Positions 1 to 64,000 of a stretch of DNA of 64,000 nt are shown piece after piece. The DNA comes from Chrysoperla carnea (Eukaryota; Arthropoda; Insecta; Neuroptera; Chrysopidae). The notes beneath the pieces are model-generated. The model saw only the letters and a list, made by a program, of their open reading frames with translations. It did not search any database and had not been told where the DNA came from. The first letter of the stretch is position 1. Every line of letters starts with the position of its first letter. Both the position numbers and the translations under genes were made by a program. Location: positions 6,896,935 to 6,960,934 of the forward strand of contig NC_058338.1 of assembly GCF_905475395.1 (NCBI RefSeq), read 5' to 3'.

Positions 1-320
1 TTTGCCTAGCGCTGAGTTTCCTAATTTCTTCTGGTTCGACTATGGCCGGACCAAACCATTTCCTTCGCTGCTGTATGAGCGCCGGGCAGTAACAGAGAAA
101 GTGGATCGATGTTTCTTCTGAATTTTCTCCTCATCTGTCACACGCGGGAGATTGTCTTTTTCCAATCTGATGTTGGAAGTTGTTCAGGTTATCATGCCTT
201 GTGAGTAACTCTACGATGACTCTAATATCAGCTCTGTTTAGTTTCAAGATCTCCTCAGCTCTGATACCGAGCGAGTTTCCTTCACCCAACAGGCTTTTGG
301 CGATTCACTCTCCCTCCCGT
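1..320 (-). mobile_element. Decayed 3' end of a non-LTR retrotransposon pol (post-RNase H, Cys/His motif)
   Basis: Read on the minus strand, roughly 318 to 5 gives one open phase interrupted by one stop. It includes LLTRHDNLNNFQHQIGK, followed by a C..(stop)G...H....C.CPAL pattern and a charged QQRRKWFG stretch. This is the layout seen after the RNase H domain of jockey/R1-type non-LTR elements, where a Cys/His cluster ends the pol protein. The second cysteine position is a TGA stop, so the copy is dead. It lies in the intron upstream of the first visible Rpt2 exon, on the opposite strand, and runs off the window edge. The family is seen with fair confidence; the clade is not resolved. Confidence 0.7.
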
Positions 321-406
321 TTTTTAGATGCAAGCGTTCAAAAAATATTTGATTTCAACTCAATTGCATCTGAATAATTGGTTCACCCTGTTTTTGATTT
401 CATTGA

Positions 407-2952
<2,546 letters not shown>

Positions 2953-3023
2953 AAAATTTATTTTTAAATTAATATTTTACAATTTATCGTTTGTATAAAT
3001 TGATGTTTCTAACATGAAATTCA

Positions 3024-3033
3024 AATAAATAAA
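3024..3033 (+). terminator. Polyadenylation signal of Rpt2
   Basis: Two overlapping AATAAA hexamers (3024-3029 and 3028-3033) lie 72-81 nt after the stop codon in an AT-rich 3' UTR. A T-rich stretch follows. The position is suitable for the 3' end of this gene. Confidence 0.6.
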
Positions 3034-5223
3034 TGCTTTTTTCTAAGATTTCTAATTTATTTCTTAAAGTAGCGAATACACTAAATAGTACAAGATGAGG
3101 ATTTTCATTTAAAAAAAAAATTAACTTGCCCGGATTTTCAACGCGTTAATATCGAAAAAAACTCCATTTCCTTCGGAAAAAATAGTCGAAAAAATACTTT
3201 GGAAAAAATCGAATTGTAGGAGGTTATTTTAAGAAGAAAACGAAAAGCAGGTTCTTTTCAAAAGAAAGAAAGACGGGAAAGCAATTTAATAAAAAATTGG
3301 AGATTATAGTGCTAGAAAGGAAAAAATGAGACTAGCTGAAGTCAAATCAGATGGAAATTTTGCGAGAAAACACGGTTTTGTGACTCGAAGGATATCATAT
3401 GTTTTATTAAATTTAGAAACACAAAATACTGATTTTTTCGTTTTTCTCAGTGTTCCCGCATTTAACAAGAATAAGTAATAGTTTAAATTAATAACAACCG
3501 CGTCTCATTTTACTCACATTCACCTGGAAAGAGCTGATAATATTCCAAGGGCTGAAAAAGAGCCTCCCGGAAATAGCAGTGTTCCCTGCATGGTTAATCC
3601 GACCCTGATTGTTAGCGTGGGAATAATTCATTATTGTGTAACGGAAGTAGTAAATATAATTTACAAATCTGAAATTTGGTAATAAACGTCAAATGGCCAT
3701 CATATCATATTCTGATTATTATCTCAACTGCAAATAAATATTTTGGCGAAACTGTGTCATGGCTATCATACACTTTTTTTTTTTCGTCCGGAAGTTTAAA
3801 TAATATTTAAAGAATATTAGTCTTCCATAACGGAAGTTTAAAATTTAGTGCGTGTTGATAAGAACACTTGATGGTTCTTGAAGAATGCAATGCCAAGGAT
3901 TCCAAAAATGTGTCACATGCTTGGCGTGTAATTTTAAATAGTTATAAAAGAACAACATTCCATAAGAGTGCAAGGAGTAATTCGATTTCATCCGGCGCGG
4001 ACGGATGAGTTGACTAATAGGTAAAGGTGACCCCAAATGTGTTTTCTAACTTTAAAAAGAAATGAAAAACAATCGACTGAATTAATTGTTAAAATATCAT
4101 GTTTAGACAGCAGTAGGGTAAAAATGTTTCACCGGAAGAGCGTTGTACCGTGGACTATTAGCACGCTCTTCATTAACTTTAGTCGAAGCATATGGATCAT
4201 TAATAATTAACTCCTAAAAAAAAGTGTAGAATGATTAATTGCTAAAATTTAATTTCATTGACCATTCAAAGTTTATTTGATGTCCACCGTTTTTACATAA
4301 GGGGACAAAAACGTTCAAATAATTGAAAATCATATCTTTAATAATTAATCATAAAACGACAGATAATATTTATTTATTTTAACATATAAATAATTACTAT
4401 GGAAATGAATGGTCAAATAAACCTGGCTCAATTCATTTCGAAAAGTGAAATGGTAAAATAATTAGGTAATTTAAAACAAAAATTCAAAAGAACAAAGTCA
4501 ACTCAAAAGATTTCAATTTAAATTAAAAGATTTTCAAAAATTTGTCCCAAAAAATGATAGCTCTCCAAGTATCCTTTTCATCTCATCTGATGTCCTTGAC
4601 TATCACTTTGATATTGATTTAAGAAGGAGTGTTATAAGTTTAAAGTGTTTATCTGTGCGTCTGTGTGTTTTTCAGTGGCATCGTAGCCCCTAAACAGTCG
4701 AACCGACTCGATTGAGAACATTTTATAGCAAAGTTTCCAAAAATCGGTTTACAAGAAATAAATCGCATTTGTCGGGGGTTTTTTAAATTTTGTAAATTTC
4801 ATTTGTGTAAAAGAAAACATTTGGTTCAAAATCCCAATTAAATTCATGTATTCATTTGAGCATTAAATTTTAAACAGTTTAATATGAACGTCATCTTAGA
4901 AAAAGAATTTTATGACTAAACTATGAATATTTATGATGGATTTACCCAAAATGAACTAGCTCCATATACTGTACTTATAACGCGCTACGGTTGGCGGCTC
5001 TAAACGGAATTTTAAAAAAAATAAAGATAATTTTGTGGGAAATACGACACTATTTATTAATAATTAAGTTAAATTATTTTAAAATAAGTCACTTATTAAG
5101 CATGTGACGTAGGTGATTTCCTTGATAAAATATACAAACGCATAAATATGTGATTTGTTCTTGTTCTAAGATTTCCATTTCAATGGGCACAAAGAAAAAT
5201 AATCTTATATTTTTAAAAGAGCA
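3034..5223. other. Intergenic, no gene recognised
   Basis: There is no ORF with recognisable similarity. Two repeat traces can be placed. 4060-4130 is a reversed terminus of family A, with its terminal near-palindrome at 4068-4090. 4627-4760 shares a GGCATCGTAGC block and flanking sequence with the reverse strand of 19010-19155. The rest is AT-rich sequence in which I see no structure. Confidence 0.5.
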
Positions 5224-5231
5224 CCTACAGG

Positions 5232-5562
5232 CAGTGGAGTAGCTCGCCTTGGAGGGGCCCTATATCAAAATTAGTTGGGGGGCCCTATTGAGCTTTGGAC
5301 CTCCTTCAGTTTTAAAATAAGTTATTTTACAATAGGATCATAATTAGATATAAATCTCTCTAAACTGTAATTTTACTATTGATATCACTTCAATGGTAAA
5401 TATCGATGGTATTTTCTTGTAACCATATATTATAAGATAGGGATGCATTAATATGCTGCTGTGAGTTTACATGGTCGAATATGCATTGTGTAAATTATTA
5501 GCCTGGGGGCCCCTGTAGCCCGGGGGCCCCGTATCATTGATACGGCGGTAGCTACGCCCCTG
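5232..5562. mobile_element. Non-autonomous hAT-type MITE (331 bp)
   Basis: The left end CAGTGGAGTAGCTCGCC and the inverse of the right end, CAGGGGCGTAGCTACCGCC, are terminal inverted repeats beginning CAG(T/G)GG, as in hAT elements. Flanking octamers CCTACAGG (5224-5231) and CATATAGG (5563-5570) match at 6 of 8 positions, as expected of an old 8-bp hAT target duplication. The ends are unusually GC-rich for this window (GGGGCCC, GGGGGCCCC). There is no transposase, so it would have moved in trans. Confidence 0.75.
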
Positions 5563-5570
5563 CATATAGG

Positions 5571-6860
5571 GATGTTCACGATATACGACACGAAAGATTA
5601 CTACTAAATGGCTTGATTTTAACAAAAATTTTTTTTTAATAGTAGATGGATAGTTGGCTGTACATTTTAAAATTATTTTCGTATAATTTTTTAAGTTTTG
5701 ACCTATATCTTGCGTTCTATTCATTCAAATTTGATTATTTTGATATCGTTAGACTGGTCTGCGTTTTATCTTCAATCCAAGTACACGCTACATTGATAGA
5801 AAAAAGTTATTCGTGTTCAAAATCAAAAAATGTGTGACACCTCAGTCGTGTTATATATACGCGACTGTGACTATCTAAGAGTGACTATCTCTCTTTACTA
5901 ACATGACGTAAAAAAAAAACAAACGATTTCATAATCAAAACTGTCTATACATGGTATTTCAACAAATAATTCAATTAATTGGTTATCACTTGTTAAAAAA
6001 ATTTTTGATTCTTTTTTTAAAACAATAAAATTTCATTTTAGTGCTGATAATTTGAAATTCTAAATCAAAAACAATGAAAATATATATTTAAAAGAATTTT
6101 ATTAATTGTATTATACTTTATACCGTCTTAAAATTAAATAAATTTGGGGTAAAAAACAAAACTAAAATATTACAAAATTATTATTAATATTGTATATTTT
6201 TATCTATATACAAGAAAAATATATTGTTAAATCTTTTAAAAAAGAAACCTTACAAAACTGAATTAAGTCTGATGATTCACCTTATATTGATAAATTTTTT
6301 AGGTAATTTTTTTAGGTATTTTTTAGAAAGAGAATAAAGTTATTTATCATTGTTAATGTAACAATAAGATAATTTTGGGCAAAATTTTCATTGATCCAAA
6401 AAGATTTTCAAAATTTGTTGCTAAAAAAACTATCAACTTTAAAATCGAAAAAGAAAAAAAGCTATAAAAAATTTTAAAAATGACTATTTTCGCTCTTTTT
6501 TTAAGTTCTCGGCACCTACGCATCCAAATCAGACTTACCAGACGTCAATCGATAGTTTTTTTTTTTGTGATCTATAATTTTCCCATTTAATTTTTGTACC
6601 CTTTTTTGTCTTTTAAACATAAAAACTATGTTTCTTGGCTTGTTTTCTTTGATATCAGAGTATTTTTTGTTTTCTGATAGCAATCTTGTCAAATTTAACA
6701 TCCGTAGATTAATTGCATTATAAGTTGAAGCGCGTGGTAAACAATTTGCAAATTTTTAACTGGTATTTAGTACACAATAAAATATATTTACATCCAATAA
6801 TAATAATTAAAACAATCCATTGTGGATATGACCGTTAGGAATCGGACCAATAATTTCTTC
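5571..6860. other. Intergenic AT-rich sequence with a family A terminus
   Basis: 5935-5998 carries the terminal block of family A in plus orientation (a TCTATACATGGTATTTCAAC block followed by CACTTGTT). The remainder is AT-rich, with long A and T runs. Its short ORFs show no recognisable product. Confidence 0.5.
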
Positions 6861-7640
6861 GTCATAAAGTTAAAAAATTTGATTTTCTTGACAACATAGG
6901 CAAATTTAATCCGATCTTATTGGATTTTTTTTTTAAACCCACTATTTTTGGGTAATTCTTTTCAGCTGTGATGTCAATTTTACCCTAGCTATCACCTATG
7001 TACTTAATTCCGGGACCATGACACCACATTCTTGAAACCTATTAGAGCTAGGTTAATTTTGATCTCAAATTTGAAAAGTATGGCCCAAATTTAGTAGGAT
7101 TACATACTTGGTTTATCAAAATTGGATAAAATTTGAATGTGATAGAGCAAAATTAAATTTTTTGGATTTTGATGACGTCATAAAGTTAAAAAATTTAATT
7201 CTTTTGATAACACAGGCAAATTTAATCCGATCTTATTGGAATTTTTTTTGAAACCCACTAATTTTGGGTCATTCTTTTCAGCTGTGATGTCAGTTTTACC
7301 CTAGCTATCACCTATGAACTTAATTCCGGGACCATGACACCACATTCTTAAAACCTATTAGAGCTAAGTTAATTTTGATCTCAAATTTGAAAAGTATGAC
7401 CAAAATTTAGTAGGATTACATACTTGGTTTATCCAAATTGGATAAAATTTAGATGTGATAGAGCAAAATTAAATTTTTTGGATTTTGATGACGTCATAAA
7501 GTTAAAAAATTTGATTTTTTTGACAACATAGGCAAATTTAATCCGATCTTATTGGAATTTTTTTTGAAACCCACTAATTTTGGGTCATTCTTTTCAGCTG
7601 TGATGTCAATTTTTCGCTAGCTATCACTTATGTGCCTAAT
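6861..7640. repeat. Tandem array of a 316-bp satellite-like repeat (about 2.5 copies)
   Basis: The phrase GTCATAAAGTTAAAAAATTT starts at 6861, 7177 and 7493, an exact 316-bp period twice. Copies share many further blocks, for example TCCGATCTTATTGGA, TTTTCAGCTGTGATGTCA and TAATTCCGGGACCATGACAC. The junction carries a TGACGTCA palindrome (7173-7180 and 7489-7496), lost in the first copy. The array lies just upstream of the NRF-6-like promoter. The same monomer recurs, with the same period, at 14822-15315. Confidence 0.9.
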
Positions 7641-7654
7641 TCCGGGATTAACCC

Positions 7655-7805
7655 TCTCTGCGGCGCTGAAAAAATGTATTAAAAAAGTTTTATTGAAATC
7701 CCCAGCATTATTCAATCCTTGCATATCAATCTCCAATATTTATATCTCTTTAAAATATAAAACTTTTTTAATTTCACTTTTCGGGATGAAACCAATCAAC
7801 TTTCT
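7655..7805 (+). repeat. Dispersed repeat, inverse copy at 16447-16590
   Basis: A block containing TTATTCAATCCTTG and, further on, TTTTTCGGGAT-like sequence preceded by AAAACTTTTTTAATTTCA matches the reverse complement of 16447-16590. That copy has the same two blocks with similar spacing. The first marks the 3' edge of the 316-bp array; the second lies inside intron 1. It is non-coding and the family is not recognised. Confidence 0.5.
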
Positions 7806-7939
7806 ACCAATAAGTGAATAATTAAAAAAAGCGATGTACACGGTTTGTGCGCTGTCTTATACACCACACCATACGCAGGTATTTAAATACATATGGATAT
7901 AATTAAATAATACCACGGCTCTCTTATAGCTATTTCTTT

Positions 7940-8006
7940 TATATAAAATGAATTGTCAGCAAAAATTTTTATTCAGTTTAGCGGTTCAGAGCTAGTCTGC
8001 AAGACA
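7940..8006 (+). promoter_or_regulatory. Core promoter of the NRF-6-like gene: TATA box, Inr and DPE
   Basis: TATAAA is at 7942-7947, the arthropod initiator TCAGT is at 7973-7977 (A+1 at 7975), and AGACA at 8002-8006 fits the DPE consensus RGWYV at exactly +28 to +32. TATA lies 33 nt before A+1, slightly longer than usual. The predicted 5' UTR to the ATG at 8204 is 229 nt, with no intron needed. The elements are seen; use of the site is inferred. Confidence 0.6.
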
Positions 8007-8203
8007 ATATAATACAACCATCATACATAGGACAAGACACACGAACAGACATCAAAACATATTCTTTTTTAATTTAATATTAATCACATTTAATATTGAA
8101 TTAAATCTTTTACATATAAGCATGTTTGATTGATTTTAAATGATCGATTGATGTTTGAGTTTTTGTTTTGTTGATTAATTTAATTTAAAAATATATCAAA
8201 AAA

Positions 8204-11200
8204 ATGCATTTATTACAAATATTATTGATATTAATTGTAAATTTAATTTATTGTGCTTTAACAATTGATAGTAATGTGAATAATAATGATTCGTTGTTGA
8301 TTTTAAGTAATTTAAAGGATAATAATAATAATGTGAAAAATAATCATGAAAATCTTGATTTATCACGGCAATCAAAACATTTATTGATTAGTGATGATCC
8401 ATCATCAACTATTATTGTACCATCATCAATAATGGATACAAATTTGGGTGCGATTGTTGATACAAATGGTGAGTTTATTTATTTTTTTTAAATATTTTAT
8501 TTGATTAGGGGAAGGTGGTCTAAAATGATCCCTTTAAGAAAAAATGTAATTTATAGCTAAACTATTCCACATATGTACAACGTCGAAATATTTTCGAGTT
8601 CTTTATTCAAATTTTACAATATTGGTATGTAAATTTCTTTTGATCTGTTCAAATTTGTAGAAGTATTTGATATTTCTCAAAAGGGATCGTTTTGATCGCC
8701 CTTATAAGGATAGTGGGTAAAATGATCCCATTGCATTTTTTATCAAACAGTTCATTTTATCTATTATAATCTATTATACATAAAAGTACATTTTATCTAT
8801 TATAATTTTACACACAAAATAGGGATCATTTTAGCCTATATAAATGGGATCATTTTACCTGTAACGACATATTTGAATTTCGTGTTATTATACGCTTATG
8901 AAAATGTGTTATAACGAACGTTTGAACGATTAATTTGCTTGCGCGGAAACCATCTATCGATAAATACACTAGAAGGCTTGAATGGTTTACTTAAAACAAC
9001 GAGGGATCATTTTACACTGAGGGATCATTATAGACAACTTTTCCTTATTCTTTTATGAATTCAATAAATTTTCGAAATGTGTTAAGAATTAAGAATTTAC
9101 TAAGAATATCAATTTTTCGCAAAACAAATTTAATAGTACAATAAAATTTAATTCTAAAAGGAAAAAAGTGTTGCATCTTTATTAGGCTGTAACAACTTCG
9201 TACCGAAAAGTCGACTAAAATCGATAAAACTGAGTATCAAGTAGTTTAAGCTAAGACTCATTATCTTTGCACTTCGAAGGTTAACTTTCTCGAAATTCGA
9301 CAACTTTGAAATACAAACGAACAATTTTTCCAATACAATCATCTGCAAACAATTACGAATGAGCTTTTAAATTGAGATGGTGAAGTTTCTTGAGCCCCTT
9401 CTATCTCAGAAACCTTTAAAGGATATACGAATCTTTTTTCTGAAACAATCAACTGTAAACGATTTGGAATCGATTAAGCTAGAAAAGTTCCATGTCGTGT
9501 CAGGTTCATAATTTAAAAATATCACCAATAATTAATCAATATACCATTGATTTTTCAACGAGTATTCATCTCGTTAGTTCGTTAAATATTATTTGCATAC
9601 GGTTTGAGAAAGAGCTAGAAATGAATCAATGCTAATTATAATTGTTTTTTATTGGTGAGACAATTATACAAAGTTGATATATCTCATTATTTTCCCACTA
9701 ATTATCTTTAATTAATAATTTTATAGCTTTTAATAATTCACATCGCCATTTTAATAATATTACAAAATCTATTGATATTTATGTAATATAATAAGATTAA
9801 ATCTCTGAAAGTAGGCATTTTTATTTATTTCTATTTATCGTTATTAAATTTTTTCCTACCATAACTTAAATTTCCCATGAATATACTATTAATAGAATTT
9901 ATTATTTATTGAAAAATTAATTATTAAAAGAACTAGTGAAAATAAACAATTGACTGAGTTAATTCTTGAAATATGGTATATTCGCACCGTGTGTGAGTTT
10001 TATTGGAAGCGTTTCCATATGGTAACGATACACTACTTTAATTATAGAATTGTATGGATACATATATAATTGTATAGATTGCATTTATGACTTACATTGA
10101 AAATTTAATATATTGTCTAACAAATTTTAATAAATAATTATGATAATTTACATTTGAAAAATAATATTTGTGCAATTTGATTTTTTATTTTCACAATTTT
10201 GAATGCATTAAGTTTAATTATGTGTTTTTCAATAATTTTAATTTGACATTTGCTATAACATTAACATGTAAAGAATTGCAAATTAGTCATAACAGCCTCT
10301 TTTATTGCGAAAATTTTTCACTGGAAATGCTGGCATTGATTTTATTGTCCCTACCATGACTACGCACACAACGAATACGCTAGAATTATTGAAATATATA
10401 GGATATATGTATATAAAATTTTCACAAAATACGTTTATAAAAAGATGGTTAATTAATCAATAAAATTTCAAATTTTTTGAAATATTTTCATTTCTGCATA
10501 CTTTTAAAATTGTAAAAAAAAAAAAAAAAAAAAATACATAAAATTAAATTGACTAAAATCAATCTTTAATTCCGTACAAAAAATTTTCCATGGAAATTTT
10601 TCTTAATAATATTTTCAATCTCTAAATTAAGAAACCATTAAAAAAATTGATTTAAAAAAAAAAACTATGACTCTATATTATTATCTAATAAAAAAAAATT
10701 GTTTATTATAGTAAAAATTAATCAAATAATTAAATCTAATAAAATTTAGCAATCATAAAAATATTATTATTTATGATTAATTACAGTAAAAAAATTGACA
10801 CAAAATTATTTAGATTTTATGACCATTGTATTATATTATAAAAAAAAGTGTAAACTTTCTTTATATTTAAGTAAAATTGAAATTAATTATTAATTAATTA
10901 ATTTTTTAAGTAACTTTAGTTATTTAATACATATTACTTAATTTATTAGTATTACCATTGAACTTGGAAACTTGAAATACTATATTTTTATTTGCATTAC
11001 AATAATATATTCATCATTCATAGATGTTTATACTTAAATTAGAGTGCTAACAACATAGTATGCTATCACCTTTTGTCTCTCAATTCATATACAAAGTAAT
11101 TTTTAAAATCTATTTTAAAATGGTTATTAAAAGTGATTAAATTTTTCATGCTTCATAGTCCATGTCAAGGACAACTTAAATCCTTTAAATAACACAATAG

Positions 11201-14200
11201 TTTTATTGTGCTATCCAAGTTTTTAAAACGCTTTTAAAGTATTTAAAAGCTTTAATTAATTTGTGCATAAATACATAAATTCAGAAGATCAATATTTATT
11301 TACATAACCGTTCATTTTTTATATAATTTGTAGATTAATTTCCTATAGGTACTTACTTTTTTAATTGCTGAAACTTGCAACTTCGTTCAAGTTAACTACT
11401 AAATACAAAATTTATTTCACTTGAAAAGTTGCCAATTTGTTTTTTTTTTTTTTTTTTGGAATTGGGTGTTTTTCATATTTGACTGACAATACTTTTGGCT
11501 CAAAATCTGTTCATAAAACTTTATGATATATGATTTATTTAATAAAATGCAACTGTACCTGACACTACATGCAAAAGGAAGTCGTGTTCGAGAATGCTTT
11601 CAAACTTTGAATATCTTCCTCTATGGAGGATTTATAATTTTAAATTGTTTTTGGGGCCAAGTTACATAAAACAAATTATTGGAAATTGGTAAAGAACCTT
11701 AGCATTTTAGAATCAAATTTATTAGAAAAATAAATCGTGACTGACACTATCACCACTTTTAGTTGTAAAATAGTTGTATTTTAAAAGAAACTTTAGAAAT
11801 TAATATTACAGGACACAAGATTTTAACTTAAAAAATATTTTTCAGCTAATTTTTTTAGCGTATCTACCCACGAGCGCAAAATTGTTTAACCGACTTCTGC
11901 CGCAGCCCTTTAAGTAAGCAAACGATCAACGATTAATATATTGACATTTATGTTTAAAAAGAAATTCAACCTTGTTTATGGTTTTCTTGAAAAATTTTAT
12001 CGAAAAAACCTTTTTTTGGGAATAAATTTTACAGTTTTGATAAAATAAATGAAAAATCAAATGATCTTGACCGGCATTTTTTTTCTAAACATACTTACAT
12101 CTATTTCACTTGACTTAAATACGTGATTTGTATTTTTAATTGGAAATTAATTCGTTACTACGTTTTTTTCTACGCCATATCTTTTAAATTTTTTTATTTT
12201 ATTTTAAACAATACATCGTCTAAAACCAAAATAAGACTTTCAAGTTCATTTTGTATTTATGGACCCGACAAAAAAACCTTTTATACATGTACCAAGTGCA
12301 AGGCTTTTTTCAAAACTATTCAAAAATTTAATAAGGTAATTTTAAAATTGTATCTTGAAAAAATAAAGATAATTAATATAAGCAGTATTTAATTTCATTT
12401 CCTAATATTTTCGCGATTGTAAAATATATTGCCTCGCAAAAAAATGATGCACTTAAAGAAATTTTAAAATTTCTATAAATTTCAAACAGATATATCTTGA
12501 CAAAAAATGATTTTCCCAATCGATAAATTCCCAAGCAAAATAAATTATGAAATAAAAAATTGCTAAAAAAAATATGATTTATTATTTTGTCAAGGTTCTG
12601 GGCGCGTGTTAATAAACTTTTATATTAAATTTCAAAATTTAGGTTTATTTCTTATTCTTATAATAAACCAAAACAACTTTTGAAAGATTACAAAATTTCA
12701 TATCTGATAAAAAATTAAATAGTTTTATTAAAAATAAAACGATATTTTCAGGCCAATTATGTTCATAAAAATTTGGTATATGATTTCCAAAAGGATATTA
12801 CTTGAATTTTTATTGTAATATTTAATTTAATTAAGATATTTTACAATACTTTTTATGGAATTTGAAATTATTGTATTTATAAGGTTTTTTTAATTTATAA
12901 ATATTAAATAAAAAAGAGATTATTTTTTGTAATTAATAATTTATACGTGACAAAGGAAATATTAATGTATTGATAAATGAAGTTTGATAAGCGTTAATTA
13001 GTTAAAAACTTATTCACGCGTTAAAAATTATTGAATCTATGAATTGTGTAAATTATTAGTAATATTGATTTTTTATCGAATGCGAATGCAAATGGCCAAG
13101 TACAGCACTTTTTTGCCCCCTACCTCTTTTCACCAATTGTTTCGTTAAATTTTCTTAGTGTTCTTTATTTCTTTATTTCCCTAGTGTATCTCTTTTCTGA
13201 TTTGCATAAAGTACCTAGAAGACTTTTGGGTTATTCTTTGGCAATAACTTTGGGTGAGATTTCGTGATCATTTTACAAAATTACCTCAAAATTGTAGTCA
13301 AACTGGTTTTACGTAATTTATGAAAAATAAGTTATTTTTAGACTAATTTTATTTGTTTTTCTTTCGTAATTAATTCATTATGAATTTACTTTAATATCTT
13401 ATATTTTCTATGTATAGTAATTAAAAATACAATCCTTACATTTAAAATAAAAAATCCATTATAAAATTAAAGCTTACAATAAAACACTTATCAACGAAAA
13501 CTAATTAATTATAATTTTTAATTCGTTTGAGAATCCTTAATAACTCTCTTGATTTAATAATATCTTTAAGTGATCGAATTGTTGTCTTTAATAAGTTATT
13601 TTAATTAATAATTAACAATTATTTTTAAGGGATATCGCAATATTTGGATCGATATTAGTCCATATCTCAAAAACTATTCGACCAGTCATCAAATAAACAC
13701 GATTTTTGAACTTTTTGGGTCAAAATTACCTTATATACTGAGTTTTATCGAAATTGGAGATAAAAAAAATTTTTCGATTTTTTGCAATTTTTAAGGGGTA
13801 CCCCTTTAAAAAAATCGAGAAAATCGCAAAAAAAATTTTTGCTTTGTATTTTGATAAAACTTTGTTTATAGGGTAATTTTGACCCAAAAAGTATAAAAAT
13901 CGGGTTAATTTAATGATTATATGAAGAGTTTCTGAGATATCGCAATATTTGGATCAATTTTAGTCCATATCTCAAAAAGTATTCGACCAGTCAACAAATA
14001 AACCCGATTTTTGAACTTTTTGGGTCAAAATTACCTTATATACTGAGTTTTATCGAAATTGGAGATAAAAAAAATTTTTCGATTTTTTGCAATTTTTTTA
14101 AGGGGTACCCCTTTAAAAAAATCGAGAAAATCGCAAAAAAAATTTTTGCTTTGTATTTTGATAAAACTTTGTATATAGGGTAATTTTGACCCAAAAAGTA

Positions 14201-17200
14201 TAAAAATCGGGTTAATTTAATGATTAGATGAAGAGTTTCTGAGATATCGCAATATTTGGATCGATTTTAGCCCGTATCTCAAAAACTATTCGACCAGTTA
14301 ACAAATAAACACGATTTTTGAATTTTTTGGGTCAAAATTACCTTATATACTGAGTTTTATCGAAATTGGAGATAAAAAAAATTTTTCGATTTTTTGCAAT
14401 TTTCAAATTATAAATTCTAGTCAACAAATTCATTAAATTCATTATTTTTTCGGAGTTCTTTTGCATGTATGAACAATAAACTTAAAATTTATAATTATAA
14501 TAATTTTAATTAACTAATTACAACTTACGTCAATTTAAATTAATTTTTATTTTAGAGTAGGGAAAAACATAAATTGTATGTAAACAATCAGAACTACAAC
14601 ATACAATAGGAAATGTTGAAATTCGGTTCGATATTATCTTGAATAATAATTAAACCTTTTTTCTTGTTTACTTCTTGATACTTGAAAAATTTATTTTATG
14701 TAATTAAATTATTTGTTCATGTTCTTAAAACATTAAAATGTCACCTGCTTATGTTTTTTTTATAATTTAATTATAATTAATATCATGTTGGAAAAATAAT
14801 TTGGTGATAGTGAAAAATTAAATTTTTTAGATTCTGATGACGTCATAAAGTTAAAAAATTTGTTTTTTTCGATAACACAGGCAAATTTGATCCGATCTAA
14901 TTGGAATTTTTTTTGAAACTCACTAATTTTGGGTTATTCTTTTCAGCTGTTATGTCACTTTTCCGCTAGCTATCACTTATATGCTTTATTTCGGGACCAG
15001 GACTCTACATTCTTGAAACCTATTCTAGCTAGGTCGATTTTGATCACAAATTTGAAAAGTATGACCCAAATTTAGTAGGATTACATATTTGATTTATTAA
15101 AATTGGGTAACTTCTGGATTTGATAGGGCAAAACTAAATTTTTTAGATTCTGATGACGTCATAAAGTTAAAAAATTTGTTTTTTTGATAGCACAGGCAAA
15201 TTTCATCCGATCTAAAAGAATTTTTTTTTGAAACCCACTAATTTTGAGTCATTTTTTTTTTCACCTGTTACGTCACTTTTCCGCTAGCTATCACTTATAT
15301 GCTTAATTCCTGGGACAAATTTGAAAATTATGTGCAGTCTTTCAAACTATTATCCTAGCCAAAATGTATGTGTCTATGAAGTAAATTACAAAGTGCTTAT
15401 ATGTAAATTAAAAGTCAATATTGACCTATTGATCTCGTATAAATATTTATCCTAACTTGTCATCACTGTTTTCTTAATTATTAATAATTATTAAAACATA
15501 AAATTAATGATTGATCAAATTAACATCATACAAATTATCCTTGCGAAAATTAATAATCGTAGGCGCAATTATTATTTTTTTTTAAAGGATAATCTTTAAC
15601 CTTAATAAACTTAACTTAACTTAACTAACAAGTTAATTGAATTCCAGTGTATAAGTAATTGTTTTAATCATGACAATTTAAAAGAAAATTAATAAAAAAC
15701 AAGTAAAAACAAACAATTGACTGAGTCAATTGTTGAAATACCATGCATAGACAGTGTTGATGACTCTATCATATTACACATACATACATGTCACACATAC
15801 ATAACTGATATTCCCATAATTACATACTATACAATTTTCGCCTAATTTGCACCCTCACGGGTAAACGTCGATATTTACGAAAAAATGTTTCGAGCAGAAG
15901 TTGGTTATTTTTTTATAAGGAATATTTTTTACATTTAATGTTTTTACGTGTTAAGCACGCTATAAACATTTCAGCTTGATATCTCTTTTAGTTTTTGAGT
16001 AATCGTGATGACAGACGGACAGACGACAGACGACAGACAGACAACCGGAAACGGACTAATTCGGTGATTTTATGAACACCTATACCAAAATTTTGTTCAT
16101 AGCATCAATATTTTTAAGCGTTACAAACTTGGGACTTAACTTAGTATACCTTGGTATATTTCATATACATGGTATAAATACTAAATTTACCAATTTGCAT
16201 ATTAAATTTAACTGTTAATATATATTTACAGAATATAATAAATAATGCATTTTTTTTTGCTGGTAAAATGGGCGTTTTGTTTTTGAATATAATATTCTGA
16301 AGTAATAAATATAATTACAGTTGATTTCAAGTAAGTAATTTGAATAAATTACAAAATTTAATTTGTGATATATTACTTATTTGATGTGTAACAAAAAATA
16401 AGTAATAAAACAATTCAACCAGCAATATATAATATAATTTCACTTTTTAATTATCCGATAGATAGTTTATTATTTTTATCCCGAAAAATGAAATAAAATA
16501 TTTTATAGTATCAAGGTTTTGAGGTGTCTACAAGGATTGAATAATACTAGAAATTTTAATAAAACTTTATAAATACATTTTTTGATTTGCTTTGTAATCA
16601 AGTAATGCGTTATTTTTAGCTTTACAATACCACGTAACTACAAAAATATATAATATATTGTGTGCAAGTGCTGCTTATAAATTTGATAATATAGATATCG
16701 CTCTTCAATCATTAATAATCTAACTATAGTCGTCCCTGTTCAGCAAATGATGGATATTCGATGAACTCATAATTAAATTAAAATTTTGTTTTTATATCAT
16801 CGACAACCTTATATTTTTATGGTATTATTATAAACTACAGGATTGTCTAAATATTTTAGATAGTTTTTTTATCACACTCTCTATATTTTTTGATATAGAA
16901 ATATCCAATTGAAAATGATAAGCTATATGATTCATCATTTTTCAGCCAACTTAGGACGATAAAATAATATTAAAAAGCTCGATGACCTAAGAATTTTTTG
17001 TGATAATGTTTCTAAAGGCCTTATCCACCATGGTCTGTTTTTATTTATTTTATTTATTATTACACCATTTTAATTAGATATTAATGTTGGTTTTTAACCA
17101 CAATTTAACACTATTTATTATATGTGTTATGGGTTAAATATGATTGAGGCTAGAATTTGTTGTTTTATAATGAAATTAATTTTCTAAATTTTGTAATCAT

Positions 17201-20200
17201 TAGGTGTACGATTGTTTTTTTTTTATTGCAATTATATTTTGATAATGGCATAAATTGGAATAAATTAATCGCTTCATTTCAGAATTATTGTGTTTTTATA
17301 CAGTGTGTCATAATTAAGATGAAGAAACAGTTTTGAAATTTTTCACAGTCATACAGAGTGATGGGTCCATCACAGGTTGATGGATTTTTTACAGTCATAT
17401 AAATCGCCGATAAATAGTAATATTTTCGATGCTATCTTAATTTAAACAATTAATTAATTTTTTAATTTCTATTTTAACAAAAATTTAGATTGTATTGTAA
17501 AATTTACAAACTGTTTGATATCAACTTTAAAAATCTTGTAACAAGTGGAAATTTTCAATAATTTCCGATATAGATAAGTCATTCTTTCTACACCGGGAGT
17601 TAAAACATTGATACTCAAATATATGCAGGCATTACCAATTCATTTTAAAATAGAAAATCTTTCAAACCCTTGAATCTCTTTGAAAAGATCTGCTCATTAA
17701 ACTTAGAATAGCAGTTGTAAAGAAAAACAGCCGAAACGCACTTTTGAAACTTGAGTTCAACACATTATATTTTGATAGAAGTAAAATAAGAAATAAATAA
17801 ATTTGTTTGAATTTTCTAGAAACTTATTTTTATTTATCGTTTAAAAAATCATAAAATATTTGAAAGGTACTTTCAACAGTAGCAATTCCATGTATGGGAG
17901 ACTGTTGTACCATGGAACACAATTTACATTTGAAGACTCATAGAAGATAATTTTTTTAAATACAGTCAAAATCGAACCGGTTATAACACATACATAATTT
18001 TATCGGCTATAGCGACATCGATTATAACGATATGTCGTTTATATCGATGAATAATTCATTTGAATTATAAGCAAATACATTGGTTATAATGACCAAAGTA
18101 TGTGAAAACACACTTTTTTTACTTATATTTACTTTTTCATTTAAAAAGAAAACAACATCATAATACAATTTTGAATCTTATAACTTTATTTCGGATCATA
18201 TATCGGTTATAGCGACCAATTGTCATTGAAATTAGCCAGCAATAACGACTGGCATGTGTATAATTTGATACCTCTCACATCTAAGTGCCTCTGTTTTGGT
18301 GAAATAATTTGATAAATATGTAATATTTTTTTGTTTTCTTTATAAATAACGACACTTAAATCAATTTACAATCAATTATTGTTTTATGATAGCCCACCCC
18401 TATATTTTAAAGTTACACGTGTAACTTTATTAACTCATTAAATTGGTATGTACCTACTAATTTAATGAGTTTGATAGGTCTGTGAAATCACAAATCTTTC
18501 TATTTTTCCCATAGCCACATCTTCCAAATTAGGTCTCAGATCGAAATTTGGTAAAAAGCTTTTCCATTTGTCTTGATAAGCTTAATTTACAGGTATAATT
18601 TTCTGCTAACAATATCCGAACATCCTGTATAGTGTATAGTTTTTGTTTCATAGAAACAATAAATCTGTTATATATCAATATATTATCAAGGTACAACAAT
18701 CTACCGTAATATTCATTAGATAGGTAATCGTGATCATTAAAAAGAACTGCATTTATTTACAAACTTGCATCTTATAGATTGTAGTATTTTTAATTCTATG
18801 CCAGGGACAAAATTATTATGTCATTTTATTTTATTCATTACACTGTATTATAGTATCAATTAAATAATTCGGTTAATGACTTTTAAATCTCAATTTTATT
18901 TACTAAAGATAAAACTAGTATTAAAAAAGTTAGGAAAAACATTTATTATTAAAAAATTTATTTTTAAGTTTTTTTATAGTTTTTATTCGGATATGGATCC
19001 CTAATTTCTTGAAACATAGCTAAGAACACTCTTCATCAACTTATCTTTCAAACGAAACATAAAAAAATCAAAATCGGTTCATCCGTTTAAGCGCTACGAT
19101 GCCACAGACATATAGCAGTCAAACTATAACACCCATTTTTATAGTTCGGGAGTTAAAAACAACTTAATTAATACCTTAAATTATGCCGAATTAAACAATA
19201 ATTTGTATATGTATAGGTATATACTTACGATGTCTAAGTATTAAATACAATAACACGTCTGTGATCAAAAATAGTATACATATAGGTATAGATATATATT
19301 ATTTAACGGAAATTTTATCTTCTTAATCACTAATTTACTATTTTTAAAATCATTTTACAGTTAAAAAAACTACCAAATAGTGTAAAAATTTAAATACCAG
19401 AATAAATAACTTATTTTTTTTCAAACTTAATTATATCTTTATAAATACACTAAATTTTTCAGCTAAATATTTATATAATTGTAAGAATTTTTATACCGTA
19501 TAATAGTGACGCATTTAGGTAGTTAATTTACTCAATTCTTCCTACGAGAATGTTGAGAATTTTCCATGTAAAATGAGAGGTAATGACCCCGCAAAAATCT
19601 TATGAGAGTTGGCTCCAAGCTTTTTTAGAACGAAAAATTAAAAGACTACACAGGAGTCTGTTACTTCAACGAATTCTCGTTTGTCACTGACAAGATGGCG
19701 GGACAAACGACAGCGGACAAGAAAGTTAATTGAACTTTAATGTTATTAACTTTTAAATTCAAGATAAAAATAACGAATGGAAAATCCATTACATTATCAT
19801 AAATTAATGGTTTAATAAACCTGTGAAATCAACTCACAATAAACAAACAATATTACTACATATAATAATTCATTTTTATAACAAAAAATTTAATGGGGAC
19901 TTCCTTGTACCATATCTATGATAAACTGTGGTCAATGAATTCATAGGAAAAATCTCAATTTTCTTTATTACTAAACATAGAAATTTTTCTTCTGTATGAG
20001 TGTAAATGAGTCAGTTGTGAAATACAACAACGATTTTAATGTAACCTACAAAAACTATATGCAAAAAATGCTAAATTTACATTTTTAATTTTTTTATTTG
20101 TTTATATTTTTTTCTGTATTTTATAATAAATTTTTTTCTTTCTAAATAAATAATAATATTTTTGTTTATAAACAAACTGCTACTTTTGTATTTTCAATGC

Positions 20201-23200
20201 TAACTTTATATGATGTAAATTAATACATAAGTATACTTACCTTATATAAAAATTTATTGTGGAAATTAACTGAAAATTTGGTTATCCCTTTTATACAGGG
20301 TGAATACTTAAGTTAAGAATGTATAGATGAAATATACATAGTATATTAAGTTGAGTCCCAAGTTTGTAACGCTAAAAAGAATTCATGCTACGAAAAAAAT
20401 TTTGGTATAGGTGTTCATAGTATCATCAAACTAGTCCATTTTTAGTTGTCCGTCCGTCTGTCCGCTCGCCTATCAACTCGATAACTCAAAAACGAAAAAT
20501 GATATCAAGCTGAAATTTTCATAGCGTACTCAGGACATAAAAAGTGAGGTCGAGTTCGTAAATGAGCAACATAGGCCAATTGGATCTTGGGTCCGTAGTA
20601 CCCATTTTGTAAAACGTTAAAGATTAGAGACAAAAGTTTAAATGTAAAAAATGTTTCTTATCAAAAAATAAACAACTTTTGTTTGAAACATTTTTTCATA
20701 AACATCACTGTTTACCCGTGAGGGCGCAAATTAGTATGTATTATATGAGAATATCAGTTATGTATGTGTGACATATATAGGTATATGTGTAATGTGATAG
20801 AGTAATCAACCCTGTCTATACATGGTATTTAAACAATTAACTCAGTCAATTGTTTGTTTTCACTTGTTTATTATAAGGTTTACGAAAAAAAGTTAGTATA
20901 TATAACTGCATGAATGTAGACGAAAAATAAGAATTAATTTTTTCAATATCTGCCTTGATTTTCGAAATATCGAAAGCTAAAAAGTACTTGATCGTACGCG
21001 CGGTGATACATCCGTTAGAAAAGTGAATTATTAAAGAGTGGTCCAACTATATCTAAATAAAATAACAAATTAAAGTAATAAAAAATTATAACAAATATAA
21101 TTTTGACCATAACTTTATTATTAAACGTACGAATTTTTAAAATAAAATTCAATGGTATGACCTTCGAGATGTAATTTTCCATTACTGTAAAAATTCATTA
21201 CACTTAACTATTAACTATAAAAAAAAGAACGTATTTTGTTTGTGTTTTGATGTTTAGACAATATTATTTATAATAATTTATAATATTTAAAAATTATCAA
21301 CACGTTTTTGAGTTATAATGTTTTTGAGAACATCTATTGAATACCAAATCAAAATCGCTTTGTGTTCAATTAATCTTCTTTATTGTAGATTGAAATCAGT
21401 GATTCTACATCTTTTCTTTTATTTATTTTATCTTTAAAATCTTTATAATTTACATGATTTTTGAGATCTACAATTAAGGAAGAACAGCAGTATCGAGGGT
21501 TACAGTTAACCCGTCGGCACTCGAGTTATGAGCATTTTGTTCACGCTTGATTTAAAACATAAAGAACTTTTATTATTACAAGCTTTTATTTATTTTCACC
21601 TGTCCCGTTGACTTTTTGTAATCAAATCTTGCAAGTCAAAGATCCACTTCCCGGGCTCCGATTGAGTTGAAATTTTGCATGCACATTTAGTTTGGATTAC
21701 AATGCATGGTAAGATTGTGGTGTCCTGATTTTCCCATCGCTTCCACTATACTTCCAAATACTTTTTTCCAAATACTTTTTTTGTACAAAAGAGTAGAAAA
21801 TAATTTTATCTATATGTCACTTATGCCCAACTATTTGTAAAAGCTTGAGAAGCTTAATGGCGTTCCGATATTTTCTGCGATAGTTTAAACTCAAAAGTTA
21901 CGAACTTGAGATTCATTTTTGAAGGATACTTGAATTTGAAGGATATATTTAGTTAGGAATAACACAATAAGCATAAATAAATCCTCACATAATTTATAAT
22001 AAATCACTATGAACGTGATTCCTATATTAAATACATCTTATTTCGTTTGAATTCCGCATCTAAGCGACTAAAAACTTGTATTTCATAAAATTTGACCTTT
22101 GACTATAATAAATCCGTTAATATGATTATAAAATCACGAAACCTAAAATAAAAAAAGGTTGATAACTTCTGCTTTAATTTATTTGCAACTGCATGCAAAG
22201 TATTGAAAAAAAATTAACATTTCTGGAAAATTACAAAGAAGTTGAAGAAGAATTTGATTTTAATTGACAATTAATGCGATTATAATTTTGAACTGACTAT
22301 TAAAAAATTTTTACGTAATATTTTTAAGAAAAATAGGTGATTCAACTTTATATGAAACACCAAAATTGTATATCATGCAAAAAATTGAATGCTTATAAAA
22401 ACTATAATTTTATAGTATTACTAGCGGACCCGACAGACGGTGTTCTGTTTCATTCATTTGGTATAAATTTATTAATATCAATACTATGCTTAGCATGCCA
22501 GCTAAACCCATCCGGCTGAACTCATTCAGCTAAACCAATCCTGTCAAATCCAAATTGTACTTCTATCTATTGAACAACCCACAGTCGTACCTTCGGTCTT
22601 TGACCTGGCCTTCGCCCTTTGGAACCTTCGGCAGTAGAGCCCGCTGCGTTCATATATAGCTCTAATAGACGCGTGGAACCCTGAAAAACAGTTGTAATGG
22701 AATCTAAACCACTTGAATACAAACAAACAATTTCATCCAAATCGGTCCATTCATTTGGGAGGAGTACAGTCACCAACATCTACACACTCAAAATATATAT
22801 CATAGATATTACGAGAAGCCGAGAAAGTGTGGGGTATGTAACTTACTGGAGAGGGAGCCAACTGTAATCAGACATTATTCACCAATATATATCAAGATAT
22901 GCTAATTTTAGTCCCAAGTTTGGAACGCTTAAAAATATTGATTATACGAAAAATTTGGTAAAGGTGTTTATAAAATCACCGAAGTTGTCCATTTCCAGTT
23001 GTGCGTCTGTCCGTCTTACCGTTCGTCTGTCACCACGATAACTCAAAAACGAAAAGAAAGTTTAAATTATAGCGTGCCTGATCTTTTGAGTACGTAGGTC
23101 ATCTTGGGTCTGTTGGACAACTTTTGTTTGAAACAATTATCACAAAGCTTTAGTGTTTCCATTTTCCCCAAAAAAAATAAAAGATAAGGAGTTGAAAATT

Positions 23201-26200
23201 TGAAGATAGCTTCCATAAATGATCTTGTAAAAGATTCTCCAAAAACGCAAAAAAATTTCAAGAAAAAATTCGGTTTTAGAAAAATTACGCAAGTTTTCGA
23301 AAAATAAAGCAAATGATGGTCGAAAGGGCCTCGAGAATTGCATTGCCTAGGTGTCTCGATATTGTTAATCCAACCTTGAGTTGGGGATTAAAAATTTGCA
23401 GATAATTTGGGTACAAACATCAAAATCAATAATAATTATTCATATTCGCATAGTAAAAAATCCATTAATCCATTAAAAGTGTTAAAACCATAAATTAATT
23501 TTTTTTTCTTCAATATTTCAGTTTTTTTACCTGCATACTAATAAAAAAAAATCATAAAATATTGAATTTTAATGAAGCAATATTTTTAATTTATTTAACA
23601 ATACTATATTAATAATTAATCATTTATTTTTATACGATACTATCAAAATATGATTGTAAACAAATTTTTTTTTAAATAATTTTTTTTCTTATTTTATTTA
23701 TTTATTTATTTATTTTTTGTTACAGAAACTGATGAATCATTATTAGCATTATTTCAACAGCGGACAATTGAATATGATTTGGTGCGTTATGAAAAGGCAT
23801 TAAATGCTTTGGAAGATGGGACTTGTAAGGAACATTTACAATTTTATATTGAACGTCTATCTGAAGGAACCGATTGGGCATTAAAAAGTAAGTCAATTTT
23901 AATAATAATATCCTTACTATTTTTGATACGAAGGAGCTTTTGATCCGAATGATTCAAAGAATATTTTAGAGTGGGTTAGAAAAAGTTTCACAGAAAGCCA
24001 TTTACCTATCAAATATTGCAGAGTACAATTTATTTTTGAAAAGTCTTTTATCCGGAAAATACTCATGGAAAGTTTAGAATGCTTGTGTAGGATTTAAAAG
24101 ATAAAAAAAAAACCCTGTAGGTATTCCGATTGTAAACAAAATTTATACATCTGATCTAATTTATTAAACCTGTTTGAATTTACATTTTTTATTAATTGAT
24201 TTTTAATATCGAAAGGGAATTTGCATGTAATCGAGGAAATAAAACCAATAAATCAATCTGACTAAGGAATTGACTCCTCGTTAGTTGATTTTTATGGGAA
24301 TCAGTGGAAAATGTTCCAACAAACTATCACACGTATTTTTACGACCAGTATTTCTATTTTTCATCAATTTTAACTTGTTGACTGGACTATGTATGAAAAA
24401 CCGTGAATTTCTCTCCGTGTATACGCTTTTACATAACCGTATATGTTGTGGAATCGTAGAAAATTCATGTAGCATTCTTTAATTAAAGAAAAATTCTTGC
24501 ATGATACACGGATGTGGTTGACCAATCAATTATGATGTAAATAAACATGTATTAAGTCTAGTTTAACTGAAATGGAATCTCCGAACAGATTTTTTACATT
24601 GTCAATATAATTTAATAATTTAGATTCATAATTTATGCGTTAATAAAAATATTTTTTTTTTATTATCTGACATAGGTATGTAAATAATAGCTTATTTTGA
24701 ATTATTATTATATAATATTTTTTAATGTGGTTTTTTCTTGCTTTTTGAAACATTTGCATTGATTTGAAATTGGAAAAATACAGAATTTTTTTAAAAAGTT
24801 GATTATAATTTTTCCACGTTCCAAAATTAATGCAAGACGTAATTTTGATAGAAAACACTGTTTTTTTAATTAAAAATTATAAATTTTTTATTATTAGAGT
24901 TATGGAATACCATATAATGTAAAATTCAAGATCTTGATGACACATTTTCCTTGAACATCTTGTAGAAGAGTCTGGTAAAAATGATCTTAAGTCTTTTTAG
25001 ATTACCTTAAAAATTTTGAATAACATTTCTACTCCATAAAATTATGAATTCAAAATATAAAACAACTCCTTAATTAAAAATTAATTTTTAACTAAATTTG
25101 TTTATAAATTATTACAATTGATTTCGTCAACCGGATGAGTTATACCAAATATTGAGAATAATGGATGTTCATTCTCTGCTAGACAATCAATTTTACGTCA
25201 TACAAATGCAGTTATAATAAATAATTAAATTAATATTCAAATTATGGAAATCGTTTTATTATCTTATTTTGAGCCTTTTTAAAAATAAATCACGCAATTT
25301 TTATGTCAAAGTAGTTAAAAGAGGAATATTTATGACCATAATTTGTGAAGTCGAATACAATTTTGCCTATATAGTATGTTCAGATTTTCAGTTCTCTGAA
25401 GGCCCCTAAAATTAAACTGGTTAATAATGATATAATAATGGACAACTATGCCAAGTTTCATTAAAATTTGAATGCGAAGTCTATTACCGATAGTACTACC
25501 ATAAGGACGTTACCAAAAAAATTAGTGTATGAAGGTGAATTCGGAAAGCTTTTGAAATGAAAATTTAGAGTAAAATTTTTCAATATATACCATAAGTTTT
25601 TGAAATATTGATTGCTAAAGATTTAGAGAAAAATAGAATTTGCAAATTGTCTTAATAATTATTAAAAATTACTACTTAAGTTAATTTAATATTTATTTTT
25701 TAATTCCATTAAAAAAAATATGAAAATTTTCCTTTTTCCAAAAAGGTAGGTATTTTTCACCTCATAAAAAATAACCGCAGAAGATTTAAACGATACTAAA
25801 AATAAACAGAATTAAATTAAAATAAATGATAATTTGATATTTAAAAATTTTAAAATTTACAAAAATAGATATAAAATAAAAACTATAATTGAAACAAATA
25901 TTTAATTTTATTTTTATTCTTATTAATATTAATTAAATAATAAATTGACGTCATGAAAGGATTATTGCATTTTATTATCTAATTATTCATCTTTTTAAAA
26001 TTCATTTAATATGGATATGAGTAGAGTGCTAATTAATTGTAAAAATCACGATATTTTTGGGTTTTCTAGAGAGACATTTTCTGTTTTCTAGAGCTATTCA
26101 TTTTAAAGACGTTTTCTTAGAATTTTCTTTAAATCGTGTATACAGAAATTCTAATTAATGTCCTTTGTAAGCAGGTAAATTTTTATACCATGCATATATG

Positions 26201-29200
26201 TAATATGCAAGGTATACAAGTTTAGTCCCAAGTTTGTAACGCTTAAAAATATTGATGCTATGAACAAAATTTTGGGGTAGGTGTTTATAAAATCACCTAA
26301 TTAGTCCATTTTCGGTTGTCTGTTCGTCTGATCGTCTGTCTGTCAACACGATAACTGAAAAACGAAAAAAGATATCAAGCTGAAATTTTTACAGCGTACT
26401 CAAGACGTAAAAACTGAGGTCGAGTTCGTAAATGAGCAACATAAGTCAATTAAGGTTTTCAGTAATATTATAATCCTAGGACAGTGTACATTTTGTGCAA
26501 TTAATTTGGCAAAGTTATTGCTTTTTCAATTGTAGCACTTTAAAAATTTAAAATCGGAGGCTTAGGCCTCTTTTTTATACATACCATAGAGGTTCCTTAA
26601 CTTCCATATTACCGAAACAAATCTATTTTGTCCAATTTTACCACCTGGCAATAATAAAATTTTATACCTACTATTAATAAGTATAATTTTGATTAATTAA
26701 TCACACGGGTTTGTGGTCTTCATCGATTTCAAATTTTGTAATTATATGTGGAAACAAGAGATATAATAAGTAACTAACATAGTTAATTGTTTAAGCACCC
26801 TAAATTAACTATGTTAGTAACTTATTATATCTCTTTGTTTCCACATATAATTAAAAAAAATTTGAAAAGGATGAAGACCACAAACGCGTGTGATTAATTA
26901 ATCAAAATTATACGAATTGATAAAAATATTTGCGGTTTAATAAATATTTATATTCAATAATTAAAAATTTCAACAAAATTTCCGAAATAAACAAATTGCC
27001 AATTATTATTTCCCACGTTTTTGCTCACGTTTATTAAAAAAAAAAGATGAACTTTCATATTGCCTTATTAAAATTGTTTTGATACTTGAACAAGTAATTT
27101 CAAAAATTTAGTATATGCTTATAGAACAGGCTCTCTGGATGGGGTTGAGTGTGCAAAATATGAGTACCGCATTTTGTCAAGCTTATAGATTAATATTGTG
27201 AATCTTGCCAGAAACCCTTTTTGTTCCAATTTTTGCATACCTCCACAGAAACAGTTAAATGACTTTTTTTTTTAATCAAGTAAAAGTTACTCTAGATTCT
27301 TTGGGTTATATAACGTCAAAAAGACTCTTTGTAATTTTTTCGTAAACTTCTTCGTTTACGAGATATTAACCGTTTATATAATGTTTGGGAAAACTCCAAA
27401 AAGGATATTTTAAAAGCTTAAAAAATGGGGCAAATTTAAATCATTTGTAAATTTATTTTGGGACATTTTCAGATTTTGCTACTATTGCGAATTTTCAATA
27501 AACTGTTATTAAAATAAATAATATAATTAGTAATACCAAAACTATAAAATTATAAGACTTAAATAAATGAGACGACAAACCTTGATTAAAAATGTATTTA
27601 ACCTTTAAAAATAATGCAAATTATAATAATAATAATATATAAAACAATTAATTATTATATTAACAAAACATACAGGGCCGTAGATGAGCACGGGCTGGGG
27701 GTCAATGCAAATATTTTGCTTCGCTTCTAATTTCCGGAGATTTTAAGTTTTTATATTCATTTTTCTTTTACTGGGAGGTTGTTGGTTCGAATCCAGGCAA
27801 TGGAAATGTGATCAATTATTATTAATAGGGCGTTAATGAGGCGTTATAAGAGCGAAGTAATCGACTACACCCACATCATAAAAATTTAATTGTGTATGGA
27901 TGTAGTTTAAAATAAATTTGATAAAGATTTTAAAAAAATAATGACGTGGGTGTCTTCTGTTACAGATAGACATCTGAAAAATGGAGGTTAAACCCCATTA
28001 TTATTATTATATTCATTTATTTGAAGCAAAATGTATATGTTCTTAAATTTCCCAGAGTAAAAGCTTTTAATTTTTGTTCCTCATGAGAAGAATTTTCGCC
28101 ATTACTATTGAAAACATGAACTTAAACGGTAGGATTTTTGAAGTTTATCTGAACGAAATACACACATAGTCATCATCACATCTGATGGCTTCAATGGCAA
28201 AGCCTTGGGTTCGATTCTCGCCCACTTGTATATATATTTATATTAGGTATTCATGCTCAAATTTAATATTTAAAACAACAACAACAAAAAATCTGTTTCC
28301 ATTCCTCTCTGTAAATTCCTGGAATTATTAGTGCAATTATTGAATTGAGAAAAAGGTAATAAAAATCGATTAACTTATAGAAATTATTTACCTATCCACA
28401 AAGGATTATGTACACATTCAATTTGATTTAATGCGGAATGATTCAAAGAACTATTTTAGCAAATGACTTGAGTTTGAACAAATTTATATATTTTGGTACG
28501 GAATAATAAAATAAGAATTTTTGAAAATATAATCGATCGTTTATATTCAATAATCATTTAATAAAAAGTACTAAAAAAACAAATTACTACGATAATATTA
28601 TGAATACATAAGTATTTGTACTTGAGAGAGTTGAGTCTTAAGACCTAGGCTTTACTCGTGCTAGTTGGGTGACACTAGGTATTTTTTTTAATCGAGTTCA
28701 AAAAAAAAAGAAGGTTCTATCTTAGACTGCATGTAATTTTATGTATGTTCACCGATTTCTCCATCAATTGTAAAGCGATTTGGAAAAATTTTTTGTTTAA
28801 ATGTTAATACTATCCAGGCGACTTACATAATAGGTTTTGGTCCACTAGGAATAAATCGGTTGGATAAGAGTTTCTAATGCGTCATCATGATATGTAGATG
28901 ACTTAAGACACAAAGTTATTTTTTATAAAAAATAAGGATTATTATTATTTTTATAATTTTAGTAAAATTAGGCATTCAGTCACGTAACAGCAAACACCAA
29001 TCAGAAAGTATTACGTTTGAACAGTTATTCTTATTGAAGAACGATAGCTCGAGCCGGAAAATTGCTTAGAATAACCAACGCGATTTTACAGATTCTCAGA
29101 AATAAAGAATTTGAAACTAAAGAACTGAAAAAAAGCGTAATTACTCACAGGGAAATTATTGATTTGAGTCGGTACTTTAAAATTATTTTTTACTTTTTTG

Positions 29201-32200
29201 TACAAGTGTTTTTTAGGAGTCGGTTCCATTTTTTTGTAAAAATTTATAATCAATAAATACAATTTATTTTCAATTTACATTTATTTATAATAAACATTTC
29301 ATTGTAACTTCGTGGTAGGTAATCAATTATTTACATATTACATTTTATTGAGCGTCTACAATTTACAAAACAATGTTGGGAAATACAACAAAAACAATCT
29401 GTTTGTCACCTTTTTTCGTACATTCCTCGAATTGCCAATAAATTAAAGCACTCTGTTTGTTCAGAACCTTCAATGAAAAGTTTCGTTGTAAAATCGAAAA
29501 ATCTGTTTCTATTTCTCAATCATTTTGAAAATTTTATGATTTTTTAATTTTTCAAAATTCGAAAAAAAAAAATTATATATGAAATATATCAAGATATACT
29601 AAGTTTAGTCCCAAGTTTGTAAATCTTAAAATATTGATGATACGAACAAAATTTTGGTATAGGTGTTTATAAAATCGATTTCCAATTGTTCTTTCATCTG
29701 TCTGTCAACACGATAACTCAAAAACGAAAAGAGATATCAAGCTGAAACTTTTATAGCGTGCTTATTGCAAAAAATCCGTCTATTATCATCCAGACTCATT
29801 CTGGAACTTGTGTAGGTACTTCTTGTAAAAATCTGCAAGAACCCCCTTATTTAAAACTCAAATATACAGGATATTTGAACAATTATCTGTGTTAGCATAT
29901 GTAATACATAAAATTGAATGAAATTTTTCTTTTTTCAGTGTATGATTCATCAGCAAAAGAAATCGATGGATATTTATCTGGATCACGTTATGAATTTGGT
30001 AATTTTGATGAATGTATTGCAACAGAATATAGACCATCATTTACGCAAGATCAACATCCATTATTTATTGGAGATTTGTCTGAACCGCTATTTAAAGGAC
30101 AATATTGTTTAGCTGATATTACACATAAATCAATTCAATCATTACCACAATCGATTACCACTAAACGTTCGTATAAGGTAAGTTTTTTTTTTTCGTTTCT
30201 TACGAAAACGCAAAGTTTCCATGTTTAGGAGAAGGTGGTCTAAAAATATGAGAGGGTGTCTTCATCTTAAATGCGACACACTGTATAAACCTTTATTTAT
30301 GTAATTTATTAAAGGAATAGATTATGATCGAATGTTTAAAGTCATAAAATGAATTGTTTCTATTTATACAATATAAAGAAATGCATACCGATACGTGCAA
30401 GTGGCCATATTAATTAACACTTCAGTGTGTTATTGAAGAATCCATGATGCATAAATTAATCAATAATTACTGAAGTAATTATGGAATAATGTGAATTATA
30501 CTTGAGTATGAGTCGTATGATTGTTCCAAGGATAATGCCCTCTGATTTTATTTCCGTTTTATCAAAACATAATTTTTTTAAATGTCATTCTTTTAGAAGT
30601 GGATTAAGAAAGATCAACTTTTTAATTCTTTATTTTCAAGTTCTTTATTTCTTACAAGATTATTGAAGTTCTCCAGCTTGAGCTATCGTTGTTAAATAAG
30701 AACGTAGATACAGATACATTAATCAAAAAAGTACTTTTTTAAATCATCCAAGCCTAGTTTTGAAGTTAATTTTCACATTTTATTAGTTTATTGAGAAAGA
30801 AAATTTATTTTGACTAGACAAATTTACATCAACTTCCAGATTTGTTCTATAATTAGCAACCATAAAACTTCAATTAAGTTACCAAAAGCAATAAAATTAT
30901 CTTGTATTGATAATTACTAACTAATAATCATTATTTTTTAGCAATTATATTCATTTTTCTTCATATTCATAAATAATTACAAAAATTACTTTTGTTAAGA
31001 TAAGTAAGTCCACAGGTAATTAAACTTTGTTATACCCCATCGACTTACATGAAATATATATCAAGGTATACTTAATTTAGTCTCGAATTTGTAACGCCTA
31101 AAAATATTGATACTTGCATTTACAAATGACGCCAAAACAAATTATTCTATCATAATATATTTCCTCAAATATTGGAAAAGAAACATGATTTCCAAAATTT
31201 TTACAGCAATTGTTATAATGTTTCTGTAATAGTGGTTGCATAACCCCAATCAAGTTAACTACAACAAATGAATCAGTTTTGTAAATCAACCATAATGAAA
31301 TATTGTCCAGTAAAAGCTGAAGCTTTTAGCCAAAATATTAAAACTTCCTAAAAGCTTCCAATGATTTTGAGCATAATTCACGCTCAGGCATGAAACGAGC
31401 ATTATTCAAATTTTATTTTATAAACTAAAGTTTCTTTTTCTTCTAATTTTTTTTAGGAACGTGCTCGACAAAATACAACAATCCATTGGGGAATTTGTAT
31501 ACCATCGTCGTGTTCATATCAAGATGTTGAAAAGTTCGTAGCCACCATGTTGGATATTAAAGATAGATTTAATGTCTCATTGAACGAAAATTTATGTTAT
31601 GTAGATAAAAAAATTAATCCTACAACTCTCGACATCACTTATGCGTAAGTTAATTTATTTTTGGCAATATTTACATATAAGGCCATTACAAAAGGAGGAG
31701 AGTGCAAGAAGAGGTACTCCCCCCCCCTCTGAAGTGTTATGATATCTTTTATCTTTTAGAATCTTAATTACTTCAAAATACAAATGTAAATTAATCGAAA
31801 AAAACTTATATGATTTATTTATTTTCAGATGTATAATCTTAGGATTTTTATTAATCACAACATTGGCCACTGTTTTCCATGTATGCTGTTTGGAATCATC
31901 GAAAAATGATAAAATTGATAATCTATCAATATTGGAAGAAGTAATTGTATCATTTTCCGTAATGAATAATTTACGTAAAATATTTACATGTAAACAAACA
32001 AATCCACACAATTTAAATTTCATTGGTGGAATACGAACCATTGCTATGTTATTAGTCATTTCTGGACATTCTTTATTATTTACAATGTTTGGACCAATCA
32101 CAAATCAAGACTTTCGATCAGTGGTAAGTAATCGAACTTTGATTACTTTATTTTAATAAAATAAATCAAGTCTTTTTATCCACAACTGCCCTGGCGCTCG

Positions 32201-34901
32201 TACATCCTTAATTACCTTTTATTCTTTTTTTTAGGCTTTAAAACAGTATCGTTACGTAATATTCTCAAACAGTTTAGTACTCGTAGAGACCTTTTTATTA
32301 ATGAGCGGTGTCCTTATGGCATTTATGCTCTTAATTGAATTGGATAAACGTAACGGACGTATTAATTTTATTTTCATCTATATTGGACGTTATATTCGAT
32401 TGACGCCTGCTTTTATCATTGTTATTGGATTCTATTGTACATGGATGATTTATATGGGTGATGGACCATTATGGACAATGCGAATGTCGTTAGAACGGGA
32501 ACGTTGTTTGCAATCATGGTGGGCTGATATATTATATATCAATAATTATGTGAATACGGATTATTTGGTAAGTCTATGATTGAAGATACTTTACGATAGG
32601 ACCGTCTTTAACCTTTTGTAGGTCCTGGGCACAAACGGATCACAGGACCCCTTTTTTGAATAGCTTTATTTGATCGCCAATGCACTCCATTTTCTGTGTC
32701 TATAGTCACGTCATTAACAAAAGAAATATAAAATAACATTTGCTTAATCGCCTCTTGATTCTAAGATTAGTGATGGGATGAAATATATCTTGAAATATCT
32801 CAAAAATTAAGTATCAAATCCAAATTTGGTAAAGAGCTTTTTCGTTCGCCTTGATGAGCTTAATCTCGTAGTAGCATTTTCTAAGGTCAATTTAAAAACA
32901 CCCTGTATACAATACTGCCTAATTAAATTTGGTTTCTTGGTCAATTGTTTGTTTTCACTTGTTTTTTAAATAAAATATTTTTTCTTTTAGTGTATGTTCC
33001 AATCCTGGTACTTAGCCGTGGATACACAATTATTCATAATTGCACCATTCATTATTTATCCATTATGGAAATGGAAGCAGTTTGGAAGAATTTTATTAGG
33101 GATCTCAATTGTCGTTACGCTATTAATACCATTCATCATACAATATGTTCAGGATTATGATCCCACATTAATGGAATTTGCAAGGTAAGCAGAATACTTT
33201 TTAAATATTGTTGGATTATAAGAGTTACCTCCAAAAGTATTTATCTCTGCCCTTGGAACGTTTTTTTTCTATATTGGAAATTTTTTGTTTCAGTGAACAT
33301 CCCGATTTACAGTACAACTATTATTTTATGACCGCATACATCAAAACACATATGCGTGCATCGTCTTACTTTTTGGGGCTATTACTTGGATATCTTTTGT
33401 ACGTGCTACAAAAATCGAAGTAAGTATTTTTTCTGTCATGACTGTCCACAATTTCATTCGATATTCCTACAAAAAACGAAAATAATGAGGGTGTCTGCAT
33501 CAAAAAGTTATCCGGGTGAAAATGGCTACTGGATATCATACTTCGAAGCTATATCTTCGAAACTATTCGCCTAATCGTTAAAATCTAAATAAATTTTGTC
33601 ATTTTAGATTCTCATTTAATAAATATATGGTAATTTCTGGCTGGACAGTTGCAATATTGGCTGGAGTCTCATCACTATGTTCCATAACATATTTATATGA
33701 AACAGAGGATCGAATTCATCCATTAGCTGGTGCCTTTTACAATGTTGGCCATAAAATTCTATGGAATATTGGTATTGGCTGGATAATTGTGGCTTGTATT
33801 ACGAAAAATGGAGGTAATTTTGTATAATAAAACATAGACTTGAAGACACAAGATTTCTGAGTCATGTGATTCGGAATTTTTATGTCAGTGTTTTTCTAAG
33901 TCTATGGTTTGTTGTAGAATATCGAATAACTTTAAAACAATTTCTAGGTCTCTGTTATAAAATAATATCATGGTCCATATTCCAACCACTTGGCAAATTA
34001 ACCTATTGTGCATATTTGGTTAATGGTTTGGTCATTATTTACGGCAGTGCAGTGACTAGAGAACAAATTCCTTTGAATGTTTATGAAGCGGTAAGAAAAC
34101 ATTTTGATATTTGGCAGTTCTATCGATTAACACGATTTAGGCGATTGCATAATCTTTTTTTTTTAAATTACAGGCTTGTCGATGCATTGCACATGTGATG
34201 GTTAGTTTTATCGGTGCGTTAATTCTATGCGTCTTATTTGAATCCCCTATTCATGGTGTGGAAAGAATTTTACTTCGATCAGGTATGTAACGATTCTTCT
34301 TTTTTTATACAGAATGGACACAAAGCGGCAAAATCGGGAATTATCGGGGAATTTGATATACTGGGATTACCAATTCCTGATCTTTAACTATTCATTTAAC
34401 TACTAGATAAGTACTTGTCGAAATTTTTTCTCAAAATATAGAGATTTCAAATAAGATTTCGGACGATACCTGAAAAAATAATCAACTAAACGTCTAATGG
34501 AGCCGATTTTATCATCTCAAAATCTCTATCGTATCAAAAACAATAGAGGCTAACGCAAAATAACCCAAAGACGGTCGATGAACGTTGGCTGAGTCGTCGT
34601 GTGGTCATTTTGTATCGGTGCATAACAACTACACTGTGCGCTGTGTCCATCATTGTCAGTTTCAAACAATAGATGCTTTGTCGATAGCACACAAGTATAC
34701 AAATTATACACATAAAACGTAACGAGGATAGTTACCGTATATCCGTTTAATCTATAATTTTAGCCACATAAAATGCCAATTTTTCAAATATAAATAATCG
34801 TCGAAAAAATATTTTTAACTACCAACTTGTTTACATATTTTCTAGGACGAAGAAAAGAATCCAGTAATACAACAACAGAAACAAAAGTTGGTGATGCGTA
34901 A
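8204..34901 (+). CDS. Nose resistant to fluoxetine 6-like membrane acyltransferase (NRF domain + acyltransferase 3)
   Basis: Exons: 8204-8468, 23726-23887, 29939-30177, 31457-31644, 31829-32123, 32235-32567, 32991-33184, 33294-33419, 33608-33813, 33948-34090, 34174-34282, 34846-34901. They join in frame to 771 residues. The signal peptide is MHLLQILLILIVNLIYCALT. Residues about 90-285 form the luminal NRF domain (seen: SGSRYEFGNFDECIATE, GQYCLADI, WGICIPSSCSYQD). A transmembrane helix near 287-305 leads to the acyltransferase 3 domain, starting GGIRTIAMLLVISGHSL, whose histidine matches the conserved His of the family; about ten membrane helices follow. The family is known from C. elegans nrf-6/ndg-4 (lipid and drug uptake); insect members form large families of unknown substrate. 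For exon 10 I chose the acceptor at 33947 because it gives NGGLCYKIISW, as in homologues; the acceptor at 33917 would add ten residues. The tail is short, polar and cytosolic. It is complete, with a 15-kb first intron. Confidence 0.93.
8507..9046. mobile_element. TIR-bearing non-autonomous element with reiterated GGGATCATTTTA motif
   Basis: The left end reads AGGGGAAGGTGGTCTAAAAT and the inverse of the right end reads AAGGAAAAGTTGTCTATAAT, both followed by GATCCCT, so they are imperfect terminal inverted repeats. Inside, GGGATCATTTTA or its complement recurs near 8705-8735, 8820-8865 and 9000-9035. There is no transposase ORF and no convincing target duplication. It begins 38 nt after the exon 1 donor. 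A short copy of the end motif (GGAGAAGGTGGTCTAAAA) is also present after exon 3 at about 30230. Confidence 0.65.
9047..13630. other. Intron 1 of the NRF-6-like gene, AT-rich, few landmarks
   Basis: 9932-10015 is a reversed family A terminus, with its near-palindrome at 9945-9967. A poly-A tract lies at 10514-10533 and a poly-T tract at 11441-11457. No exon candidate with splice sites and protein similarity was found. The rest appears to be unconstrained AT-rich intron. Confidence 0.5.
13631..14405. repeat. Tandem array of a 305-bp palindromic satellite monomer (about 2.5 copies)
   Basis: GATATCGCAATATTTGGATC begins at 13631, 13936 and 14243, a period of 305 then 307 bp. Each complete monomer is centred on GGGGTACCCC (13795-13804 and 14102-14111) and is itself a long imperfect inverted repeat. 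The left arm carries GGGTCAAAATTACCTTATA and the right arm carries its near-complement TATAGGGTAATTTTGACCC. The symmetry extends outwards to the ATATCTCA(A/G)AAACT edge, giving arms of about 140 nt. The third copy ends before its centre at 14405. Confidence 0.9.
14822..15315. repeat. Second locus of the 316-bp satellite (about 1.5 copies)
   Basis: TGACGTCATAAAGTTAAAAA occurs at 14838 and 15154, again exactly 316 bp apart. Shared blocks include TTTTCAGCTGTTATGTCA and CTAGCTATCACTTATATGC. The monomers are diverged from those at 6861-7640 but keep the period and the palindromic TGACGTCA. The locus lies about 430 bp after the end of the palindromic array. Confidence 0.85.
15697..16173 (-). mobile_element. 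Family A element, near full length, reversed
   Basis: Read on the minus strand it runs from GAAATATACCAAGGTATACT through TTTGTAACGCTT, the GTCTGTC microsatellite-like run, the AAACTAAAAGAGATATCAAG block and a CCCGTGAGGGTGCAAATTAG block, to a terminal near-palindrome (15712-15734; core AATTGACTGAGTCAATT) and a TTTTTACTTGTT end. It has the same order as 20327-20869, so the two define an element of about 0.5 kb without coding capacity. The terminal hairpin suggests a Helitron/Helentron-like or foldback origin; this is inference. Confidence 0.75.
16174..18407. other. Intron 1 sequence, possible decayed DNA transposon near 17980-18240
   Basis: No exon was found. Between 17985 and 18245 several similar phrases (GGTTATAACACA, CGGCTATAGCGAC, CGATTATAACGAT, CGGTTATAGCGACC) recall the sub-terminal motifs of pogo/Tigger-type elements. 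I cannot define ends, so no element is called. The copy matching 7655-7805 is at 16447-16590. Confidence 0.35.
18408..18471. repeat. Paired perfect palindromes (22-bp palindrome plus 13-bp-arm hairpin)
   Basis: 18408-18429 is a perfect 22-bp palindrome whose inner 20 bases are AAAGTTACACGTGTAACTTT, with an E-box CACGTG at its centre. Two bases later, AACTCATTAAATT (18432-18444) pairs perfectly with AATTTAATGAGTT (18459-18471) across a 14-nt loop. Both are inside intron 1. Confidence 0.8.
18490..18640 (+). repeat. Dispersed repeat family C, copy 1
   Basis: A segment with TCAGATCGAAATTTGGTAAA, AGCTTTTCCATTTGTCTTGA and a CATCCTGTATAG end. Related copies occur at 32790-32920 (plus) and, reversed, at 43425-43545 inside a hemicentin intron. 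It is non-coding and about 130-150 bp; the class is not determined. Confidence 0.6.
18641..20326. other. Intron 1 sequence, no exon recognised
   Basis: AT-rich intron. 19010-19155 contains a copy, reversed relative to 4627-4760, of a repeat with CGCTACGATGCCACAGAC, followed by AACTATAACACCC. Otherwise I see nothing assignable. Confidence 0.45.
20327..20869 (+). mobile_element. Family A element, near full length
   Basis: It starts at GATGAAATATACATAGTATA and runs through GTCCCAAGTTTGTAACGCT, GTCCGTCCGTCTGTCCGC, CGATAACTCAAAAACGAAAA, a GTGAGGTCGAGTTCGTAAAT block and TTTACCCGTGAGGGCGCAAA. It ends with a near-palindrome at 20832-20854 and a CACTTGTT end. Colinear with the reversed copy at 15697-16173; no ORF is conserved. 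Confidence 0.8.
20870..22419. other. Intron 1 sequence, no exon recognised
   Basis: AT-rich sequence. Short ORFs have no similarity I can name and no matching splice context. Confidence 0.4.
22420..22800. repeat. Dispersed repeat with AGCGGACCCGACAGACG head
   Basis: The segment begins near TAGCGGACCCGACAGACGG and ends with AATTTCATCCAAATCGGTCC followed by a CACACTC tail and TATATAT. I recall closely similar non-coding blocks as common insect interspersed repeats. Its local GC content is higher than its surroundings. Short ORFs on the minus strand are not conserved proteins. Confidence 0.45.
22895..23340 (+). mobile_element. Family A element, variant copy with a different 3' half
   Basis: The head (TATATATCAAGATATGCTAA, then GTCCCAAGTTTGGAACGCTT and the GTCTGTCC run) is family A. 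After about 23130 it continues with AAGATAAGGAGTTGAAAATT and TGATCTTGTAAAAGATTCT. The same 3' half occurs in the copy at 44195-44660. This shows at least two subfamilies sharing one head. Confidence 0.65.
23888..26194. other. Intron 2 of the NRF-6-like gene, first part
   Basis: AT-rich intron after exon 2. No exon and no repeat that I can match elsewhere in the window. Confidence 0.45.
26195..26465 (+). mobile_element. Family A element, 5' half
   Basis: Blocks in family order: a GTATACAAGTTTAGTCCC block, TTTGTAACGCTTAAAAATAT, AATTTTGGGGTAGGTGTTTA, the GTCTGTTCGTCTGATCGTCT run, CGATAACTGAAAAACG and GTGAGGTCGAG-like sequence. It breaks off after AGCAACATAAGTCAATT, before the terminal palindrome. 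Confidence 0.75.
26681..26913. repeat. Foldback element, 233 bp with about 110-nt near-perfect arms
   Basis: The left arm 26681-26788 begins GTATAATTTTGATTAATTAA and the right arm 26803-26913 ends with its exact complement. The arms match almost base for base through CACATATAATTA, GATGAAGACCACAAAC and TAACTATGTTAGT, with a loop of only 14 nt. No target duplication is clear. A transcript of the NRF-6-like gene would fold here into a long hairpin before splicing. Confidence 0.9.
27768..28015 (+). mobile_element. tRNA-derived SINE, 5'-truncated
   Basis: A tRNA-like 3' half, TACTGGGAGGTTGTTGGTTC continuing into a consensus polymerase III B box GGTTCGAATCC (27785-27795), is followed by an unrelated body and an ATTATTATTATTAT tail at about 28000-28012. 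The A box is missing or too diverged. This layout is that of a tRNA-derived SINE. Confidence 0.55.
28185..28290 (+). mobile_element. Possible second SINE head
   Basis: GGCAAAGCCTTGGGTTCGAT followed by TCTCGCCCA resembles the anticodon-arm to T-arm part of a tRNA head, with B box GGTTCGATTC. It ends in a CAACAACAACAA tract. It differs in body sequence from the 27768 copy, so it would be another family. Confidence 0.4.
28831..29014 (-). repeat. Inverse copy of the 35537-35728 repeat
   Basis: The reverse complement of this block matches 35537-35728 with few differences, including CGTAATACTTTCTGATTGGT and TAAAAAATAAGGATTATTA (complement phase). It lies in intron 2 of the NRF-6-like gene; the partner lies 0.6 kb past its stop codon. 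Confidence 0.8.
29585..29765 (+). mobile_element. Family A element, 5' fragment
   Basis: AAATATATCAAGATATACTA, then AGTTTAGTCCCAAGTTTGTA, ATTTTGGTATAGGTGTTTAT, AACACGATAACTCAAAAACG and GATATCAAGCTGAAAC, truncated at TTTTATAGCGTGC. It sits 175 nt before exon 3 of the NRF-6-like gene. Confidence 0.7.
30178..31456. other. Intron 3 of the NRF-6-like gene
   Basis: AT-rich. It starts with a short piece related to the end of the 8507-9046 element (about 30228-30250) and holds a family A head at 31048-31112. Nothing else was identified. Confidence 0.45.
32790..32970 (+). repeat. Family C copy 2 followed by a family A terminus
   Basis: 32800-32915 matches the block at 18490-18640 (CCAAATTTGGTAAAGAGCTT and ACACCCTGTATAC). 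32935-32968 is the family A terminal sequence, TCAATTGTTTGTTTTCACTT with GTT. It ends 22 nt before the acceptor of exon 7. Confidence 0.55.
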
Positions 34902-36520
34902 AATTCTACGAGCTACGTTCTACGCACGTGTAGAAAGAAACCAAGGCTGTATTACTTAGATTTATTTTATGTGATATAATATTTATTTATTATAAAAACT
35001 ATTTTTAAAAAATTATCTGAAATACTAAAAAAAAAGATAAAAATGATCACTTATTGTAGTTTTGTTGGCAATTAAACTAGATGGCAACAGTGTCAAACTA
35101 AGAGTGTTTCACATCGAACTTTTTAGATTTATTGAAGATTGGTGTGGTGTTTTTTTGAACGAGAGATACAAAAATACAATAGGCTTTCGTCCTAAATTTG
35201 AAAAATTGGTTTATACGTTAGATTAGTATCTGATTTACGCCAAACTATTCGCAATATATATTTTACATTTTCAAAAACCGATTCAAATTTACTTCGAAAA
35301 CAATGTAGAGTGTTATGGCGTCTTGAATGACATCACGATTTGGCATATAAACATTTTTGTGTATGCAAGTTGAAGCAGTTGTAATCAACTAACTTCCTTC
35401 ATTCTCTTAAAATGTAATATTGGCTGTGTTCCGATATACACTACGAGCACTGCTCAGTACTCTTACTGGAGAGAAAATTGTTCCGATATCGATTACCAGT
35501 GCACTCAGTGGTCTCAGTGCGTTTATCATAGCATGACGTAATACTTTCTGATTGGTGTTTGTTGTCACGTGACTGAATATGCCTAATTTAACTAAAATTA
35601 TTTTATAAAAATAATAATAATCCTTATTTTTTATGAAAAATAATTTTGTGTTTTGTTATCTACATATCATGATTAATCATTTGGAAATTTTATCGAACCG
35701 ATTTATTCTTAGTGGACAAAAGCCTATTGAAAAAACTATTAACATATCCCTAATTTTATCACTTTGATATTAATTGCCAATTAGATATTAATGTATGGTG
35801 AATTTAGTCTTAGATATTTTGAGATACAACAAAAAATACGGACGACATTTTAATAAAGTCGAAATAAGTATCATTATTTCTATATTTCAACAATTTGAAC
35901 TTGTTGGCCAGACATCTATTAGGTGAAATAAAAAAATATCACTTATTTTGAAATAATTAAATATGTCGTTCGTCTAAATCATTTATGAAAACTAGTCATT
36001 ACAGAAAAACATGTTAATTTTAACTATTTTTTAGTAAAATTATGTAAACTTTTATTATTAATTTTTGGGTCATTAGATTTTAATTGAAATGTATAAGGTA
36101 AATGAGGGAATAATTCCTCATAAAAAAATGGTCACTATAAGCATAAATGTTGCTCAAAATATAATATTTAAATGCGGGTCATATTACAAAGAAAATACCA
36201 TTCTAATAATATAATATGTTTTTAATGGGATATTTGGGCATGAAATTACGAAAAAAATAATTCGTAAGACACAGTCAATTTTTTATTTTTTTGGAATTCA
36301 TACTCAAAAATTAATTTATTTAAAAATCTTTTTTTGTAAATATAATATATTGTTTATTTTCTCATAATTTTTTTCAATAAATAAAAAATTTTCTAAAATT
36401 TGTTTGTTTTATTTTACCTATAAGTTTATCAAATTTCCCATAAATACAAGATTGCTCCTGGGAGGAAAGAAAGTAAAAGATTTTGCTACAATAAATTAAA
36501 TGCTTGGAAAAATGGCCTTC
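34902..36520. other. 3' flank of the NRF-6-like gene and intergenic sequence
   Basis: No canonical AATAAA lies close to the stop; an ATTAAA at about 35072 is the nearest variant. Between 35410 and 35520 is a block with GTTCCGATAT repeated twice and CTCAGT repeats, then the inverse repeat 35537-35728. The rest is AT-rich with no gene. Confidence 0.45.
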
Positions 36521-36528
36521 TATCACGT

Positions 36529-36990
36529 AGCGTCTATAAACTACGTGGTTCAATTCCAGCATCTTTCTTTTGAAACCCTCCCTCCTGCCTTCTAGCCTAC
36601 CGTAGCCTTTAATACGTTCCACATTCACTCCCACGAAGTCAAGAACAGCCGCAGATTCAACCATATGGGCACAATGAGCAACGCAAAGGAGTGCTTAAGT
36701 GTTTATCAGTCCATGTCTGTTCCTATGTGGCATATTAAATTTCAAACGCGTCGACCGTTTTTGATGATTCTTACGTCAATCAATTTGTCTTTGCCTTGCG
36801 AGTGCTACTGAAGATATGGCAATAAGAAAAATTCAATATGGTGACCACCAGACGCCATATTGTAAAAACGAAAAAAAATATAGCAAGCAAATTACGTAGC
36901 TTGTCTCCATTGCCACTCTCCCCTGCGGTAGTGTAGCTTTTGATCTAATCCCTTCCACCTCTTGACCGGACCACGTAATTTATGGATGCT
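36529..36990. mobile_element. Possible non-autonomous element with ACGTGG-type inverted ends
   Basis: AGCGTCTATAAACTACGTGG at 36529-36548 is inverted as CCACGTAATTTATGGATGCT at 36971-36990 (16 of 20 matching). The interior is more GC-rich than the flanks, with pyrimidine-rich CCCTCCCTCC. I recall similar 'TCCATAAATTACGTGG' blocks as common insect repeats. No target duplication was identified. The minus ORF inside has no recognisable product. Confidence 0.45.
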
Positions 36991-39576
36991 TCCTAACGGT
37001 TAGTAGTGATATAAGATGTAATCCCATGAGATTAAGGATTCACTTTTGGTATGTATATCTCGAGATATCGACTTTCTATATTAATAAACTTTTTTGTCGC
37101 TCATTTTTACAAGTTGAGTTTGACGCAGGTTGTTTTTTTCAGCTAAGTGGAACCATAATTTAACGCTCAGAGCCAGCGTCAAGCATAAGGTACATCTTTA
37201 GATTGCCATAATGTCTTTTATGGATTCCTTGGGGTCCTTGTATGTAAACATAATTCACGGTTTTTGTTATACAATATTCTGAAGTAAATCATTTAATCAA
37301 GGCTATTTCATTTAATTAATACTCAGTTAATACGATTTTTATTATGGAAAAGGTTATCAAAATGTCACCTTGCAAACGGCCAATGATTTTATTATTAATA
37401 TAAATGATAATTATTTATTTGTATATTTATTGAAAATCTGTTTTTATATATTCTTATAGAAATATATTTAATAACTGCATTAAGCATAATAATTTTCTTT
37501 TAATTAATTTTAATTTTCTTTTGGTATAAAAACAAACACATGTTTAACATTTATGAGATCAAATATTAGGTCAAATATAAATTAGGTCATAATTTCAAAT
37601 TGGTAAAAATGTACTGTTATGAATTTTTTACAAATTGAAATATTGTAAATCCCATGATTTTATCATTTAACAAAGTTAGTTTTTCATAAAATAGGGTAAA
37701 AGTTGTAAAAACTTGTAAATTTTCAAATAAAAAATTTGTAATTGATATACGCCATTATGGCCATGGACTATTTTCATAAATAAGGTAAAAAATAGATAGA
37801 TATGGTAAAAGTACTTGCCCACGTTCACTATTCACTTGTTAAACGACATTCTGCCCATGTACTTTTTGCTGAATTTATCAATAAGCAAACTTGAATCTTT
37901 TTGGATACATTATATTTTGGAAATAATAAACATGTGGTCACTTTATGTAAATATATCCTTTTTGTTTAGAACATTTTTATATATATATGTTGACAATATT
38001 TATTGGCAAGCATAGACCTGTTTATTTACAACTTTTACAAGTGTTCATCGTAAGTTTACTTTTGATGTATATATTTTTGGGAAATACGTCTATACTTGCA
38101 TAGCATTTGTCCTTATTCCTTAACAAAGAAAGGGTCAATTTTATTACTTAAAAATGTGAATATAAACTCAAGCCTTATGAGATGAAATATGTCAGTCGAT
38201 ATTGTAAGTTGAAAGATATTAGCTAAGTGTGTATTATACTAACTACGTAAAGACGTTACTCTCGAAATCAATCATGTGTCATTGTACTTTTTTCGTAAAA
38301 AAGGTAAAATTCGAAAATTTTCAAATCAATAATTTGTCTATGTTAATTGATATTATTCAATACTGCGCTTTTCCTTTTACTAGAATATTATTGCCACAAA
38401 AATCTACCATAAAAGTTTCTTGGCCTTGGAGGTAAACATTTTGCAAATTTTTGTGGTACATATTTTGCGGAGCATTCTATACACAAAAGTCTCTATTATA
38501 CAAGTTGAGCCATTTAAAATAGCTAAAACAAAAGTTGATCCTCATAAAAAACTAACATTTTTCATTTAAAAATATGCCATTATTGCATTTAATCGGAAGA
38601 AAACACGCTGGCCACAAAAAAATGTTCATGGATTTGACTTGAAATTCTAGTTTTAAGGTCATTTGGCTTTGATCTTCAAATAATCTTGAAAATTTACTTG
38701 AACTTAACAGTTATTTACACAGACGAATGATCTTATTTGGCTTGGAAGTTTTTTCTAAAAAGTTTTTCGAATGCTAGCGTATTTTCTTTAGATTAAATGC
38801 AATAATGACAAATTTTTAAGTCGCATTTCCTCTGAAAGCTAACCTTTGTTAGTTTTTTTATGAGGATCAATTTTCTAATTCAAAGTGTTATTCTATCTCC
38901 TATCGATCTAAATTGGCTTTTCAAGCAACTTGGAGAACTAGGTTCAATCTGGCGTAAGACCATGTTTCCTGGATCTCATAATTTCCATAATTTCCATGCC
39001 TAAATCTGAAACTACAGAGACGACTCATATTGAATTTAAAAACACTTCATGTTAGATGTAGTAGAACTTTTATAGTTTTTTTCGAATAAAGCGAACTTTG
39101 TATGACTTTGAAAATGATGTCATGATTTGACTGTTTTATCTTGTTCAATACAAATATGTCAGAGGTCAATATACAGAATTTTATCATCATTTATTTTCAT
39201 TCAATATTTATTATTGTTAATTATTAATTTTATTGTTCAATAAAATATTTATTATTCCAGAAAATTATTATTTTAAAACGTTTTGTGTTACGAAATTATT
39301 CAGAAAGTTTGTGCATAGTTTGGTGCATTTTAAACATATTTCGGTAAGCTCATTACTATGTTTTAAACTAAGAGCCCCTGGTTAGAAAGCCCAAGCAACT
39401 TCTGTTATAATAAATACCCCAATCAATCCTACATTAAATAATTGACTTAGTTTGCTAGTTAAAAGTACTTTTGACCGGCTAAGAGCTTTGACTGTAACAT
39501 ACATATTATATTACATTAAATTTAAAAGCTTCAAATTTCTCATCAAATTCTCAAATCTATTTTCAGTCAATAAAAA
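36991..39576. other. Intergenic between NRF-6-like and hemicentin-like genes
   Basis: Contains the inverted repeat at 38532-38872 and AT-rich sequence. TTTTCAG at 39560-39566 just before the hemicentin ATG could be either a splice acceptor for an upstream 5' UTR exon or, less likely, an initiator (TCAGTC) giving a 12-nt leader. No promoter could be fixed. Confidence 0.45.
38532..38872. repeat. Inverted repeat, about 85-100-nt arms
   Basis: 38532-38614 pairs with 38773-38872: TTGATCCTCATAAAAAACTA against its complement near 38850-38872, ATTATTGCATTTAATC against 38791-38806, and a GAAAACACGCT block against AGCGTATTTTC. The spacer is about 160 nt. This may be a decayed TIR element or a foldback. 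Confidence 0.7.
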
Positions 39577-42500
39577 ATGTACCTCAAATTAATAATCTTA
39601 CTTGTTGGATTAAAACTATGCCATACGGCGAACGAAACTTTTACTTCAAGTATCGAAAACGATGACGAATTATTTGATTTGCTTCGAGAAAAAGGTAAAA
39701 ATTATAAAAATGAACTTCCATTATTGACGGAAATGTATCAAAATGATTCGCCAAATAGTACCGACGAAGAATGGGATAAAGTTTTGGCAAGCCTACATTC
39801 GAGTAATACCACTGCAAATAATGAACCGCTTCTGACAGAAAACTATCAAAATGACTCGCCAAACGGTGCTGAAGACGAATGGGATAAAGTTTTGGCAAGC
39901 GTACATTCGATTAATGTCACTGGAAATAATGAACCAGTTCCGGCAGAAAGCTATCAAAATGATTCTCCAAACAATATAAGTGATTTGACTCAAACATCAA
40001 ATTTTAAATCGAATGAAAATATTGATGACGATTTAAAAAATTTACTGTCGTTAGTTGGGTCGAATGAAGTTTTAAATGATGCGCCCGAATACAGTGAGGA
40101 AGAAATGGACGAAGATCCGCCATACGATGAATTTGTTCTACCCGGTAACTTAGAAGATTTTATAACAACGCCCGCAAATACTGAAGTAACAAACGAATCG
40201 ATAAATAAGGAACAACCAGAGGATGAACCTCCTTATGATGATTTTATTCTACCCGATAACTTCGAAGATTTTATAACAACACCCGAAAATAATCAAGTGA
40301 CAACAGAATCGAGAGACGAATCATTCTATAATGAAAATTTCGATGAAGTTAGTACTACAACTGAAAATGATCATCCATTCAAATTAGAATTGATTACGAC
40401 AGAAAAAATGGAGTTCGAAAATGATGCCGAAATGGGTACAGATAAAAATGTGCGAGAATTGAATAAATTGTTAAATTTGGACGATTCGTCAAATGATGTA
40501 TCAAGTTCTATCGATGTATCAAGTTCCATTCAATTAGGGACGCGTTTTGCATCACCTGTTTATTCATCGCTATCCACAAATGAAGAAGATCAATCTTCCG
40601 AAGAGGATTCCGAGCAAAACGATGAAACAAGAGACGCAAATAATGTGACGCAAGTTGTTCGTTTGGATGATATTTTAAATGAGAAAGTTGATTTGAAAAA
40701 TAAATTTCCCCCCAAACTATATGGAAAACAGGCGAGGTAAGTTAAAAATATTTAAATTTTCATAGCAAAAGCTATCATGGGTTACGAAAATCCTTAAAAA
40801 TTCTTTTGTTTAGTAATCAACGAAGTTTGGCATTTGTGTTCGATTCGACTGGTTCAATGTGGGATGATTTAGAGCAACTGAAAGGTGGTGCAGAGAAAAT
40901 TATGTCCGCTATGGAAGAACGTGACGATAACCCAATTTACAATTATATTTTGGTACCATTCCATGATCCCAGTAAGATTTTTGTTCATATGCAAAACTTT
41001 CAATTTTCAATATTTTGAAAATTATGCCAGATACAAATTAGTGTGGGAGTAGTCTAGGAGCTATGGTCGTATAAACAATTAATTTGTTTATAACAAACTT
41101 CCCCCCCCCCCCTACTCTGATCGATGAGCAAGTTGAAAATTCGGATTCAGCAGGTCAAAATACATCGAAATGCATTCCTTGTTCGGTAGGACCTGCAAAT
41201 ACATACGAAACCCACTCAGCGCCTATACTAATTTGTTTACCTGAAATTACTTGATCATACACGGTCCTTAATAGTTGATCCTTATCATTTTCCTGCATTT
41301 TAGAAGTTGGACCAGTAACTATAACAAACGATAAAGCACTGTTTCGACAGAAATTGGAAGAAATGGAAGTTTATGGTGGTGGAGATTGTCCCGAAATGTC
41401 TTTAGGTGGAATTAGTATGGCAATTGATGCTAGTCTACCAAGATCTTATATTTATGTGTTAACGGACGCCACGGCAGCTGATCATATTTTAGTTGGCAGT
41501 ATTTTGGATAAAGTTCTTCAAAAACAAATTCAGGTAAGCGATGGAGACTCAAATACTTGAAAGAAAGCAAAAGATATCCAGTAATTTGCTCAACATTTTG
41601 TTAAATTTTTTTACAGGTTGTGTTTGTTTTAACTGGAGATTGTAATAATCGCACAAGTCCAGAATACACGGTCTATGAGAAAATAGCAGCCGCAAGTTCG
41701 GGTCAAGTTTTTCATTTAAAAAAATCGGATGTCAATCAAGTATTGGATTTTGTACGGAAAACTTTAGATTCAAGGCGTGAAAATTTATTAGTAGTGACAA
41801 ATGTTAGTCCCACAAATAAGTCACCGCATAAAGTTGCAATCGATAGTTCATTGGATCAATTTACAATATCTGTATCAGGAACAAATCCAAAAATTGATGT
41901 AGTGAATCCAGAAGGTGAACATATTAATGAACCACCAAAAGTTGAACAAATTTTGGACTTGGAAAATATACAGGTATAGAAAGTTAACATCGAATTAGTG
42001 GTTTTTTATTTTTTTTGGTATTATAAAATTGGAAAATTTTTCAGGTTATAAATGTAAATAATCCTTCAAATGGTAGCTGGGAAATAAATGTTTCAAGTGG
42101 ATCAGATCATTCTATTCGATTATCGGGTCTAACTGATTTACGCATAGATCATGGTTTTTCAGTTAATGTTCCAAAAAATATGGATGAAACGAATCATAGA
42201 CCTTTACATGGTTCGTAGCTTATACCACTTCCAGTGGTACCAAAATTTTCATTTAACTTTATCTTTCGCAGGTCAAAATACATATTTGCTGTTAAAACCA
42301 TCAAATGATACAATTGTGGATCAAATAACATCTGTGGACCTTATTGGACTTGATGGACAACCATTAAGGCATAATATACAATTGGGTTTGTTGCCAGGAA
42401 CAAATGATACATATATTTCGGAAAAATTTAAGCCTCCAGTCTCATTTTTCAACCTCTTCGTAAGTATTTATGTAATTGTTATGAATCTTAGAACAAAAAA

Positions 42501-45500
42501 ACAAAATCGGTTCTTCCGAATTTTTATCGAGGATTTCTTTAAATTTTTTATTTAATATTATTTTAAAATAATTTCAGATAAAAGGTGAAGATAAAAATGG
42601 TAATCCATTTATCCGATTGACAAATACTGCAATAAAAACCCAATTTCCAGGTTTGTGTTCTGTACATCAAATACCAATTGTACACCAATTTATTTTCTAA
42701 AATAATTCTATTTCGTTCCAGAAAAACCATTTGTAACGGTTAAAGTACCAGAAGTCTATCATTTAGTGCATGTTCCATTGGATATAAGTTGCCATGTCGA
42801 AACATTAGTACCAGCGAAAGTTCAATGGTTTAAAAATGGGAAGGCAGTTAGTGATCGTCTTACAAAAGAGTAAGTTAAACTTTAAACTTTCATTCTGATA
42901 TTTCAATCGACCTAAGAGAGAACGCGATATCTCAAAAGGAGAAAAAATATAGTTATCAATATAGTAGTTGTATTACTTCAGTAAATCTGTCAACGCTACA
43001 ATGAATACTATCATATATTGCTCATCTGTGTAAAGGATACCTTAGCTACCTCTCTGAAATGTTTCGCACTAAACTACTTTTAGTCTCATGTCGATAGAAA
43101 TATCTTAAACGTAGAGGAAACCAACTCGTTAAACTCGTTAGAGAGTAATAGTGAATAAATAATACCTAGCTCAAATAAATTGAATCTCTGCTTTAATGAC
43201 TTCTAATGATTTTAGACAAACTGGGTGGTTTCATTGGTCAGATATGTTCCCAAATATTCACACAGCTGGGTTGTATACTTGTAAAGCTGAAAATGAAGCA
43301 GGAGAAAACGAAGAAAATGTTAGACTACACATGATTGGTAAGAAATACTTATATTCTGTTTAAAAATTTATTATCAAATGCTTATTCGAAGACAGGATTA
43401 AGGAAACGAAGATGAGCTATACAGGTTGTTCTGTTATTGATAACAGAAAAGTATACCAGTAAATTAAGCTTATCAAGACAAATGGGTAAGCTCTTAACCA
43501 AATTTCGATCTGAGGAATGATTCGGGAGATGTGGCTATGTGGAGATTTATTAATTTTAAGACAGTGAAATAAAGAAATCAATTCTCTCTTTTATAGAATC
43601 ACCTGTCCTAAAAAAACCTTATAAATTGGTAGAAAGCTTAAAACCAGGTTCAGCATTTTATGCAGACTGTTATGCAGTGGCTGGAATCCCCTCGCCTGGC
43701 ATTGAATGGATGAAAAACGAAAAAATCATTACACCTGGTATGTATTTCAAGTACCTACTTTTGAAGTATATAAATATTAGAAAGATAATAAATGAAAATT
43801 TTCAAAATCTGGTGATTTATTATTCGAGTATTATTGGCATGAAAGGATCACGTTCATTAGCCAAATACTAATCACTTAATCGAATCTGATTGGCCAACGT
43901 CACAATTTTTTAGAAACTTGAAAAAGTATAAATTGTGTACACCGATGATAACTACATGATAGTCGAAATACGCATTTATATAATACAAAAATTAATCTAA
44001 GAAATTGAGAAAAAAAACTAAATTTAATTTTAATATTTGATTACAGATTCTGGTATTAACATCCTTTTAAATGGAACCCTTTCTATCCCGTACGTTACAA
44101 GTGCGCATGAGGGTTTATACCAATGTGTTGCAGCTAATTCAGCTGGAGTTGATGCATTTAATTTGGATATCCGTGTTGAAGGTAATTATTCCCTATGTAT
44201 ATAAAATATATATCTAGGTATACTAAGTTTGGGCCAAAGTTTGTAACGCTTAAAAATATTGATGGTACGATCAAATTATTTGGTATAGGTGTTCATAAAA
44301 TCACCTAATTAGCCCATTTTCGTTTGTCCGGCCATCTGTCCGTCTGTTAGCTGAAATATTTATAGCGAGCTCAGGATGTAAAAAAGCGAGTTTGAGGTCG
44401 TTAATGAGCAACATCTAGAAAAAAACATCATTGTTTTTTCATGAGAGAACAATTTAGGACAAAACTTTGGTGTCCATTTTCTCCAAAACTGTAGTAAGAT
44501 AAGGAGTTGAAAATTTGAAGGTAGCTTCAACTAGTGGTCTTGTTAAATATTCTGGAAAAACAAAAAATGGAAGCCAATCGGCCGCCATAATTGTGTTGGT
44601 TTTTTATACAGGGTATTTCAACAATTACTCTTTCAATTATTTGTCTTAACTTGTTTTTATTTTGTAGTTGCGCCAAGTTTTACCGTCGAAAGCGATAATT
44701 ATATAGCCATTGAAGAATTTGTGGATAAAAGTTTAGAGTTACATTGCCAAGCGGTTGGTGTTCCAAAACCATTTATTACATGGTTAAAAGATGGAATTAA
44801 ACTGATCCCAACGGACGATTTCCAGTAAGTTATAATAATTCGTTTTACAATATTTTTTAACTAAATGGGTATTAGTAATATGTCGTCCTATTTTAATTTT
44901 AAAGGCTTTTAGATGAAAACACAACACTTGTAATTCCAAAATTGGCTGTAAATCATGAAGGCTTATTTACTTGTATTGCATTCAATAAAGTTGGATCCGT
45001 TAACAAATCAATTTCATTATCCGTCCTTGGTAAGTTATCAAAATATGAATCCTCTCGTAAGTAGTACACTCGCTAAAGTTAGACGAAGTGCAGTTTTCGA
45101 GGCACTCCCGTTTTATTTCGCGAGTATTTAATGATAAAATTTATTTTTAGTACTTCCAACTATTCAAAGTCCTATCACCGACGATGAAGTTCAAGTTATA
45201 GAAGGTAACAAAGTACTACTGCCATGTTTAGCTTTTGGAAAACCAAAGCCTACCGTTTCTTGGACGATTAATTCAACGAAACACGATGAACTAATCCACA
45301 TATCAGGCGAAAACACAAATTTGAGGTAAAAAGAAATATATGTGGTAGCTAGATTTTATAATCAATTCAATACCATTTAAATAAATTTTTCCATAGTTTT
45401 ACAGCAAATCGAAACGATTCAGGCCGCTATGAATGTGTAGCTCAGAATGCGTATGCTAGCGTAAGTCGAGTATGGTATTTGGACGTATTTAGTGAGTGGT

Positions 45501-48500
45501 AATACATATTTTAAGCACGGCAATAAAACAATAATTTGATCAAAAATGAAAATAATTACTTTCAGCACGACCAATTATCGAACCGTCGTTCAATGAAACT
45601 ATTGAAATTCATGAAAATGAAACATTGGAATTAACATGTCATGCTACCGGACATCCGAAGCCAACTTTAACATGGAAATCAAGTCAGTTGTTCGATCAAT
45701 TGTAAGTAAAACAAAGTTGAAAACTAGGTCCAATCTGATGCCAGAACATGATGTCATATATTAAACTCTGCAACTTTTATATAAGTTGTTTTTTGATTGG
45801 TTAGCTACAAAACGAGTTATTAGCCATAATAGGTTAAAATGGTCCACCCTGTATACATTACTTTAATTTCCGATCAACCTTAACTTAATTTGTAAACATT
45901 TAACTACTTTTTTCAGCCCAACCGATGACGATGAGAGAGTGACAATAATTGGAAAACGAGATCAAACACCTATATTTTGTACATGCTTTGCTGAAAATTC
46001 CGCTGGGATTACCAATAAAACATTTACGATAATAGTCAAAGGTCAGTTTTTTCATAAGCTTTCTCTGTTCTAAATTCTACTTTTATCGGTAGAAGCATTT
46101 CGTGAATCGAAAATTTATACATCTTTGAAGAATCTGTAATTACATAAACCATTTGATTTGTAGCTCCCCCAAAATTGTTGGGAGAACATTACAATAGCAT
46201 TCAAAAACTGGAAAATGAAACACTACTAATGGTTTGTATGGCTGAAGGCAATCCAAAACCTGACATTACATGGTACAAAAATGACGAATTACTTAATAAT
46301 GGTAGTTCATTTGTAATTAATTCCGATAATTCGCTAAGTATTCCATCGATTGAAAGAAATTTAACGGGAGTTTACATGTGTGAAGCTAAAAATTCTGAAG
46401 GTGACGATTTCTTAGTGTATAATGTTACAGTGTTAGGTAAGGAAATCAAATTCTGTGCACTTTTACAATTTATTTTGAAAATTGCAGCAACGAAATTTAT
46501 TTATAAATACTTACAGTTCCGCCAGAACCGAATAATTCTGTAAACAATAATGTGGAAATAATTGAAGGAAAAAGTGTTCAAATAGAATGTCCGATTATGG
46601 ATTCATTCCCACCACCAACCGTACAATGGTTTAAGGTAGTAATTAATTTCTGCGCGTTTTTAACACTTTTCAAACCAATTCCGTTTTTTTAGAATGGAAA
46701 CAATGTAGAAAATACACAAGTTCCAAAGAACCATACACAAAATAACTTATTATTTATTCAAACAACGACAATTGCCGATGATGGAATCTATGTTTGTGTC
46801 GCCACAAATATTGCTGGTACAGCTGAAGCTCAAGTCTATTTGACTGTTTTGTATCGACCAAAGATCAAAAATAAACAAAATACACCGATTCGAATTAAAA
46901 AGCATACGGGTGATGTTGTTCAGTTGAAATGTGAAGCTGATGGAAATCCAACGCCAAAAGTAAGATATTTTGCTCACATTCTTATACATTTTTAGAAAAA
47001 CTGTTTATTAAAAAGTTCATTCAATTTGTATTTAGACCCAGTGGCTTCGTAATAACAAAGTTATTTCAAAAGATAATTCGACTTTATCGATAGATAATTT
47101 AGAGTTAGAAGATCGTGATAATTATACTTGTCAAGCGAGTAATCGAATTGGTCGTGATGAAAATGTCTACTTTTTAGATGTTTTAGGTAATTATAAATCT
47201 CTTTGAAAAGAAAATATGTGTAACATTTATTTATGGATAAAATCCATAATTTTAGAACCACCAAAAATTCAAGGACCTGATCATGAACAAATCGATGTAG
47301 TACGTGGGCAAACATCCATAATTGTGTGTGAAGTGACTGGATTTCCGCAACCAGAAATCTTATGGTCGAAATCAAGGTGCGTAATATATACTTAGCAGCT
47401 CCTTAATCCCTTCTTTCCGATTAGACACTGTGGCCAAATGGTGTGCTCAAATTCTGAAACTTCTGCCAAAAGACTTCAAGGTTTCGTGTAAAAAAGGGAT
47501 CCGAAGGTGATCGGTTCATAATAAACGGTCCCCACGACTCAAAATTTCGATTTTTCTATCGATTTAAGTTTCAACCTAAAATATTTTATTTTATGTATAG
47601 TACAGATATGCCATTAGATCAACTTGGAATTGAAATTGTGGATAATCGATTGAAAATTTTATCCATGGATTATCAACATCAGGGTAATTACAAATGTGAA
47701 GCAATCAATACTGAAGGAATTTCGACCAAATCAATCAACATTAAAATTAAAGGTAACGCTAATCCTTAACCACCTATTTTTTCTTAGCTCGCCTCCATCA
47801 AAGCCCAAAATTGATGGAAGGTGATTCCCTTCATACTAAATTTCAAATATTAGGACACTTTTGGTGATGAAAAAATGCATTAACAAGTGAAATTCTGAGT
47901 CTGGCTGTGGATCATTTGGGATAGACTGTATTAACATAATTATTCTATATTTCCAGTTGAGCCAACTATAACGGTTATCCCAAAAAATAAAACTATAACT
48001 GTGAAAGAACATGATAAATTCGTTCTGGAGTGTATTGTCGAAGGGATACCAAAACCAGAATTACTCTGGGATAAAAATGGTGTTGAATTATCAATTGAAA
48101 ATTTTCAACGTGAATTTACTGCTCGTAGCTATCCAATCCAATCAAATTTAACTAAATACACTCTAACAGCTCGAGATGTAACTGCTTCGCTTAGCGGAAA
48201 TTATCATTGTAATGCAAGTAACGCATTGGGAACAAGTTCTTCAGAATTCAACGTTACAATATTAAGTAAGTATGATTGGGATTTTTTTTCAGGATTCTTT
48301 TATTAAAAATATTTTCTTTATCTATTTATTTCAGCATCTCCTAAACTAAAATTGGGCACAAACAGCCAAAATAATTCGATTGAAGCAACAGAAAATTCAC
48401 CTGGAATATTTGTATGTAACATTGACCTTGGAAATCCACCTGCGAAAATTACATGGTACAAAAATAATAAAATATTATCAGAAAAATTGGATAGCAAAAT

Positions 48501-51500
48501 TCAAATTGAGTCTAATGAAACAATTTTAAAAATTTTGGATGTAAATCCCATGGATAGTGGAATCTATAAATGCAGTGCATCAAATCCTATTGGCAAGATT
48601 GGACAATCGTTTAATTTCGATGTTTTAGGTACGTTTTGTATAAGATCTTTTGAGAGCATTCTAACAGTTTTCTTAAATAGTTCCACCAAAAACTGACAGT
48701 GACATGCAAGTTCCAATTGATATTATTTTGGGCGATGATTTGAAACTATATTGTGATATTTCTGGCCATCCAAAACCATCGATTATGTGGTTAAAGGAAT
48801 CTTCTCCAATTGAAAAAGTTAACTCGACGAATGAATTACTGGTAAAATTTAACAGAACTTTATAATTCAATCTCTGATCCTAAATCCTAATCCTAAATTT
48901 TATAGATACTTCCAAATGCATCCAGTTCCGATAGCGGTGAATATACATGTGTTGCCATTAATAAAGCTGGCACTTCGAAAATGTCGTTTAATGTCAAAGT
49001 TTTAGGTAATCATATAAACCCCAATTCTTCGTTATTATCAATTTGAAACAATATTTAATTTCTGATAGAACCTCCGAAATTTTTGGATACTTCTCCTGCC
49101 GAATTAAACATAAATACATCCATAAAACATGGTTTTGTATTACGATGCGAGATTGGAGGTAATCCACCACCAAATATTACATGGGAAAAAGAAGGACGTC
49201 CCCTTTTCAACCGATTAAATAACAATGCATATCATATTTCATCGGATCGAACTCATTTACAAATTTCAAATCCTAAACTATCAGATGCTGGCAAATATAT
49301 ATGTGAAGCACAGAATTCAGTCGGCATGCTACGGCGACAATTTAACGTTTTTCTAAAAGGTATTTTGGCTACAAACATTTGGTTGATTTATTTTAATTTA
49401 AATTTATTTTATCAGTTATGGCCGAATGGAATCCTTGGTCAGAATGGAGTGAATGTAGTGTGACATGTGGAGAAGGCTTTCGAACACGTGCACGTCTTTG
49501 CAACTATCCCGAAGAATTTGAAAATAGCTCAATTGCTATCGACTTAAGTGGATGTATGGGTCCAAGCATCGAGTCCCAAAATTGTATCCAAAATCCATGT
49601 GCAATAGATGGTTCTTGGAGTTACTGGACTGTTTGGACATCGTGTTCGGCTACTTGCGATTCTGGAGTTCAATATCGTTATCGTTACTGTAATAATCCTT
49701 CTCCAGCTTACGGTGGAGCAAATTGTTCTGGCCCAAATATTGAAGAAACTGTTTGCAATGATAGACCATGTCCGAAAGATGGCGATTGGTCTAACTGGTC
49801 AGACTGGGGTCCATGTTCCACGACATGTGGAGTTGGTGTTCGTTTTCGAAGTCGTGAATGTGACAATCCAAAACCAGAATATGGAGGAAAAGATTGCGAT
49901 GGAAATTATGTGGAAACAATGGAATGTATCCAAGAACCATGTCCAGGTAATTTTAAACACACACATTTAAGTTTAAGGAGAAGAGAAGTATCCCCAATTG
50001 AGCAAATTCTGGATATAGAATAAAAATGAAGATAAATTGATTCTTGGAAATAATCTTACCCTATTAATTGAGAAATTATTTCTAGTTAATGGTGGTTGGA
50101 GTGATTGGGAACCATGGAGTCCATGTTCAGCAACATGTGCTTTAGGTAGAAAAGTTCGAAAACGACATTGTACAAATCCTGTTCCCCAATATGGTGGTAA
50201 AAAATGTATGGGAGAAGCACTTATGGTAAAACAGAAATCATTAAAATTATCTAAAATTTTTACTAATTAATATTTCTTATTAAAAGATTAAAGGCTGTGT
50301 GGTTCGACCATGCTTTGAAGATGGACCAAGATCCATTGAATACGACATTTCTGGCAATATAAGTGGTATCCCTATTTTGAATCAACGTATTTTGGCCAGA
50401 ACCTCTGTAGATGGTCCAACCAAGACGTATAGATTTAGATCATTCGAAGATTATAAACGAAATAAGAATAAGGTAAACCTTAAGACTTCAAGGGACGATT
50501 TTCAACATACTTATCCTGAAAATATTTTCGTAGGATAGCTGGCTTCCTTCTCTCGTATTTTTGGTATCTCCAATGTCCATGAATATGCTTATGGTAGAAA
50601 ATGAAGATCGATCGGAAGAAATTGATTATGACCAAGATTTCGATGATGAAAATGAATTCGAACAAGAATCGAAAGTTTCTTTCCAAACAGGTATATTGTA
50701 ATATTCAGAATCCATGTTTCAAAAAAATTCCTTTGATGATTTCAACTCGAATAACAATGATTGTTCTCTAATGTTTTTCTAGGCCAAGAAGTGATCATAC
50801 GTCAGCAAGGGAAAACACATCCAGAGAATGGAGTAATGGAAGTTTTTATTGAAATGAATGGAGAATTGCCGATTGTTCAATCAGAGTCTAAATTAGTCAT
50901 TGATCCATTTACAGAGAATTCGATTCCAACGGGTAAAACAACCAGGCAAGCATCAGCTAATAATTACATGACAATCGATGGGAAACCGATACAATACTCT
51001 TGGGATAGTAAAATTAAATATAAAAATCGTCCACAATTGAGAAAGTAGGTGAAAGTATTTTAACTTTCTTTTATTTATGAACTTTCAAAAACCGTTTCAA
51101 AATATTTAGGCTTATGGTAGAGAAAATCTCAGCCGAGAATATTGCTTCAAATTATGATCCAAGAAAAAGAGAATTAAATCTTGTTATGACCACAAATATT
51201 GAAGATAATTTAGATTGTCCAGAAGGTTTCGAAACAGATAGATCACGAAATATTTGCGTAGGTAAATAAAATAATTTCCCAATATTTTCGAAAAGAAATT
51301 TTTAATATTCTTTTTCTGTTCAGATGTTAATGAATGCGCTAAAAATCTTTGCCATTCATCCCAAATATGTAAAAATACTGTGGGTAGTTATAAATGTTCT
51401 TGCAGAAATGGATATAAATCTTTGGGGAATGGGTATCGATGTTTAGGTAAGATAACTTGAAAAACGAGGAAATTGGAAGCGTTTTTAATAAAAATTATTG

Positions 51501-53688
51501 TTCTAGATATTAATGAATGTGTAACGGATACTCATGAATGTTCTCATTATTGCGAAAATTTACCCGGCGGGTATCTTTGCAGTTGCCCCAATGGAATGGT
51601 TTTAGGTGTTGATCGCCATACTTGTATCAAAACCAGGAAAAGTATGCTTTCTTTAACACTTTTTTTTTTACTAGCAGAAACTTTCCTACAACTTCGAATC
51701 GCTTTTCCACATGTATCGAATGTTTTTGAATAAATGAATCAGCATTTTTAATAAATGGTCAATAATCAAGAAGGTGGCAAAAATTTTGAGTTCAGTTGGG
51801 AAAAAAGCAAAGCTTCGTGTACTATTTCAAAAAAGTGTTTTGGAAAAGGTTGTACTCCAATCATTTTATGGTTTCAGCTCGGAATGAGCTGAATTTTTAA
51901 ACAAACCTTTATTATTATTTTTGATTCCGAGGAGAAACTTTAAGATAATTGGAAAACTTAAAAACACAAAAATGTTTCTCATAAAAAATACTAAAAATTG
52001 TTCGAACACCAACGAATATTTACAAATAAAAACAAATATTTTCCAGAAAATAAAATGAATTCTAATAAAGATGGCTATATACATCCAAGAAACTTTGTGG
52101 ATGAATTCATAAACGATTATCCAAATAATTATTCGAATGAAATGGATTATCCAGTTTCGGACTTTGGATTCTTTAATACAAGTGATGAATGTCCCACAGG
52201 ATTTTATCCCGAGAATAACGATTGCCTTGGTAAGACATATTTTTTTATTGAAAGTTATCCCGAAATGGATTTAACAGGCAAATGTAATCATTAAAATTAT
52301 ATAAACCTTTTTTTTAGATATAAATGAGTGCCTAGACGAACCAAAAATGTGTTCTAAAGCCCATACATGTTTGAACACTAAAGGATCATATCTATGTCTT
52401 CCAGCACCATGCCCAGAATATGCAAAACGTGATATTCGTACGAAGTAAGATTTAAAATAATTTCAATTTATTTCAAGATTCATGTCTATGTTGCAACAAA
52501 TTAGCTTAATTAGCCATTCAGTTAACATCCCAGCCAAGTCAATTGCCTAACTGTTTGATTTAATGGCTGAACTCACTTAGGCTTCTAGTTGATGTTTAGT
52601 AAAAACACTAGCCTGTCAATTGAACCGCTAATTAAGCTAGTTGGCTCCGACATATACATCGCAATTTATCAATGTTTTAAAATTTCAGTTCTTGTATTCA
52701 ATATTGCAATGACACAAAAAGTGCTGCAATTTGTTCTGAAAATGCTGAAATTACTCAAACAATTGCGTATAAAACTTTGTCCATCATGGAAAAGGATATT
52801 GTACCTGGAGATCCATTGATGGAATTAGACATGGAAGCTTTTGGCAAACGAACAAAACATGTTTCTTACATTCTACAAGATAGTACTTCAGGTAAATTTT
52901 AATGCCTATAGAAATTCTCGCCAAAACTCAGTGAAACCAACTAAGAAAAATAATTCTCGAATGGTCTCATTATATTTTTGTCTCAAAGATCAATTATTTA
53001 GTGCGAAATGGAGCAAAGAGTACGTATTTTCAATTTGCCTAATAGCTCCGAATCAAGTTCTTAGAAAAAGTGTACTGCAAGTCTTGGCGAAAATCTAAGC
53101 AATTATTAACTCATAGTATTTTTTAAATTCAAATTTGTTCACAGAGGTTTTCGAAGTATTCAACACTCGAGGTGGTTTAGGAATACTAACATGCTACGCA
53201 TTTCCAGAAAAAAGTCGGGTTCACAGGTATGGTTCATCAAAAATTCACACAATCCCTTATTACTGTAGGTGAAGTCCTGCCTAATATGAGATGCCTTTTA
53301 GAACAAGTAAAATTTTGCATTTTTTTTATAAAGAAAAAAAATACATAGGACGATCTCCCAAATTTTTTTTGTTAAGTGCTTTTAATAAAATTATCTGAAA
53401 ATTTTAAGAAATGGCGTTTTTAGCCTTCCAAGTAAAATATTCCGAAAAATAAGAACTTTTGAGTTTTGTAGCCATTGATAGATTTTATTCCTAAAAAATT
53501 AACAATTCCTGAAATTTTGGACAATTGCCAGAAAACTCAGCCGAATGCTGTTTTTTTTATAATTTACTGAAAGGTTATTGAATTTTTTTTTCAGATTAAT
53601 TGCAATTGGAAATTCTTATAAAAATGCGAAGAAAACAAAATTATTATCGACCACAAAATACATAATCCATGTTTATGTATTTGATTAA
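39577..53688 (+). CDS. Hemicentin-like extracellular matrix protein (vWA, 13 Ig, 4 TSP1, G2F, EGF, fibulin C-terminus)
   Basis: 41 exons: 39577-40736, 40814-40971, 41304-41533, 41617-41973, 42045-42210, 42272-42459, 42578-42650, 42722-42869, 43216-43337, 43597-43737, 44047-44181, 44668-44824, 44905-45029, 45151-45325, 45397-45491, 45566-45701, 45917-46041, 46164-46436, 46517-46635, 46693-46959, 47036-47186, 47256-47376, 47601-47752, 47957-48265, 48335-48628, 48681-48841, 48906-49005, 49069-49359, 49416-49946, 50086-50225, 50287-50472, 50534-50690, 50783-51044, 51110-51261, 51324-51446, 51507-51641, 52047-52229, 52318-52444, 52689-52891, 53145-53226, 53595-53688. They join in frame to 2767 residues. 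Signal peptide [17 protein letters not shown]; the domains have their own entries. Hemicentins are secreted basement-membrane and cell-junction proteins (him-4 in C. elegans; HMCN1/2 in vertebrates). The domain order is the full family order, but with 13 Ig modules instead of about 44-48. The start is the first ATG giving a signal peptide. Confidence 0.95.
39628..40736 (+). other. Acidic tandem-repeat segment before the vWA domain
   Basis: The single exon 1 encodes about 370 residues, strongly acidic and low in cysteine, between the signal peptide and the vWA. Three copies of a 36-37-residue unit (starts 39712, 39823, 39931; core YQNDSPN...EWDKVLAS, the third truncated) are followed by two copies of a 30-residue unit (core PPYD(E/D)F(V/I)LP.N(L/F)EDFITTP, near 40110-40190 and 40224-40300). 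It is rich in N-x-S/T sites, so probably glycosylated. I know of no such module in vertebrate hemicentins, where the vWA follows the signal peptide closely. Confidence 0.85.
40814..41533 (+). other. von Willebrand factor A domain
   Basis: Residues about 390-570 continue into exon 4 (41617-). Seen: [20 protein letters not shown] with the MIDAS pattern D-x-T-x-S of hemicentins, then [18 protein letters not shown] and [13 protein letters not shown], then VVFVLTGDC at 41617. The metal site DSTGS is intact apart from the family's usual Thr at the middle position. Confidence 0.9.
43425..43545 (-). repeat. Dispersed repeat family C, reversed copy
   Basis: Reverse complement of the 18490-18640 repeat: AAATTTCGATCTGAG (complement of CTCAGATCGAAATTT), AAGCTTATCAAGACAAATGG and an ACAGGTTGTTC edge. 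It lies in the intron between the exons ending at 43337 and starting at 43597. Confidence 0.6.
44195..44660 (+). mobile_element. Family A element in a hemicentin intron
   Basis: It begins AAAATATATATCTAGGTATA, then AGTTTGTAACGCTTAAAAAT, the GTCCGGCCATCTGTCCGTCT run, and the alternative 3' half AAGATAAGGAGTTGAAAATT also seen at 23175. It ends in a terminus with AATTATTTGTCTTAACTTG directly before the acceptor at 44667. The intron is expanded to 486 nt by it while neighbouring introns are 60-310 nt. Confidence 0.75.
49416..50298 (+). other. Four thrombospondin type 1 repeats
   Basis: Three are encoded in the one exon 49416-49946 and the fourth in 50086-50225 plus the start of the next exon. 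Seen: [54 protein letters not shown] and [18 protein letters not shown]. Each has the tryptophan ladder (W-x2-W-x2-W) and CSxTC. The repeats carry possible C-mannosylation sites (WxxW) and O-fucosylation sites (C-x2-(S/T)-C). Confidence 0.92.
50299..51261 (+). other. Nidogen G2F-like beta-barrel domain
   Basis: Between the TSP1 block and the EGF domains, residues about 2205-2450 hold [39 protein letters not shown] and [15 protein letters not shown]. These correspond in order to the G2F domain that hemicentins share with nidogen. It contains an extra acidic stretch ([20 protein letters not shown]) inside the barrel. Confidence 0.8.
51324..52444 (+). other. Three calcium-binding EGF domains
   Basis: EGF1 is exon 51324-51446 (DVNECAKN...), EGF2 is 51507-51641 (DINECVTD...) and EGF3 is 52318-52444 ([10 protein letters not shown]...). 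Each begins with a (D)xNEC calcium motif after a phase-1 intron and carries six cysteines or nearly so. Between EGF2 and EGF3 exon 52047-52229 encodes an acidic, Asn/Tyr-rich linker ending in [15 protein letters not shown], a partial EGF tail. EGF3 ends [13 protein letters not shown], typical of the last EGF before a fibulin module. Confidence 0.85.
52689..53688 (+). other. Fibulin-type C-terminal module
   Basis: Exons 52689-52891, 53145-53226 and 53595-53688 encode about 125 residues: a two-cysteine start (SCIQYCND), [18 protein letters not shown], then [15 protein letters not shown] and a last strand [12 protein letters not shown] before the stop. The spacing matches the fibulin C-terminal domain that closes hemicentins and fibulins, though the sequence is diverged. 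Confidence 0.75.
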
Positions 53689-56600
53689 AAATATTGATCG
53701 ATTGAACTCAAAAATTAATTTATATTAATTTTATAAGAATTAATTAATTAAAAACCATTAAATATTAAATATAAACTTTTCAACTTTTAGTTATACAAAT
53801 AGATTTCAGTTTTCTGTTCAATTAACAATTTCCAAGTTAGAATATGACTATTAAAACTTACTTACTTTATCTGGTTTTAATTTTCGCAGAATAATATTAA
53901 AACATTAATTTATTTAACACTGTTGAATTTTTTTTTTTTTTTTTAAATATATTTTGGCTCTAAAATAAAAAAGGATTTATTGATGTCAAACCAAAAAGAA
54001 ATTAACTAATTAGAAAATCCTGTCACTGCCATATAATCTTTAGAAAATTGAGTTTTGTAGAATAATTTTGGATTATTGGAAGTAAGTGTTTTATTCTACT
54101 AGTTAATAGAATTTTTGGATAAAATTTAAATTTATTATGTTCTTACTCAATTTTCTTAATACTAAAATTATTCGACCAAAGATCTAATTAGTGAAAAACG
54201 ATCACCAGGAAACTTTGTAAATATTACTAATTCTTAGTTTATAGATTATTGTAAATGTATTTATTAGTTTTAAAATAAAATGCGGTAGGTAACTTTTTAA
54301 GAAAAGTCATGTTACTGTACATAATACTTAGACTTAAATACAGAATTGTATAATATTATTTTGAAGATTTTTCAATCGTTCACAGGCGTCCATTTCTAAA
54401 GGCATAAGAAACAATCTTTTTCAATAAGTGCATGTTTGTTAGTCCATGTTATTTTGAAGATAGTTTTTAGGTAAATTTTGATTTTTTTCAGTATGCAAAC
54501 GATGTGAATACTTTATGTACACGATAAACTGACCATTAACAGTTTAAAATTAAATAATATGTTAATTACTATTGTATGTCATCTGTAAATGATAAACTAT
54601 TTTCTCACGTTTTCATAGTCAAATATACAAAACCTATGATGGTGTCGTAAAATAGCCTTGACATAAAATTGTCATATTGCTTCCGTCGTCTATATATTAC
54701 CTCTTCAATTATACAAAAAAAAAAAATTAAATCTATTCATGAAACTTATCTTTGATGTTGTTAATTTTTATAGAAATTATGATAAGTAAAAATATGAATT
54801 CATTGAAAAGTATTAGTCAAGCATGAAATTTTATGCGTCAAGGAGCTTATACTTTTTAAAAGAAATTCTAAAGAATAATTGTTAATTTTGTTCACTGGGT
54901 AATTTAAACTTTAAAAGCAAAGACAACCACGCTATAACCTTCACTCTCGCTGTTCCTTTCTTAAATAACAAATTCAAGCTTTCATTTTTTTTCACGAAAT
55001 CGTTATAATACCATCGATTTAGCTGCGCTGATCGGAAGAGAAGATTTACGCTACAAGTCTTGGTGAAAAAGGCCTTCGAGGTAGCCCAGGATGGGCAATA
55101 TACACCTCGTCTCTTGAATTTTACGAGAATATGTTACATATTTTGTCCCTTGGTATTCAACATTCGCTCTCCTTGGAGGCCATTTTCGCTGTGATATTCG
55201 AATTCAACGACCCGAACAACCCTCAAGTAAGCAAATTAGACTCACTTCCATCGATATTTAATTCCTTATTTTTACAGCTTTTCATTTTTTCCTCATCACT
55301 TTTAGGTGCCCATATAATTTTGGTTTCCAAGTTTACCTTAACGTTCAACAATCTCCACCCAGAATTGAAAAAATCTTGGCCCGGTCGTGGACCAATAATA
55401 TTTGTTCAAAATTGTGGAGTCGAGAGTAAAAACTAGGTTCAAAACGTAGGTAAAGTGAACCCCGTTCGGTCATGGGATTTTTAAAGTACAAAAATCTCAA
55501 ATTTTGAGAGAAACAAATGTTTTTCGTTATTAAATGAACCAATAAACGGTACATGCCTGATGTATACGTGATAATTTCCTGAATATTTTCGTATTTACAA
55601 AAGAAAAAAATACAAAATTTCCCAAGGCCTTTTACCTACCATACGAACAAAACGTAATTAGAATAACCTCGTATAAATTGTGACTGAAGTATTTGGTGTG
55701 ATCGCTAATTAAATTAATATTAAATCATTGTAAATAAATAATGTTTTTTTTTTAGATTTCATAAATCTATCATAATATTTATTTCTGAATAAAGCATCTT
55801 ATATAATTGATTATGGTCTGTAGATAATTAAAGAGGTCTTCTTAGATCACGTTTTATTATCTAATAAATTTTATAGAAAATTATTTGATTTATTATTACG
55901 GCTTAAGCAACGTTCGAATAGTAAAATCAGGACTGTTATATTGGGCGCTGGGGTGCAAAAAACAGATGGCACCCCCTTTACAGGGTATTTATCTAAGTTG
56001 GCTACAAATGGAAAACTTTTTTATTATTAGGTTTACGATAAAAATTTATTCTTTATAAAAAGCTCTGCTTTCTAAAATATTAACACTTTTGACATCGAAT
56101 ATACCGGGTTTCCACAAATTGAGAAAGTTCGATAGGAATGTTAATGGTCGTTTATTTCTAAAGTAGACCATTTTGAACAGATAATAAGGGAAACGATTCA
56201 AGAAATCACTCCCGAGATATGTAGGAGTGTATTTTCACGATTTTGGTGGAACAACACGATTAAGGTGGATGGTAGTCTTCCCCGAATCCCGAATAACTAT
56301 TATCTTATGCTGCAGGAAATTGTTTATATCACTTAAATTAAACCAACAAACAACTTTCTTGTATATTCATAGAAATAAAAAGCTATATATGGTCCTTCGA
56401 ACCATATTTAATGTTGTTTTCAACAACACTTTTTTTATTAATATGACGAATCTGTTTTTTTCTAAATCACATATAAAAATAATGAAACAATTGAACCATG
56501 TATAAATAATTGCGGTTTGATAGCTCTCTGTTCGTTTGTTGATGGTTGGTAAAGAAAAAACATTGAAAATATCATATTTTATGGTTAATGATTTCCATTT

Positions 56601-58319
56601 TTTAAATGAATGACTCAAAACAAGGAATCAAATCATTGCAGTGATGTGTCCTTTAAAACGTAATTCATTAAGAAAACCACTATTTTTATGTCATGTATAA
56701 TAAAATTTAATATGTACCTACTTATTCTGTTTTTTCCTGTTTACCCCTCATTTTAAAGCTTATAGGTATCTAAAAATGTACCGCTAAAGATTAAGATTTA
56801 ATTTTGTTCGTTATGTTATTTGTATATCATATCTGTAATAAAATTGCCTATAAATAAAAATAACTTAAACAAAAGTTGCAGATTTTGATGGGGGAATCAT
56901 GTTTTGTCATTCCTCGCATCGCGGTTCAAACTAGTTCTCAATAATGTGAAAGATATAAAAACGAGTCTATTAACATATTTTTACTTTTTTTATAAATACT
57001 CTGATTGTGAAACATATGAATTTGTTACGCTTGTAATTAGCGCTATAATAAAATATGTAAATAACTTTCACAAAAACCTTCAAAAAGATGCCCATTTGTA
57101 ACATATAATAAAAGATTATCCATTTCCCAATAAATAAGAAGGTTTGGTATATCATAATATCAATTCAAAACAATTAATATTATTCATAACAAAATTCTAA
57201 AAAAAAATTATTATTTGTTTGCGGTAAATATTTATGATTTTGAATAAATATAGTTTTTATATTTTTATTAAAAGTGTAAAAAAAAACAATAACAATTATC
57301 TTATATGTGATTTATATTCACAATTTTACATGTTTTTCAATAATTATTTGTAAGTATTACTGGAAATACCAAAGTTAAAATATGTTACGCAAGCATCAAA
57401 AATTGTAATTTTTATCATAAAATTATCTACCACTGTTTCTCCCTGTATTCACGACTGATTCTAGATCAAATCAAAACCTGAGCTTTTTGATCTGGCGGAT
57501 GGTTAACGAGTTGGAACTTATTGCTGTGAATAAATGTAAAATCAGGGTCGACTTTCTAATTTTTTTGATTATAAACTGATTTTGTTCAAATTTTGATCGT
57601 AATTAAGTTTAGGGAAAAAAACCTAAATTTGTTTGTGATCTTCCCCCCTCCCCTTATTCGGGAATTCGACTTTTAAATCCCAGAGAAAATTTTTTTGACT
57701 CAGCCTTTCTTTTACGATCTCTCCGACCTTAACTTCCTTAACTCCCGTCCAAATGATGTCCCACCTCAGGACAGTCACTCTAGCCTAACCGATATTATGC
57801 GTAGCAGGCTAGCAAAGACTTTCAGGAAAAGGAGAAGCACAAATATAATTGTAAGTGACACCTGGAGTCTGTGGCGACCAATTATTAAGTCTGTCGGCCT
57901 TTGCGGGGTCGACTATTAACTATTAAGTTCGAAAGCCTTACTCAGTAGGTAGAGGCGTTGAAACTCGTATACTGCGATTTTACATTAACTCTTATGGGCT
58001 GCTCTCCTCTATCCTATACTCTTTGTGCGAAATCTCCATATACAAAAACAGTGTTACATAACATTTTTTTAAATAATAAAATCTTATACATATTATGAGT
58101 ATATTTCAATCTAATGGTTAAAATGACACTTATTGAGTAATAGACGACACAGTACACAACATAAAGAACTCAGTAACTACACCCATGAAGGTTAAAAATG
58201 TTAATATTTACCAGCAACAAAAAAAGACAATACACAATAGCCACCATTATTATTCATTAACAATTTTATACCAACTAAGTACTATATTTTGTTATCTCCA
58301 TGAAGGTGGAGTTCCTATA
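53689..58319. other. Intergenic between hemicentin-like and Gly/Tyr-rich genes
   Basis: Candidate hemicentin polyadenylation signals are AATAAA at 53964-53969 and 54274-54279. Several ORFs of 60-100 codons (55131-55436, 56227-56505, 57695-57919) have no convincing product. A 40-nt phrase around AACAAAAGTTGCAGATTTTG (56855-56895) recurs at 2295-2330. No gene is recognised. Confidence 0.45.
57695..57919 (+). other. Unassigned ORF, more GC-rich than its surroundings
   Basis: A 74-codon open frame with normal-looking composition (LTDIMRSRLAKTFRKRRSTN; SDTWSLWRPIIKSVG). It has no signal peptide, and no splice partner or promoter is evident. It may be a fragment of a mobile element protein. I do not recognise it. 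Confidence 0.25.
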
Positions 58320-58351
58320 TATAAAAGGTTTTATTGACAATGTCCTTTAGT
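58320..58351 (+). promoter_or_regulatory. TATA box and initiator of the Gly/Tyr-rich gene
   Basis: TATAAAAG at 58320-58327 is followed by TTAGT (58347-58351), an acceptable initiator with A at 58349, 29 nt after the first T of the TATA box. The predicted 5' UTR to the ATG at 58468 is about 119 nt. A strong TATA is usual for insect cuticle-type genes. Confidence 0.6.
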
Positions 58352-58467
58352 GTATCCATACTCCATCAATCCATCTATCTGTCCAGTGTCCATCATTATC
58401 TAAGCAATTGTTGTCTTGTTTCTTGCAAATTTACAACAATCAATCAAAAAACAATCCCATTGTTAAA

Positions 58468-60402
58468 ATGATTTTAAAGGTAAACACGGTTTCTGGTTTT
58501 TTCATAATTACATAAGCTTAAGTTTTTACAAGAATGTGATAAAAGTTGCATAATGTGTTTTTATTAATTTGGAAAAGTTTTGTAAAGTGTTTTATTATTA
58601 TATTACTAATTTCGTAAAGTGTAAATAATATCAGTGCAGTGTAGTCTTTACAGGGGAACTTGTCAACGTGAACAGTCTAAAGTTGTCATTAAAAAGTTTT
58701 AACAGGCAGCGATCACGTATAATTCGGTTTAAATAAGTCTGAGATTAACTAAGTTCAGTTTTTTCTTATCCTTATTTGTTTGAAATAAAGGAACACTAAT
58801 GTAATGTAAAAAAATACTATCAGTTGGTCTAATAATTTTTTTCCATTGGTTCACCGAAAAATAATGACTCGTTTTCGAATTATTATCGGCTTTTAAATTG
58901 AGACATTCCATAATTTCAAAATGATTTCTCTACAAAAACTATACAAGTATGTAATGTGTATTGCCTACATCGACTGATAAAAAGATGTTCTTTGATTCAG
59001 TCTAATTTTTTAAATAGATCTATAGATCAGGCAATACACATAACATAAAAGTACAATTTTTGTGAGGAAAAACGTTTTAATGTAAAATTTTTTTGAGGAA
59101 AATCAATTTGATTTGAAATATCGCAGCTTTAAAGTCAAATAACTCGAAATTGTGCCATTATTTATAGCTGGACTTATAGCAATGTAAAAAAATACTATCT
59201 ATTGGTCAGATAATTTCAACGAAAAATAATGACTTGTTTTCGAATTATTATCGGCTTTTAAGTTTAGACATTCCATAATATCAAAATGATTTTCTCTACA
59301 AAAACTATACAATTATGTAAAATGTGTTGCCTATATCGACAGATAAAATAAGCTCTTTGGTTAAGTCTTATTGTTTAACTATTTATCGATCAGGCAATAC
59401 CAAAGACCTTTCTTCTGGAATTTAATACATACCTACAAGATTGGAATTTGATTTTTGTATTGGGTTTCAGGAATTATTTCTAGTACTTGCAGTACACTTA
59501 TCATTGAGCCTCTGCGAGCCACAATCGCAACAATTGGATACTCTAAAAATCAAAGAAAATGAAGACACCAAAGAGGATTTAAAAGCATCTGCGAGTGTAG
59601 GACGTATGTATATTTTACTTTTAATTTGTTCGCCTGTGTGTCCATTACCTATAAAAACTACATTTTCAAAATAAATCTAAACTATTTACCTATTTAATTC
59701 AATAATTTCTTTACCTTAAGGCTTCTTTTCTGGACGCATTGGACCCCATATTGCTGCCATAGAGTAAAATACCCTATTTGCATTACCCTAATTAAATTAA
59801 AATAACCTACGTTAAAAATGGCATTTATATCCATCATAATATAAACAAAATATTTAAACAATTAATTCTGTTAGTTATTTTACTTCATGTGTCTTAAATT
59901 TCTAGTTTATCAATACGCTGGATATGGAAAATATCCATACACAAATGGTCTCTATGGCGGTGCAGGATATGGAGGCGGTGCCTTAGGAGGTACCCATGGA
60001 TACAATAATTATGGTTACTCTTCTCCTAGCTACGATTATGGTGGATACGGTGGTTATGGCACTGGCAGTTACGGTAAAGGTTATGGCAGTTCAAATACAT
60101 ACTTTTATCCACAAGTTGGAACTGGATATTCCAATTATCCGTTAAATGGATACGGAGGTTATGGTGGTTATGGGGGTAATGGGGGATTATTAAGTTATAG
60201 TGGTTATCAACATCAAGGCTACTATAATAATGGATTAAGAGGTTATGATAGTGCGTTATCTGGTAATTTAGGTTATGGATACTATTCACAAAACTATCCA
60301 AATCATGATTATAATGGATACGGTAAATATCCAACATATTCGTATCGTAGTGGTTATTCCTTACCTGGTTATGTAACCGGTTATCGTGGTTACACTCGAT
60401 AA
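58468..60402 (+). CDS. Secreted Gly/Tyr-rich protein (cuticle- or eggshell-like)
   Basis: Exons 58468-58479, 59471-59603 and 59906-60402 join in frame to 213 residues. The first coding exon is only 12 nt (MILK), and splicing to exon 2 gives MILKELFLVLAVHLSLSLCE, a clear signal peptide; the long ORF starting in the intron upstream of exon 2 would lack it. Residues about 26-48 are a short charged propeptide-like stretch (KIKENEDTKEDLKASASVG). The rest is a low-complexity Gly/Tyr domain with GYGGYG, NYGY and SYDYGG repeats. Such sequences are known in insect cuticular, chorion and silk-associated proteins and in some secreted GY-rich peptides; composition alone does not tell which. There is no chitin-binding R&R motif. 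An AATAAA is at 60651-60656 and another at 60899-60904. Confidence 0.85.
58803..59405 (+). repeat. Direct duplication in intron 1 of the Gly/Tyr-rich gene
   Basis: 58803-59038 and 59181-59402 are homologous, offset by 378 bp. Both start AATGTAAAAAAATACTATC and share TTTTCGAATTATTATCGGCT, CTACAAAAACTATACAA, an (A/T)TTGCCTA.ATCGAC.GATAA block and GATCAGGCAATAC. In each, TGTATTGCCT and AGGCAATACA-type ends are inverted about 80 nt apart, so each copy can form a hairpin. It fills most of the intron. Confidence 0.85.
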
Positions 60403-60650
60403 AATTTGGTCATATCTGTCAGATGTCCACTGATCTCTATATAACTGGATAGAGGATTTATATAGCAGTATGGCGACATTGAAGCATTTCCAGGGCCCCA
60501 GAACGAGTGACTGGAAACTAAATGAACTAATTGTACGAACTATAAATTTTTTAAATATGCGCTTACGCCGTTTTTGGTTTTAGTTCTATCCACTCAATTT
60601 TAATCCAGTTATATAGAGATCCCCAAATACTTACCTCTAGATTCTCTAAA

Positions 60651-60904
60651 AATAAACCCTTTCGTGTAATCTTGAGTTCCAAAGTTTCCATTGAATTTTT
60701 TAAGAAAATTGATTTTTGTTCAAATCAAATAATTTTGCAAATGTGTGCAATAATACAATTTTCAATTTTACCATGGCGGATTTAACTAGTTTTCGGGGTC
60801 AATGTCACTTGCCTCCTCTCTTGGAGATTAGAACACTTATTAATTATTACCCGTCGATAAAATTTGCATAAGTGTATGTTTGTATATTTTTGTGTATAAA
60901 TAAA
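60651..60904 (+). terminator. Alternative polyadenylation signals of the Gly/Tyr-rich gene
   Basis: AATAAA hexamers at 60651-60656 and 60899-60904, about 250 and 500 nt after the stop at 60402. I cannot say which is used. Confidence 0.4.
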
Positions 60905-62503
60905 TTTTTTAACAAAATTTAATGTTTTTTTATTCTTTCACCTCCCCAATTTAATAAAAGTTACAAGTTTATAGATTTATATTTTGTCTAAGGTCTTTTG
61001 GAAGCTATAATGAGCCCTTGGATGGGGCTGATGTTGTTTTAGCCGCTGGAAATACATGAAAAATCGTGATAAAATTAGTGAATCAACAACACTAATATTA
61101 CAAAGAGGAAAGATTTTATTTTTGTGTAAGTGAAGTGAAGACTATAACGAAGTTGAAATAGCCCAGAAAAGCGGATGAGTAAATGCTAGTAAATAATAAT
61201 AACGAAAATTGTTTATATAAAAAATGGTGATATATACTTTTTAATACCAATTTTTTTACATAGTTAACACAATTTTATTTTTTAAACTACAAAAGGTAAG
61301 TTTCATTTTGGAACTTTCAAAATGGAATCACAATACAATACAATTTATAATACTGCACGACTTTTATCAACTTTTGTTCAGGAAATAAAGCGAGTCATCC
61401 AAAATTAACGGAAGATTTGAGATTTTTAAAAATGGTAGGTTACACGAAAAAGGTTTTAAAAATAATAATGGTTTAGCAGTTATAGCTCGCAATTTTCGTA
61501 GAAACCATGATCGAAATAAGTTTACAGCCTTATAATTAAAAAAACTGTTTCTTTTTTTAATCACAATTATTTCTTGCGTTAATTTTGAGACATCCTTTAT
61601 TTGAAATTGCACTTTTAAATCAATATTTAATATCCAGACAGTTATCCAAAATTTTTAGAGTTGCCAGAACCAGTGCTGCCAGACCACTTCGACCATAAAA
61701 CGGTAAATAGACGTTTAAAAAATGGTGGATTCGGTAAAAACACGGTAGACTTTTTATTTTTAGATAAATCAAATTTTTACCGAATAAAAAGTTCATCAAA
61801 TTAAATTCAAAATATCCGCCGAGGTGCGAAATGTAGTGGCTTAGCATGATTCTTCATTATTATAAATGTGCTACCTAAATAATAAAAACGGTAAATTTCG
61901 AAGAAAAAACGGGAAATCTGGCAACACTGGTTTGAACTTTGAGTTGAATACAACAAAAGTAGGGCATATCTTCTAACATCTGCGTTGGAACATGAAAAAA
62001 TGTTGCATACATGAAAGAATTCAGTTAAAATGTAAACGCGAGGTGTGCAGTTTAGTTCAATTCGTTCATCGTTGATTTTGATTGGTTTATAAGAAAATTA
62101 TAATTCTTTTAGATAAAAAAAGAGATAAAAAAATCTACGTACAAATCACTGCATGAATGGCCAACTCAGATTTATCTGGGTTCGATTCAAGGTCCAAGTC
62201 CGGAGCATTTCATAATTTTCATAATCCACCCTAATTTAAGTAAAAAAACTTATGTACAATAAGTATATTTTTATATACAGGTTGTCTCAAAAAAATTAAT
62301 AATATTCCTAATGTTAAAAATTTGAGATAAGTTGTACGTTTACAAAATATAATGCCCAAGTTTTAAATTCTTCAATATTATTGAAATATCAACAAAGTTT
62401 GCAGGAAGGAAATTTGTTGCCGTTCAAATTTTTTGATTGTTCCCGATTTTGCCGGTTTGTGGCCACTCTATAGAAGGAACATTTACCAAGGAAACAAAAC
62501 ACT
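60905..62503. other. Intergenic between convergent genes
   Basis: The Gly/Tyr-rich gene and the zinc-finger gene converge here. 62150-62220 holds a tRNA-like head with a B box GGTTCGATTC, possibly a SINE fragment. The rest is AT-rich with no recognised gene. No clear AATAAA for the minus-strand gene was seen near its stop. Confidence 0.4.
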
Positions 62504-64000
62504 TTATAATACATTGGATAATTCAGTTCTTTGTAAAAGTGCACTATCACAAAATTTATCTTCCTTTTTGAAAAACGAGCTCGCATCAGACGATGATACT
62601 GGCGCTTGTTGCTGCTCCACTACAATGGCACTACCATCACTATTCGGTGCTGGAAGCGCACAATGTGAACGAAACCGTTGCATAGCACACTTCGCTTCAT
62701 GTGCCCTACACACTTCAGATCGTGCAAACGCTCTCGCACACAACTTACACGAGTACGGACGATCACCGGTGTGCACTCGTATATGTACAGTTAACTTAGA
62801 TTTTTGTGCAAATTTCTTCAAACAGAACGAACATTCATGTTTCTTCTCCGGATTATGTATCCGCCATTTATGATCGTTGAGTCGTCGTCGTGATGTGAAT
62901 ATTTTAGCACAGACATCGCAAACAATTTGATCGTTTGCATGTTGTGTCATGTGTGTGTAAAGACCACTCGCTGTACGTCCAGCATACGAGCAGAGTTTAC
63001 ACGGATAGGCACGAATATCACTGTGTGATTTATTGTGTGTTTTGAGGGCGGATTTTGTTTTGAAACGTTTGCCACACGTTTCACAAACGTGTTCACGAAT
63101 TTCGTTGTGTACTAGAAAGTCATGACTTTCTAATTGTTTTTTATTGCCAGTACGTACGCCACATATTTGACATCTGAAAGAAAATTATACATTGAATAAA
63201 AAATCCTTACAGTCAAGTAAGGATTTCCCAAATTATAACTTACTTAAATTTATCTGTATGTGAGACCATGTGTGTTTTTAAGCTAATAGGACGCACTAAT
63301 TTTCCACAAGTGGGACAAGGAACTTGATGTTGACCTTCATGAATAATGAGATCGACTTTTTTATTAAATACCTGAAAAATATCATTTAAAAAAAAACACA
63401 TTTCAGTTCCAACATTCAAAAGATCTCAATAAGTTTTATCTTTTAGATTAAAAATGCTAACCTCTGGACATCTTTCACAATGGAAAACAGGTTTTCCTTC
63501 ATGATTTTCTTGATGTTCCAGATAATCCAACATTGTTTTCGATGACGCGAAACAAATATTACAAATGTAATTACATTTTGCAGCTTGTTTTATCTGAAAA
63601 CAAAAACAAAGAAATGTATTAAGGACCACCATATTCTTGGGTACCGGATTACTCTGGCGTTAAAGGGAATGAAGCAGCGGAATCGTTGACACTAGAGAAG
63701 TCGTCTCAAATGCCCCTTTCACCTGAGCTTGTCATTACCATAGCAAGATGCTCCGTAATTTACCGAATCAAGGAATTGCCACGAGTAGCTCATCTTAATT
63801 ATCGGGATATTACGCAGGGAATGCGACAGACCAATCAAAACCACATATTAAAAAGCTTTCAAAATTAGAATAAATTGGTTTACCATATCTTGTCTCTCCA
63901 AAGCAATTAAATAACTTTCCAAAGAATCATCTTCCGAATCATACAGTTCATAATCTTCCTGGTTTGTTGAAAACATTCGTTTTTTCCTGGTTGATTTTGT
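62504..64000 (-). CDS. C2H2 zinc-finger protein, nine fingers, 5' end outside window
   Basis: Exons, in reading order on the minus strand: 64000(or beyond)-63884, 63593-63462, 63371-63244, 63173-62504. They join in frame to 348 residues with the stop at 62504-62506. The N-terminal visible part is acidic (EDYELYDSEDDSLESYLIAL). Eight C2H2 fingers follow: YICNICFASS..., FHCERCPEVF..., VPCPTCGKLV..., FKCQICGVRT..., HVCETCGKRF..., YPCKLCSYAG..., IVCDVCAKIF..., HECSFCLKKF...; a ninth is C2HC (YSCKLCARAF...HEAKC). Fingers 8-9 are joined by the classic TGDRPY linker, the others by irregular linkers. The tail is Ser/Gln-rich (VVEQQQAPVSSSD). It is probably a nuclear DNA-binding regulator of the large arthropod zinc-finger class; insect ZAD proteins are one candidate, but the N-terminus is not visible. 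The protein continues upstream in an open frame, so the start is not determined. Confidence 0.9.
63620..63868 (+). mobile_element. RNase H-domain fragment of a non-LTR retrotransposon
   Basis: From about 63623 the plus strand reads SWVPDYSGVKGNEAAESL, the conserved WVPGHxGVxGNExAD block that closes the RNase H domain of jockey/R1-type pol proteins, then about 55 further residues to a stop at 63866-63868. It fills the 290-nt intron 63594-63883 of the zinc-finger gene in antisense. The G-H of the motif is D-Y here, including loss of the usual histidine, so it is inactive. Confidence 0.8.

What the first reader, a model, noticed from the sequence alone, without database searches (positions are those of the whole stretch)
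13631..14405. Satellite whose every monomer is a 300-bp palindrome
The 305-307-bp monomers are not only tandem but individually dyad-symmetric around GGGGTACCCC, with about 140-nt arms (GGGTCAAAATTACC in one arm, GGTAATTTTGACCC in the other). Direct tandem repetition plus inverted symmetry means that single strands, or the intron RNA, can fold as a series of long hairpins. This may be a satellite seeded by a foldback transposon, an amplified MITE, or a source of double-stranded RNA for the small-RNA pathways.
Basis: seen in the sequence. Interest (0 to 1): 0.7.

Follow-up and report, generated by a model that had tools for sequence, protein, structure and literature searches.

The report
Palindromic satellite carried by Helitron transposons
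The repeat really is a row of 300-base units that each read nearly the same on both strands, and many of its copies elsewhere in this genome sit inside a rolling-circle transposon (Helitron), so it is best read as transposon cargo rather than a hairpin transposon or a proven source of small RNAs.

Summary
Window 13631-14403 holds 2.5 tandem units of 305-307 bp; each complete unit is an imperfect palindrome with arms of about 139 nt, 76% alike, centred on GGGGTACCCC, far beyond chance (RNA fold z -15). The array is not alone: one 21-base arm word occurs 2732 times in the 559-Mb genome, 0 times in the control.

Its relatives show what it is. Of 47 arrays read with flanks, 22 have the same tail downstream on the array's own strand, ending ...GCGGGCGGGTATCTGCTAG|T where homology stops; 11 have a shared head upstream; 6 have both. 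This is the anatomy of a non-autonomous Helitron, and Rep/helicase Helitrons exist in this genome. The window's own array has neither end: a standalone or truncated copy in a probable intron.

A foldback or MITE origin is not supported. Arms do not co-vary within copies, so selection for a hairpin is not seen; small RNAs could not be tested. Helitron-borne satellites and palindromic satellites are each known; the combination appears to be a new variant.

The parts
13631..14403 (+). Array of the 305-307-bp satellite: two full units (13631-13935, 13936-14242) and a half unit (14243-14403); L-R-L-R-L half-units
13662..13940 (.). Palindrome of unit 1; dyad centre GGGGTACCCC at 13795-13804
   Evidence: self-inverse BLAST 76%, RNA fold z -15.2
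13967..14247 (.). Palindrome of unit 2; dyad centre at 14102-14111
   Evidence: arms 139 nt, 76% complementary
13622..13630 (+). Last 9 nt of the left flank, identical to the unit just before its dyad centre (phase 159), close to the phase at which the array's right end stops (160); possible trace of an array opened at the palindrome tip (weak, post hoc)
   Evidence: a match of 9 nt or more in 69 of 5000 random positions
6860..7647 (+). Second satellite (316 bp) without a clear sequence relation to the first, also an imperfect palindrome (68%) centred on TGACGTCA
14788..15316 (+). Second array of the 316-bp satellite, 0.4 kb downstream, about 86% identical to the first
61155..61190 (+). Probable old 3' end of the same kind of Helitron (...CCCAGAAAAGCGGATGAGTAAATGCTAGT)
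   Evidence: 80.6% over 36 nt, E 7e-4

Best explanation
The 305-bp palindromic unit is the internal tandem-repeat core of a family of non-autonomous Helitrons (rolling-circle DNA transposons). Shown: many copies elsewhere carry a Helitron-type 3' tail (conserved GC-rich motif, CTAG, next base T) directly downstream on the same strand, and some carry a shared 5' head beginning (A)TCTATATATATAAGAATTC. Shown: the genome holds Rep/PIF1-helicase Helitrons with long open frames. Shown: arrays also occur with one Helitron end or with none, and units of one array resemble each other more than units of other arrays. Inferred: Helitron proteins spread the element; arrays then lengthen, shorten and homogenise locally; the window array is such a standalone or end-truncated copy. 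Inferred: the palindrome arose once, as an inverted duplication of a half-unit of about 150 bp before the arrays spread, and is now decaying rather than being maintained.
For: Of 47 arrays with flanks (L001-L005, L007-L048; L006 dropped as an overlap of L003), 22 have the tail within the 1.2 kb downstream, against 2 of 47 upstream and no inverted match on either side. 11 have the head upstream; 6 have both ends, 16 tail only, 5 head only, 20 neither. Of 19 tails matched to position 170 or beyond of 182, 12 end CTAG|T and 1 CTGG|T; the sequence after it is non-homologous. 19 of 47 arrays end at unit phase 287-296, and 17 of these 19 are among the 22 with the tail. The exact 29-base tail end occurs 71 times, control 0. 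A whole element as query (L044:1948-2885) finds array joined to tail at 38 of the 39 other best places (biased, since the query holds the tail). Helitron_like_N: 64 matches, 7 in open frames of 1462 aa; the L058 frame has Helitron_like_N and PIF1 and its element ends AAGCTAG|T. Within-array unit divergence 5.5% (37 pairs), between arrays 11.7% (1616 pairs). Consensus arms 110 of 134 complementary (82%), single copies 75.8%.
Against: The window's own array has no Helitron end, and 20 of 47 arrays have none within the flank read. The terminal hairpin is not more stable than shuffles in the four ends folded (z -0.5 to -1.2). The 5' TC after A is seen in 3 of the 5 heads that reach the end (L011, L026, L044, read by eye). 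No autonomous element with clearly matching ends was found among the two whose 3' ends I read; the better (L059) shares 19 of 22 bases (E 0.04) and ends CTTG, not CTRR. No clean empty site was shown. The flank sample is 40 of 68 C1 clusters plus 7 arrays picked by similarity, not a random sample.
Confidence: 0.85

Rival explanations
1. A foldback transposon or MITE whose palindromic body was amplified in tandem.
For: Each unit is a 280-bp palindrome, and foldback-derived satellites exist (Tetris, PMC4079207, abstract seen). The window also holds another 250-bp, 87% palindrome at 26672-26922.
Against: No inverted flanks; flanks are a one-sided head and tail of Helitron type in one orientation (tail 22 of 47 downstream, 2 upstream, none inverted). 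Arrays begin and end at many phases, not at fixed inverted termini.
Confidence: 0.05
2. An ordinary short-array euchromatic satellite, spread by circles or recombination, with the Helitron only a secondary passenger that captured it.
For: 20 of 47 arrays lack Helitron ends in the flank read. Best-matching arrays concentrate on one chromosome (30 of 40 scored places on C2, chosen by similarity to a C2 array; 19 of 30 hits of a 67-mer), while exact tails do not (17 of 71 on C2). Units of the L003 array differ by only 0.3%, so amplification can be local and recent.
Against: 19 of 47 arrays end at one phase, 17 of them with the tail, as expected of an element copied as a whole. Origin inside or outside the Helitron is not resolved; 'captured, then carried' fits too.
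Confidence: 0.3
3. A source of hairpin RNA and small RNAs, kept for that function.
For: Very stable fold; probable intron of a + strand gene; G-U-compatible mismatches in the consensus stem are 10 on the + transcript and 4 on the -, a weak excess.
Against: Arms of the same copy pair no better than arms swapped between copies (75.8% against 75.6%); pairing falls from 82% in the consensus to 76% in copies.
Confidence: 0.05

Closest known systems
Oyster Helitron/Helentron-borne satellites (Cg_HINE, Cg170, CgiSat; PMC7492417, PMC8268682, passages read)
   Same: Short arrays scattered genome-wide as the core of non-autonomous rolling-circle elements; element-borne, one-sided and standalone forms side by side
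   Different: Oyster monomers mostly 140-180 bp, and the passages read describe no long palindrome in them; Cg_HINE are Helentrons (subterminal inverted repeats), here the 3' end is CTAG|T as in canonical Helitrons
DINE-TR1 of Drosophila (Dias 2015, seen only as a citation; details recalled)
   Same: Helitron-related element with internal tandem repeats that became satellite-like
   Different: Not compared in sequence
Insect satellites with long intra-monomer palindromes: Tribolium madens TmSat2 (704 bp, ~300-bp inverted segments), T. brevicornis (1061 bp, ~470 bp), Trichogramma brassicae (385 bp, 80 bp) (PMC13081366, passages read)
   Same: Every monomer is a long imperfect palindrome of inverted subunits
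   Different: TmSat2 lies in long putative (peri)centromeric regions and the T. brevicornis one is its major satellite; no Helitron link in the passages read; here arrays read are 0.25-5.3 units and dispersed
Tetris foldback and TIR-220 (PMC4079207, abstract)
   Same: Transposon-internal tandem repeats seeding a satellite
   Different: Repeats lie in terminal inverted repeats of a foldback element; no such ends here
phBglII400 clam satellite (PMC5139131, passages read)
   Same: Array ends map to palindromes (13 of 16 in a 12-bp palindrome, the rest in a 10-bp one)
   Different: Here the excess of ends at the dyad centre is weak (11 of 75, 5.1 expected, P 0.013, post hoc)

Membership tests
Helitron (non-autonomous) | 3' end CTRR | tested here: met
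   Of 19 tails matched to position 170 or beyond of 182, 12 end CTAG and 1 CTGG (the other 6 have lost or altered it); homology stops right after the next T
Helitron (non-autonomous) | 5' end TC, insertion between A and T | tested here: inconclusive
   A|TC in 3 of 5 heads that reach the end; T follows CTAG in 12 of 12
Helitron (non-autonomous) | Short GC-rich hairpin just before the 3' end | tested here: inconclusive
   GCCCAGCAAAGCGGGC motif conserved, but folds of 2 copies and 2 autonomous ends are no better than shuffles
Helitron (non-autonomous) | Autonomous Rep/helicase partner with the same ends in the genome | tested here: inconclusive
   64 Helitron_like_N matches, PIF1 helicase in L058; the two 3' ends read are only partly alike
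Helitron (non-autonomous) | No target-site duplication, clean empty site | tested here: inconclusive
   L040 sits at the end of another repeat; joined flanks gave no clean empty site
Foldback transposon / MITE | Terminal inverted repeats bounding the mobile unit | tested here: not met
   Shared flanks are asymmetric and in one orientation only
Satellite DNA (short-array, dispersed) | Head-to-tail arrays at many loci | tested here: met
   47 arrays of 0.25-5.3 units, median 1.97; 2732 exact word hits
hpRNA / siRNA locus | Small RNAs from the stem | not testable with these tools
   No RNA data held

The most novel reading that the evidence does not exclude
The palindrome is functional for the Helitron's life cycle: hairpins in the single-stranded rolling-circle intermediate pause, switch or stop copying at the palindrome tip. 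That would create new array ends and tandem copies there, so rolling-circle amplification would favour units of palindromic form. The second satellite in the window, also an inverted dimer but without clear sequence relation, with 3 of the 4 ends of its two window arrays at dyad centres, would be another outcome of the same process (most ends of its other arrays read do not lie there).
Probability: 0.13. Interest if true: 0.6.

Novelty: new variant of a known kind. Interest (0 to 1): 0.36.

Why it matters
It ties two separately described things, long-palindrome satellites of insects and Helitron-borne satellites, in one family. Helitron-borne, one-sided and end-less copies are all present in one assembly, so the route from transposon core to free satellite can be tested by a tree of units. 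It also shows that a foldback-looking array need not come from a foldback element.

Tried and rejected
Exact arm word in viral contigs and genome contigs: 0 hits each. 305-bp array against plasmids: none. Arm words in papers: 0. Foldback/MITE ends: not found. Common origin of the 305- and 316-bp units: best local score 32 in direct orientation against a maximum of 30 in 100 single-base shuffles, and 26 inverted against a maximum of 34; borderline, left open. Helitron ends on the 316-bp arrays: no flanks shared beyond one 29-nt match among the 8 arrays compared. Compensatory evolution of the stem: none seen (58 units from 32 loci, after dropping units under 78% identity or not covering the arms). 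Empty site from L040: not clean. Idea that C2 is the X chromosome (a parallel to the Drosophila 1.688 X repeats, recalled; passages of PMC10715201 looked at): the PAX search did not complete, so it is untested. A search for papers with Helitron plus dyad symmetry returned 3, none of them, by title, on palindromic Helitron repeats; that the combination is unreported rests only on the listings and the passages named in Closest known systems.

Full report
What is there. Window 13631-14403 is a tandem array of 2.5 units, period 307, 96% matches. Each full unit is an imperfect palindrome: arms of about 139 nt, 76% complementary, meeting at GGGGTACCCC (13795, 14102), with 26-28 nt between successive palindromes. 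The alignment score of the arms is 109 and 122, against at most 37 and 31 in 500 dinucleotide shuffles each. The single strand folds as one long hairpin (RNA -113.6 kcal/mol, z -15.2; DNA z -12.9).

Surroundings. Candidate exons on the + strand lie at 8189-8491 and 23680-23943 (read by eye), with an NRF domain at 29905-30225 (Pfam, E 8e-9) and an acyltransferase match below cut-off at 31743. The array therefore probably lies in an intron of an NRF-6-like acyltransferase gene; the first two exons have no confident domain match. A second satellite of 316 bp occurs at 6860-7647 and 14788-15316. It too is an imperfect palindrome (68%, fold z -5.5).

Genome-wide. The window lies at C2:6896935-6960934 of a 559-Mb assembly of 337 contigs. 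A 21-base arm word has 2732 exact hits (1329 and 1403 by strand) and 0 in the control. Only the first 100 places are listed, all on C1, in 68 clusters; by my count of that list 59 lie within 2.4-6.1 Mb, 3 between 6.2 and 60 Mb, and 38 from 60.7 to 79.1 Mb. A 67-base word of the window type has 30 hits: C2 19, C3 8, C5 2, C6 1. The best matches to the window array are on C2 in 30 of 40 places, and in 22 of 40 when a C1 element is the query; exact tails are not concentrated there (17 of 71). So the distribution is uneven. These samples are partly chosen by similarity, and I draw no conclusion on sex linkage.

What it belongs to. I read flanks of 47 arrays: 40 of the 68 C1 clusters (the 1st-20th and 41st-60th) and 7 (L006 dropped as an overlap of L003). 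Nineteen arrays end within unit phase 287-296; 17 of these have the shared tail, GGACCTATAGAAAGTTACAATGTCAGCGAGTATCATGGGC... It runs to ...GGAGAAATTGCCCAGCAAAGCGGGCGGGTATCTGCTAG|T, after which copies share nothing. In all, the tail is downstream in 22 of 47, upstream in 2 of 47, with no inverted match. Of 19 tails matched to position 170 or beyond of 182, 12 end CTAG and 1 CTGG. A head beginning TCTATATATATAAGAATTCAAG... lies upstream in 11 of 47; in 3 of the 5 that reach the end it starts with TC after an A. Six arrays have both ends; L037 spans about 0.5 kb by the distances, and L044 (1948-2885) is 938 bp. The genome has 64 Helitron_like_N matches, 7 of them in open frames of 1462 aa. One of these, L058, is a Rep/PIF1 protein whose element ends CCCGGGCGAAGCCGGGTTTTTAAGCTAG|T. 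Another element (L059) ends ACCCGAAGCGGGCGGGTAACAGCTTGT, like the satellite's tail in 19 of 22 bases (E 0.04). CTRR, TC, hairpin and A/T insertion as marks of Helitrons are established knowledge (recalled).

Against this. The hairpin folds are no better than shuffles. No autonomous partner with matching ends was found among the two whose 3' ends I read. No clean empty site was obtained. Twenty of 47 arrays, the window's among them, lack both ends in the flank read.

How it evolves. Units of one array differ by 5.5% (37 pairs), units of different arrays by 11.7% (1616 pairs), from 58 units at 32 loci. L003 units differ by 0.3%, so arrays expand or homogenise locally. In the unit consensus 110 of 134 arm pairs are complementary (82%), in single copies 75.8%; swapping arms between copies gives 75.6% (sd 0.1). 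The arms thus mutate about independently: the palindrome is old and is not visibly kept copy by copy. Mismatches in the consensus stem allow G-U pairs 10 times on the + transcript and 4 on the -, a weak excess that I do not rely on.

Where arrays break. Outside the tail junction, 11 of 75 array ends lie within 10 nt of the dyad centre, 5.1 expected, P 0.013; the other dyad centre shows no excess (6 of 75), and the test was chosen after looking. The last 9 nt of the window array's left flank equal the unit just before the centre, about the phase at which the right end stops. Array ends in palindromes have been reported for a clam satellite, but not for others in the same paper (PMC5139131, passages).

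Compared with what is known. Helitron and Helentron cores made of satellite-like repeats, in element-borne, one-sided and standalone form, are described in oysters (PMC7492417, PMC8268682, PMC12628747; passages). Monomers that are long palindromes are described for Tribolium madens TmSat2, T. brevicornis and Trichogramma (PMC13081366, passages). I found no description of both together in the listings. Verdict: a real, dispersed, Helitron-borne palindromic satellite; a new variant of a known kind, of moderate interest.

Noticed in passing
window 6860-7647 and 14788-15316: A second tandem family (316 bp, centre TGACGTCA) is also an imperfect palindrome; 279 matches from 40 scored of 2693 candidates, with one array on C3 of about 8 kb. 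Flanks of 8 arrays share nothing beyond one 29-nt match.
   Followed up: partly
window 26672-26922: A 250-bp spacerless palindrome, 87% self-inverse, perhaps a MITE-like foldback.
   Followed up: no
window 15940-16191, 20319-20581, 22884-23077, 26174-26451, 29574-29764, 44182-44347, 807-965: A dispersed repeat family present at least seven times in the window and in many fetched loci, ending ...ACTAAACTTAGTATACCTTG...GCATGGTATAA; a Helitron (L040) sits at its end.
   Followed up: partly
G000:C5:68392098, C5:72437775, C5:40863140, C6:6510866, C6:10938690, C6:11121300, C4:19086514: Seven Helitron_like_N matches in open frames of 1462 aa, six of them with the same score: possibly a recently active autonomous Helitron.
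   Followed up: partly
G000:C3:3767553-3809834: Seven Helitron_like_N matches, spaced 5.8 kb apart except for one step of 12.7 kb: perhaps a tandem array of whole Helitron-like elements.
   Followed up: no
window 39574-40740: Open frame with acidic 36-residue repeats (108-bp tandem repeat at 39725-39973).
   Followed up: no
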